This document shows positions 1-41,656 of a stretch of DNA of 41,656 nucleotides, piece after piece (within the stretch, counting starts at the first letter, position 1; every line of letters starts with the position of its first letter). The notes under the pieces were generated by a model. It was not told the DNA's origin and searched no databases. It saw only the letters and a program-made list of their open reading frames with translations. Made by a program: the position numbers and the translations under genes. The DNA lies in the NCBI GenBank assembly GCA_021399405.1, contig JAAFKL010000403.1, forward strand, positions 1-41,656. The letters run 5' to 3'. The DNA comes from Candidatus Heimdallarchaeota archaeon (GTDB lineage Archaea; Asgardarchaeota; Heimdallarchaeia; Heimdallarchaeales; Kariarchaeaceae).

Positions 1-23
1 AAACCCTTTTAAGATCAAAATTC

Positions 24-48
24 TATATAATATAACTAACATTAGGAG
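24..48 (+). promoter_or_regulatory. TATA-like box and Shine-Dalgarno motif before cdc48
   Basis: An AT-only TATA-like stretch lies at 24-34 and an AGGAG motif at 44-48, seven bases before the ATG at 55. The TATA centre is about 26 bases before the ATG, which would make the transcript leaderless and leave AGGAG untranscribed. A second AT-rich element at 7-13 (TTTTAAG) would instead give a short leader containing the AGGAG. Which is used cannot be decided from sequence. Confidence 0.5.
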
Positions 49-54
49 TTAAAC

Positions 55-2256
55 ATGTCAGTAGAAGAAGAGGATGGATGGATAGAACTACAAGTCGCAG
101 AGGCTAAAAGCCGCGACGTCATAAGAGGTAAAATCCGTCTAAATAATGAAGCAATGAATGCTATAGGAATATCAACAGGTGAGATAGTAGAATTAAAAGG
201 CAAACAAGTTACATCAGCAGTAGCTTGGCCAGCATACCCCGAAGACCTTTCAAGGCCAATTATTCGGATGGATGGTGTCATTAGAAAGAACGCTGGAGTA
301 TCTCTCTCTGAAAAAATTAGTATTCGAAAGGCTACAGTTAAACAAGCCACCCGCGTAGTATTTGCACCAGGTGAAATCAACTTCTCAACCGATTTTGGAT
401 TTGTACGATTTGTTCGCAGAAAATTAAAAGGCTACCCATTAACTCCAAATGATACAGTAATGATCCCAGTGTTAGGGCGAGCAAATCCATTTGTTGTAAT
501 CCAAAGTGAACCAGAAGGAATTGTCTTAATTACGGAAGAAACAAAAATAGAAATTTCAGATAAACCAGCAGAAGAAGTTCTTGGTGGAAGGACTGCTATA
601 TCTTACGAAGATATCGGTGGACTAGATGATGTTATGCAAAAGATCAGGGAAATGGTGGAACTACCAATAAAACATCCCATCTTATTCGAAAAACTTGGAA
701 TTGACCCTCCTAAAGGAGTCCTTATACATGGCCCTCCTGGAGTCGGTAAAACCTTAATTGCAAGAGCTGTAGCACATGAATCTGAAGCTAATTTCATCGT
801 CATTAATGGACCTGAGATTATGTCCAAATATTATGGTGAATCAGAAAAGAAACTGAGATCTATTTTCAAGAAGGCTGAAGAACAATCACCGAGCATTATT
901 TTCCTCGATGAAATTGATGCCATTGCTCCAAGTCGAGAAACTACTACGGGAGAAGTGGAAAGGAGAGTAGTGGCACAGTTACTTGCATTAATGGATGGTA
1001 TGTCTTCTAGAGGGCAAGTAATCGTTATTGCCGCAACAAATAGGGTAAGTGGGGTGGATCCCGCATTAAGAAGACCGGGTCGATTTGATAGAGAAATTGA
1101 AATCGGTGTACCTAACGTTGAAGGAAGGAAATCAATTCTTCAAATTCACACTCGTGGAATGCCTCTTGCCGACGATGTGAATCTAAATTATTACGCTGAA
1201 ACTTCACACGGAATGGTTGGTGCAGATTTACAAGCTCTTACAAGAGAAGCTGCCATGCGTACATTACGTAGATTTTTACCTTCAATTGACCTAGAGGCAG
1301 ATACAATTCCGGCTGAAATACTTGATTCTATGGAAGTCACCAACGCGGATTTTGCTGAGGCTTCCAAAGAAATCTCACCATCAGCATTAAGAGAAGTATT
1401 TGTAGAAATTCCCAATGTTTCATACAGTGAAATTGGTGGTTTAGATGAAGTCATACAAGAATTGAAGGAAACGGTAGAATGGCCAATTAAAACTCCAGAA
1501 GCTTTCACTAGAATGGGAATAACCCCTCCTTCAGGGATTTTATTATATGGGCCCCCAGGCACTGGAAAAACAATGCTTGCAAAGGCAGTAGCAAATGAAT
1601 CTGAATCTAATTTTATCTCAATAAAAGGACCCGAACTCCTATCAAAATGGGTTGGGGAATCTGAAAAAGGTATTAGAGAAATTTTCAGGAAAGCTCGTCA
1701 AGCCTCACCATCAATAATTTTCTTTGATGAAATAGATTCAATCGCATCAAGAAGAGGTATGTCAGGAGATTCCTCAGTTACTGAAAGAATGATTTCACAA
1801 TTACTTACAGAAATTGATGGTTTAGAATCTCTAAATAATGTTGTAGTTCTTGCTAGCACTAACAGGCCAGATATAGTCGATCCTGCACTATTAAGACCGG
1901 GAAGATTTGATCGGTTAGTATATGTTAAACCTCCAAACTTTGAAGGAAGAAGAGAGATATTGGATATTTATACTGAAAAAATGCCACTCGATGATGATGT
2001 AAACTTAGAAGAGCTATCCAGAGAATTAGATGGATTTGTTGGCTCCGACATTGAGGCATTATGTCGTGAAGCAGGCTTAATAGCACTTCGTGAAAACTTG
2101 GATGCAGATAGAATTTCAAATCACCATTTCATTGAAGCGAGGGGCAGAGTGCATGCAACAATGACTCCTCAAGCTCAAGAATATTATGAACAAATCGAAA
2201 TGAAGATTAAAAAAGAAGCTGGTAAAAGAGCTATACTCTCCGACGATTTCAATTAA
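55..2256 (+). CDS. cdc48: CDC48/VAT-type AAA ATPase with two ATPase rings
   Basis: This is a hexameric unfoldase of the CDC48/p97/VAT family, which extracts and unfolds substrate proteins in the cytoplasm, often ahead of the proteasome. The 733 residues have the usual order. Residues 1 to about 190 are the double-psi-barrel N domain. D1 has Walker A GPPGVGKT at 226-233 and Walker B FLDEID at 283-288. D2 has Walker A GPPGTGKT at 499-506 and Walker B FFDEID at 556-561. Both rings keep the [16 protein letters not shown] signatures that follow sensor 1. Length matches archaeal VAT proteins. The C terminus ends in DDFN, with no clear HbYX proteasome-docking tail. The ATG at 55 has an AGGAG motif in front. 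The gene converges on the next with an 11-base gap. The family assignment is secure; in vivo partners are inferred. Confidence 0.97.
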
Positions 2257-2267
2257 ATTACTCTTAA

Positions 2268-3968
2268 TTAAATCAAACCAAGTAAAATAATCATAATCGG
2301 TGCAAATATTATACTAAGAACTGCAATCCATTTAGTTTGAGGATCCACTGAAAATCTAACTAGCAGTTCTTGAATCTCTAAGATCAATCCACTAGCTTCA
2401 GAAAACACAACACCATTCCAATCCTGTAATATTTTTGTATGTTCTACCTCAAATGGTTTATGGACATTGCTAATCAATTTTCTAAGAGATACCCGATCTT
2501 TATCAACCAAGGCAATGATTTTGGTTAACACACCTTCTTCAATGACAATATACTGGTCACCCTGTTTTACAGAAAGTAATCGGGAACGATCTTTAGTGAA
2601 TTCCTCACTAACAGTTGTCAAAGCCGCAAAAAAGCCAGATATGAGCACATCATCAGATTGGAATAATTCTAAATGGGATTGAATTGGTCTTCCGTCATTT
2701 GAAACTAGTAGGACATCATAAACTTGTGTTGGTTCATAAGTTAAGACAATGACTGCAAAAACGATTATTATTACATAAATTATTGAAGCTACCAAGGGAA
2801 GAATTATTTGTTGAGTTGGGGGGTTTGCCAAGATATGTTCAAGAATTGATGGTATAAGGAAAGACAGGGTAATAAATAATGCACTAAAACCTATAGCATT
2901 AACAAGTGGAACCTTTATCGATCGTAAATCATTCCATCCCTGTTTAACTGTGGAGTAAACCTTCGGTTTCATAAAATAATAAAACAAAACAATCAAAAGA
3001 GAAAATAAGTAAGGGATTAGCATCATAGGAGTATAACTATCATACAATAATGAATTTCCTGCTCTAAATATTGTGACTACAACATTTAAAACAAAATTTA
3101 GCAATAATGGAAGAACAACAGATTTAGTCTCAGCAAAGGCACTAAAGGAGATGTAAAGCATTATTAGAAAAACAATCATTTGTGTAACCAGCGGTACTGT
3201 CCAGGTATCACGATCGGCAAATTGCTCCAACTTTCCAGGTCCAGGAATCATGAAGAAAACTAATAGATAATACACATAGAAAAGAGCTGCTAATAAATTC
3301 GCCATACCTCTGGGAAATTTTGAAGCTAGTGAATTATGAGCATAAGCAAAAAAGAAGAACCCTGCACTTAGTGGCCATATAATGCCCATTTCGATAAAAC
3401 CAAAATAATATTCTGCCTGCAATTCTTTGGAGGTGAATAATTCACCACTGAAGTTATTTTGATAAGCGTGATGTATGGTGATTGCTTCTGTGAAGCTACC
3501 TGTATCATACCAAAATGCGAGAGTCATCAAAGTATATTGAATTGATATTACCAAAAATCCCAAAATTAAACCGCGTTCAACAAGGGTCTTGAATGAGTAG
3601 TTAGGAGTCCTAAATGTAAATCCTAAATCTTTTAAGTTCCAACCATCCCTTGTTTTGCGTATCCAAATACCAAAGAGCAGCGATAAAGAGAAAAGTAATA
3701 GGTTAAAAACAATTGTAACTCTAACAATTGCTTCCCATTGTCCACCATCTAAAGACCCTACACCTTCTCTACCTATATAATCCCCTGATATTGGTTCGTA
3801 AAGTTCAAATTTGGCAATAGCAGCATCAAATAAAGTAATTAAAGAATAAACAACTAAAAAAATGAATGAGATCTCAATAACTTGCACAAGACGATCAAGT
3901 GATGTTGATTCAATATTTCCAACACGATCAGTAATTGTATCTTTTTGATTATTCTCAGCAACGGTCAT
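2268..3968 (-). CDS. Polytopic membrane protein with a C-terminal roadblock/longin-like domain
   Basis: I do not recognise a named family for the whole protein. Its 566 residues contain about ten hydrophobic segments between residues 28 and 411. A soluble stretch of about 125 residues (415-540) follows, then one last membrane segment at 547-566. The soluble stretch begins VYDVLLVSNDGRPI, continues with SGFFAALTTVSEEF and alternates strands and helices. From memory this matches roadblock/longin-like domains common in Asgard archaea, which in eukaryotes serve small-GTPase regulation. Two membrane segments after residue 130 vaguely recall CPBP-type membrane proteases, but I see no convincing EE..R catalytic motif. 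A TATA-like box at 3991-4000 sits 27 bases before the ATG, suggesting a leaderless, separately transcribed gene. The domain call is inference from pattern. Confidence 0.6.
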   Translation of the reverse strand: MTVAENNQKDTITDRVGNIESTSLDRLVQVIEISFIFLVVYSLITLFDAAIAKFELYEPISGDYIGREGVGSLDGGQWEAIVRVTIVFNLLLFSLSLLFGIWIRKTRDGWNLKDLGFTFRTPNYSFKTLVERGLILGFLVISIQYTLMTLAFWYDTGSFTEAITIHHAYQNNFSGELFTSKELQAEYYFGFIEMGIIWPLSAGFFFFAYAHNSLASKFPRGMANLLAALFYVYYLLVFFMIPGPGKLEQFADRDTWTVPLVTQMIVFLIMLYISFSAFAETKSVVLPLLLNFVLNVVVTIFRAGNSLLYDSYTPMMLIPYLFSLLIVLFYYFMKPKVYSTVKQGWNDLRSIKVPLVNAIGFSALFITLSFLIPSILEHILANPPTQQIILPLVASIIYVIIIVFAVIVLTYEPTQVYDVLLVSNDGRPIQSHLELFQSDDVLISGFFAALTTVSEEFTKDRSRLLSVKQGDQYIVIEEGVLTKIIALVDKDRVSLRKLISNVHKPFEVEHTKILQDWNGVVFSEASGLILEIQELLVRFSVDPQTKWIAVLSIIFAPIMIILLGLI

Positions 3969-3990
3969 GAATTATCAGAGCAATTGATTT

Positions 3991-4000
3991 ACTTATAGTT
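3991..4000 (-). promoter_or_regulatory. TATA-like box of the membrane-protein gene
   Basis: Read on the minus strand this is AACTATAAGT, centred 27 bases upstream of the ATG at 3968. That spacing is typical of archaeal leaderless promoters. Confidence 0.5.
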
Positions 4001-4067
4001 TTCTCAAATTGGAGTTGTTCTCAATTACTTTAATTTATCTAGAGAAATTTAATTCTATTTTATGAAA

Positions 4068-4682
4068 TTACAAAAGAAATGGTTCGATAATTGGGATAAT
4101 ATCATCATACAAGTGATATTCTGCAATATGCATTGCACCATTTGCTGAATAACCAAGTGATTCTCCATAAACAATAACACAACAATTGAATGATTCAGGT
4201 ACATTTAGACTATTCAACTGTGAATTCTCAAAATTAAATCCATCGGGGAATTCCCAATTTTGATCCTTTTTTATTAGGGTAATAGCACCAGTGGCACCAT
4301 ATCTGACTGCAGTATCTCTTTCATAAAGTCCATTAATTGATTCTAGCGAAGATTGAAACAATAAAATAACTGGATTAGATCCCACAGGTACCAGATTTGT
4401 ATATGCTGAAATAAAATGAGGATTGAATTGAATTCTAAACAATTCATTTAATGAATTATAGAATCGCTGCCCTGTTTTGCTTAAAATTGTACCTGTTTTA
4501 CCTGATGATTTCCCTTTGGTATAAGCTAATTTATGTTTAACAAGTGAATTTAATATTGCCCTAGTCTTTGCAATTGAGAGATTCAACAATTTTGATAATT
4601 CATATCTCCCAATCGAGCGTTGTCCTAAAATAATTAAAGACAGAGTAAGTGATGTTGGTGGAAGCGATTTCTTAAGAGGCAT
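4068..4682 (-). CDS. Winged-helix transcriptional regulator, DUF4443-like
   Basis: This 204-residue protein is a probable DNA-binding regulator. Residues 10 to about 75 form a winged helix-turn-helix: the helices around RYELSKLLNLSIAKTRAILN are followed by a Lys/Gly-rich wing (KGKSSGKTGTILSKTG). The C-terminal half, with an ERDTAVRYGATGAITL segment, resembles the ligand- or metal-binding half of archaeal DUF4443 regulators, from memory only. The start is ATG. The gene lies 18 bases downstream of a secreted-protein gene on the same strand and is probably co-transcribed with it. The inducer and targets are unknown. The HTH is well supported; the exact family is not. Confidence 0.6.
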   Translation of the reverse strand: MPLKKSLPPTSLTLSLIILGQRSIGRYELSKLLNLSIAKTRAILNSLVKHKLAYTKGKSSGKTGTILSKTGQRFYNSLNELFRIQFNPHFISAYTNLVPVGSNPVILLFQSSLESINGLYERDTAVRYGATGAITLIKKDQNWEFPDGFNFENSQLNSLNVPESFNCCVIVYGESLGYSANGAMHIAEYHLYDDIIPIIEPFLL

Positions 4683-4700
4683 TTATTTAAATTATCCATT

Positions 4701-5408
4701 TCAATTTTTTTTCTTTACAACTAGTAATATTAACCCAGCAGTTATCAAAAATGGATTAAAAATAACGGTTTCATCAGTTGAGCTTGATGTTTCTGCTACC
4801 TTATGAAATTCTTGATCACCATTAATTGAGTATATCCTAAATGAAAGATCAAATCCGAATACTTTTGAAGTAGATTCAAGCAATATCCCTGATGATTGAT
4901 CATAGATCAATGTAGTAGTCTGTGATACGTCTTTGAATTCAAATACAACACTATCAACTACACCCCCTAAATAATCCAAATGGGGCAATGTAAAATTGAA
5001 CGATTCCAAATTACTTTGATCCATTGCAAATTTTGTTTCAGTCCAGCTAGTATTTGCTACAAAACCAAAACTTGCAGGAACTTTGTAATATCCCATTCCT
5101 AAAGCTTCTTCTCCTTCCCAATCTGGAAAATCGAGAAATGTCGCATTACCTATTGAAAGATTCATTAAGGATTGGGGATCACTGACATCTGAAATTGTTA
5201 GATTAAGTTTAGTTCCAGTTTCAACATGATATGGTGTTGATTGACTACTAGAATAATCCCACCACCAATTATTTGCATTATTGGAAAATGTAACCTCATA
5301 TATTATGTCAACTTCTCCTTCTATCGTATGAGCCTCGTGAGCATCTACTGTAGTTGAAATTAATAAAATAGTTAAGAATATGAAAACGATATTTATAGGT
5401 GATTTCAC
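4701..5408 (-). CDS. Secreted protein with signal peptide and C-terminal membrane anchor
   Basis: Function not recognised. The 235-residue product has an N-terminal signal peptide (hydrophobic residues about 7-20, probable cleavage after STTVDA), a beta-rich extracellular body with several potential N-glycosylation sites (NLT, NLS, NAT, NTS, NFT), and a C-terminal hydrophobic segment followed by VKKKN. That layout is an outside-facing protein held by a C-terminal anchor. The phrase YDQSSGILLEST recalls archaeal 'choice-of-anchor' surface proteins, a weak resemblance. The start is GTG at 5408, supported by a TATA-like box at 5431-5440 about 26 bases upstream. It is the first gene of a probable pair with the downstream regulator. 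It may be distantly related to the secreted protein at 7727-8692, which has the same plan. Confidence 0.6.
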   Translation of the reverse strand: MKSPINIVFIFLTILLISTTVDAHEAHTIEGEVDIIYEVTFSNNANNWWWDYSSSQSTPYHVETGTKLNLTISDVSDPQSLMNLSIGNATFLDFPDWEGEEALGMGYYKVPASFGFVANTSWTETKFAMDQSNLESFNFTLPHLDYLGGVVDSVVFEFKDVSQTTTLIYDQSSGILLESTSKVFGFDLSFRIYSINGDQEFHKVAETSSSTDETVIFNPFLITAGLILLVVKKKN

Positions 5409-5430
5409 CTATAACGAAGAATTAACTTCC

Positions 5431-5440
5431 TTTATAGATT
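5431..5440 (-). promoter_or_regulatory. TATA-like box of the secreted-protein/regulator pair
   Basis: Minus-strand AATCTATAAA, centred about 26 bases before the GTG start at 5408. It supports that GTG start and a leaderless transcript. Confidence 0.45.
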
Positions 5441-5526
5441 TTACGACCTATAATCTCTAGCACAACTCAAACAAAATAAAAATTTACTTTAAATGCGAAG
5501 TTAAAGTTTTGTTCCAAATAATTCTG

Positions 5527-6393
5527 CTAATTTGACAGATCGTTAGGTTTGGATAGATCACGTCTTATCTTATCCAGCCAATATTTGGCTTCTTTTGGAT
5601 AATTATCAAAGTTTGAGAGGTACCAGTGACTGATCAATAATTTGATTGTATTTTCCCATGGCAATACCTCATCTAGGTATTCTTGAGGATATGGCAGCCC
5701 AAGGAAGGTATAATAATAAGCAAGATCAAAATATTTAGAACCTACTGAGGCAAATTCCCAGTCTATTACTGCATATTTTCCCTCATCTTTATCAATCACA
5801 ATGATGTTTCCTTCATGTAAATCCCCATGAATTATTGATCTAGGATGTTTCTTTATGATGGATTTATTGAACGTTTTCCATACTCTTTCTTTCAATGATA
5901 AAAATACAGATTTTGATATATTCATTATTCGTGTTTCATCTTCTGTTAACATCCTAATGTCTCGAAAGTGATTGAATTTCATATTAGAAGGTATTTCTAG
6001 GCTAGAAATTTTCTTCCAAATTTCATGGATAATTGCGTTTTTATCTGTTTTGGGAAGTTCTAGTTCATCTAATGTTTCACCTTCAATCCACGATAAGATA
6101 TGTAAATCATGGCCTGGGTATTCTTCTATAATTTTGGGAAAAATCAAATTAGAACATTCAATAGAATCTAAATGTTTTAGGATTAAATTCTCTCGTTGAA
6201 ACCTGTTACCATAGTAATTTCGTTCATGAAATCTTCGTATGAGGACTTTTTTACCTTTTAATTTGGCACTATACATTGTAGTTGAAGTGCGTTGATGGAG
6301 AGGTTCAATTTCAGTACATCCAGTAATATCCCCAATCATCATTAGTTCTTTCAAATCATCACAACACGTATTAAATAAATACAATCGATTCAT
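5527..6393 (-). CDS. Aminoglycoside/choline-kinase-like phosphotransferase (APH family)
   Basis: This 288-residue protein has the protein-kinase-like fold of the APH/choline kinase family, which transfers phosphate from ATP to a small molecule. Visible motifs are an ATP-binding lysine region (KGKKVLIRRF, about residues 47-56), the catalytic loop IIHGDLHEGN with Asp191 and Asn196, and the metal-binding VIDWEFA with Asp211. The N-terminal lobe is short but seems complete, and length is normal for the family. It starts with ATG and is divergent from tyrS. The substrate cannot be read from sequence: resistance is only one of many roles in this family, and choline, ethanolamine, sugar or amino-acid substrates are equally possible. 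No neighbour points to one. Confidence 0.8.
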   Translation of the reverse strand: MNRLYLFNTCCDDLKELMMIGDITGCTEIEPLHQRTSTTMYSAKLKGKKVLIRRFHERNYYGNRFQRENLILKHLDSIECSNLIFPKIIEEYPGHDLHILSWIEGETLDELELPKTDKNAIIHEIWKKISSLEIPSNMKFNHFRDIRMLTEDETRIMNISKSVFLSLKERVWKTFNKSIIKKHPRSIIHGDLHEGNIIVIDKDEGKYAVIDWEFASVGSKYFDLAYYYTFLGLPYPQEYLDEVLPWENTIKLLISHWYLSNFDNYPKEAKYWLDKIRRDLSKPNDLSN

Positions 6394-6514
6394 TTTATTC
6401 TAGTCTTAAAATCGTTCGATAGTGTATAGTGACCATTCAAGATTGATTTGAGAAAGAAGTGATGTTGTTCTAAACTCAAGCATTTTATTGTGGAAAAATG
6501 TTAATAATTTAGAT

Positions 6515-7627
6515 ATGCCACTATCAGTTGAGGAAAGAGTAAACCTAGTAAAAGAGGTCGGTGAAGAGATAATTGATGTTAATGAGTTATTTGACATGTT
6601 TACATCTAAACTAGAAAATGATGAACCGATTTATGCTTACGATGGTTTTGAACCATCTGGTAGAATTCATATTGCACAAGGATTGTTACGTGCAATAAAT
6701 GTCAACAAACTAACCAAAGCTGGTATAAAATTCATATTCCTTGTTGCAGATTGGCATGCCGCTGCAAATGAGAAGTTTGGAGGAGATCTTGAAACTATCA
6801 AGAAAGTAGGAGAATATTTCATTGAGGTTTGGAAAGCGTGTGATATGGATCTCGAAAATGTAGAATTTAGATGGGCTTCTGAGTTGGTGAAAGACCCCAA
6901 ATATTGGGAAAGGGTCCTTCAAGTTAGCATGAAAACCACACTTAAACGATCAATTCGAACGACACAAATAATGGGAAGAAACGAGAGTTATGACCTTAAA
7001 ACCTCTCAAATATTATACAGTATGATGCAATGTGTAGATATTTTCTATATGAAAATTGATATCTGTCAATTAGGGATGGATCAAAGAAAGGTGAATATGC
7101 TTGCAAGAGAATCAGCAAGACATTTCAAAGCAAAAAAACCTATTGCGGTTCACCACCATATGCTTGCAGGTCTACTTGAACCGCCTAAATCTGATCTCGA
7201 GACAGTAGAAAAAGCAATTGAAATGAAAATGTCCAAATCTAACCCTGACACTGCTATTTTTATGTTAGATACTCGAGATGATATAAATAGGAAAATCAAG
7301 AAAGCTTGGTGCCCAATAGGTGAAGCAAATGAAAATCCTATTCTAGAATATTGTAAATATATCATCTTTGAGAAATTTGAAAATTTAATTATTGAGCGAC
7401 CTGAAAAATTTGGAGGGAACTTGTCATATAGTAATTATAAAGAACTAGAAACTGATTTTGTGAACCAAGAATTACATCCTTCAGATCTAAAAAAAGCGGT
7501 TGCTAAGTACATTGATGAGTTAGTAACCCCAGTTCGCGAACATTTCAAAACCAATCCTAAAGCTAAGAAATTAGCGGCTTTTGTTAAAAATGCTATGAAA
7601 CTTGATTCGAAAACAAAGAAATCATAA
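6515..7627 (+). CDS. tyrS: Tyrosyl-tRNA synthetase, archaeal/eukaryotic class
   Basis: This class I aminoacyl-tRNA synthetase charges tRNA-Tyr in the cytoplasm. With the ATG at 6515 it has 370 residues. The HIGH-like motif is HIAQG starting at His52, and the KMSKS loop is at 238-242. The tyrosine-pocket region YDGFEPSGRIHIAQG and the segment QLGMDQRKVNMLARE are conserved. It is longer than the roughly 306-residue methanogen enzymes, with a helical C terminus rich in lysine. Phrases such as YDGFEPSGR-HIAQG, INVNKLTKAG and ADICQLGMDQRKVN are, from memory, nearly those of plant and protist cytosolic enzymes. An in-frame TTG at 6488 would add nine residues; I prefer the ATG because family members start close to this point. 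Confidence 0.95.
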   Translation: MPLSVEERVNLVKEVGEEIIDVNELFDMFTSKLENDEPIYAYDGFEPSGRIHIAQGLLRAINVNKLTKAGIKFIFLVADWHAAANEKFGGDLETIKKVGEYFIEVWKACDMDLENVEFRWASELVKDPKYWERVLQVSMKTTLKRSIRTTQIMGRNESYDLKTSQILYSMMQCVDIFYMKIDICQLGMDQRKVNMLARESARHFKAKKPIAVHHHMLAGLLEPPKSDLETVEKAIEMKMSKSNPDTAIFMLDTRDDINRKIKKAWCPIGEANENPILEYCKYIIFEKFENLIIERPEKFGGNLSYSNYKELETDFVNQELHPSDLKKAVAKYIDELVTPVREHFKTNPKAKKLAAFVKNAMKLDSKTKKS

Positions 7628-7690
7628 CATAAGGCTAAATTAGTTCAAATTAAGCATTCTACTCGTTATCTATTACTTAACCTCGGACGT

Positions 7691-7702
7691 AATATTTTTA
7701 TC
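7691..7702 (+). promoter_or_regulatory. TATA-like box of the secreted-protein gene at 7727
   Basis: AATATTTTTATC, centred about 30 bases upstream of the TTG start at 7727. It is consistent with a leaderless transcript and supports the unusual start codon. Confidence 0.35.
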
Positions 7703-7726
7703 TTTCTGAACAGGTAGATTATTAAC

Positions 7727-8692
7727 TTGTATAAGCACAAATTTCTCACCTCACTCTGCTTGTTATTATTGTTAAACACAAATCCAACCCTTGCTGCTGA
7801 AGAATTCGACGTTCATTATTCCGCAGATCTACGAATTGGTAGTTCATTTCAGTGGAGAGTTGACAACTTTGCTTTTCATTACTCCATAGACACAGATGAG
7901 ATTAGTCCAACTAATGTCTTGTACTCAGAAGAAGTATATCAGAGCGGAATACTGTATTTTCCTGTTGATACAGGAGTCCCAGCAGAGGTAAATGGTAGTA
8001 TCTTTGAATTGACAGTAAACGAGGACATTGATTTAGTATCAAGTTTTGATCAAATAATTTTCAGTTTTGATTATTCCGTGACATTGGATGATGTAGTGTT
8101 GCCTAAAATAGTAGCTGGGTTAGATGTATCAAAACCTCTCTTCAATTTCTTTATGCAGCCGAGCTCAGTGGTATTTGAGAACGAGTCACGATTTGATTAC
8201 TTTGAATTCCTAGGATTTGGTTCAGTTTCTTATGAAGAATCACTTGACAATATCTTCAATCGATTAGGTTTCTATCCTACCAGGATTTCACAACTTTCAT
8301 CTTTTGTCTCAAATGGTATTTTTGTTGAACATGAAAGGACTGCTGACTGTATCGCTGAAGGTAATCAACCTCAAACATGTGATAATGTGGATAAATTCGT
8401 TGAAATTACTACGGTTACAAGAACCTATGATGTTACATCGGGTAAATTACTGAAATATGATTACACAGAAGATAGGAGACATGATCCAACCGATCGATTA
8501 TATCCTTCTACCGTAATGTACAATTTGACTAATATTGATCCTACTACAGGGAGCGGGCCAGAAATACCTGTTTTAACTATTGATGAAGATTCTCTTGATA
8601 TCCCACAAGCAGCATTGTACGCCTCTGTGATTATTGTAGTTGTATTTATAGCGGTAATTGGATATTTGAAATATGGTAAGAAAAGTATCTAA
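7727..8692 (+). CDS. Secreted protein with signal peptide and C-terminal membrane anchor
   Basis: Function not recognised. The 321 residues begin with a clear signal peptide (hydrophobic LTSLCLLLLL, probable cleavage after TLAA). A long beta-rich extracellular domain follows, starting around IGSSFQWRVDNFAFHYSID. The end is a single membrane helix (ALYASVIIVVVFIAVIGYL) with a KYGKKSI cytoplasmic tail. The GSSFQWRVD opening recalls a domain repeated in Asgard surface proteins annotated as choice-of-anchor type, from memory. Two cysteines (DCIAEGNQPQTC) could form an extracellular disulfide. The TTG start is chosen because it gives the full signal peptide and fits the upstream TATA-like box. It converges with the next gene, leaving 11 bases. 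Confidence 0.6.
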   Translation: MYKHKFLTSLCLLLLLNTNPTLAAEEFDVHYSADLRIGSSFQWRVDNFAFHYSIDTDEISPTNVLYSEEVYQSGILYFPVDTGVPAEVNGSIFELTVNEDIDLVSSFDQIIFSFDYSVTLDDVVLPKIVAGLDVSKPLFNFFMQPSSVVFENESRFDYFEFLGFGSVSYEESLDNIFNRLGFYPTRISQLSSFVSNGIFVEHERTADCIAEGNQPQTCDNVDKFVEITTVTRTYDVTSGKLLKYDYTEDRRHDPTDRLYPSTVMYNLTNIDPTTGSGPEIPVLTIDEDSLDIPQAALYASVIIVVVFIAVIGYLKYGKKSI

Positions 8693-8703
8693 AATTTTAT
8701 TTT

Positions 8704-9672
8704 TTAGTTATTCTCAATAAATTGAATTAATAGTTCTGCAAGTTCAGAACCTTTGTCTTCTTGTAAAAAGTGACCAGCATTTTCTGTGGTATGATGATTT
8801 ATATCTGCCGCACCTGGAACACCCCTCTGGAATAATTTATGTCCGCCCCTGGTAATTGGGTCTTTATCACTGAATGCAGTCATAAATGGTTTATTCCATG
8901 TCTTAAATGTTGTATCCCATACTTTTTGATTTTTCCTTAATTGGGATGTAACTAACATTGGCATTACTCTGGGTCCAGCTTTATATGAATCATCTGGAAA
9001 AGGTGCATTGTATGCTTTTACCTCTTCCTCAGATAATTCAGTTACTGTTGCTCCTTGAATTATATCTCCAACACGAAAATCATCGATTGATTGTGAGTAT
9101 GCTACCCATGATTCAAATCCTGGATTTTCTGATAAATATTTCCCATCCACTTTTCCTAAACTTTTGATTTTTCGTTTGAATAATGTATGACCAAACCAAC
9201 CTTTCCATCCTTTAGCCTTTGTAAAACCAGTATTTGCAGCCATGATACGAGAGAAGAGTAATGGTAAATTATGGACAACCCGTAATCCTATCAATCCACC
9301 CCAATCTTGAATAAATAAACTGATATTTGTTAAATCTAATAATTTTACAAATTCAGTTACTACAGATACATGCAAATCATACGAATGGTCGTTCTGATTA
9401 GTAAGCTTATCCGATCTCCCGAAACCAATTAAATCGGGTGCAATAACTCTATACCCCTTTTCAACCAAAGTTGGTATCATTTTACGATATAAATAACTCC
9501 AAGATGGCTCTCCATGAAGAAGTAATATTACATTTCCACTAGGTGGCCCAGCATCAACATAATGAACTCTCAGTTCATTTATTGTTACGTAATTTGGTTT
9601 GTAAGAAAAATCAGATAAGTTATCGAATCTCTCATCTGGAGTTCTTAAAATAGAATATCCCACAGTAATCAT
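8704..9672 (-). CDS. Alpha/beta hydrolase, haloalkane-dehalogenase-like
   Basis: The 322-residue cytoplasmic alpha/beta hydrolase resembles haloalkane dehalogenases of subfamily I (DhlA/DhmA type), which cleave carbon-halogen bonds hydrolytically. The oxyanion region is LLHGEPSWSYLYR (51-63). The nucleophile elbow is QDWGG, giving Asp123 followed by Trp124, the aspartate plus halide-binding tryptophan pair of that family. The acid is probably Asp269 or Asp271 (FSDKDPIT), and the base is His301 (AGHFLQED). An Asp rather than Ser nucleophile excludes ordinary esterases; epoxide hydrolases share Asp but normally lack this Trp pattern. The natural substrate is uncertain. The ATG at 9672 has a TATA-like box 23 bases upstream, so the gene is probably transcribed apart from the PPTase gene before it. 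Confidence 0.85.
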   Translation of the reverse strand: MITVGYSILRTPDERFDNLSDFSYKPNYVTINELRVHYVDAGPPSGNVILLLHGEPSWSYLYRKMIPTLVEKGYRVIAPDLIGFGRSDKLTNQNDHSYDLHVSVVTEFVKLLDLTNISLFIQDWGGLIGLRVVHNLPLLFSRIMAANTGFTKAKGWKGWFGHTLFKRKIKSLGKVDGKYLSENPGFESWVAYSQSIDDFRVGDIIQGATVTELSEEEVKAYNAPFPDDSYKAGPRVMPMLVTSQLRKNQKVWDTTFKTWNKPFMTAFSDKDPITRGGHKLFQRGVPGAADINHHTTENAGHFLQEDKGSELAELLIQFIENN

Positions 9673-9690
9673 TTTTTTTTAATTTAGCTT

Positions 9691-9700
9691 GTTATAAATT
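9691..9700 (-). promoter_or_regulatory. TATA-like box of the haloalkane-dehalogenase-like gene
   Basis: Minus-strand AATTTATAAC, centred about 23 bases before the ATG at 9672. A run of ten T (A on the minus strand) lies between box and start. Confidence 0.45.
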
Positions 9701-9745
9701 ATCGGAACGGGAATTATAATATTCCAGAAATAACCTCGACTTATT

Positions 9746-10372
9746 TCAGAAGGGAAATTTAGAAGAAATAGTTACAACGAAATTTGATCCAACATAACTT
9801 TCACAAATGCTTTTACCTTGTGGTGATACTACAATTGATGTAGATTTTTGATGGTTAAAATTCTGCAAATCACTTACAATAACTCCATGTAAATCGGTTC
9901 TCAACCCGATCCTCATTCGTTTAAGATGAGCTTCTTTCATGGTCCAAAGCATTGTTAGAAAATTATGATCAGCATTATGAAGGTCATATTTTTCGACTTC
10001 ACCTAATGAAAATGACTCATCAATGAAGGCAGGATGTCTTTTTGAAATTAACTCTAAATCAATTGTATTATCTTTCACAGTGGAAAGAGCCATCCCGTTA
10101 GAGTGGGATATAGAAACATGCGTCTTAATATTATTAACAAAAGCAAATGGACTGCGATTTTCATCTTTTAAGATTTCAATAGTATTGAAAGGAATTCCAA
10201 GCACATATGATAAAGAGAATTTTGCAGCAATACGTCCAGCAAGCCATTCATTTCTTTTCTTAGGAATTTTAAAATTATCAAATCTCTCTTTTTCCTTTGG
10301 TAAAAGAAGAGAATTTATGAAATTCTGAGTAACATTAGCTAGCGCATCAACTTCGATTGAAACAATTTTCAA
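9746..10372 (-). CDS. Sfp-type 4'-phosphopantetheinyl transferase
   Basis: This enzyme moves the phosphopantetheine arm from coenzyme A to carrier domains, turning apo-ACP into holo-ACP. The 208 residues carry the Sfp/AcpT motifs: KKRNEWLAGRIAAK (38-51), SISHSNGMAL (87-96), the magnesium-binding pair Asp105 and Glu107 (DLELI), and WTMKEAHLK (143-151) with Lys146 and Glu147. The canonical sequence around the first acidic residue is usually GID or GVD; here it is TID. It is the gene directly downstream of the giant synthase, 32 bases after its stop and on the same strand, so its partner is almost certainly that synthase. The start is TTG at 10372; no better in-frame start exists. Archaea without carrier-protein pathways do not need this enzyme, which strengthens the link. 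Confidence 0.9.
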   Translation of the reverse strand: MKIVSIEVDALANVTQNFINSLLLPKEKERFDNFKIPKKRNEWLAGRIAAKFSLSYVLGIPFNTIEILKDENRSPFAFVNNIKTHVSISHSNGMALSTVKDNTIDLELISKRHPAFIDESFSLGEVEKYDLHNADHNFLTMLWTMKEAHLKRMRIGLRTDLHGVIVSDLQNFNHQKSTSIVVSPQGKSICESYVGSNFVVTISSKFPF

Positions 10373-10384
10373 TTGATGTAACCC

Positions 10385-10405
10385 GCTGAGATATTTTACC
10401 TCAGC
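10385..10405 (-). other. Small hairpin between synthase and PPTase genes
   Basis: GCTGAG and CTCAGC arms (10385-10390 and 10400-10405) with a nine-base loop form a six-pair hairpin that touches the last base of the synthase stop codon and lies 12 bases before the PPTase start. No T-run follows, so I do not call it a terminator. It might affect translation of the second gene. Confidence 0.3.
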
Positions 10406-13400
10406 TAATTCACTTTTTTTTGGATCTTGACATCTAGTGTCTCCAGATCCCCAGTATGAATCATTTCATACTCTTCCATCTTAATCAAAACATTTCCATC
10501 TTCATCAACGATATCAACATCATAGTAAGAATACATATCATTAGTTCTCAAGTATTGTACGATTATATATTTGGGAGAATTACCTAAATGAAACACTGTC
10601 AATTGTTTTATCCCTGAAGGTAATCCCATTTGCTTTTGGGTAAGCATTAAGTGCAATCCAGCCGTTTGAAATCCGGCCTCTATTGCGAGTGGATCTATTT
10701 CCAATTCACTATCATCTGTAAACATAGTTTTCTTTGGTCGATTGAATGTTGATATTGCCGAAACCTCAGTAACCTCATTTAACTTTTTGATGACTTGATA
10801 GCTAGGGCCATGGAAGAATAATTTATAGATTTGTTTGGATGACATTACTGAAGCTATTTTTACCAATTCTAAGTTTGATTTATTTGTAGAAGGAAAACCT
10901 GGAGTTCTATTAGAATTAATTGTTATCATTTCAAAATGTTCTCTGAGATCACCTAATTGCTTTCCATCAGGACCTATGAATTTTGATTTTAAGTAATATT
11001 TAGATGTTTCATCTTCTCTTGAAATAATTAATTCCAGATCCTTGTCATGAGGTAGTTTGACTGGAGATTTAAATTTCACATCATGCAAATGAAATACTGT
11101 ATTGTCTTCTATTGCTCTTGACATTTCTGCAATAGTTTCTAATCCCATGACACCTGGTAAAACAGCTTTACCTTCAATTCGATGATCATCCAAATAACTA
11201 TCTCTTTCCAATGAAATAGTTCTATAAGCTTGAAGTTTCTTTTTATCTAGATTATCAATCATAACTGTGGGATGTTCTTTTCCCTTGTACCAATTTGTTT
11301 GATTTGTTAACGCGCCTAGTTCGCCTGAAATCACAACTTCAACTTCTTTACCATGTTCTATTTCTTGGATGGCTCTGTTGATCCCTTTATCTAGGGGTAT
11401 CGCAGTTAATCCGAGAGCTGATAGTATAGTCATTGCAGAACCACGTGTTGCCATACCCACATCAGCCCATGCAGACCAATCAATAGCAGTAGCATTAACT
11501 CCTTTATCAGATAATTCTCTACATCTTTTGGCTAAATATTCATTTGCAGCTGAATAATCTGCTTGTGTAGCATTACCAAATCGTCCAGCAATTGATGTAA
11601 ATAGAAGGACACGTTTCAGATTTCCAGGTTCCAAAAATTTGTATATGTTTTCAAATCCGTCAACTTTGACAGAGTATACCAATTCGAACTCTTTTTGAGA
11701 TTTGGAAATAGTTGGACGTGAAATCTCTAAACCCGCGCCATGAATAAAATGAGTAATTCCATTTATGTTTATTTGGTCATTCAATTTTTTCATTATGAGG
11801 TTAACTGCCTTTGTGGAGGCGATATCCACACTTTCATAGTAGACAGTTGCACCCAAATCTTGTAACTCTTTTTTATGTCTCCATACTTGAGCTGATTTGT
11901 AAATTACAGACCATTCTTTCTCGAGAACTACTGGTGTAACCTTCTTGCCTGCACTTTTCAAATCTTCTTTGAGTAGTTCTTTTCTTTCTCTCAGCTCGCT
12001 TTCAGAAAGATTTGCTATAATTTCCGCATCACTGCGAATATTAGTTCTACCAAGTAAAATAATTGTAGTACCTTTTGTTATGATATTTTTAATAATCTCA
12101 TAGGTAATTCCTTGAGCTCCACCTGTTGCTAGTAATATGTCAAACTTACTCAATTTCCAACTCGATTCTGGTAAATCTTCACTTTGTAATGCAACTTCCA
12201 GTCGATTGTTGTTGCGATAAATAACTTCAACACCATCAGTCAAGAGTTCTTTATTCAATTGAGTTTCTTTTTCATATAACACAATCTTTGCTTGGATTTG
12301 AGGAAACTCCTTTGAAATAGATTTGAATAAACCACCGATTGCCCCTTGAATTGGATTTAATTGATGGATCGGAGTAATTTCAGTCTTTTTGGATTTTACA
12401 GCAATAAATAAACCAGTTAGATTATCCAAATTAGATTTAATGACACTGTATAACTTCGAAATTGATCCAATTGACGTCTTGGTTGGATTAATTAGTAACA
12501 AACTCGAATTTGATTCTAACTTCTCGTTGGATTTCAGAACCGGAATTACATTCAATCCCAAGTTTTCTGCAAGACTATCTAATGCCTTGTTCTTACGAGA
12601 AACCATAATCCCATTCAGTTTACCATTGCTTGAACCTAATTTCTTTTTGTTATATCGGATTGTGTATCGATAGGTAGGAATTCCTGATTTTGGTATATCT
12701 ATATCCATAGAAGTGGATTCAGCAATGTCCCCTATATCTCCAGCGTTTTGAAAAATTAAATCAGATATTTTATGAATTGTGTTGTATTCTCCAAGCTCCA
12801 TGCTTTCAATTCTAGAAACTGAGAATTCTTCACGAGCCATTCCAAACAGCTCTGCCTGCTTCACTGTATCTATTCCAAGGTCTGCTTCCATATCTAACTC
12901 TGGATCAAGCATATCAATAGGGTAACCTGTTTTTTCCGCAATGATTTCTGTAATTCTTTGCAAAACTTGAGTTTCTGTAACTCCAGTTACTGTTTTTTGT
13001 GCTTGTGGTTTTACTTTCGCTTTGTCAACTTGCTTTGTTTTAGGAGATTGACTTTCCTTAAATAAATCAGAGATAAAATTAATCTCTGATATATTAGATA
13101 AATCAACACCAAGATTTAATTCATTGTTAATTTTATTAATAAGGTCTGCTAAAGCTTCTTCATCCTGTCCTAGATCATCACGAAATGAAACCATCTCATT
13201 AAGTAAAGATTCGGGATAGCCCGTATATTCAGCAATAATAGATTGAACTTTGTTTAAAAGATTGTCATCAACTGAAATTTGAGTTGGCATAGCTTGTTTT
13301 ACAGGCTTGGAAACTGGTTTTTGAATAGTCTTTTTGGTTACATCCGAGCTTGATTGAGGAGACGCCACACCACCAGATTGCGACATTACAAAATCAGCTA

Positions 13401-16400
13401 CAGCCGAAATTGTTGGATAATCGCTGATTTGAATATCTCCGAGTCTTTCAATTTGATATTGTTCTCTAACCATACCAAACAGCTCTGCTTGTTTCACAGT
13501 ATCGATTCCAAGGTCTGCTTCCATGTCCAACTCAGGATCAAGCATATCAACAGGGTATCCTGTTTTTTCAGCTATAACATCAAGAATTTCACTGAGGACC
13601 TTATCTCGATCTAAATCACTTTCAACTGTAGTAATAGAATCTTGCGACGGAGTAACTTTAGTTACAACTGAGTCAGTTCCTGATTCTTCTGTGAAATAGT
13701 CTGCGATGGCATTTATTGTTGGAAAGTCTGCAATTTGAACACCTTCCTCTCTTTCTAAATTATATTCTTCACGAAGCAAACCAAATATCTCAGCCTGCTT
13801 CACTGTATCTATTCCAAGGTCTGCTTCCATATCTAACTCAGGATCAAGTAGATCAACTGGATATCCAGTCTTTTCAGCAATTATTTCAATTATTTTATTT
13901 TTTACATTATCAGATGGTATTGACTTTCGTTCTGGCAATGGTTTTGAAACTGATTTAGGCTTAGTTTGTACTGGTGATGATACAATTCTTGGTTTTGGTT
14001 TGACGATTTTTTGAGGAGTTGGCTGCTTAACAATTTTAGATTGAAATTTAATACCTTCAATCCCTTTATCCTTTAATCTCAGTGTCTTACCGAGTTTGAT
14101 AAGATCAGTTCTTTTACCACCTAAAGTTTCTAACCAACCATCGTATTGTAAACCAAATCTATTTCCACTACTACGTTTTTTAAACAACGCTAAAGCAATT
14201 TGTGAACCAAATCCTGCAGCTAATCTTAAAGTGTAATTGACAGTAACATTTTCTCCCTGAGATAATCGAAGGGGTCCAAGCTCCTCATCTCCCTCTTTGA
14301 AATTTGCGATTGGAGGTATTTTTCCAACCTCCATGGATTTTATTGCAACTACATCTTCAATCCCCGCACCCATAGCGTGTCCAGTGAAACCTTTTGTGTT
14401 AGCAATTATTATGTTTGACACACCATCTCCAAATGTATCTCTAAGTGCTCGAATTTCAGCTCCAGCAGAGCCACCTCGTGCAGGGGTATATGTTTCATGG
14501 CTCATAAACATCATGGATTTAGCCATTTCATCTGCGGGTATTCCATGTGCTTGTTCCATTTGCTTGATAAAGTTTTGAACTGATTCACTAACATGATTAA
14601 TATCTAAACGTGTACCATGAAAACTACTATTAGCATAATATGCACCAAGAAGTTCCACTAATGGGGTAACACCTCTTCTCTGAGCTTCGGATTCAGTTTC
14701 TACGACTAAAGCCGCAGCACCCATACCGATTATTAATCCTTCTCTTCTCCTGTCAAATGGTAAAGCTGCTTCCTCAACATTCTTCTTGGTGGTTGCCGCT
14801 CCAGAGGCTAAGAATCCTGTTCCGACCCATGGTAATATTGTGTCGCTGGAAATATTATCTCCTGAAATGACAATAACTCTCTTACATCTACCCGATCTCA
14901 ACCAATCATTCGCCACTCCAAGTGCTTGGGTAGTTGATGCACATGCGGCATTAACATGAGTATTGGGTCCTCTTGCTCTAATTAATTGAGCAAACTGTGA
15001 ATGACCCATTGTTAAAATATTAAGGAGAAATTTACGATTGAAATGATAATCAAGATCATTTTTCTCCAACTCGGTTAATTCTTTCTCAATCTTATTTAGT
15101 AGGTAATTCTTCTCCTTATCATTAGATATTTTTCTTGTAATTTCTGAATATAACTCTGATAGTAGCCGTTTTGAATTATCAATGTATTTCTGATCATTGA
15201 AATTTTGTATTTCTTCAGATAATTTGTCTACACCTGGAAATGAAGAAGCAAATATTACACCAGTTTCATCTTGTAATTCTTCGGGAAGGACCCAAGGACC
15301 AGGCAAATAAGAACCAGTTGTTGTTTTCTTATAACTTCTAACTAGTGGTATTCCAGCATCTCGTAGAGCTAATAATCCTGCAGCAATTGCTAATTCCGTA
15401 GTTGTATCATAGGTATCTGCAATCCCATCTGCAATTTGGAATTCTTCGACAAGATCAAATTTACCCATTTGTCCTGCTAAATTTAGCACTTCGTCATAAC
15501 TGGTCGGGGAATGAAATACCGGTTCTGATCCACTCTTTTTGATTAATCTCACTATTTTTTTCTCAAACTGTGCTTCTAATTTTGATTGTGGAATCCTATC
15601 GATAAGATTTTCTCCATTTAGAATTCTATCGAAATTATTTTCATCAAACACTTCTTTATACAAACCAGGTAATCCGACCCCAATTCCAGTAATAACAATA
15701 TTTTCCAAATTTAAATTAAGTTTGTATACTTTAGTTGAATCTGATTTTAGATACTGAACTGTTTGCTCCATGAATTCTTTGAAAGCATGCGGATGTAAAT
15801 CATATGTGACTTGTTGTGCCTTACTTGTGGCCGACGTGAAAATTTGGGATGTAATCATAGCATCAGATCTAGAAACAAACTCAGATTGACAATCCCCTAG
15901 TTTACCGTTTTGTGGCCATCGATATTCAGGAACAAATATATTTGAATTTGCTCCAAATGATTTTAATGGTAATCCCACTGCACCAGCAGCCGCAATTGCT
16001 TCATTAAATGTCTGTATTCCTCCTTTCTTGGGATGATTACAAGATACAGTTAATGCATTCCTATCTCCAATTATATCGGCAACAAAACCAGATAATGCTT
16101 TCTTAGGTCCTACTTCAAAAAATATTGTTGCACCTTCATTGTGCATTGATTTAACTTGAGAAGTCCATTCAACAGCGGAGCCTACTTGTTTCTTTAATAA
16201 TTCTCTAATTTTCTCAGGATTCTTTGGGAAGAAACTACCACTAACATTGGACGTAATTGGTATTTTTGGTTTTTTGAACTTGATTGTCCCTAAATATTCA
16301 GACAGAGGTTCTGCTGCAGGGGCAACAATTTTTGTGTGAAATGCTGCAGACACGGATAATTGTATAGCTGACATACCTCGAGCTTCAAATTCTTTAATTG

Positions 16401-18810
16401 CTTCATTGATCCCTTCCGTAGATCCTGAGATAACAGTTTGTGATATGCTGTTTTTATTCGCTGCAATTACATATCCATTTAATTTTTTAAGAATATCCTC
16501 AACTTCTTTAATCGTCCCAGAAATCGAAGCCATTGTTCCCTTATCCTCAACATCTACTTCAGACATTGCTTTTCCCCTGATAGCTACAGCGATAAGTGCG
16601 TCTTTGAATGTAAGAACCTCAGCAGCTACTAAAGCAGCATATTCTCCAAGTGAATGACCTGCTACCATATCGGGCTTTATTCCGAATTTCTGTAATAATC
16701 TAAATAGTGCAATATCTACAGTTAGCATGGCAGGTTGGGTAATTTCAGTTTGTCGTAATCTTGTATCAACTTCTTTGCGATCACGCCCGAAGGTGAATAA
16801 ATAAGAGGATAATGGCTCATCTAAGTAATCTTCTAATATTTCATCTGCTTCTTCGATTGTTTGCCGAACAATCTTATATTTTAGCGATAGATCATATAAC
16901 ATATCTGCATATTGAGACCCCTGTCCTGGGAAGACAAAAGCTACCTTACCATCAGGTAATCCAACAGAAGTGAAAATACCTCGTGCGCGAGCTACACCTT
17001 GTCTACCTTGATCTTGTAATGCTCCACTTGCTAATTTACTATATTTATTCAATTCAGCAAGCTCAGGTAGTGCAATACCAAGTCTAAAATCATGTTTGGG
17101 ATTAAAATTTAGAGATTTTACCGCAGTTAACAATGGTTCACTGTTGGGATTAACGCTTATAGTTTCAATCGGGATCTTATTTGGTAAATTATCTAATTTT
17201 GTTAATAACTCATTTAACGATCTTGCTGACAAGAGAATAGCTTCTTTCTCCAAATTACGATTTCGCTGAGAATATTCATCCCAGGTTAAATGTCTATTTG
17301 TGTCATTATCACTGGTAGTTTTACTAATTTCAGGAAATTTAATGACTTCAGGTTTAGTGTAAATTCTACTAGAATCATATTCTTCCAAAATTACATGAAA
17401 ATTGGTTCCTCCAAAACCAAAGCTCGAAACTCCAGCCCTCCTAATCTTATCCTTTTCCATTTTCCATTCAGTAGCTTCTGTATTTACCACAAATGGACTC
17501 GAATCCCAATCAATATTTGGGTTTGGAGTCTCAAAATTGATGGATGGGGGCATAATTTTATGATGTAATCCTAAAATTGTTTTAACGATTGCTGCAGCAC
17601 CTGCAGCACTTTTTAGGTGACCAACTTGACTTTTGATAGAACCAATTTTTATTGAATGATTTGTAACTCCTGCCTCTTTGAAGACTTTAGCCAAAGTGTT
17701 AACCTCAACTCTGTCTCCTACTGGTGTAGATGTTCCATGTGCTTCAATTAATTGAATATCATTTGGTGTAATTCCTGTGTTTTCATATGCTCGTTGCACA
17801 GCTAATTCTTGTCCAATAGGATTGGGTGCAGTTATTCCCTTACCTTTACCATCTGAAGATGCACCTACTCCGATAATTAGGCCATATATATTATCATTAG
17901 CTTCAATGGCATCGGATAGCCGTTTAAGTATGAACATACCACTGCCTTCACCCATAACAAATCCATTGGCACGAGCGTCAAATGGGAATGACCCCTTCTC
18001 TGATAATGCACCTATTTTACTAAATTTGACATAAGTTGTAGCATCCATAGTACGATCTGAACCACCAACAACAGCAGCATCGTAATCATGTGCTAACAAA
18101 CCTTTGTAAGCAACTTCAATTGCAGCTAAAGATGATGCACAAGCTGCATCAGAAGTTATATTCATTCCACGAAGATTAAACACTGAAGCGATTCTCCCAG
18201 CAATAATATTTGGCAGCTCACCAGGCATAGAATCTTCGGTTATATTTTTTAAATCTACCTTGTATTCTTTTTCAACATTGGATAAGAATTCTTTTTGATC
18301 CTTTTTATTGAGTGATTTAAATTGATCTGTCTTTTTTATTGCATCTTCAAGGTGGGGAAATAATATTCGGCGATTGTATTCAGTTTTTAATTCGCCACCG
18401 CCAGAATTACCAATAATGACAGCACAGCTATCTCTCGGAAATGAATCTGAGTTGTACTTTGCATCTTCAAGAGCTTCTTTTGCGGCATAAAGAGCATATT
18501 GTTGAACTTTATCCATTTGGGTAGCGACAGTTGGTGGAATTCGATACTCGAATGATTTAAATTCAAAATTTTTTACAAAGGCTCCAATTTTTGTATATGT
18601 TTTATCTGGTGCTTCTCGATCCTCATCATAATAGAGTTTAGGATCCCATCTTTCTAATGGGACCTCATCGATTGAACTGTGTCCAGTAATAATATTTTGC
18701 CAGAATTCATCAATAGAGTTTGAATCCGGAAAAATCCCACCTAGACCAACCACGGCTATAGGTTCTTTTCCATATATTTTTGCTTGTTCGAGTTTTGGAG
18801 CTTTACTCAT
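10405..18810 (-). CDS. Giant type I polyketide/fatty-acid synthase, KS-AT-KS-ACP4-KR-DH
   Basis: A single 2801-residue multienzyme that builds an acyl chain. Domains in order: KS1 (about 15-475; Cys224 in DAACASSL, His358 in HGTSTPVGD, His398 in VGHLKSAAG); AT (about 622-930; Ser720 in GHSLGEY, malonyl-type AAFH ending at His825); KS2 (about 1030-1560; Cys1290 in NAACAST, His1438 in HETYTP, His1478 in TGHAMG); carrier domains centred on Thr1669, Thr1771, Glu1884 and Thr1982; KR (TGGAQG from 2229, Tyr2419 in ADYSAANEY); DH (His2543 in DDHRIEGKAVLPG, Asp2706 in EIDPLAIEAGFQ). No enoyl reductase, thioesterase or methyltransferase is seen. The layout recalls PUFA-synthase subunit PfaA and enediyne synthases, with an extra KS. 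The ATG at 18810 has AAAGGTGG just upstream. Three carrier domains have Thr where Ser normally carries phosphopantetheine. The PPTase gene follows. The product is unknown. Confidence 0.95.
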   Translation of the reverse strand: MSKAPKLEQAKIYGKEPIAVVGLGGIFPDSNSIDEFWQNIITGHSSIDEVPLERWDPKLYYDEDREAPDKTYTKIGAFVKNFEFKSFEYRIPPTVATQMDKVQQYALYAAKEALEDAKYNSDSFPRDSCAVIIGNSGGGELKTEYNRRILFPHLEDAIKKTDQFKSLNKKDQKEFLSNVEKEYKVDLKNITEDSMPGELPNIIAGRIASVFNLRGMNITSDAACASSLAAIEVAYKGLLAHDYDAAVVGGSDRTMDATTYVKFSKIGALSEKGSFPFDARANGFVMGEGSGMFILKRLSDAIEANDNIYGLIIGVGASSDGKGKGITAPNPIGQELAVQRAYENTGITPNDIQLIEAHGTSTPVGDRVEVNTLAKVFKEAGVTNHSIKIGSIKSQVGHLKSAAGAAAIVKTILGLHHKIMPPSINFETPNPNIDWDSSPFVVNTEATEWKMEKDKIRRAGVSSFGFGGTNFHVILEEYDSSRIYTKPEVIKFPEISKTTSDNDTNRHLTWDEYSQRNRNLEKEAILLSARSLNELLTKLDNLPNKIPIETISVNPNSEPLLTAVKSLNFNPKHDFRLGIALPELAELNKYSKLASGALQDQGRQGVARARGIFTSVGLPDGKVAFVFPGQGSQYADMLYDLSLKYKIVRQTIEEADEILEDYLDEPLSSYLFTFGRDRKEVDTRLRQTEITQPAMLTVDIALFRLLQKFGIKPDMVAGHSLGEYAALVAAEVLTFKDALIAVAIRGKAMSEVDVEDKGTMASISGTIKEVEDILKKLNGYVIAANKNSISQTVISGSTEGINEAIKEFEARGMSAIQLSVSAAFHTKIVAPAAEPLSEYLGTIKFKKPKIPITSNVSGSFFPKNPEKIRELLKKQVGSAVEWTSQVKSMHNEGATIFFEVGPKKALSGFVADIIGDRNALTVSCNHPKKGGIQTFNEAIAAAGAVGLPLKSFGANSNIFVPEYRWPQNGKLGDCQSEFVSRSDAMITSQIFTSATSKAQQVTYDLHPHAFKEFMEQTVQYLKSDSTKVYKLNLNLENIVITGIGVGLPGLYKEVFDENNFDRILNGENLIDRIPQSKLEAQFEKKIVRLIKKSGSEPVFHSPTSYDEVLNLAGQMGKFDLVEEFQIADGIADTYDTTTELAIAAGLLALRDAGIPLVRSYKKTTTGSYLPGPWVLPEELQDETGVIFASSFPGVDKLSEEIQNFNDQKYIDNSKRLLSELYSEITRKISNDKEKNYLLNKIEKELTELEKNDLDYHFNRKFLLNILTMGHSQFAQLIRARGPNTHVNAACASTTQALGVANDWLRSGRCKRVIVISGDNISSDTILPWVGTGFLASGAATTKKNVEEAALPFDRRREGLIIGMGAAALVVETESEAQRRGVTPLVELLGAYYANSSFHGTRLDINHVSESVQNFIKQMEQAHGIPADEMAKSMMFMSHETYTPARGGSAGAEIRALRDTFGDGVSNIIIANTKGFTGHAMGAGIEDVVAIKSMEVGKIPPIANFKEGDEELGPLRLSQGENVTVNYTLRLAAGFGSQIALALFKKRSSGNRFGLQYDGWLETLGGKRTDLIKLGKTLRLKDKGIEGIKFQSKIVKQPTPQKIVKPKPRIVSSPVQTKPKSVSKPLPERKSIPSDNVKNKIIEIIAEKTGYPVDLLDPELDMEADLGIDTVKQAEIFGLLREEYNLEREEGVQIADFPTINAIADYFTEESGTDSVVTKVTPSQDSITTVESDLDRDKVLSEILDVIAEKTGYPVDMLDPELDMEADLGIDTVKQAELFGMVREQYQIERLGDIQISDYPTISAVADFVMSQSGGVASPQSSSDVTKKTIQKPVSKPVKQAMPTQISVDDNLLNKVQSIIAEYTGYPESLLNEMVSFRDDLGQDEEALADLINKINNELNLGVDLSNISEINFISDLFKESQSPKTKQVDKAKVKPQAQKTVTGVTETQVLQRITEIIAEKTGYPIDMLDPELDMEADLGIDTVKQAELFGMAREEFSVSRIESMELGEYNTIHKISDLIFQNAGDIGDIAESTSMDIDIPKSGIPTYRYTIRYNKKKLGSSNGKLNGIMVSRKNKALDSLAENLGLNVIPVLKSNEKLESNSSLLLINPTKTSIGSISKLYSVIKSNLDNLTGLFIAVKSKKTEITPIHQLNPIQGAIGGLFKSISKEFPQIQAKIVLYEKETQLNKELLTDGVEVIYRNNNRLEVALQSEDLPESSWKLSKFDILLATGGAQGITYEIIKNIITKGTTIILLGRTNIRSDAEIIANLSESELRERKELLKEDLKSAGKKVTPVVLEKEWSVIYKSAQVWRHKKELQDLGATVYYESVDIASTKAVNLIMKKLNDQININGITHFIHGAGLEISRPTISKSQKEFELVYSVKVDGFENIYKFLEPGNLKRVLLFTSIAGRFGNATQADYSAANEYLAKRCRELSDKGVNATAIDWSAWADVGMATRGSAMTILSALGLTAIPLDKGINRAIQEIEHGKEVEVVISGELGALTNQTNWYKGKEHPTVMIDNLDKKKLQAYRTISLERDSYLDDHRIEGKAVLPGVMGLETIAEMSRAIEDNTVFHLHDVKFKSPVKLPHDKDLELIISREDETSKYYLKSKFIGPDGKQLGDLREHFEMITINSNRTPGFPSTNKSNLELVKIASVMSSKQIYKLFFHGPSYQVIKKLNEVTEVSAISTFNRPKKTMFTDDSELEIDPLAIEAGFQTAGLHLMLTQKQMGLPSGIKQLTVFHLGNSPKYIIVQYLRTNDMYSYYDVDIVDEDGNVLIKMEEYEMIHTGDLETLDVKIQKKVN
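12854..12900 (-). repeat. 47-base exact repeat inside the synthase gene (ACP4 copy)
   Basis: These 47 bases are identical to 13793-13839. They encode the carrier-domain core running from the Glu/Leu region before EADLGIDT through VKQA. The copy around 13490-13545 (ACP2) is similar but carries several synonymous differences. Identity at silent positions points to recent duplication or gene conversion. Confidence 0.85.
13793..13839 (-). repeat. 47-base exact repeat inside the synthase gene (ACP1 copy)
   Basis: This is the first copy of the carrier-domain core repeat, identical base for base with 12854-12900, about 940 bases away in the same gene and orientation. Confidence 0.85.
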
Positions 18811-19106
18811 TTATTCCACCTTTAAGTCAAAGAATTTCTTTAATTCCTAATCAAAATGCGGTTATTTTAATATTATTTTAAGGCTTTTTAGTAAAAGAGT
18901 TGACTTGAATTAATTTCGAGAATTTAGGATTAATTACGTTTGACATAATTCCTAATATTAACGTTTTATCCTTTAAACAAGCCAATTTGGGCATAACCGC
19001 TAATGATAAAAGTAATAACAAATTTATACCATACCACCATTTTAAGTAGTTTGAAAATAGATTCTACTATAGTTTCTTTAAAATTATAAGACGCCAGTTG
19101 ATTGTA
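18811..19106. promoter_or_regulatory. Divergent promoter region between synthase and TPR gene
   Basis: About 296 non-coding bases. For the synthase (minus strand) there is a Shine-Dalgarno-like AAAGGTGG at 18816-18823 and AT-rich TATA candidates at 18864-18878, implying a leader of roughly 30 bases. For the TPR gene (plus strand) AAATTATAAG at 19081-19090 is a good TATA box. The motif AATTCCTAAT occurs twice in the same orientation (18842-18851 and 18947-18956), and its half TTAGGA occurs inverted at 18924-18929, giving TTAGGA-N20-TCCTAA (18924-18955). This may be a regulator site, but it is AT-rich sequence and chance is possible. No RNA gene or small ORF of note is seen. Confidence 0.4.
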
Positions 19107-20753
19107 ATGTTGAATGTACAACGAGAGATTGAGAAGAATCTAATACATGGCAACTATATTTTTGCTCTTCAAAATGCACGGGCAGTAAATAACAAATTTC
19201 AATCAAACATTTACCAAAGTTATATCAACATGTTAATTGGAAATTATCAGGAATCTTACAAATTAGCTCATGACAATTTTAGTATAATAACAAAAGATCC
19301 ATCTTTAGGAGGTACAGCAGAGGGATTAATATCAAAAATACTTTATGGATTTTCTCTCACCGCATTAGGAAATACAAGTGAAGGAGAGAAAAAGCTCAAA
19401 GAAGTTGAAAATGAATTCCAGTTTGAAATTCATCAAACTGTGGAAAAGGCAAATCTAAGATTTAAAGTGGATACAATTGAAGAAGCAAATTTCATTCTTG
19501 CTAGTATGTTATTCATACATGGCTATATTCATTGGAATAAGGGTGAACTAGCTGATGCTAGAATTTGTTATATGAAATCAAGCGAAATTTATGACGAATT
19601 AGGTGATGAATTCAGAAAATATCTCTCTTTAATAGGTGTGGCCGAGGTAGAAAGACAAATAGGAAATCTGGATGTGTCTGAAGAATTATTAATTGAGATT
19701 CAAGCTTATTCTGTAAAGACTCAGAATAAATTCATTCAAGCATTAGTCAAAATAAACTTTGGTTTGTTGTATTTTAATCTGGGAGATTTCTCAAAATCTG
19801 AACCTTTTGTTTTACAAGCTTTGGACATGTCAAACTCAATAGATTATCCGATTGGAAAATCTATGGCACATAATACCTTAGGCAATATCTATTTACAAAG
19901 AGGAGAATTAGTAAAATCCACTAATTATCATCGTATAGCCCTAGAACTTAGGAAAAATTTGGGAGACGTAAGGTGGATTCTATCGTCATATATTAATCTT
20001 GGTCGTGCACTTATGATCCAAGGAGAGTTTCAATCTGCGATCAAACTCATTACTAAAGGTTTTGAGCAAATTACAGGGAAGAATAATCATTTGTGGGAAG
20101 TCAAACCAATTCATTATCTAATCAAACTTCATACATTCACAAAAAATTATGAAAAAGTAAAATACTATCTTCAAGAATTTAAAAAATTACTGAATACAGT
20201 TGATAATCCTATTTCCAATCAAGTGTATCTTTTATCCAAAGCAATTTCACTCAAATCAAGTCCAAGAATAATCGATAAAGCGGAAGCACAAAAACTACTT
20301 TATCAGATTATTGAAAATCCTCAATTTTCAATAAATTACGAGATTGAAGCGATTATACACCTAACTGAAATTTTGATTTCCGAATTAAGATTTAATCAAG
20401 AAGCACTCGTACTGCAAGAAATAAATGAAATGGTACAAAGGCTAATTGGAATCTGCAAACGTACCAAATCCACTTCCCTAGTACTTGATATTGGAATTTT
20501 ACGCTCAAAGCTATCCTTGGTTGAAGGAAATGTTGATGTGGCTCAAAAATTATTACATTCAACATTAGGAAAAGCAGAAAGTTACCAGTTAGATCGCTAT
20601 ATAACAATAATTGAAAATGATATCGCCAAATTAGGAAATGAATTAACCAGATGGAAAGAATTGGTAAAGTCAAATTCGACAATGCTAGAACGGATTGAAA
20701 AAGCAGGTTTAGATGACTATATACGGGAAGTTCAGAGAATTCAAGCTAGTTAG
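19107..20753 (+). CDS. Tetratricopeptide-repeat protein
   Basis: A cytoplasmic all-helical TPR protein of 548 residues. TPR-like helix pairs run through most of its length, for example around HGYIHWNKGELADARICYMKS, LLYFNLGDFSKSEPFVLQAL, NTLGNIYLQRGELVKSTNYH and INLGRALMIQGEFQSAIKLI. Such repeats bind other proteins and resemble the sensor arm of MalT-type regulators, but no DNA-binding or enzyme domain is attached. The ATG at 19107 fits the TATA-like box at 19081-19090 better than the in-frame TTG at 19098. It is transcribed divergently from the giant synthase, so a regulatory or scaffolding tie is conceivable but unproven. TPR proteins of this type are abundant in Asgard genomes, from memory. 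Confidence 0.75.
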   Translation: MLNVQREIEKNLIHGNYIFALQNARAVNNKFQSNIYQSYINMLIGNYQESYKLAHDNFSIITKDPSLGGTAEGLISKILYGFSLTALGNTSEGEKKLKEVENEFQFEIHQTVEKANLRFKVDTIEEANFILASMLFIHGYIHWNKGELADARICYMKSSEIYDELGDEFRKYLSLIGVAEVERQIGNLDVSEELLIEIQAYSVKTQNKFIQALVKINFGLLYFNLGDFSKSEPFVLQALDMSNSIDYPIGKSMAHNTLGNIYLQRGELVKSTNYHRIALELRKNLGDVRWILSSYINLGRALMIQGEFQSAIKLITKGFEQITGKNNHLWEVKPIHYLIKLHTFTKNYEKVKYYLQEFKKLLNTVDNPISNQVYLLSKAISLKSSPRIIDKAEAQKLLYQIIENPQFSINYEIEAIIHLTEILISELRFNQEALVLQEINEMVQRLIGICKRTKSTSLVLDIGILRSKLSLVEGNVDVAQKLLHSTLGKAESYQLDRYITIIENDIAKLGNELTRWKELVKSNSTMLERIEKAGLDDYIREVQRIQAS

Positions 20754-20806
20754 CTATAGCAGTAATATGCTAATTATGACCAATGTGTGATGCTTGTGAC
20801 AAAACC

Positions 20807-20815
20807 TATCTAAAA
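20807..20815 (+). promoter_or_regulatory. TATA-like box of the sarcosine-oxidase-like gene
   Basis: TATCTAAAA, centred 25 bases before the GTG start at 20836. It supports that start and leaderless transcription. Confidence 0.4.
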
Positions 20816-20835
20816 CCACACACTAAACTGAATTC

Positions 20836-21981
20836 GTGGATCACTATGATGTCATTATTATTGGTGCTGGAGCCATGGGGAGTGCAACAGCTTACTATCT
20901 TAGTAAAACCAAAAAAAGAGTTTTGTTATTAGAACAATTTCATTTTCTTCATAAAAATGGATCATCACATGGTGAATCTAGAATTATTAGAAGAGCTTAT
21001 CCAGAGAAACATTTTGCAGATTTAATGTTTCATACCTATGATCTTTGGCAAGAGATAGAAAAAGAGACAGGTGAATCTATCATATATACCACTGGAGGTT
21101 TAGATTTTGGAGATCAGGATAATGAACAAGTAAAATCAGTGGAGGATGCATGCAAATCAGTTGGTCTCAATTATGAAAAAATGGATTCAATACAACTACG
21201 CGAAAGATATCCGATTCTAAATATTCCTGATAATTACACTGGGATTTATCAACCTGATGCGGGTATAATTAATGCAACCAAGGCTGTAAGCATGTTTCAA
21301 GAATTAGCAAAACAAAATGGAGTCACGTTGATTGATAATTTTAAAGTGAAACATATTAATGTGACAGACTCAAATATTGAAATTGTATTTAATAGTGATA
21401 ATTATACATGTGATAAACTAATCATTACTGCTGGAGCGTGGATTAATTCAATCCTAGGATTGTTTGATAAGAAAATACAATTAAATATTGATATCTGGAA
21501 GCTTACCATAGCTTATTGGAAAGTAAAGAATCGAACTGCTTACAAACCGCCGAGTTTTCCAGTATTTATCAATTGGGCTGAAGATCACTTTTACGGATTT
21601 CCGATATTTGAAAGGGAGGATTTTATCAAAGTTGGTCCTCATTTTAAATTTGAAACTATTGATAATATTGAAACTAAAAATATTGAACCTAATGCCGAAG
21701 TGGCTGAATTATTGACAAATTACATTCAAACTCGATTCAGGGAAATAGATGCTGATCCTATCGATTTACAATCTTGTCTTTATACCATGACTGAGGATGA
21801 AAATTTTATCGTTGATTTTCATCCAAATTATTCCAAAATAATTATTGGGGCAGGATTTTCAGGACACGGATTTAAGTTCACACCATTGATCGGTAAAATG
21901 TTATCACAAATGGCTATTAACGAAACTACCAGTTATGATAGGTCTAAATTTGACATAATATCAAAAATTAATCAATCATAA
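20836..21981 (+). CDS. FAD-dependent oxidoreductase, monomeric sarcosine oxidase / N-methyl amino acid oxidase type
   Basis: This flavoprotein oxidase removes N-methyl groups, or oxidises secondary amines, giving hydrogen peroxide. The 381 residues match monomeric sarcosine oxidase closely in plan. The N-terminal dinucleotide fold is IIIGAGAMGSATA; GSSHGESRIIRRAY follows, equivalent to the family's active-site GSHHGDTRIIRHAY. Cys314 in SCLYTMTEDENFIVDFHP occupies the position of the covalent flavin-linking cysteine, and AGFSGHGFKF near the end is a family signature. Substrate could be sarcosine, N-methyltryptophan, pipecolate or another imino acid. GTG start. It is convergent with the next gene, with only one base between the two stop codons. 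Confidence 0.9.
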   Translation: MDHYDVIIIGAGAMGSATAYYLSKTKKRVLLLEQFHFLHKNGSSHGESRIIRRAYPEKHFADLMFHTYDLWQEIEKETGESIIYTTGGLDFGDQDNEQVKSVEDACKSVGLNYEKMDSIQLRERYPILNIPDNYTGIYQPDAGIINATKAVSMFQELAKQNGVTLIDNFKVKHINVTDSNIEIVFNSDNYTCDKLIITAGAWINSILGLFDKKIQLNIDIWKLTIAYWKVKNRTAYKPPSFPVFINWAEDHFYGFPIFEREDFIKVGPHFKFETIDNIETKNIEPNAEVAELLTNYIQTRFREIDADPIDLQSCLYTMTEDENFIVDFHPNYSKIIIGAGFSGHGFKFTPLIGKMLSQMAINETTSYDRSKFDIISKINQS

Positions 21982-21982
21982 C

Positions 21983-23965
21983 TTAAGATGATAAATTGGC
22001 TTTAAAGAAATCAACAATTCTTGTATAGCACACGACTTTGTTATTGAATTTTATTACATCATGCCCTTCATCATCAAAGGCAAGTAATTCAACTTCCTTA
22101 CCTTTGGATTTCATATATTCAAAAATTTCTTTTGATTCCTCCAATGTTACTCTTGGATCATTTGCACCTTGAATGATAAGTAGTGGGGCAGTAATATTAT
22201 CAAAATAAGTTTTAGGTGATCTTTCTTTCATGAAAGCTTGACCCTCCTCTGTTTTCGGATCAGCTAAAGTTAAATCGAAGAAAGTTTGCCAACTTGGTGG
22301 TAATCTATTGTAAAATCCAATAAGATCATAGGGACCAAATAAATCTGCACCTCCTCTCCATAGTTCAGGATGACGTGAGATTAATGACAAGGTCATAAAT
22401 CCTCCATATGATCTTCCAGAAAGAAATCTATTGTTTGAATCTATCCTCTCATCTTTTTCTAATACTTTTAAACCTTCTAGATGGTCTTTAAGATCATCTC
22501 CTCCCCAATCTTTTTCCACTTTTGCCATGTACTCAGTTCCATACCCTGTGCTTCCTCGTACATTTGGTACTGAAACTGCAAATCCATTCAATGTGAGATA
22601 TTGAATCAAAGGCATCGAAAACCAGGTGAAATCTGGTACTTCCTGTCCTTGTGGGCCACCATGTATCCAAAGAACTAATGGGTAAGGACCACTCAAATTT
22701 AAATTGGGGGATGGTAAGTATAATCGTGAAGGTATGGTTAATCCATCAAAACTTGTATAGGTTGAATCTTCACCTTCGGATAAGTATTTTTCCTCGATTC
22801 CCAATATTCGTTCTTCAGATAATTGTTTATACGAAATATCAAGATCCCAACCCTTTATATCCGTATTAATTAACACAAGTTGTGATGGCATAGTTGCTTT
22901 TGTATAGGATGTTATAAATTCTGTAACTTTTCCAATTTCTTTTGCTTTTGCTTTATCATACGCAATGGACAGTTTAACTCCGTTGTGTAGAGGACCATTT
23001 CGATTTCCAATAATATGATTAGTAACTTGAAGATATCTGGTTTCATTTTCTACCACATAATCCGCAAGATAATAATAAGTCTCTCCATTGACATTATACT
23101 GTAAAGAGAACTGGTTACCCTCCAATTTATGAAATCCTTCTAATTGTGATTTAATTTTTAAGTTCAAATCTCTGATCTCTAATGAATTAACTTTGTCATC
23201 ACCGGTCAAAAATTTCCAATTGATAGCCCCCATGTCATCATCAAAAATTGATCCAAAAACTACAACAGTATCATTTTCAACAAATTCTAAAGTATCTATC
23301 CCAGTTTTTGCATATGTTTCCCCTGGTTTCCGTTGAGTAATTGGGGTCCCAATTAAGACCTTGTCCTCTCCTGTTTTTTGATCTAAATAGTAGATGCAAA
23401 CATCTGAAGGTCCGTATCCTTCTGCATGAAGGACTTTTGTGTGATCGCTTGAAATTCCAGTAAGAAATCGACCGTAAGGTGTTTTACCTAACGATTTAAG
23501 CACTTTATCGGCTAGGTTAACTGTGTATAATTCATACCCTGGTTCTTTTCTAGTGTCAACGCCGAGGTAAATTTGATTATTACTTGGATCTCCATAAAAA
23601 TATATTACCTGCATCCCTCGAAATTGATCTCCAAATATTAATTCAGGGATTCCTCCATCCATTGGTATGAAACATGGTTGATATAACTCATCACCATTTT
23701 TATCTATCATAACCAGTATTTTGTTCAAGTTTGGGAACAGGTCAAAATTCTGTCCATTAATTAAATGAGGGTTCTGTAAAGCTAGCCCTTCAGGTAATAA
23801 CGGTAAAGGAATACTTCCATCTATTTTCATTTTGTATAAACTGTACATCCCTGACATATTGGAAATAAAATAAATCAGATCATCAGATAATTGAGGTTCT
23901 AACAGCTGTCTCGCCGAAAGAAGGGATTCGATTGGAAAAGAAAATTTTGAATCTGTACCACTCAC
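21983..23965 (-). CDS. S9 family serine peptidase (prolyl oligopeptidase / acylaminoacyl peptidase type)
   Basis: A cytoplasmic serine peptidase of 660 residues; no signal peptide is seen. The N-terminal part to about residue 390 is a beta-propeller-like region. The C-terminal alpha/beta hydrolase domain carries Ser519 in GRSYGGFM, Asp603 in GANDPRV and His635 in DEGHDVI, a complete catalytic triad. The oxyanion region is WIHGGPQGQE. Family members release short peptides or acylated N-terminal residues; which is preferred here is unknown. GTG start, supported by the TATA-like box at 23987-23996 about 26 bases upstream. Confidence 0.92.
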   Translation of the reverse strand: MSGTDSKFSFPIESLLSARQLLEPQLSDDLIYFISNMSGMYSLYKMKIDGSIPLPLLPEGLALQNPHLINGQNFDLFPNLNKILVMIDKNGDELYQPCFIPMDGGIPELIFGDQFRGMQVIYFYGDPSNNQIYLGVDTRKEPGYELYTVNLADKVLKSLGKTPYGRFLTGISSDHTKVLHAEGYGPSDVCIYYLDQKTGEDKVLIGTPITQRKPGETYAKTGIDTLEFVENDTVVVFGSIFDDDMGAINWKFLTGDDKVNSLEIRDLNLKIKSQLEGFHKLEGNQFSLQYNVNGETYYYLADYVVENETRYLQVTNHIIGNRNGPLHNGVKLSIAYDKAKAKEIGKVTEFITSYTKATMPSQLVLINTDIKGWDLDISYKQLSEERILGIEEKYLSEGEDSTYTSFDGLTIPSRLYLPSPNLNLSGPYPLVLWIHGGPQGQEVPDFTWFSMPLIQYLTLNGFAVSVPNVRGSTGYGTEYMAKVEKDWGGDDLKDHLEGLKVLEKDERIDSNNRFLSGRSYGGFMTLSLISRHPELWRGGADLFGPYDLIGFYNRLPPSWQTFFDLTLADPKTEEGQAFMKERSPKTYFDNITAPLLIIQGANDPRVTLEESKEIFEYMKSKGKEVELLAFDDEGHDVIKFNNKVVCYTRIVDFFKANLSS

Positions 23966-23986
23966 AGAGAAAAGTAAATTGGGGAA

Positions 23987-23996
23987 CTTATAATTT
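23987..23996 (-). promoter_or_regulatory. TATA-like box of the S9 peptidase gene
   Basis: Minus-strand AAATTATAAG, centred about 26 bases upstream of the GTG at 23965. The same ten bases precede the TPR gene at 19081-19090, so this may be close to the local promoter consensus. Confidence 0.5.
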
Positions 23997-24087
23997 CATT
24001 GATATGTAGTAATTTTACTTCGAAAGTTTACATTATACATTTAGCCACTTATTATAAGTTAAAATTATGTTAGTTTCTTAATTAATT

Positions 24088-24705
24088 GTGGATGATTTAG
24101 TTGATGACCTATTTGAGCTACACTTAAAGGTTTTAAGTCAGATATTAATAGGTACACCTTTTTCAGAAATTCGCAAAAATTACTCTGAAGATTTTAATAA
24201 ATTGGATTATGAAGACTTTATCACAAACAAAGCTCATAGATTGTCATTTGATAAGGATGGAAATCTTATTGGTGCATATCCAGTATCACCAATTCCAACC
24301 GATTTTAAGATCACAATTTCTGGTGTTTATCAAGGATATGCAATGTGTGCTCTTGACGCTTTAGGTATTGCATATACATTTATGGGTAAGACAGTGATTG
24401 AAACAAAAAATCAGTCAACAGGAAATCCAGTATCAATTACTGTTGATCCTTTAAGTGATAAGGTGATAAATGATGAATTAGTTATCACTTATCCAAATCA
24501 GGGGTATACTTCGTTAAAGCAATTGGTTGCTGAGAATACACAGCTATCCATAACTACATGCCCAAATATATTATTTTATTCAAAAAATAAGATACCAATT
24601 AACTCAAATTTATCTGTTCTTGATTTTGAAGATGCACTCGATGAAGCAATAGCGATATTCAGCCAAAAAGCAATGAAAGAACATTTCCAAAAATCAATGG
24701 AATAA
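24088..24705 (+). CDS. Alkylmercury lyase (MerB)-like protein
   Basis: The 205-residue protein resembles organomercurial lyase MerB, which breaks carbon-mercury bonds. The catalytic set appears conserved: Cys87 and Asp90 in YAMCALDALG match MerB Cys96 and Asp99 (WCALDTL), and Cys158 in TTCPNILFYS matches MerB Cys159. The stretch TGNPVSITV is like MerB TGAPVSLTV. The N-terminal roughly 75 residues look like a helical or winged-helix region, as in MerB. No merA, merR or mercury-transport gene is nearby, so true mercury detoxification is not shown by context. MerB-fold proteins with other roles exist. GTG start with a TATA-like element at 24051-24060. It precedes accC by 92 bases but probably has its own promoter. 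Confidence 0.75.
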   Translation: MDDLVDDLFELHLKVLSQILIGTPFSEIRKNYSEDFNKLDYEDFITNKAHRLSFDKDGNLIGAYPVSPIPTDFKITISGVYQGYAMCALDALGIAYTFMGKTVIETKNQSTGNPVSITVDPLSDKVINDELVITYPNQGYTSLKQLVAENTQLSITTCPNILFYSKNKIPINSNLSVLDFEDALDEAIAIFSQKAMKEHFQKSME

Positions 24706-24754
24706 AACATTTGAAATAGAAACTAGCAGTTATATTCTTGATAGATCATTGATT

Positions 24755-24769
24755 TTGTTACCGTAACAA
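24755..24769. promoter_or_regulatory. 15-base palindrome upstream of the biotin carboxylase operon
   Basis: TTGTTAC-C-GTAACAA is a perfect inverted repeat with a one-base centre, ending 28 bases before the accC ATG. An extra half-site TGTTAC follows at 24773-24778. Position and symmetry suit an operator for the carboxylase genes. It does not match the classic BirA operator that I remember, so the regulator is unknown. Confidence 0.5.
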
Positions 24770-24797
24770 TTATGTTACTTAATTTTATTAACAAAAT

Positions 24798-26279
24798 ATG
24801 GATCGTCTCCTTATAGCAAATCGAGGAGAAATCGCTGTTCGTATCATTCGAGCAGCAAAAATGCTTGAGATGGATACTATATCCGTATATTCAGAACAAG
24901 ATAAACATTCTATGCATACAAGAATTTCTGATAAAGCCATTTCACTAGGTTATGGTCCTGCAATAGAAAATTATCTTAATGAAAACAAGATAATTAGAGT
25001 TGCTCTTGATGCTGAAGTTGATGCAATCCATCCAGGATATGGATTCTTATCTGAATCCGGTCATTTTGCGGAAATGGTAATTAATGCAGGTATGACATGG
25101 ATAGGACCCCCACCCGAAGCAATTTACAAATTGGGGAATAAAATTCAATCTAGAACAGAGGCAATAAAGGCAGGAATTCCAACAACTCCTGGATCAGAAG
25201 GATCAGTTGAACCAGTTAAAGAATCTTTAAGCATCGCACGTGATATTGGATATCCAATTATGGTAAAAGCCACGCATGGAGGTGGAGGACTGGGTATGGA
25301 AGTTGTCAAATCTCAAGATGAACTTCTCGCTGCGATTGAACGAACCAAAAAACAAGCACTATCTTATTTTGGTAATGGAGATATATTTCTAGAAAAATTT
25401 GTTGAGAAACCCAAACATATTGAAATTCAATTCATGGCAGATAGCAGGGGAAATGTAGTTCATCTTGGAGAAAGAGAATGCTCAATTCAAAGAAGACATC
25501 AAAAACTGATAGAAGAAGCCCCATCACCTGCAATAAGTGATGAAGAAAGAGAAACTATTGGTAAATCTGTTAAAAAATTAGCGAAATTAGTAGGATATGA
25601 AAATGCGGGCACAGTAGAATTTCTGTATAAGGATGGTGAATTCTATTTTAACGAGGTAAATGCTAGATTACAAGTTGAACATCCAGTAACAGAAATGGTC
25701 ACAGGTAAGGATCTGGTAATAGAGCAACTAAGAATAGGAATGGGAAAAAAACTATCATGGCGTCAAAAAGATATTGAAATAAATGGACACGCCATCGAAT
25801 TACGCATTAACGCTGAGGATCCAATTATGAACTTTCATCCATCACCTGGTAGAGTAAAGACACTCATAATCCCAGGAGGTTTTGGTGTAAGATTTGATAC
25901 TCATATCTATGAAAATTATACCGTACCAAATGATTACGATTCTCTTCTTGGTAAATTAGTAATTTGGGGAGAAAACCGGCAACAAGCGATATCTAGGGCA
26001 TACTATGCAAACTCAGAATTAGCAATCAATGGATTTCCAACCAATTCATCATTTCATAGGGTTGTTTTAGCAAATCCAGAATTCCATAAAGGCAACACAT
26101 CAACACATTTCATTGACGATAACAAAATCATTCCATACATACAAGAAGCGTTCAACAGAAGATTAGCAGCTCTATTTGCTTCAGGAATAAAAACCTCCAA
26201 AGTATTCCTACCAGATAGATCGGCAAATTCACAATGGAAAAATTCAGGTAGGTTAGAAACTTCAGGGAGGTTAAATTGA
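24798..26279 (+). CDS. accC: Biotin carboxylase subunit of acyl-CoA carboxylase
   Basis: This is the ATP-grasp enzyme that carboxylates biotin with bicarbonate and ATP, the first half-reaction of acetyl- or propionyl-CoA carboxylase. The 493 residues run from the N-terminal LIANRGEIAVRIIRA, through the glycine-rich lid (KATHGGGGLGM) and the active-site segment FNEVNARLQVEHPVTEMVTG, to the C-terminal RINAEDP region. Length is slightly above bacterial AccC (about 450) because of a roughly 40-residue tail. The gene meets the biotin-carrier gene with a TGATG stop/start overlap and a strong AGGGAGGT ribosome site, showing an operon. In archaea this subunit serves propionyl/acetyl-CoA carboxylases; pairing with the carboxyltransferase at 31934 is inferred. 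Confidence 0.96.
   Translation: MDRLLIANRGEIAVRIIRAAKMLEMDTISVYSEQDKHSMHTRISDKAISLGYGPAIENYLNENKIIRVALDAEVDAIHPGYGFLSESGHFAEMVINAGMTWIGPPPEAIYKLGNKIQSRTEAIKAGIPTTPGSEGSVEPVKESLSIARDIGYPIMVKATHGGGGLGMEVVKSQDELLAAIERTKKQALSYFGNGDIFLEKFVEKPKHIEIQFMADSRGNVVHLGERECSIQRRHQKLIEEAPSPAISDEERETIGKSVKKLAKLVGYENAGTVEFLYKDGEFYFNEVNARLQVEHPVTEMVTGKDLVIEQLRIGMGKKLSWRQKDIEINGHAIELRINAEDPIMNFHPSPGRVKTLIIPGGFGVRFDTHIYENYTVPNDYDSLLGKLVIWGENRQQAISRAYYANSELAINGFPTNSSFHRVVLANPEFHKGNTSTHFIDDNKIIPYIQEAFNRRLAALFASGIKTSKVFLPDRSANSQWKNSGRLETSGRLN
26264..26271 (+). promoter_or_regulatory. Shine-Dalgarno site for the biotin carrier gene
   Basis: AGGGAGGT, seven bases before the ATG at 26279. It decides in favour of that ATG over the in-frame TTG at 26276, and shows that internal operon genes here use Shine-Dalgarno initiation. 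Confidence 0.75.
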
Positions 26280-26875
26280 TGGTAAGTGACGAGAGTGAAC
26301 CAAAATTATCAGTTACACCTTTGAAACAAGCGTCTAAATTTCAAAAAACTCAAGATGAAAAACCACCGGTAGAAATTGATGATCAAAAATTCAAACCGTT
26401 TGATGTTACGTTTAACGGGAGAGAGATTTTGCTGTTTTATAATAATGCCACAGGTGAAATTATTATTGATGGCAAGCTCTATACGACCAAAGTAGAAGAA
26501 TTGGGAAGAATTGTAAAAACGCAAGTTGAAAAGGATCATACATATACAATCGAATATCATGAAGGACAAATATTCCTTGAAGGTAGATTAATAGATTTTG
26601 ATTTTCATGAATCTATTCCTAAGCTGAAAAGACAAAAATCAATATCAAGTAGTAAGGAATTGATAGTAGCTCCACTGCCAGGACAGGTGATTGGTATTTC
26701 AGTCAAAGCCGGAGATAAAGTCAGTCATGGTGATAAAATAGTCACATTAGAAGCAATGAAAATGCAAAATGATATTCTTTGTCAAGCAAGTGGATTAATA
26801 ATTGATGTTTTTGTTAAAGAGGGAGATCAAGTTAGTACTAGTCAGAAATTAGTTTTAATCAAAACCGATGAGTAA
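26279..26875 (+). CDS. accB: Biotin carboxyl carrier protein
   Basis: This subunit carries the biotin that shuttles carboxyl groups between biotin carboxylase and carboxyltransferase. With the ATG at 26279 it has 198 residues. The C-terminal 75 residues form the biotinyl domain, with APLPGQV at its start and the biotin attachment motif EAMKM (Lys161). The N-terminal 120 residues are charged at first, then a beta-rich segment (FNGREILLFYNN onward) resembles the linking domain found before the biotinyl domain in propionyl-CoA carboxylase alpha subunits. So this looks like the C-terminal half of a PCC alpha chain encoded separately. The ATG overlaps the accC stop by one base. No biotin ligase gene is in the window. 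Confidence 0.93.
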   Translation: MVSDESEPKLSVTPLKQASKFQKTQDEKPPVEIDDQKFKPFDVTFNGREILLFYNNATGEIIIDGKLYTTKVEELGRIVKTQVEKDHTYTIEYHEGQIFLEGRLIDFDFHESIPKLKRQKSISSSKELIVAPLPGQVIGISVKAGDKVSHGDKIVTLEAMKMQNDILCQASGLIIDVFVKEGDQVSTSQKLVLIKTDE

Positions 26876-26892
26876 TTCGAAAGTAAAAATTA

Positions 26893-28890
26893 TTAGTTTA
26901 AGCCTAAAGATTTCAAGAATGCCTCATTATTAGTTTTCCTTCCGAGAAAATTCTCTACAATAGTTGTCTCATCAAGATCATTGCCTACTTCAAGAATTTC
27001 TCTTCTATAAGCCATACCTGCTTTGGGAGAGTTAATTCCATCATCTTGGAATTTTGTGTACATGTCTTGAGCAATCACTTTGCTCCACATATAACCATAA
27101 TAACCCGCATCATATCCACCCATTATATGACCGAAACTAGCTGCAGGATTAGTTCCTGGAAATGGATTTATTAAACAGACCTCTGGGTATAAATCGTTCC
27201 ACAACTTACCAGAATCTAGGGTTGGATTAGTATGAGCAATCATATCATATTTCCCGAAAAATAATTGTCTTAGATCGGTCAAACCACTAAAGGCATATCG
27301 AGATGCTACGAGTTTATTGACTAAATCTTCTGGCATAGGTTCCCCTGTTTCATAATGAGAAGTAATCTTTGACAAGACAGATGGTTCCCAAATCCAATTT
27401 TCTAGCATTTGAGAAGGAGCTTCAACAAAATCCCTTGCAACTGATGTACCTGAGAATTCAATAAATCTTGATTTCGTAATTGTCTGATGCATAATATGAC
27501 CGAATTCATGATACAAAGTAGTAACTTGAGAATGTAACAACAATGATGGTGTATCCTCGGTTGGTTTGTTGAAATTACATTCCATAGCGGCTACAGGATT
27601 GGAATAAGTATTATTATCCAATCTTCTACCACGAATTAATGGAAACGCTGCAGCATGACTGAATTTACCTTCTCTTGGAAATAAATCTAATAGAAAAACT
27701 CCAATAAATTGATCTGAATCTTTATCAAGAATTGCATAGACTTGAACATCTTCATGCCATTTAGGAGCGTCCTTTATTTCAATGAAAACAAGGCTAAGAA
27801 TATCTTGATAAAATTGTAACATTCCATCTACAGTCTCTTTCATGGGGAAATATTGTTTGATTACTTGATCATCGACATTATATTTATCTTCCATCACAAT
27901 GCGTTTGTAATATCTCCACTCTTCAAATTTAATATTTTCAGAATTTCCTTTTGTTTTCAATTTCGCAGCTTTGAGCAATTCTAAATCAGTTTTACCTTTA
28001 GGAATTACTTTTGCAATTAAATCATCAATAAACTCCATAACATTTGACGATTTCTTAGCCATTTTTACTTCAAGCATAAATTCAGCATGATTATCATAAC
28101 CCATCAAATTTGCCAATTCATATTTCAAAGCAATCGTTTTTTCAAGCCTATCGATATTTCCTTCAGCCAAACCTCGATTTCCATAAACCTTAACCATTTT
28201 AGCACGAGTTTCATCATTATTTGCATAATCGTATATTGGTAAAATTTCTGGATAAGACATCCCCACCAAATATGTTCCCTCATCATTCTGTTTGAAAGAT
28301 TTTATTACTTCTTCAGGAACACCATCAAGTTCTTCTCGAGAATATTCAACTACATCAGTGATCTCATTTAAAACTTGAGAGTATTCAATTGAGAGAGTTG
28401 AGAGTGTCTCTTTAATTCCTTTTACTTTAGCTTTGGTTTCCTCATCTAAATCAAGACCATTTCTTCTAAAATTCCTTAGATTCCTATCAACGAGTCTTTG
28501 TTCTAGGGCATCTAAATTTGTGTAAGAGTTGTTCTTTGCATCTTTGACAGCTTGGTATAAGTCTTCTCTCATACTAACTCCGATATAATATTTAGATACT
28601 ACTTGTTGAGATTCTGATGATGCTTTTCGAACGTCTCCATCAGTAGATGAATAAGAAGGAAAGAATATACTTGCATTTATTTTTGACATCGTTAGGAATA
28701 GATCATCCATTGCATTGACTATATTGTTAAAATTTCTCTGATCTTGAGGGATCGAAACAATACTATCGAAACCTTCGTTTCCAAGTTTAATAAGATCTTG
28801 AGCCCTTGCTCGGATTTGATCAGGAGTTAAAGTCCAATCTAGATGAGATAACGCATCAAGAGACTTTGTTTTAATTTGTTCATAGTCCAT
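26893..28890 (-). CDS. M3 family oligoendopeptidase (PepF/thimet type)
   Basis: This zinc metallopeptidase cleaves short peptides in the cytoplasm. The 665 residues carry the M3 signature HEFGHIMH, with His461, Glu462 and His465, and the third zinc ligand Glu490 in DFVEAPSQMLENW. The N-terminal helical region and C-terminal GYDAGYYGYMWS segment are typical of oligopeptidases A/F. Length is close to bacterial oligopeptidase A (about 680), and there is no signal peptide. ATG start. It converges on the biotin carrier gene with a 17-base gap. It shares no obvious pathway with the carboxylase and is likely a general peptide-recycling enzyme alongside the S9 peptidase nearby. Confidence 0.93.
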   Translation of the reverse strand: MDYEQIKTKSLDALSHLDWTLTPDQIRARAQDLIKLGNEGFDSIVSIPQDQRNFNNIVNAMDDLFLTMSKINASIFFPSYSSTDGDVRKASSESQQVVSKYYIGVSMREDLYQAVKDAKNNSYTNLDALEQRLVDRNLRNFRRNGLDLDEETKAKVKGIKETLSTLSIEYSQVLNEITDVVEYSREELDGVPEEVIKSFKQNDEGTYLVGMSYPEILPIYDYANNDETRAKMVKVYGNRGLAEGNIDRLEKTIALKYELANLMGYDNHAEFMLEVKMAKKSSNVMEFIDDLIAKVIPKGKTDLELLKAAKLKTKGNSENIKFEEWRYYKRIVMEDKYNVDDQVIKQYFPMKETVDGMLQFYQDILSLVFIEIKDAPKWHEDVQVYAILDKDSDQFIGVFLLDLFPREGKFSHAAAFPLIRGRRLDNNTYSNPVAAMECNFNKPTEDTPSLLLHSQVTTLYHEFGHIMHQTITKSRFIEFSGTSVARDFVEAPSQMLENWIWEPSVLSKITSHYETGEPMPEDLVNKLVASRYAFSGLTDLRQLFFGKYDMIAHTNPTLDSGKLWNDLYPEVCLINPFPGTNPAASFGHIMGGYDAGYYGYMWSKVIAQDMYTKFQDDGINSPKAGMAYRREILEVGNDLDETTIVENFLGRKTNNEAFLKSLGLN

Positions 28891-29150
28891 TGAGTTGCTT
28901 CATAATTGAAATTATTTAAAATTAAATGATAAGACAAACTTCTCTTTAAACCAATTGATGAATTAATTTTACTTGCATCTATTGTTAAGAATATTACAAA
29001 TTTTAATATATATGGTGACTACTTTTGAAACTTAATTTCATTGGTTTCCCTCAATCAGCGTCGCAAGTAGTCATACTGATTCATATTCTGTAATTGAATA
29101 GATTTGAGATAGATTAAAATTTAATTGTTATCTTAGTTTCTTAACTTTGA

Positions 29151-29170
29151 TTTTGAGAGCGCTCTCAAAA
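29151..29170. promoter_or_regulatory. Perfect 20-base palindrome
   Basis: TTTTGAGAGC followed directly by GCTCTCAAAA. A second inverted repeat (AAAGAGA-N6-TCTCTTT, 29171-29190) abuts it. Loop-free symmetry favours a dimer-binding operator over a terminator. It lies about 20 bases upstream of the TATA-like element of the possible RNA at 29215-29400, and 260 bases from the M3 start. Confidence 0.45.
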
Positions 29171-29214
29171 AAAGAGATTGATTTCTCTTTATATAGTGTC
29201 GATGATTATATTAT

Positions 29215-29400
29215 TTTGGTAATGGTTGATAGCTGTTGTCTTTGAACCTTATTGATTGTTGAAATGGGATTGGAGGAAGTATCGCAATCATATTGGGGAA
29301 CGAGGGACATGGACACACTAAATAATCGGAAAGAACTCTAATGGGGGATTGTAAGGGTTCTTTCTCTTTACCATTCTTGAAATATTTTTTGTTTTATTTG
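29215..29400 (+). ncRNA. Possible small RNA (low confidence)
   Basis: A TATA-like element at 29188-29196 would start transcription near 29220. The following 150 bases are visibly less AT-rich than other gaps here. A 12-pair hairpin with two or three G-U pairs joins 29328-29339 and 29354-29365 (core GAAAGAAC/GTTCTTTC, loop AATGGGGGATTGTA). TGATTG (29253-29258) or GATTG (29268-29272) could each pair with CAATC(A) at 29285-29290. A T-rich tract at 29384-29408 could end it. It matches no RNA family I can name. Strand is chosen by the promoter and T-tract only. Confidence 0.2.
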
Positions 29401-29460
29401 ACATTTTTTCGTATACGGGTAGCTAAACGCAATTTAGTATTTGAATATGCAGTATAAATT

Positions 29461-30819
29461 TTAATAGGAATAATGAAATCTTTTAATTTCTGCTCCAGCT
29501 GATTTAATTGCTTTTTCTCCATCTTGATCATCAATGAAACTGAAGGTTTGCCCTGGAGAATCAAACATAGGTTTATCTGGTACTTTAAAGTTAAGATCAT
29601 CTTGTTGTTCATAAATTTGAAGAAATTCTAAAGGATTATCTAAGGACGGACTAATAGAAACTAATTTGTCTGAAATTTGACTGTAGAGTGATGTACCCCA
29701 GTCAGAGGCATAAAAACCAATTATATCATTAAAATCAACTTCAATTTTTTTATCCTCGGTCTTAAATTTCATTTTATTTTTCAAAACATAATCAATTAAT
29801 TTACCAATTCCCATCGCTAAGGTTAGAGCAGGACCATCAACAGCATTAGTTAAGGCAACAATGATCATTTTATGTTTTTGATTTAATCCAGACCTAGTGA
29901 TAAAACCAGGATAACCCCCTCCATGTCCTACAAATTCTAAGCCACCAAATTTCGCAACACCAAATCCAAATCCCCTGTTTTCCCCATTTTGAGTAAATTG
30001 TGTTCTCTGCATTTCTCTCTTGATGTAATCAGGAAATAAGATATCATTTCCAAAGATATGTGCTTTGTAAAATTTAATTAAATCGTCTGCAGTACTACTA
30101 AGTCCCGTCGCAGAATGCATGATACCAGCATTAACATGTTGAAAAATTTCTCGTTTATGATTCGGTAACTTGCGTTTATGTCCTGTAGCATGACGATTTT
30201 CATTGGAATCATATACATCAACAACGGTATCTTTCATATCAAGTGGATCAAGGATTTCGTTCTTAATATATTCTTCAAAATTTTGACCAGATACAGCTTC
30301 AATAACTTGTCCTAGTAATGTATATCCAAAGTTTGAATATTTTAATTTCTCAGCAGTTTTAAAGAAACTGATACCTTCTGTTACCTGTTTTGTAATCTCA
30401 TCCTTACCTGGAAATTCAAACTTTATCCAATGACCTGTTTCTCCATCTCTAGTTATCCCACTTGAGTGAGTCAGTAAATGGAAGATTCTAATCTGATCAA
30501 GATTCTTATCATCCTTAGAATTAAACCAGGGAAGATGTTTTGAAATTTTGTCATCAATTGAGAGTTTGCCTTGATCGTATAACTTCATTATCGCAGTAGC
30601 AGTAAATAATTTGGAGTGAGAAGCGATTCTAAACATATGGTTTGCATTTAATCTTTCATTATTTGTTTCATGTGCATATCCATATTCTTTTCTTAATATT
30701 GGTTCATCTTCAAAATATACACCAATAGATACCCCAGGGATTTGTTTGATATATACTTGATAATCGATCCAATTATCAATTAAGTGTAAAGCTTGTTTTA
30801 CCAACTCTTTATCCGACAT
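29461..30819 (-). CDS. Beta-lactamase-fold serine hydrolase (class C / penicillin-binding-protein-like)
   Basis: This 452-residue protein belongs to the beta-lactamase family (class C/EstB/PBP4* group), serine enzymes acting on peptides or esters. Motifs are SxxK at Ser67-Lys70 (ASHSKLF), YxN at Tyr161-Asn163 (KYSNFGYTLLG), and an HGG in GHGGGYPGF in place of the KTG triad. No signal peptide is present, so it probably acts inside the cell, which argues against a cell-wall role. A C-terminal region of about 110 residues lies beyond the catalytic fold. The ATG start has AT-rich promoter-like sequence 20-30 bases upstream. The substrate is unknown; resistance is not implied. Confidence 0.85.
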   Translation of the reverse strand: MSDKELVKQALHLIDNWIDYQVYIKQIPGVSIGVYFEDEPILRKEYGYAHETNNERLNANHMFRIASHSKLFTATAIMKLYDQGKLSIDDKISKHLPWFNSKDDKNLDQIRIFHLLTHSSGITRDGETGHWIKFEFPGKDEITKQVTEGISFFKTAEKLKYSNFGYTLLGQVIEAVSGQNFEEYIKNEILDPLDMKDTVVDVYDSNENRHATGHKRKLPNHKREIFQHVNAGIMHSATGLSSTADDLIKFYKAHIFGNDILFPDYIKREMQRTQFTQNGENRGFGFGVAKFGGLEFVGHGGGYPGFITRSGLNQKHKMIIVALTNAVDGPALTLAMGIGKLIDYVLKNKMKFKTEDKKIEVDFNDIIGFYASDWGTSLYSQISDKLVSISPSLDNPLEFLQIYEQQDDLNFKVPDKPMFDSPGQTFSFIDDQDGEKAIKSAGAEIKRFHYSY

Positions 30820-30896
30820 GTATTAAGCAAATTACATATTACAAAAAATGTTGCGATTTATCGTATATAATTTTATTCTGATTTAATAAATCGAAA

Positions 30897-31352
30897 TTAT
30901 AAATTAAGTGAGTTAATAATTGAATTTAAATGGAGGGAACCATGATCTGCAGCAACTTTAACGTATTCCGACAACTTGAGTTTTCCAACATCTGGATGAG
31001 TTAATGGTCGATCCCAATCCTCTGCACTTAGATTTTCCAAAAGAAAAGACATACGCATATGTAATCCTCTTATTATTTGAATAGTAGAAAGAATATCCAT
31101 TTCTTTTGTATCTTTCATTTCTGACCATAATTTTTCATTGTATGGCATAATCGTGGGATCATCTTCTGAAATTGTAAATTTAATTCTAATAAATGAATTT
31201 ACGTGGGAATCAACTAAATGGTTAATTGATTGCCTAATTGTCCATGCGCCCTTCCTGATTGGAAGATCCAAACTCAGCTCATCAATTTTTGCGATCAGAG
31301 ATTCTAATTCAGATGGGAAATCACGGATTTGGTTTACAAGATCTTCATACAT
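30897..31352 (-). CDS. DinB-superfamily protein, YfiT/BstA-like
   Basis: A 151-residue four-helix protein of the DinB/YfiT superfamily, whose members bind a metal through three histidines and often act as thiol (bacillithiol or other) transferases. The N-terminal RKGAWTIRQSINHLVDSHVNSF matches YfiT-type proteins. Candidate metal ligands are His45 or His50, with His137 and His141 in DHGSLHL near the C terminus. It is slightly shorter than Bacillus YfiT (about 170). ATG start. It lies on the same strand as the ABM-domain gene, 79 bases downstream of that gene's stop, and may share a transcript. Its substrate is unknown. Confidence 0.75.
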   Translation of the reverse strand: MYEDLVNQIRDFPSELESLIAKIDELSLDLPIRKGAWTIRQSINHLVDSHVNSFIRIKFTISEDDPTIMPYNEKLWSEMKDTKEMDILSTIQIIRGLHMRMSFLLENLSAEDWDRPLTHPDVGKLKLSEYVKVAADHGSLHLNSIINSLNL

Positions 31353-31431
31353 CTATCTCTATTCAAAATGGGTGATTTATTTACTTTAACATTAGTTTCT
31401 ATCTCTACTTAGTAGTAAATAATTGAATCCA

Positions 31432-31722
31432 TTAAATTGAAGAATATCTAGAAATCGCAGATTTAACGGGTTTTACAAGCATGCCGTTCAATTTAGCCCG
31501 GTATTGGGCTGAGTACGCCCGATCCGAGTGAAATTCAAAATCCTCTCTAGTTTTATAAGCTTCCATGTATAGAAAGGTATTTGGCTCATCAAGTGACTCA
31601 AATACTTCAAATAAAATGCAACCTCTCTCATTTTTCGAATTTTCCTTATGTAATTTGGTGGCTTCAAAATACTCAGTTCGTTTATCTGGGTTGATTTTAA
31701 TTGTTAATGCAATTGAATGCAT
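31432..31722 (-). CDS. Antibiotic biosynthesis monooxygenase (ABM) domain protein, YgiN-like
   Basis: A 96-residue single-domain ferredoxin-like protein of the ABM family. Recognisable features are the opening MHSIALTIKINPDKRTEYFEAT, the central GCILFEVFESLDEPNTFLYMEAY and FHSDRAYSAQYRAKL near the end. Relatives oxidise quinol-like or polyketide aromatic compounds without cofactors, and many others have no known activity. It is tempting to relate it to the polyketide synthase, but the genes are 13 kb apart and the family is common in primary metabolism. ATG start. It is divergent from the carboxyltransferase gene, sharing a 211-base spacer. Confidence 0.8.
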   Translation of the reverse strand: MHSIALTIKINPDKRTEYFEATKLHKENSKNERGCILFEVFESLDEPNTFLYMEAYKTREDFEFHSDRAYSAQYRAKLNGMLVKPVKSAISRYSSI

Positions 31723-31933
31723 AATTTTAATCAGATAAAATATTATTAAAAATTCCTTCTAGTTGAATTGGATTATATTGGTAAATCTGATTCTCTTTAG
31801 GTAATCTCTTGATAACCAAATGTTCAATAAATAATTACAAATTACATTCATATGTATCAATATTTTGTAGTTAAATTTATACATCAATTAATAAAGATAG
31901 AATCTAAAGTACAATTGTCAATTAGGTGTTCGG

Positions 31934-33550
31934 ATGGGTAAATCAAAGAAAGAAGCAAAGTTATCAGGTTCTAAACTCAAGCATGATCATGAATTGAAAG
32001 AGACTACAGAAGAAAAGATTGATCATTACAAAGTTAGAAAGCAAATGGCAATGCAAGGCGGTGGAGCCAAAAGAATACAAGTTCAACATGATAAAGGGAA
32101 GTTTACTGCTAGAGAGAGGTTAGCCAGATTATTAGATCCAGGAACATTCGTAGAAACCGGGATGTTCATTTCTCATAAATCTGTTGGCCTTATGCGAAAC
32201 AAACCTCCAATTGATGGTGATGGTGTTGTTACTGGATATGGACGGATTAGTGATCGTTTAGTTTATGTTTTTTCTCAAGATTTTACCATTATGGGTGGTT
32301 CTTTGGGTCATGCGCATGCAAATAAAATTACAGATATTTACGATCAAGCCTTAAAGAATGGAGCACCTGTAATTGGATTTAATGATTCTGGAGGGGCGAG
32401 AATTCAAGAGGGAGTTGATTCACTTGCAGGTTATGGAGAGATCTTTTTCAAAAATGTGAATGCGTCTGGAGTAATACCACAAATATCAGTAATTATGGGA
32501 CCAAGTGCAGGTGGAGCTGTTTATTCACCGGCATTAACAGATTTTATCATAATGGTTGAAGATACAGCACATATGTTCGTGACAGGCCCTGAGATTGTTA
32601 AGACAGTTATGGGTGAAACAGCTACTTTTGATGAGCTAGGTGGTTCATCAACTCATGCTTTCAAGTCTGGTGTTGCACACTTTACACGTGTTGACGAATT
32701 TGAAGCCATTAAACTTGTTCGAGAGCTGATAGGATATTTCCCTTCTAACAACCTAGAAGATCCACCTGCATTGATAGCAAGTGATGACAAGGCGAGAATA
32801 TCCCTTAATCTGAATACAATAATCCCTGATGATTCCAAAGAAGCATATGATATGTATGAGATAATTAATGAGGTCATTGACCATGGTGAATTTTGTGAAA
32901 CCTCTGAACACTGGGCAAAAAATATCATTGTAGGCTTTGGACGAATGAATGGAATTACTGTTGGTATTGTGGCAAACCAACCCAAAGTACTTGCTGGTTC
33001 ATTGGACATTGATGCAAGTATCAAAGGTGCCAAGTTTATTAGATTCTGTGATGCTTTCAATATTCCGATAATCACTTTTGTAGATGTCCCTGGTTTCCTT
33101 CCTGGGCTTGCACAAGAACACGGTGGTATTATTCGAAACGGAGCTAAGCTACTGTATGCTTATTGTGAAGCTACAGTGCCAAAAATAGCAATAGTTGTCA
33201 GAAAAGCTTTTGGTGGTGCTTATATTGTTATGTCCTCAAAACACCTAGGTACAGATGTTAATTTTGCATGGCCAACCGCAGAAATTGCAGTTATGGGAGC
33301 AGAAGGTGCAGTCAAGATATTGTATCGTAGAGAATTGCAAAAGACTGATGAACCCGAAAACCTTAGTAAAGAATTGCAAAATGATTACAAAAAAGAATTT
33401 TATTCACCATTCACAGCAGCAAAACTGGGTCACATTGATGAGATAATTATGCCATCTGATACTAGACCGAGAATTATTGAAGCCCTCTGGCCCTTATTAA
33501 CCAAACGTGAAACAAGAATGAAAAGGAAACATGGCAATATGCCACTCTAA
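31934..33550 (+). CDS. pccB: Acyl-CoA carboxylase carboxyltransferase (propionyl/acetyl-CoA carboxylase beta chain)
   Basis: This subunit moves the carboxyl group from biotin to an acyl-CoA, giving malonyl-CoA or methylmalonyl-CoA. The 538 residues form the usual pair of crotonase-like domains. The N domain has [16 protein letters not shown] and the oxyanion segment [10 protein letters not shown]; the C domain has VDVPGFLPG and [15 protein letters not shown]. The residue after GGAY is Ile431. In Streptomyces enzymes, as I recall, Asp there goes with propionyl-CoA preference and Ile with acceptance of acetyl-CoA, so acetyl-CoA use is plausible. The lysine-rich first 40 residues are longer than in most relatives. 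ATG start. The partners are presumably the biotin carboxylase and carrier 5 kb upstream. Methylmalonyl-CoA decarboxylase alpha is the close alternative, but no decarboxylase membrane subunits are present. Confidence 0.93.
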
Positions 33551-33681
33551 TACTATTTTAACTATCAATAATATAGGAAACAAAATAAAAATAAATTGAT
33601 TTTAAGATCAGATCAAGGTATACAAGGCGTATCGAAGTATATTTAAAACTAAAATGTCAATTTTTCCTTAGGTTCAAAATA

Positions 33682-35022
33682 TTGAGTGATCATCATATTT
33701 CTTATTTACCTACAGATGGATTAAGTTATGATCCAACCGAAGAAATATATTGGGACAAAGACGCATTTAAAAAAGAGTTACTTAGAGCATATGAACTCTG
33801 TCATGAGTGCAGAATGTGTTTCAAATATTGTAATTCATTCCCAATTTTATTCACTAAAGTCGATGAAAACGATGGTGATGTACGCAAGGTAACAGATGAA
33901 GATACGGTTGAGATAATGAATGCTTGTTTTCAATGCAAACTTTGTGAGGTTCAATGTCCTTACACGCCAAAAGAAGATCATGAGTTTAAACTTGATTTCC
34001 CAAAACTTGTTCACAGGTATAATGCAATTAGAGCTAGGGATAATGGGAATACTTTCAGAGATAAATTTTTTTCAAACCCTGATAGGATTGCCAAAATTTC
34101 ACGTGCGTCATTGGGAATAGCTAATTTTGCAAATTCAGTTCATATTTTCAGAGTAATCAATGAAAAAATACTAGGTATACACAGAGATAAAATACTCCCT
34201 AAATTTCCATTGCAAACGTTTGATAAGTGGGCCGCAAATCAAGGTTTAATCTCTGATGAGAAATCAGAATTGACTCTTTTTCAAACATGCTATGTCCAGA
34301 ATAATGAACCTGATATTGGCAAAGATACTATAAAGGTATTAGAGAAAAATCAGATTAAAACAACTTGCTCGAAAGGGCTGAATTGTTGTGGAATGCCTTC
34401 TTGGGAAATAGGAGACATTGAAACAGTTAGAAAAAATGCAAAACACAATTTGGATATATTAATACCCAAGATAGAAGCTGGTGCAAAGGTGGGAGTTATT
34501 AACCCAACATGTTCAATGATGATGCGAAATGAGTACCCAGAACTCCTCGAAGGTGAGGATCGTGAGAGAGCCAAAATATTATCTGATGCAATTACTGATG
34601 TTTCAGAATACGTATGGTCCATACGTAATGAAGATCGCTTCAATATCGACTTTAAATCTACTCCAGATGGCGATGTCGCATATCATGTCCCTTGTCATCT
34701 ACGAGCTCAAAGAATTGGTTTTCCTTCCCGAGGATTAATGAAAAAAGTTACAGGTGTGAAGGTATTACTAAATATGGAATGCAGTGGTCATGATGGCACT
34801 TATGCAATGAAGAAAGAATCATTTGATGATTCTTTGCGAATTGGAAAGAAATCATTTGATGGTATGCAAAAAGATACTGTTAAGGCAATGGTATCAGATT
34901 GTCCACTTGCTTGTACGCAATTTGAACAGGGTTTAGGTACCAAAGCACTTCATCCTATGAGTTTTCTTGCAAAAGCCTACCGAGAAGATGGGTTTGAAAA
35001 CAAAATTACTAAGGAGAAATAG
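33682..35022 (+). CDS. Fe-S protein with two CCG domains (GlpC/HdrD-like)
   Basis: This 446-residue electron carrier combines two [4Fe-4S] clusters with cysteine-rich CCG domains. The clusters are bound by Cys40/43/46/50 (CHECRMCFKYC) and Cys82/85/88/92 (CFQCKLCEVQC). The later cysteine sets are CYVQ...LNCCGMPSWE...PTCSMM and PCHLRA...ECSGHDGTY...DCPLAC. In both CCG units part of the canonical CC/CxxC pattern is altered (CSGH replaces CCG, CSMM replaces CxxC). The protein resembles heterodisulfide reductase subunit D and anaerobic glycerol-3-phosphate dehydrogenase subunit C. It is followed two bases later by a DUF3501 gene with a Shine-Dalgarno site. That pair next to rubrerythrin is a recurring bacterial arrangement, suggesting electron supply for peroxide reduction. 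The start is TTG, the least certain part. Confidence 0.9.
   Translation: MSDHHISYLPTDGLSYDPTEEIYWDKDAFKKELLRAYELCHECRMCFKYCNSFPILFTKVDENDGDVRKVTDEDTVEIMNACFQCKLCEVQCPYTPKEDHEFKLDFPKLVHRYNAIRARDNGNTFRDKFFSNPDRIAKISRASLGIANFANSVHIFRVINEKILGIHRDKILPKFPLQTFDKWAANQGLISDEKSELTLFQTCYVQNNEPDIGKDTIKVLEKNQIKTTCSKGLNCCGMPSWEIGDIETVRKNAKHNLDILIPKIEAGAKVGVINPTCSMMMRNEYPELLEGEDRERAKILSDAITDVSEYVWSIRNEDRFNIDFKSTPDGDVAYHVPCHLRAQRIGFPSRGLMKKVTGVKVLLNMECSGHDGTYAMKKESFDDSLRIGKKSFDGMQKDTVKAMVSDCPLACTQFEQGLGTKALHPMSFLAKAYREDGFENKITKEK
35011..35016 (+). promoter_or_regulatory. Shine-Dalgarno site for the DUF3501 gene
   Basis: AAGGAG, eight bases before the ATG at 35025 and inside the end of the upstream Fe-S gene. 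It fixes the start and shows translational coupling. Confidence 0.7.
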
Positions 35023-35024
35023 AA

Positions 35025-35585
35025 ATGACAGTACATAGAAATGAAATAATTGATTATGAAACTTACAATGAAACAAGGTCTGTATCGAGACCAAAAATTA
35101 TACAGATTAAGAAAAGTAGGAGAATCCATCTAGGGGAGTATCTCACTTTTCTGTTTGAGAACACTACAACAATAAGATATCAAATCCAAGAAATTGTTCT
35201 GGCTGAGAAAATTGTGAAAGAAGGGGATATTCAACACGAAATCGACACTTACAATGAATTATTCGGCGAAAAGGGAAGCTTGCCTTGTGTCCTTATGGTT
35301 GAAATTGATGATATTGAGGAAAGACAAGTAAAGCTACGAGAGTGGTATGATCTTCCAATGCATATTTATGTCAAAACTGAGCAAGGTAATTCATATTACG
35401 CCACGTATGATAAAAGACAAATGAACGATGAAAAGCTCTCAAGTGTTCAATATCTAAATTTTGATACAAAAGGAGAAAATCCAACATTAATTGGGTGCGA
35501 TCTTGAATTATTGAAAGGAGAAGTAAAGTTAACAGAAGAGCAGTTTAATTCTCTTAAAACAGATGTAGAGTATTTGAACTCTTAA
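35025..35585 (+). CDS. DUF3501 family protein
   Basis: A 186-residue soluble protein that I recognise as DUF3501: it begins with a domain rich in basic and aromatic residues (RPKIIQIKKSRRIHLGEYLTFLFENTTTI) and continues YQIQEIVLAEKI, with a later LPCVLMVEIDD strand. No catalytic residues are known to me. The family repeatedly occurs beside a rubrerythrin and a GlpC/HdrD-like Fe-S protein in bacteria, exactly the company it keeps here, so it probably assists that redox module. The ATG lies two bases after the Fe-S gene stop and has its own ribosome site, so the two are co-transcribed. A T-rich tract after the gene likely ends the transcript. Confidence 0.75.
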   Translation: MTVHRNEIIDYETYNETRSVSRPKIIQIKKSRRIHLGEYLTFLFENTTTIRYQIQEIVLAEKIVKEGDIQHEIDTYNELFGEKGSLPCVLMVEIDDIEERQVKLREWYDLPMHIYVKTEQGNSYYATYDKRQMNDEKLSSVQYLNFDTKGENPTLIGCDLELLKGEVKLTEEQFNSLKTDVEYLNS

Positions 35586-35654
35586 ATTTAAATCAAATAA
35601 TATAAATTCTTGAACTTTAAGACCATCTCTTTGATAGATAAATTGTAGATTCTA

Positions 35655-35680
35655 ATTATTTTATTTTTTACTATTTTATA
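35655..35680 (+). terminator. T-rich terminator after the Fe-S/DUF3501 operon
   Basis: A stretch dominated by T on the plus strand (ATTATTTTATTTTTTACTAT and following) lies 70-95 bases after the DUF3501 stop, just before the convergent rubrerythrin stop. Archaeal RNA polymerase stops at such U-tracts without a hairpin. Confidence 0.4.
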
Positions 35681-35688
35681 ATCGATTA

Positions 35689-36108
35689 TTAGTCAACTAA
35701 TTCAAGCATTGATTCGAATTTTCCTGCATGTGATTTCTCAGCCTTTGCTAGTGTTTCAAACCAATCAGCGATCTCATCAAAACCTTCCTCACGTGCGGTT
35801 TTAGCCATACCGGGATACATATCGGTATATTCATGAGTTTCACCTGCTACAGCTGATTTGAGATTAGCTTCAGTGTCACCAATTGGCATATCAGTTGCTG
35901 GATCTCCTACTGGTTTTAAATAATCAAGATGACCATGTGCATGACCTGTTTCACCCTCTGCTGTTTGTCTGAAATTTCCAGCTATTTCTGGATAACCTTC
36001 AACATCTGCTTGTTTAGCGAAATATAGATATCTTCGATTTGCTTGACTCTCACCTGCAAAAGCAGCTTTGAGATTTTCATGGGTTTTAGAACCTTTTAGC
36101 TCTGCCAT
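35689..36108 (-). CDS. rbr: Rubrerythrin without rubredoxin domain
   Basis: This diiron ferritin-like protein reduces hydrogen peroxide in anaerobes and microaerophiles. The 139 residues are the four-helix part only. Expected iron ligands are in [17 protein letters not shown] (Glu20), [28 protein letters not shown] and [12 protein letters not shown]. The C-terminal rubredoxin-like domain found in classical rubrerythrin (about 190 residues) is absent, so electrons must come from another protein. The HdrD-like Fe-S protein encoded just across the gap is an obvious candidate. It converges with the DUF3501 gene with a 103-base gap. The ATG at 36108 has a TATA-like box at 36125-36134. Confidence 0.92.
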
Positions 36109-36124
36109 AAGAAATAATAAGGTA

Positions 36125-36134
36125 CAATTATAAA
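36125..36134 (-). promoter_or_regulatory. TATA-like box of the rubrerythrin gene
   Basis: Minus-strand TTTATAATTG, centred about 22 bases before the ATG at 36108, slightly close for a leaderless start but the best candidate. Confidence 0.4.
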
Positions 36135-36204
36135 AAATCTTTCGATATAGCGGCTTGACTGACTGTTTTTTGCAATATTACTATAGTAATTTCAATTCAT
36201 TAAA

Positions 36205-37674
36205 CTAAATTTTCTCGAATATACCAGGAAAACGCACATCTAGCATTTTCTCATACATGGTTTGTTCCTCATCTTTGAAGGATAAAGATGTCCTTTCAAA
36301 TTTGGGTAACATTTGCATGGCTTGATGAGACCGCCCTATCAACCATTCATGGATTTCGCTGGTACCTTCATAAACAGGTAATACTCGTACATCCCTTGCT
36401 ATTTTGTTAACTTCATATTCTGCGACAAATCCATTTCCACCGAAAATTTGCTGAGCATCATATAACAATGAATTAGTGATTTCAGCTACGTAAAGCTTTG
36501 CTGCACTAGCAAAATAGTGAGCGATCCCGGTAAGTACAGGAGATGCAAACATTTTTGCAGCAGTTTCTTCCGCTGCAGGACCAGGGGCATTAATATCAGC
36601 AGGAATCCAACCATGATAATATCGATCCAATGTATATGAAGACAGATAACCATAGGCTCGAAGACGAGGTAGTTGTCTTTCCATATGAGATATTTTTCTG
36701 CTTACTCCTGGAAAAGTTCCTATTGGTTTTCCAAATTGAATACGTTCTTCTGAATATTGTTTTGCAAGTTCCAATGCTCTTGCAGAAGTACCCAAACCTT
36801 GAGCTACGACTCCTACTCGCATACCCATGAGTCTTTCCAAAACCTTGCGATACCCATCCCCGACTTCTCCAATTATATTTTCTTTTGGAACACGAACATC
36901 CTCAAACAATAGCTGAGCAGTTGGATTTGCATGTAATCCCGATTTCTCTTCAAGTCGTAAAGTAGTTATCCCGTCAAATCCTTCAACATAAAGTACATTA
37001 GTACCTTCTTCTTTACCATCAACCATGTTCCGAGCTAAAAATAGACCAGCATTTGCATACCCTCCATTGGATATGAAAATTTTTGTTCCATTCAAAACAT
37101 ATTCATCGCCTTCTAATACCGATGTAGATTTAACATTTTGTAAGTGAGAACCAGCACCAGCTTCAGTGAATGCTACATATCCTGTATTCTTTCCTTCCAT
37201 GAAATTCTGGATATAAGGTTCATATTCTGGCCTATTATAGACAACTAAACCTTCTAAAACGGACATCGATATTGTTGTCAACATTTGTAAAGGTACATCA
37301 TACATTGTCATTAATTCACTTAAGCCATGACTGTATAGGGTTTCATAGCCAAAACCTCCAAATTTTTCAGGTATAAAAAATGAATATAGTTCATTATCTT
37401 TGATCAATTCATTTAATGCAGATTCCATTTTTTGAGGAATGACAGCTTTTCCATCAACCAATTTGACTCCCTGTTCATCCCATTCGTGAATATAAGGCCG
37501 TACTTTAGTTTCCATTATTTCTTCAATAGTGTCTAAAAGAGCAAAAAAGGTGGTTATATTATCTTCATCCCGACCTAATTTTTTCCCGTAGTATTCCATT
37601 AATTTTCTGCTACCGGATTTAGCAATAGTTTCAAGAGATTGCATAGATGACATATTCTTGATTAAATTACTCAT
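36205..37674 (-). CDS. Acyl-CoA dehydrogenase
   Basis: This FAD enzyme oxidises acyl-CoA to trans-2-enoyl-CoA, passing electrons to ETF or another acceptor. The 489 residues contain the flavin-binding AFTEAGAGSHLQNVKS, the motif KIFISNGGYA, and the catalytic base Glu436 in YEGTSEIHEWLIGR. The family is usually about 380 residues; the extra length lies in the N-terminal roughly 65 residues and a longer C-terminal half, as in the long-chain/AidB-like group. The substrate chain is unknown. No ETF gene is in the window. It is transcribed divergently from a TetR regulator across 316 bases with several inverted repeats, a common layout for control by acyl-CoA ligands. ATG start. Confidence 0.93.
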   Translation of the reverse strand: MSNLIKNMSSMQSLETIAKSGSRKLMEYYGKKLGRDEDNITTFFALLDTIEEIMETKVRPYIHEWDEQGVKLVDGKAVIPQKMESALNELIKDNELYSFFIPEKFGGFGYETLYSHGLSELMTMYDVPLQMLTTISMSVLEGLVVYNRPEYEPYIQNFMEGKNTGYVAFTEAGAGSHLQNVKSTSVLEGDEYVLNGTKIFISNGGYANAGLFLARNMVDGKEEGTNVLYVEGFDGITTLRLEEKSGLHANPTAQLLFEDVRVPKENIIGEVGDGYRKVLERLMGMRVGVVAQGLGTSARALELAKQYSEERIQFGKPIGTFPGVSRKISHMERQLPRLRAYGYLSSYTLDRYYHGWIPADINAPGPAAEETAAKMFASPVLTGIAHYFASAAKLYVAEITNSLLYDAQQIFGGNGFVAEYEVNKIARDVRVLPVYEGTSEIHEWLIGRSHQAMQMLPKFERTSLSFKDEEQTMYEKMLDVRFPGIFEKI

Positions 37675-37990
37675 CTGTAATATTTAACCTATTGCCTTCT
37701 GAATTACTACTTATATGTAATTAAAAAGAAGAAATTAGAAAAAATCATACAGAATAATACAATTTTTGTAATTGCCCGATAATTTCAGCCATTTTTTACT
37801 ATAATTATTTTAGTTGATACAAATGATCTCAAAATGGCGTTCATTTGATGAAACTAAACAAATCAGTAATATTAGACAGAATATAAAACTATAAATATTA
37901 TTTTCAAACTTATCAGTTTGAACCACTTAGTATGATTATTTACAAAATTATGAATATTGTACTATTAAATATTGGAAATGTGAATATCCA
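37675..37990. promoter_or_regulatory. Divergent regulatory region between acyl-CoA dehydrogenase and tetR
   Basis: The 316 bases contain no gene. Inverted repeats are CAAATGA-N14-TCATTTG (37820-37847), TTCAAACT-N4-AGTTTGAA (37903-37922, perfect arms) and ATTGGA-N10-TCCAAT (37971-37992), the last overlapping the tetR start codon. For tetR a TATA-like ACTATTAAAT is at 37961-37970, 25 bases before the ATG. For the dehydrogenase, minus-strand CATATAAGTA at about 37711-37720 would give a short leader. The 8-base-arm palindrome is the best TetR operator candidate. Confidence 0.5.
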
Positions 37991-38551
37991 ATGAACAAAA
38001 AAGACTCAATAAGGAGAAGAATCCAACTTCTAAGCTTACCCTTATTTGTAAAGTATGGATATAATGGAGTAACCATGGATCAGATTGCAGAAGCTGTCGG
38101 AATAGCTAAGAGTACTATATATTACAGCCATTTCAAAGGAAAACTAGAAATAGCAAAATCTATTTTAGTTGACGAAATGAAACATTTTCTTAGTTCGATG
38201 AATCAATTGTCAGAAGATGATAGCCTAGAACCTACGGATATAGGTAGGAATATGATCAATGCCTGGTTCACCAGTTTAAAAGAAAATAATTTATTTTGGC
38301 AGATGGTATTTAGATCTATGGCAGAACCACAATTATCAGAAATTGTAATAAAGGAATACCGAGAGATATATGAACAAATCACAGAAACAACTGCTCTGTT
38401 GTTTACACAAAGTGGTACTGCGGACCCTCATAAGAGAGCAACACTATTGCTAGCAACAATAGATGGAATGATGTATCAATCATTGTTTTTTAACCGGATA
38501 CCGGATTTAGAAGGGACTAAAGAATACCTTATTCAAATTTATAAAATTTAA
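37991..38551 (+). CDS. TetR family transcriptional regulator
   Basis: A 186-residue one-component repressor. The N-terminal helix-turn-helix is typical: YNGVTMDQIAEAVGIAKSTIYYSHFKGKLEIAKSIL (about residues 23-57). The usual YYHF pattern is altered to YYSHF, one residue longer. The C-terminal 125 residues form the helical ligand-binding and dimer domain, with no recognisable ligand signature. It sits alone and is divergent from the acyl-CoA dehydrogenase, so it probably senses an acyl-CoA or fatty-acid-like ligand and controls that gene and itself. ATG start with a TATA-like box 25 bases upstream, consistent with a leaderless transcript. Confidence 0.92.
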   Translation: MNKKDSIRRRIQLLSLPLFVKYGYNGVTMDQIAEAVGIAKSTIYYSHFKGKLEIAKSILVDEMKHFLSSMNQLSEDDSLEPTDIGRNMINAWFTSLKENNLFWQMVFRSMAEPQLSEIVIKEYREIYEQITETTALLFTQSGTADPHKRATLLLATIDGMMYQSLFFNRIPDLEGTKEYLIQIYKI

Positions 38552-38613
38552 ATTCGATTAACTTTCTTTGTTGTTGATATATTATTTGAAATTAATATTT
38601 TGTTTAAGCTAAC

Positions 38614-41214
38614 TCATTCGTCATTGGTTTCTGTCTCATCATCTTGAACATCGATAGATTCTTCTGTATCATCTGCATAATTATCATCTATTGGATCTTC
38701 AGGATCAGCATCGGCTTGTTCGAGAATTTCAACATTTTCATCAACTATTGATGTTGCCATTAGCAGTTTTTGGTCACCAATAATACGCATAACTCGAACA
38801 CCCATCGTGGATCTTCCCATATTTCGGATTCCTTTAACTCTAACCTTGATTAGAACACCTTCAGAATTGACCAATGAAATATTAGAACTACCTGCTTCAA
38901 TAGGCATAGGCATAGATGTCACAACATCTCCATTCTTTGCCCTAATTTTCATATTTATTACCCCACCAACACCTCTATTTGTAAATCGATATTTGGTTAA
39001 GAATGTCCTCTTACCATATCCTCTTTCAGTAATAGTCATAATTGACGTTTGGTCTTTCTGATCTTTAGGAATTGCAAACGATGAAACAACTTCATCACCG
39101 GGCTTGAGCTTCATTCCTCTTACACCCCCTGCAACTCTACCCATAGCTCGAGCTTTCGTTTCATCAAAAACTACTGCTTGCCCTTTTTTAGAAGCTATAA
39201 AAATAAATGAATTCCCATCAGTGATATATGCATCAACGACTTCGTCTTCACCTCTTAAATTCAAACATTTAATCCCAGTTCTTCGTATGTTAGCATATTT
39301 ATCAAGTGTGGTTCGTTTAATCACTCCATTTTTAGTAATTGTAACTAACACTTTTTCCTCAACAAATTTATCATGTTCAATATTTACTACTTTGACTATA
39401 CTGCCTTCTACGGGAAGGAATCGTTTGATTGTTTTTCCTTTGTTTGTACGCCTGGCAGCTTCAGGAATTTCAAAAGCCGGGATTAGATGTATAATACCAT
39501 TATGAGTAATAAGAAGCAAGTCATCCATATTAGAAGCAACCATCATATCAAACAGCTTTTCATCAGTTCCTAATGGAACTCCTATTACACCACGACCTCC
39601 TCTTCCTTGTGTTTTAAATTTATTGTAATCTAAAGCACGGAGATATCCTTCTCCAGTCGAAGTAATTAATAAATTACGCCTATGTAGTATTGGACGTTCA
39701 CTTGAAGTCAAGACATCGTCCATTTCTACAACATTTGTTCGACGTTTATCAGAATGTTTCTTTTTGATGTCTTCAAATTCATTTCGCATGAGTTCAAGAA
39801 GAGTTGGTCGATCATGCAAAATCATCATTAATCTAGCTTTGTCAGCATTTTTACTTTCAAGCTCATCAACTAATGCTGTTTGCTCAACCCTCGCAAGACG
39901 TGCAAGAGTCATATCTAAAACAGCTTTAGCTTGAATATCAGATAATGAATATTTTTCTTTTAAATTATTATGAGCATCTGCTCGACTTGCTGAGGCTCGT
40001 ATCAACTCAATTACCGCATCTATATCATTTGATGCAATAATTAATCCCTCTAAAACATGGATCCTTGCTTCGACCTTCTCTAGCTCTTCTTGAGTGATAT
40101 TTCGAATAGTAGTTTCCCTGAAGTCTAAGAAAACAGCAAGAGCCTTTTTGAGGGTAAGTGTCATTGGTCTTCCATAAACAAATGCAGTCATCCGTGAATG
40201 AAACAATGTATCAAGATTAGTTTTCTTGTAAAGCTGTCCTAATATTGTTTTTACCCCTAGATCATCTGCATATTGTTCATCAATCATAATTTCGATTCTG
40301 ACATCTTCTTTAGAAAGATCCCTTACGTCCTTCACACCCCTCAATGAATTATCATCAATGAGCTTTGATATTTGGGTAATGATGGTTGCTTTATTTTGGA
40401 GATACGGTATTTCGTCTACAACCAACATAGGATCTTTGACTTTGTGAGTTTCGTTTGTCTCTAAATGAATTTTTGATCGAATTCGCATTGAACCCCGACC
40501 TGTCTCGTACAGAGATCGAATTCCACTAAGACCGATAATTGTTCCTCCTGTTGGAAAATCTGGTGCTGTGACATAAGTCAATAGATCTTCAATAGAGATT
40601 TTGGGGTCATCGATTATTGCGATACATGCAGACATTAATTCATTTAAGTGATGTGGGGGAATATTCGAAGAAATTCCGACTGCAATACCATAAGATCCAT
40701 TCAATAATAGATGTGGAATCTTTACTGGGAGAACTGTTGGTTCTCTTTCTTCACCATCAAAATTGTCGATAAAATCAACAACCTTTTCTGAAATATTTTC
40801 CATTAATTCAAGTGAAATTCTGTTTAATCTAGCTTCAGTGTAACGCATTGCTGCTGGAGGTAATCCATCAATGCTTCCAAAATTCCCTTGGGGTTGAACG
40901 AGAGGATATCTTAAAGACCATTCTTGGGCAAGTCGGACTAAAGATTCATATACTCCACCCGCATGTGGGTGATATTTACCTGTAACTTCTCCAAAAATAC
41001 GTGCACATTTCTTGAAAGGAGATCTTGGACCAAGACCAATCTGATTCATCGCCCAAAGTATTCGTCTATGGACCGGTTTTAAACCATCACGAGCATCAGG
41101 TATTGCACGATCAGAAATGACATATTTTGCATAATTAGAAAACCCAAATTTCATTTCTTTTGTGAAAGATGTCTCATATTGAGAATCCGCATCAATTGGT
41201 TCAGTATCACTCAT
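38614..41214 (-). CDS. gyrA: DNA gyrase subunit A
   Basis: This is the breakage-reunion subunit of the type IIA topoisomerase that introduces negative supercoils. With the ATG at 41214 it has 866 residues. The catalytic tyrosine is Tyr125 in AAMRYTEARL (E. coli Tyr122), preceded by the winged-helix residues of the DARDGLKPVHRRILWAM region. The C-terminal beta-pinwheel includes the GyrA box QGRGGRG, which distinguishes gyrase from topoisomerase IV. A roughly 45-residue acidic tail ends the protein. The frame is open 15 residues further upstream to an ATG at 41259, but that lies inside gyrB; the ATG at 41214 has a GGAG site at 41223-41228 and fits the family start. It overlaps gyrB by eight bases. 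Gyrase in archaea is regarded as acquired from bacteria. Confidence 0.97.
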   Translation of the reverse strand: MSDTEPIDADSQYETSFTKEMKFGFSNYAKYVISDRAIPDARDGLKPVHRRILWAMNQIGLGPRSPFKKCARIFGEVTGKYHPHAGGVYESLVRLAQEWSLRYPLVQPQGNFGSIDGLPPAAMRYTEARLNRISLELMENISEKVVDFIDNFDGEEREPTVLPVKIPHLLLNGSYGIAVGISSNIPPHHLNELMSACIAIIDDPKISIEDLLTYVTAPDFPTGGTIIGLSGIRSLYETGRGSMRIRSKIHLETNETHKVKDPMLVVDEIPYLQNKATIITQISKLIDDNSLRGVKDVRDLSKEDVRIEIMIDEQYADDLGVKTILGQLYKKTNLDTLFHSRMTAFVYGRPMTLTLKKALAVFLDFRETTIRNITQEELEKVEARIHVLEGLIIASNDIDAVIELIRASASRADAHNNLKEKYSLSDIQAKAVLDMTLARLARVEQTALVDELESKNADKARLMMILHDRPTLLELMRNEFEDIKKKHSDKRRTNVVEMDDVLTSSERPILHRRNLLITSTGEGYLRALDYNKFKTQGRGGRGVIGVPLGTDEKLFDMMVASNMDDLLLITHNGIIHLIPAFEIPEAARRTNKGKTIKRFLPVEGSIVKVVNIEHDKFVEEKVLVTITKNGVIKRTTLDKYANIRRTGIKCLNLRGEDEVVDAYITDGNSFIFIASKKGQAVVFDETKARAMGRVAGGVRGMKLKPGDEVVSSFAIPKDQKDQTSIMTITERGYGKRTFLTKYRFTNRGVGGVINMKIRAKNGDVVTSMPMPIEAGSSNISLVNSEGVLIKVRVKGIRNMGRSTMGVRVMRIIGDQKLLMATSIVDENVEILEQADADPEDPIDDNYADDTEESIDVQDDETETNDE

Positions 41215-41656
41215 TTGTCTTATCTCCTGTTTGGGCTGAGCCTGACATATATTTGTCAAAGGCTGCTAATAATTCCTGTTCGGGAATATACTCATCTATG
41301 GATGCTTCTTCTTGCATTAATTCCTTCTCGCTATCATCTAAATCCAAATGCTCTTCTTCATCAGCGACCAGAAAAGCACCATCATAAAATGGTCCCCTTG
41401 AAGTTAAACCTGTTTCCTCAAAAACATCTTCCTCTATGTATTTCTTTCTGAATACAACATCGTCACCCATTAATCGAGTTAACCATTCTTCGGAATCTAC
41501 AACATCGCTGATATTAATTCTCTCAACTCTTCTAGTTTCGATATTCATTGTTGTTTCTTCTAATTGGCTAGCATTCATTTCACCCAATCCCTTAAATCGA
41601 TTGATCAATAGATTCTTACGATCAATCTGCATTTCGTCCAATCCGTCCAACAATGT
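41207..41656 (-). CDS. gyrB: DNA gyrase subunit B, C-terminal part (runs off the window)
   Basis: Only the last 149 codons of the ATPase subunit are present; the gene continues past the window end. The visible part begins in the Toprim-tail region, with NRFKGLGEMNASQLEETTM, the conserved KGLGEM gyrase B motif, followed by LMGDDVVFRKKYIEE. Bacterial GyrB usually ends shortly after this point. Here a further stretch of about 70 residues, rich in Asp and Glu (ADEEEHLDLDDSEKELMQEE), follows. The gene precedes gyrA with overlapping stop and start, so the two subunits are co-transcribed and translationally coupled. Confidence 0.95.
   Translation of the reverse strand, partial: TLLDGLDEMQIDRKNLLINRFKGLGEMNASQLEETTMNIETRRVERINISDVVDSEEWLTRLMGDDVVFRKKYIEEDVFEETGLTSRGPFYDGAFLVADEEEHLDLDDSEKELMQEEASIDEYIPEQELLAAFDKYMSGSAQTGDKTNE
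41223..41228 (-). promoter_or_regulatory. Shine-Dalgarno site for gyrA inside gyrB
   Basis: Minus-strand AGGAGA-like motif eight to nine bases before the ATG at 41214. It supports that start over the earlier in-frame ATG at 41259. Confidence 0.65.

What the first reader, a model, noticed from the sequence alone, without database searches (positions are those of the whole stretch)
10405..18810. A 2801-residue iterative-type synthase in an archaeal genome
The sequence shows one unbroken gene with KS, AT, a second KS, four carrier-like domains, KR and DH, with catalytic residues visible in each catalytic domain. Archaeal core lipids are isoprenoid and large type I synthases are rare in archaea. 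Neighbours such as cdc48 and the archaeal-class tyrS argue that this is real archaeal DNA rather than contamination. The layout is closest, from memory, to PfaA and to bacterial synthases with KS-(Thr-type ACP)n-KR. With its PPTase it could make a polyene, a PUFA-like chain or a hydroxylated lipid new to archaea.
Basis: partly seen in the sequence, partly recalled or inferred. Interest (0 to 1): 0.93.

Follow-up and report, generated by a model that had tools for sequence, protein, structure and literature searches.

The report
Asgard archaeal one-chain fatty acid synthase
This piece of archaeal DNA encodes a giant multi-domain enzyme that likely builds saturated fatty acids from malonyl-CoA; close relatives of it occur in 43 of 58 genomes searched from one class of Asgard archaea, the group nearest to eukaryotes, whose membranes are not supposed to need fatty acids.

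Summary
The gene is real (minus strand, 10405-18810, 2801 aa): KS-AT-KS-ACP×4-KR-DH, with catalytic residues present in every enzymatic domain. Three ACPs carry Thr at the cofactor site; one ACP is degenerate. The frame ends in an A8 run just before a separate PPTase ORF; relatives have the PPTase fused, so this was probably one ~3,000-aa protein.

It is archaeal: 43 of 58 genomes of a Heimdallarchaeota class carry it, against 2 of 169 other Asgard genomes; two copies lie on single multi-megabase contigs. The Asgard copies in the trees and the window form one supported clade.

The architecture matches the uncharacterised bacterial "Type R secondary lipid synthase" (Shulse & Allen 2011). The Asgard context points to fatty acid synthesis: acyl-CoA carboxylase genes adjoin it, 29 of 43 genomes show a fused enoyl reductase, and the 7 that lack one are exactly the 7 of 58 genomes with a FabI. 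A saturated product is therefore likelier than the polyene or PUFA first proposed. LipB occurs in 30 of 45 synthase-bearing and 4 of 182 other Asgard genomes, suggesting octanoyl supply for lipoate.

No activity, product or Thr-pantetheinylation is shown. The window contains no FabI, and its genome is not held.

The parts
10405..18810 (-). Megasynthase ORF, 2801 aa: KS1-AT-KS2-ACP1-ACP2-ACP3(degenerate)-ACP4-KR-DH
17371..18765 (-). KS1 (aa 16-480), C224, H358, H398
16021..16950 (-). AT (aa 621-930), S720, R745, H825; AAFH at the extender-specificity position, read as malonyl by a recalled rule
14131..15711 (-). KS2 (aa 1034-1560), FabF-like with C1290, H1438, H1478 kept
13678..13917 (-). ACP1, Thr1669 at the cofactor site
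13369..13611 (-). ACP2, Thr1771 at the cofactor site; predicted ACP fold with this Thr at the start of helix 2
13057..13269 (-). ACP3, degenerate (Glu1884 where the others have Thr)
12742..12978 (-). ACP4, Thr1982 at the cofactor site
11296..12153 (-). KR (aa 2220-2505)
10441..11250 (-). DH double hotdog (aa 2521-2790), HxxxGxxxxP, E2711
10414..10421 (-). A8 homopolymer just before the synthase stop; likely place of a frame break between synthase and PPTase
9746..10372 (-). 4'-phosphopantetheinyl transferase (ORF as listed from TTG; frame open from 10465); motifs VSISH, IDLE and W-x-x-KEA
24798..26279 (+). Biotin carboxylase (accC), 61.5-64.8% identical to the accC beside the synthase in three ER-less relatives (G001, G003, G039)
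26276..26875 (+). Biotin carboxyl carrier protein
31934..33550 (+). Carboxyltransferase subunit of an acyl-CoA carboxylase, 67-74% identical to genes near the synthase in five ER-less relatives
8704..9672 (-). Alpha/beta hydrolase directly downstream of the PPTase ORF; QDWGG (Asp) nucleophile of the haloalkane-dehalogenase type, so probably not the releasing thioesterase; membership of the system doubtful

Best explanation
The window encodes an archaeal (Asgard, Heimdallarchaeota-related) iterative type I synthase that likely makes saturated fatty acyl chains de novo, as an ACP-bound fatty acid synthase rather than a polyene or PUFA synthase. Shown by sequence: a KS-AT-KS-ACP-KR-DH polypeptide with complete active sites, a PPTase right behind it, and acyl-CoA carboxylase genes nearby; in relatives these lie side by side, with an enoyl reductase fused or as FabI. 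Inferred mechanism: the biotin carboxylase, BCCP and carboxyltransferase make malonyl-CoA; the PPTase loads 4'-phosphopantetheine onto Thr (in place of Ser) of ACP1, ACP2 and ACP4; AT loads malonyl; KS1 and/or KS2 condense; KR reduces, DH dehydrates, and a trans-acting FabI, expected elsewhere in this genome, would reduce the enoyl group each cycle. A FabH-like enzyme may start the chain in this subtype. Part of the output would be drawn off at C8 by LipB for lipoate; the rest would be released as longer chains by an unidentified enzyme.
For: Architecture and active sites. FabI hits at E<=1e-25 in 7 of 58 class genomes, exactly the 7 whose synthase start is seen without a fused ER; 0 of 29 with a fused ER, 0 of 7 with the start not seen, 0 of 15 without the synthase (Fisher 3.3e-9 for 7/7 vs 0/51 and 1.2e-7 for 7/7 vs 0/29, neither corrected for kinship). 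A FabH-like gene in 6 of 58, all in that set. Carboxyltransferase gene directly upstream on the same strand in 29 of 32 genomes whose flank was surveyed and whose synthase start is seen. Copies on contigs of 3,326,783 bases (G010) and 4,361,485 bases (G089), the latter with biotin ligase, carboxyltransferase, synthase, hydrolase, BCCP and accC in one run. The Asgard rows plus the window form one clade at 99* in FastTree (164 rows) and IQ-TREE (49 rows). LipB in 30 of 45 synthase-bearing vs 4 of 182 other Asgard genomes; in the ER-less genomes TIGR00517 found ACPs only inside synthase frames.
Against: No FabI or FabH-like gene and no Ser-type hydrolase of the relatives' kind was found in the window, and its genome is not held. 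The window's carboxylase genes lie 6-15 kb away on the other strand. The seven ER-less genomes are one clade, so the ER/FabI exchange may be a single event. P0049, a Heimdallarchaeota-labelled protein inside the ER-fused clade, shows no ER in its 230 aa before KS1 (perhaps a late start call). Thr for Ser: a spinach ACP Ser38Thr mutant lost function, as told in the background of PMC9310384. PlsC-family acyltransferases do not track the synthase: 24 of 58 genomes, including all 15 without it and only 2 of the 29 with a fused ER. LipB is absent from 13 of 43 class genomes with the synthase and from G089/G090. The carboxyltransferase's best model is a methylmalonyl-CoA decarboxylase subunit, under its cut-off, so its substrate is open. 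TIGR00517 also missed synthase ACPs in several genomes, so it is not sensitive.
Confidence: 0.64

Rival explanations
1. A secondary-lipid or PUFA/polyene-type synthase: without a fused enoyl reductase it makes a partly reduced (hydroxylated, polyene or polyunsaturated) specialised lipid.
For: No ER domain in the protein and none found in the window; PfaA is the best NCBIfam model at 989.7 bits; bacterial kin have the layout of the uncharacterised Type R secondary lipid synthases.
Against: Exact complementarity of fused ER and FabI in relatives; score below PfaA's cut-off of 1010.1; no PfaB/PfaC-like partner found in the window; retention in 43 of 58 class genomes beside carboxylase genes fits a core role better.
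Confidence: 0.17
2. A short-chain supplier only: the synthase makes octanoyl-ACP for LipB-dependent lipoylation, as the mitochondrial type II system does (recalled), and no bulk fatty acids.
For: LipB in 30 of 45 synthase-bearing vs 4 of 182 other Asgard genomes, including all 7 ER-less genomes and G038; no stand-alone ACP found in the ER-less genomes; [quoted passage not shown]
Against: 13 of 43 class genomes with the synthase, and G089/G090, lack LipB; the two traits share one clade, so kinship alone may link them; a dedicated carboxylase and a second KS look oversized for a cofactor.
Confidence: 0.14
3. Bacterial DNA wrongly joined to an archaeal contig.
For: Most of the 80 named loci are bacterial, and gyrA/gyrB-like genes sit at the right end.
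Against: The window falls inside the Asgard clade; cdc48 at the left end is 82% (over 175 aa) and gyrA at the right end 65% identical to genes of G036, an ER-less synthase genome, and cdc48 lies beside the synthase 3' end there too; GC stays between 0.30 and 0.40 along the window; homologues on a 3.33 Mb and a 4.36 Mb contig.
Confidence: 0.02

Closest known systems
Type R secondary lipid synthase (Shulse & Allen 2011, PMC3098273; passages read)
   Same: KS-MAT-(second KS, called CLF there)-ACP(3-6)-KR with a PPTase gene downstream; an acetyl-CoA carboxylase gene beside it in Koribacter; product unknown.
   Different: Reported there from Acidobacteria, Elusimicrobia and Chloroflexi ('archaea' and 'threonine' occur 0 times in that text). 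Asgard copies fuse the PPTase and often an ER, stand beside carboxylase genes, and the second KS keeps its Cys.
PfaA of PUFA synthases (TIGR02813)
   Same: KS-MAT-ACPn-KR order and best full-length model.
   Different: Below the model's cut-off; extra internal KS; Thr ACPs; no PfaB/C/D found in the window.
Enediyne PKSE (recalled)
   Same: One-chain KS-AT-ACP-KR-DH-PPTase order.
   Different: PKSE has one ACP and no second KS (recalled).
Archaeal fatty acid synthase complex (Schmerling et al. 2024, bioRxiv 10.1101/2024.07.05.601840; not read, known only from a passage of PMC11948995)
   Same: De novo fatty acid synthesis in archaea, with a new pathway identified in Thermoprotei and Asgardarchaeota.
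   Different: To my recollection dissociated and ACP-independent; here one ACP-bearing polypeptide with its own PPTase.
Animal type I fatty acid synthase (recalled)
   Same: One polypeptide carrying a full elongation cycle.
   Different: Different domain order, one KS, Ser ACP, another ER type (recalled); the fused Asgard ER is of the NMO family.

Membership tests
Type R secondary lipid synthase | KS-MAT-KS/CLF-ACP(3-6)-KR on one chain | tested here: met
   definition
Type R secondary lipid synthase | PPTase encoded directly downstream | tested here: met
Type R secondary lipid synthase | PPTase with P1b' motif hShxH | tested here: met
   VSISH read in the translation of 9746-10372; motif
Type R secondary lipid synthase | KS groups with the five named Type R members | tested here: inconclusive
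   Named members were not fetched; Elusimicrobiota, Chloroflexota and Acidobacteriota loci of like architecture are in the trees
Type R secondary lipid synthase | Middle domain is a chain-length factor, taken as Cys-less (the Cys loss is my recalled definition of a CLF, not a criterion stated) | tested here: not met
   Cys kept in all 191 distinct KS2 copies counted (103 database hits, 69 bacterial, 16 Asgard, 2 Thermoplasmatota, the window) and in 16 more Asgard copies with a shortened KS2
PfaA (TIGR02813) | Score over the curated cut-off 1010.1 | tested here: not met
   989.7 bits
PfaA (TIGR02813) | Partners PfaB, PfaC, PfaD | tested here: inconclusive
   None among the window ORFs scanned; genome not held
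Type I fatty acid synthase | Full cycle including enoyl reduction | tested here: inconclusive
   Fused ER in 29 and FabI in 7 of 43 related genomes; none seen in the window
Type I fatty acid synthase | Saturated fatty acid product | not testable with these tools
   needs biochemistry
Enediyne PKSE | Single KS and single ACP (recalled) | tested here: not met
   two KS, four ACP-like domains

The most novel reading that the evidence does not exclude
Heimdallarchaeota-class archaea, among the nearest kin of eukaryotes, make bacterial-type saturated fatty acids de novo with a self-activating one-chain synthase whose carrier domains hold phosphopantetheine on threonine, feeding both lipoate and acyl lipids: an ACP-based fatty acid pathway already present on the archaeal side of the lipid divide before eukaryotes arose.
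Probability: 0.3. Interest if true: 0.95.

Novelty: new variant of a known kind. Interest (0 to 1): 0.84.

Why it matters
Archaea are held not to need long-chain fatty acids for their membranes (PMC11948995 passage) and generally to lack ACP (PMC10332631 passage). [quoted passage not shown] A type I synthase clustered with carboxylase genes in most genomes of an Asgard class gives one named gene set on which that question can be tested by expression and labelling. It also offers an acyl donor for the puzzling archaeal LipB, and a protein family in which the usual Ser of carrier domains is Thr in the great majority of copies counted here.

Tried and rejected
Chimera/contamination was tested and rejected. 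A link to PlsC-type glycerolipid acylation was looked for and not found: PF01553 in 24 of 58 genomes, present in all 15 without the synthase. The downstream alpha/beta hydrolase of the window was first taken for the releasing thioesterase; its Asp nucleophile (QDWGG) and haloalkane-dehalogenase model argue against this, and it has no relative in the fetched loci. The hydrolase directly downstream of the synthase in 18 class genomes (15 with a fused ER, 3 with the start unseen) is another family; its copy in L123 reads GESFGG. I first treated synthase and PPTase as two genes; the frame analysis made a single broken ORF likelier, but only about ten residues of linker could be compared, by eye, and an error and a real fission cannot be told apart without reads. 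LipB supply as the sole explanation was set aside because 13 of 43 class genomes with the synthase lack LipB. Paper searches for Thr carrier proteins found one paper, which tells of the spinach mutant. Searches for the Asgard synthase in print (open-licence PMC papers only, no preprints) listed no paper whose title, abstract start or passages seen describe it; several lists were cut (25 of 1,098; 20 of 73; 25 of 112), and I looked into passages of nine papers only, none whole.

Rows dropped: P0001 (the window's own protein), P0061-P0120, loci L001, L002, L004, L006, L007, L014 and L082-L100 (repeats of other loci) and proteins without all of KS1, AT and KS2 were left out (164 rows kept); G089 and G090 were fetched later and are in no tree; one search used 49 rows chosen by me. 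double-counted some rows (P0001, L014/L154, database hits equal to loci, stand-alone KS2 and DH genes); one search repeats the count without these and is the one reported; one search adds KS2 copies that one search's length filter had dropped. In one search seven of the 43 synthase genomes were not surveyed (G015, G023, G032, G036, G037, G059, G060).
Full report
Observation. The ORF at 10405-18810 lies on the minus strand and encodes 2801 aa without a stop. Pfam and family HMMs made here read it as KS1-AT-KS2-ACP1-ACP2-ACP3-ACP4-KR-DH. The catalytic residues checked are present, and they hold across the distinct copies aligned: KS1 C/H/H in 219 of 219, AT S/R/H in 215 of 215, KS2 C/H/H/K in 191 of 191, KR K/S/Y in 185 of 185 (Asn 179, Ser 6), DH Glu in 184 of 184 and DH His in 183 (one gap). 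One search adds 16 of 16 Asgard copies with a shortened KS2.

Carrier domains. Three of the four ACPs read DLGIDTVK; the third has Glu at that place. Among the domains counted the residue was Thr in 84 and Ser in 7 of 96 Asgard domains, Thr in 200 of 211 bacterial and 8 of 9 Thermoplasmatota domains, and Thr in 436 and Ser in 15 of 465 from the other database hits; the rest were other letters or not readable by the pattern. Ser and Thr occur side by side in one chain (L111 reads S-T-S) and some Asgard copies show Ser only (L149, L141, P0002). That exchange, the alignment of this Thr with the Ser of solved ACPs (three alignments shown), and an AlphaFold model (mean pLDDT 89) that puts it at the start of helix 2 make Thr the likely cofactor site. 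It is not shown.

The PPTase. In the 43 class genomes with the synthase, the PPTase is fused in all 34 whose end is seen; 8 ends are not seen and 1 (G059) is cut by a contig end. In the window it is a separate ORF. The synthase stop follows an A8 run at 10414-10421, the only run of eight or more A or T in the ORF and one of three in the window. The other frame is open from there into the PPTase, and the roughly ten residues before the listed TTG start look, by eye, like the linker of G036's fused protein. The simplest reading is one protein of about 3,000 aa with a frame break in the homopolymer, by error or in nature.

Whose gene is it. The closest named database hits are Kariarchaeaceae and Heimdallarchaeota proteins, followed by Thermoplasmatota and several bacterial groups; 4844 of 7986 scored candidates passed E 0.001, of which 120 are listed. 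In the class of a Candidatus Heimdallarchaeota genome (G003, the genome of L004), 44 of 58 genomes match at 1e-30, one of them only weakly (G040, 421-aa frame), so 43 carry it. In the phylum it is 45 of 227 at 1e-80, i.e. 43 of 58 in the class and 2 of 169 outside. Fourteen of the 15 class genomes without it stand together in the listing (G040-G053). Two copies lie on contigs of 3,326,783 and 4,361,485 bases. It is also in 9 of the 12 genomes held for the class of G006, the genome of a Thermoplasmatales-labelled locus. In trees of KS1-AT-KS2 the Asgard rows and the window are one clade (99*; 30 Asgard rows, the window and 28 database hits, 16 Asgard rows, the window and 3 hits), split into an ER-fused clade (99*) and an ER-less clade with the window (100*). 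Three rows marked ER-less inside the ER-fused clade (L119, L122, L136) are cut by contig ends. The root is not fixed, so the direction of transfer is open. Both ends of the window match ER-less Asgard genomes: cdc48 82% over 175 aa and gyrA 65% to G036.

Gene neighbourhood. In relatives the synthase stands with acyl-CoA carboxylase genes. I surveyed the flanks in 36 of the 43 class genomes. The carboxyltransferase was found in 32, accC in 28 and BCCP in 25 of these 36, besides the window; several flanks are cut by contig ends. Of the 32 surveyed genomes whose synthase start is seen, 29 have the carboxyltransferase directly upstream on the same strand (frames overlapping, or within 131 bp), one at 415 bp (G008), and two farther (G035, G002). 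A biotin ligase (17 loci) and another alpha/beta hydrolase directly behind the synthase (18 class genomes; also G089 and G090) stand in the ER-fused subtypes. The window keeps accC, BCCP and carboxyltransferase 6-15 kb upstream on the other strand.

Enoyl reduction. The ER-fused copies begin with an NMO-family domain (for P0083). Of 43 genomes, 29 have it, 7 do not, and 7 have the start unseen. A search with the FabI found next to ER-less synthases (L102) hit 7 of 58 genomes at 1e-25, the weakest at 1.8e-114, and these are the same 7. FabI is adjacent in G001, G003 and G039 and on other contigs in G002, G035, G036 and G037. The FabI identity rests on NCBIfam (best 244 bits; under the cut-off of each model shown) and on solved enoyl-ACP reductases at 1.8e-58 and below. 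A FabH-like gene, weakly matched to KAS III models, occurs in 6 of the 7 and in no other of the 58 at 1e-20. So absence of the fused reductase goes with presence of a free one, which is most simply read as full reduction of the chains. All seven are one clade, so this may be a single event; the Fisher values do not correct for that. One database protein in the ER-fused clade, P0049, shows no ER before its KS1.

What the product is for. LipB occurs at 1e-20 in 34 of 227 Asgard genomes: 30 of 45 with the synthase and 4 of 182 without (p 4.8e-22 uncorrected). Within the class it is 30 of 43 against 3 of 15 (p 0.0018). TIGR00517 found ACPs only inside synthase frames in the ER-less genomes, though weak stand-alone ACP-like ORFs occur in many ER-fused ones and in G034 (0 of 58 genomes over the cut-off, and the search missed synthase ACPs in several genomes). 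So in the window's clade the synthase's own ACPs are the only ones detected for LipB. PlsC-family genes do not follow the synthase, so a membrane-lipid role is not supported by that test. Chain length and release are unknown.

Comparison. The layout is that of Type R secondary lipid synthases (passages). The second KS, labelled CLF there, keeps its Cys in every copy counted and its best match among solved structures is a FabF at 9.8e-25, so it is probably an active ketosynthase. PfaA's curated cut-off is missed. De novo fatty acid synthesis in archaea by another route has been reported in a preprint that I could not read, so 'archaea make fatty acids' is not itself new; the ACP-bearing one-chain synthase is the difference.

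Limits. No biochemistry; genomes of untold completeness, many fragmented; the window's own genome is not held; absence calls rest on search sensitivity; the names of the G genomes are not told, and 'Heimdallarchaeota class' rests on the title of L004's record.

Noticed in passing
L139:7455-8951, L145:6839-8482, L146:6469-8079, L150:4571-6226: Stand-alone KS2-like genes (499-552 aa) elsewhere in genomes that also hold the synthase (G001, G008, G036, G009); the G009 and G036 matches showed stops inside.
   Followed up: no
L147:8321-9787, L148:7984-9342: Stand-alone genes with a DH-like double hotdog (489 and 453 aa) in ER-fused genomes G005 and G004.
   Followed up: no
P0027, P0028, P0035, P0057: Relatives with Thr-type ACP motifs near the N-terminus as well as in the usual place.
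   Followed up: no
P0009, P0036, P0045: Proteins labelled Methanobacteriota, Bathyarchaeia and Zixibacteria that fall inside the Asgard clade; perhaps mislabelled MAGs.
   Followed up: no
G034, G052, G053, G086: Asgard genomes with LipB but no synthase found; G034 also has a weak stand-alone ACP.
   Followed up: no
window 24088-24705: MerB-like (alkylmercury lyase) protein directly before accC.
   Followed up: no
window 38614-41653: DNA gyrase A gene and the end of a gyrase B gene; gyrA is 65% identical to that of G036.
   Followed up: partly
window 33682-38551: CCG/4Fe-4S protein, DUF3501, rubrerythrin, acyl-CoA dehydrogenase and TetR-family regulator behind the carboxyltransferase; the last two might belong to acyl-CoA metabolism.
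   Followed up: no
window 8704-9672: Haloalkane-dehalogenase-like hydrolase (NCBIfam NF002043 at 372 bits, over its cut-off of 265) behind the PPTase; no similar gene in the fetched loci.
   Followed up: partly
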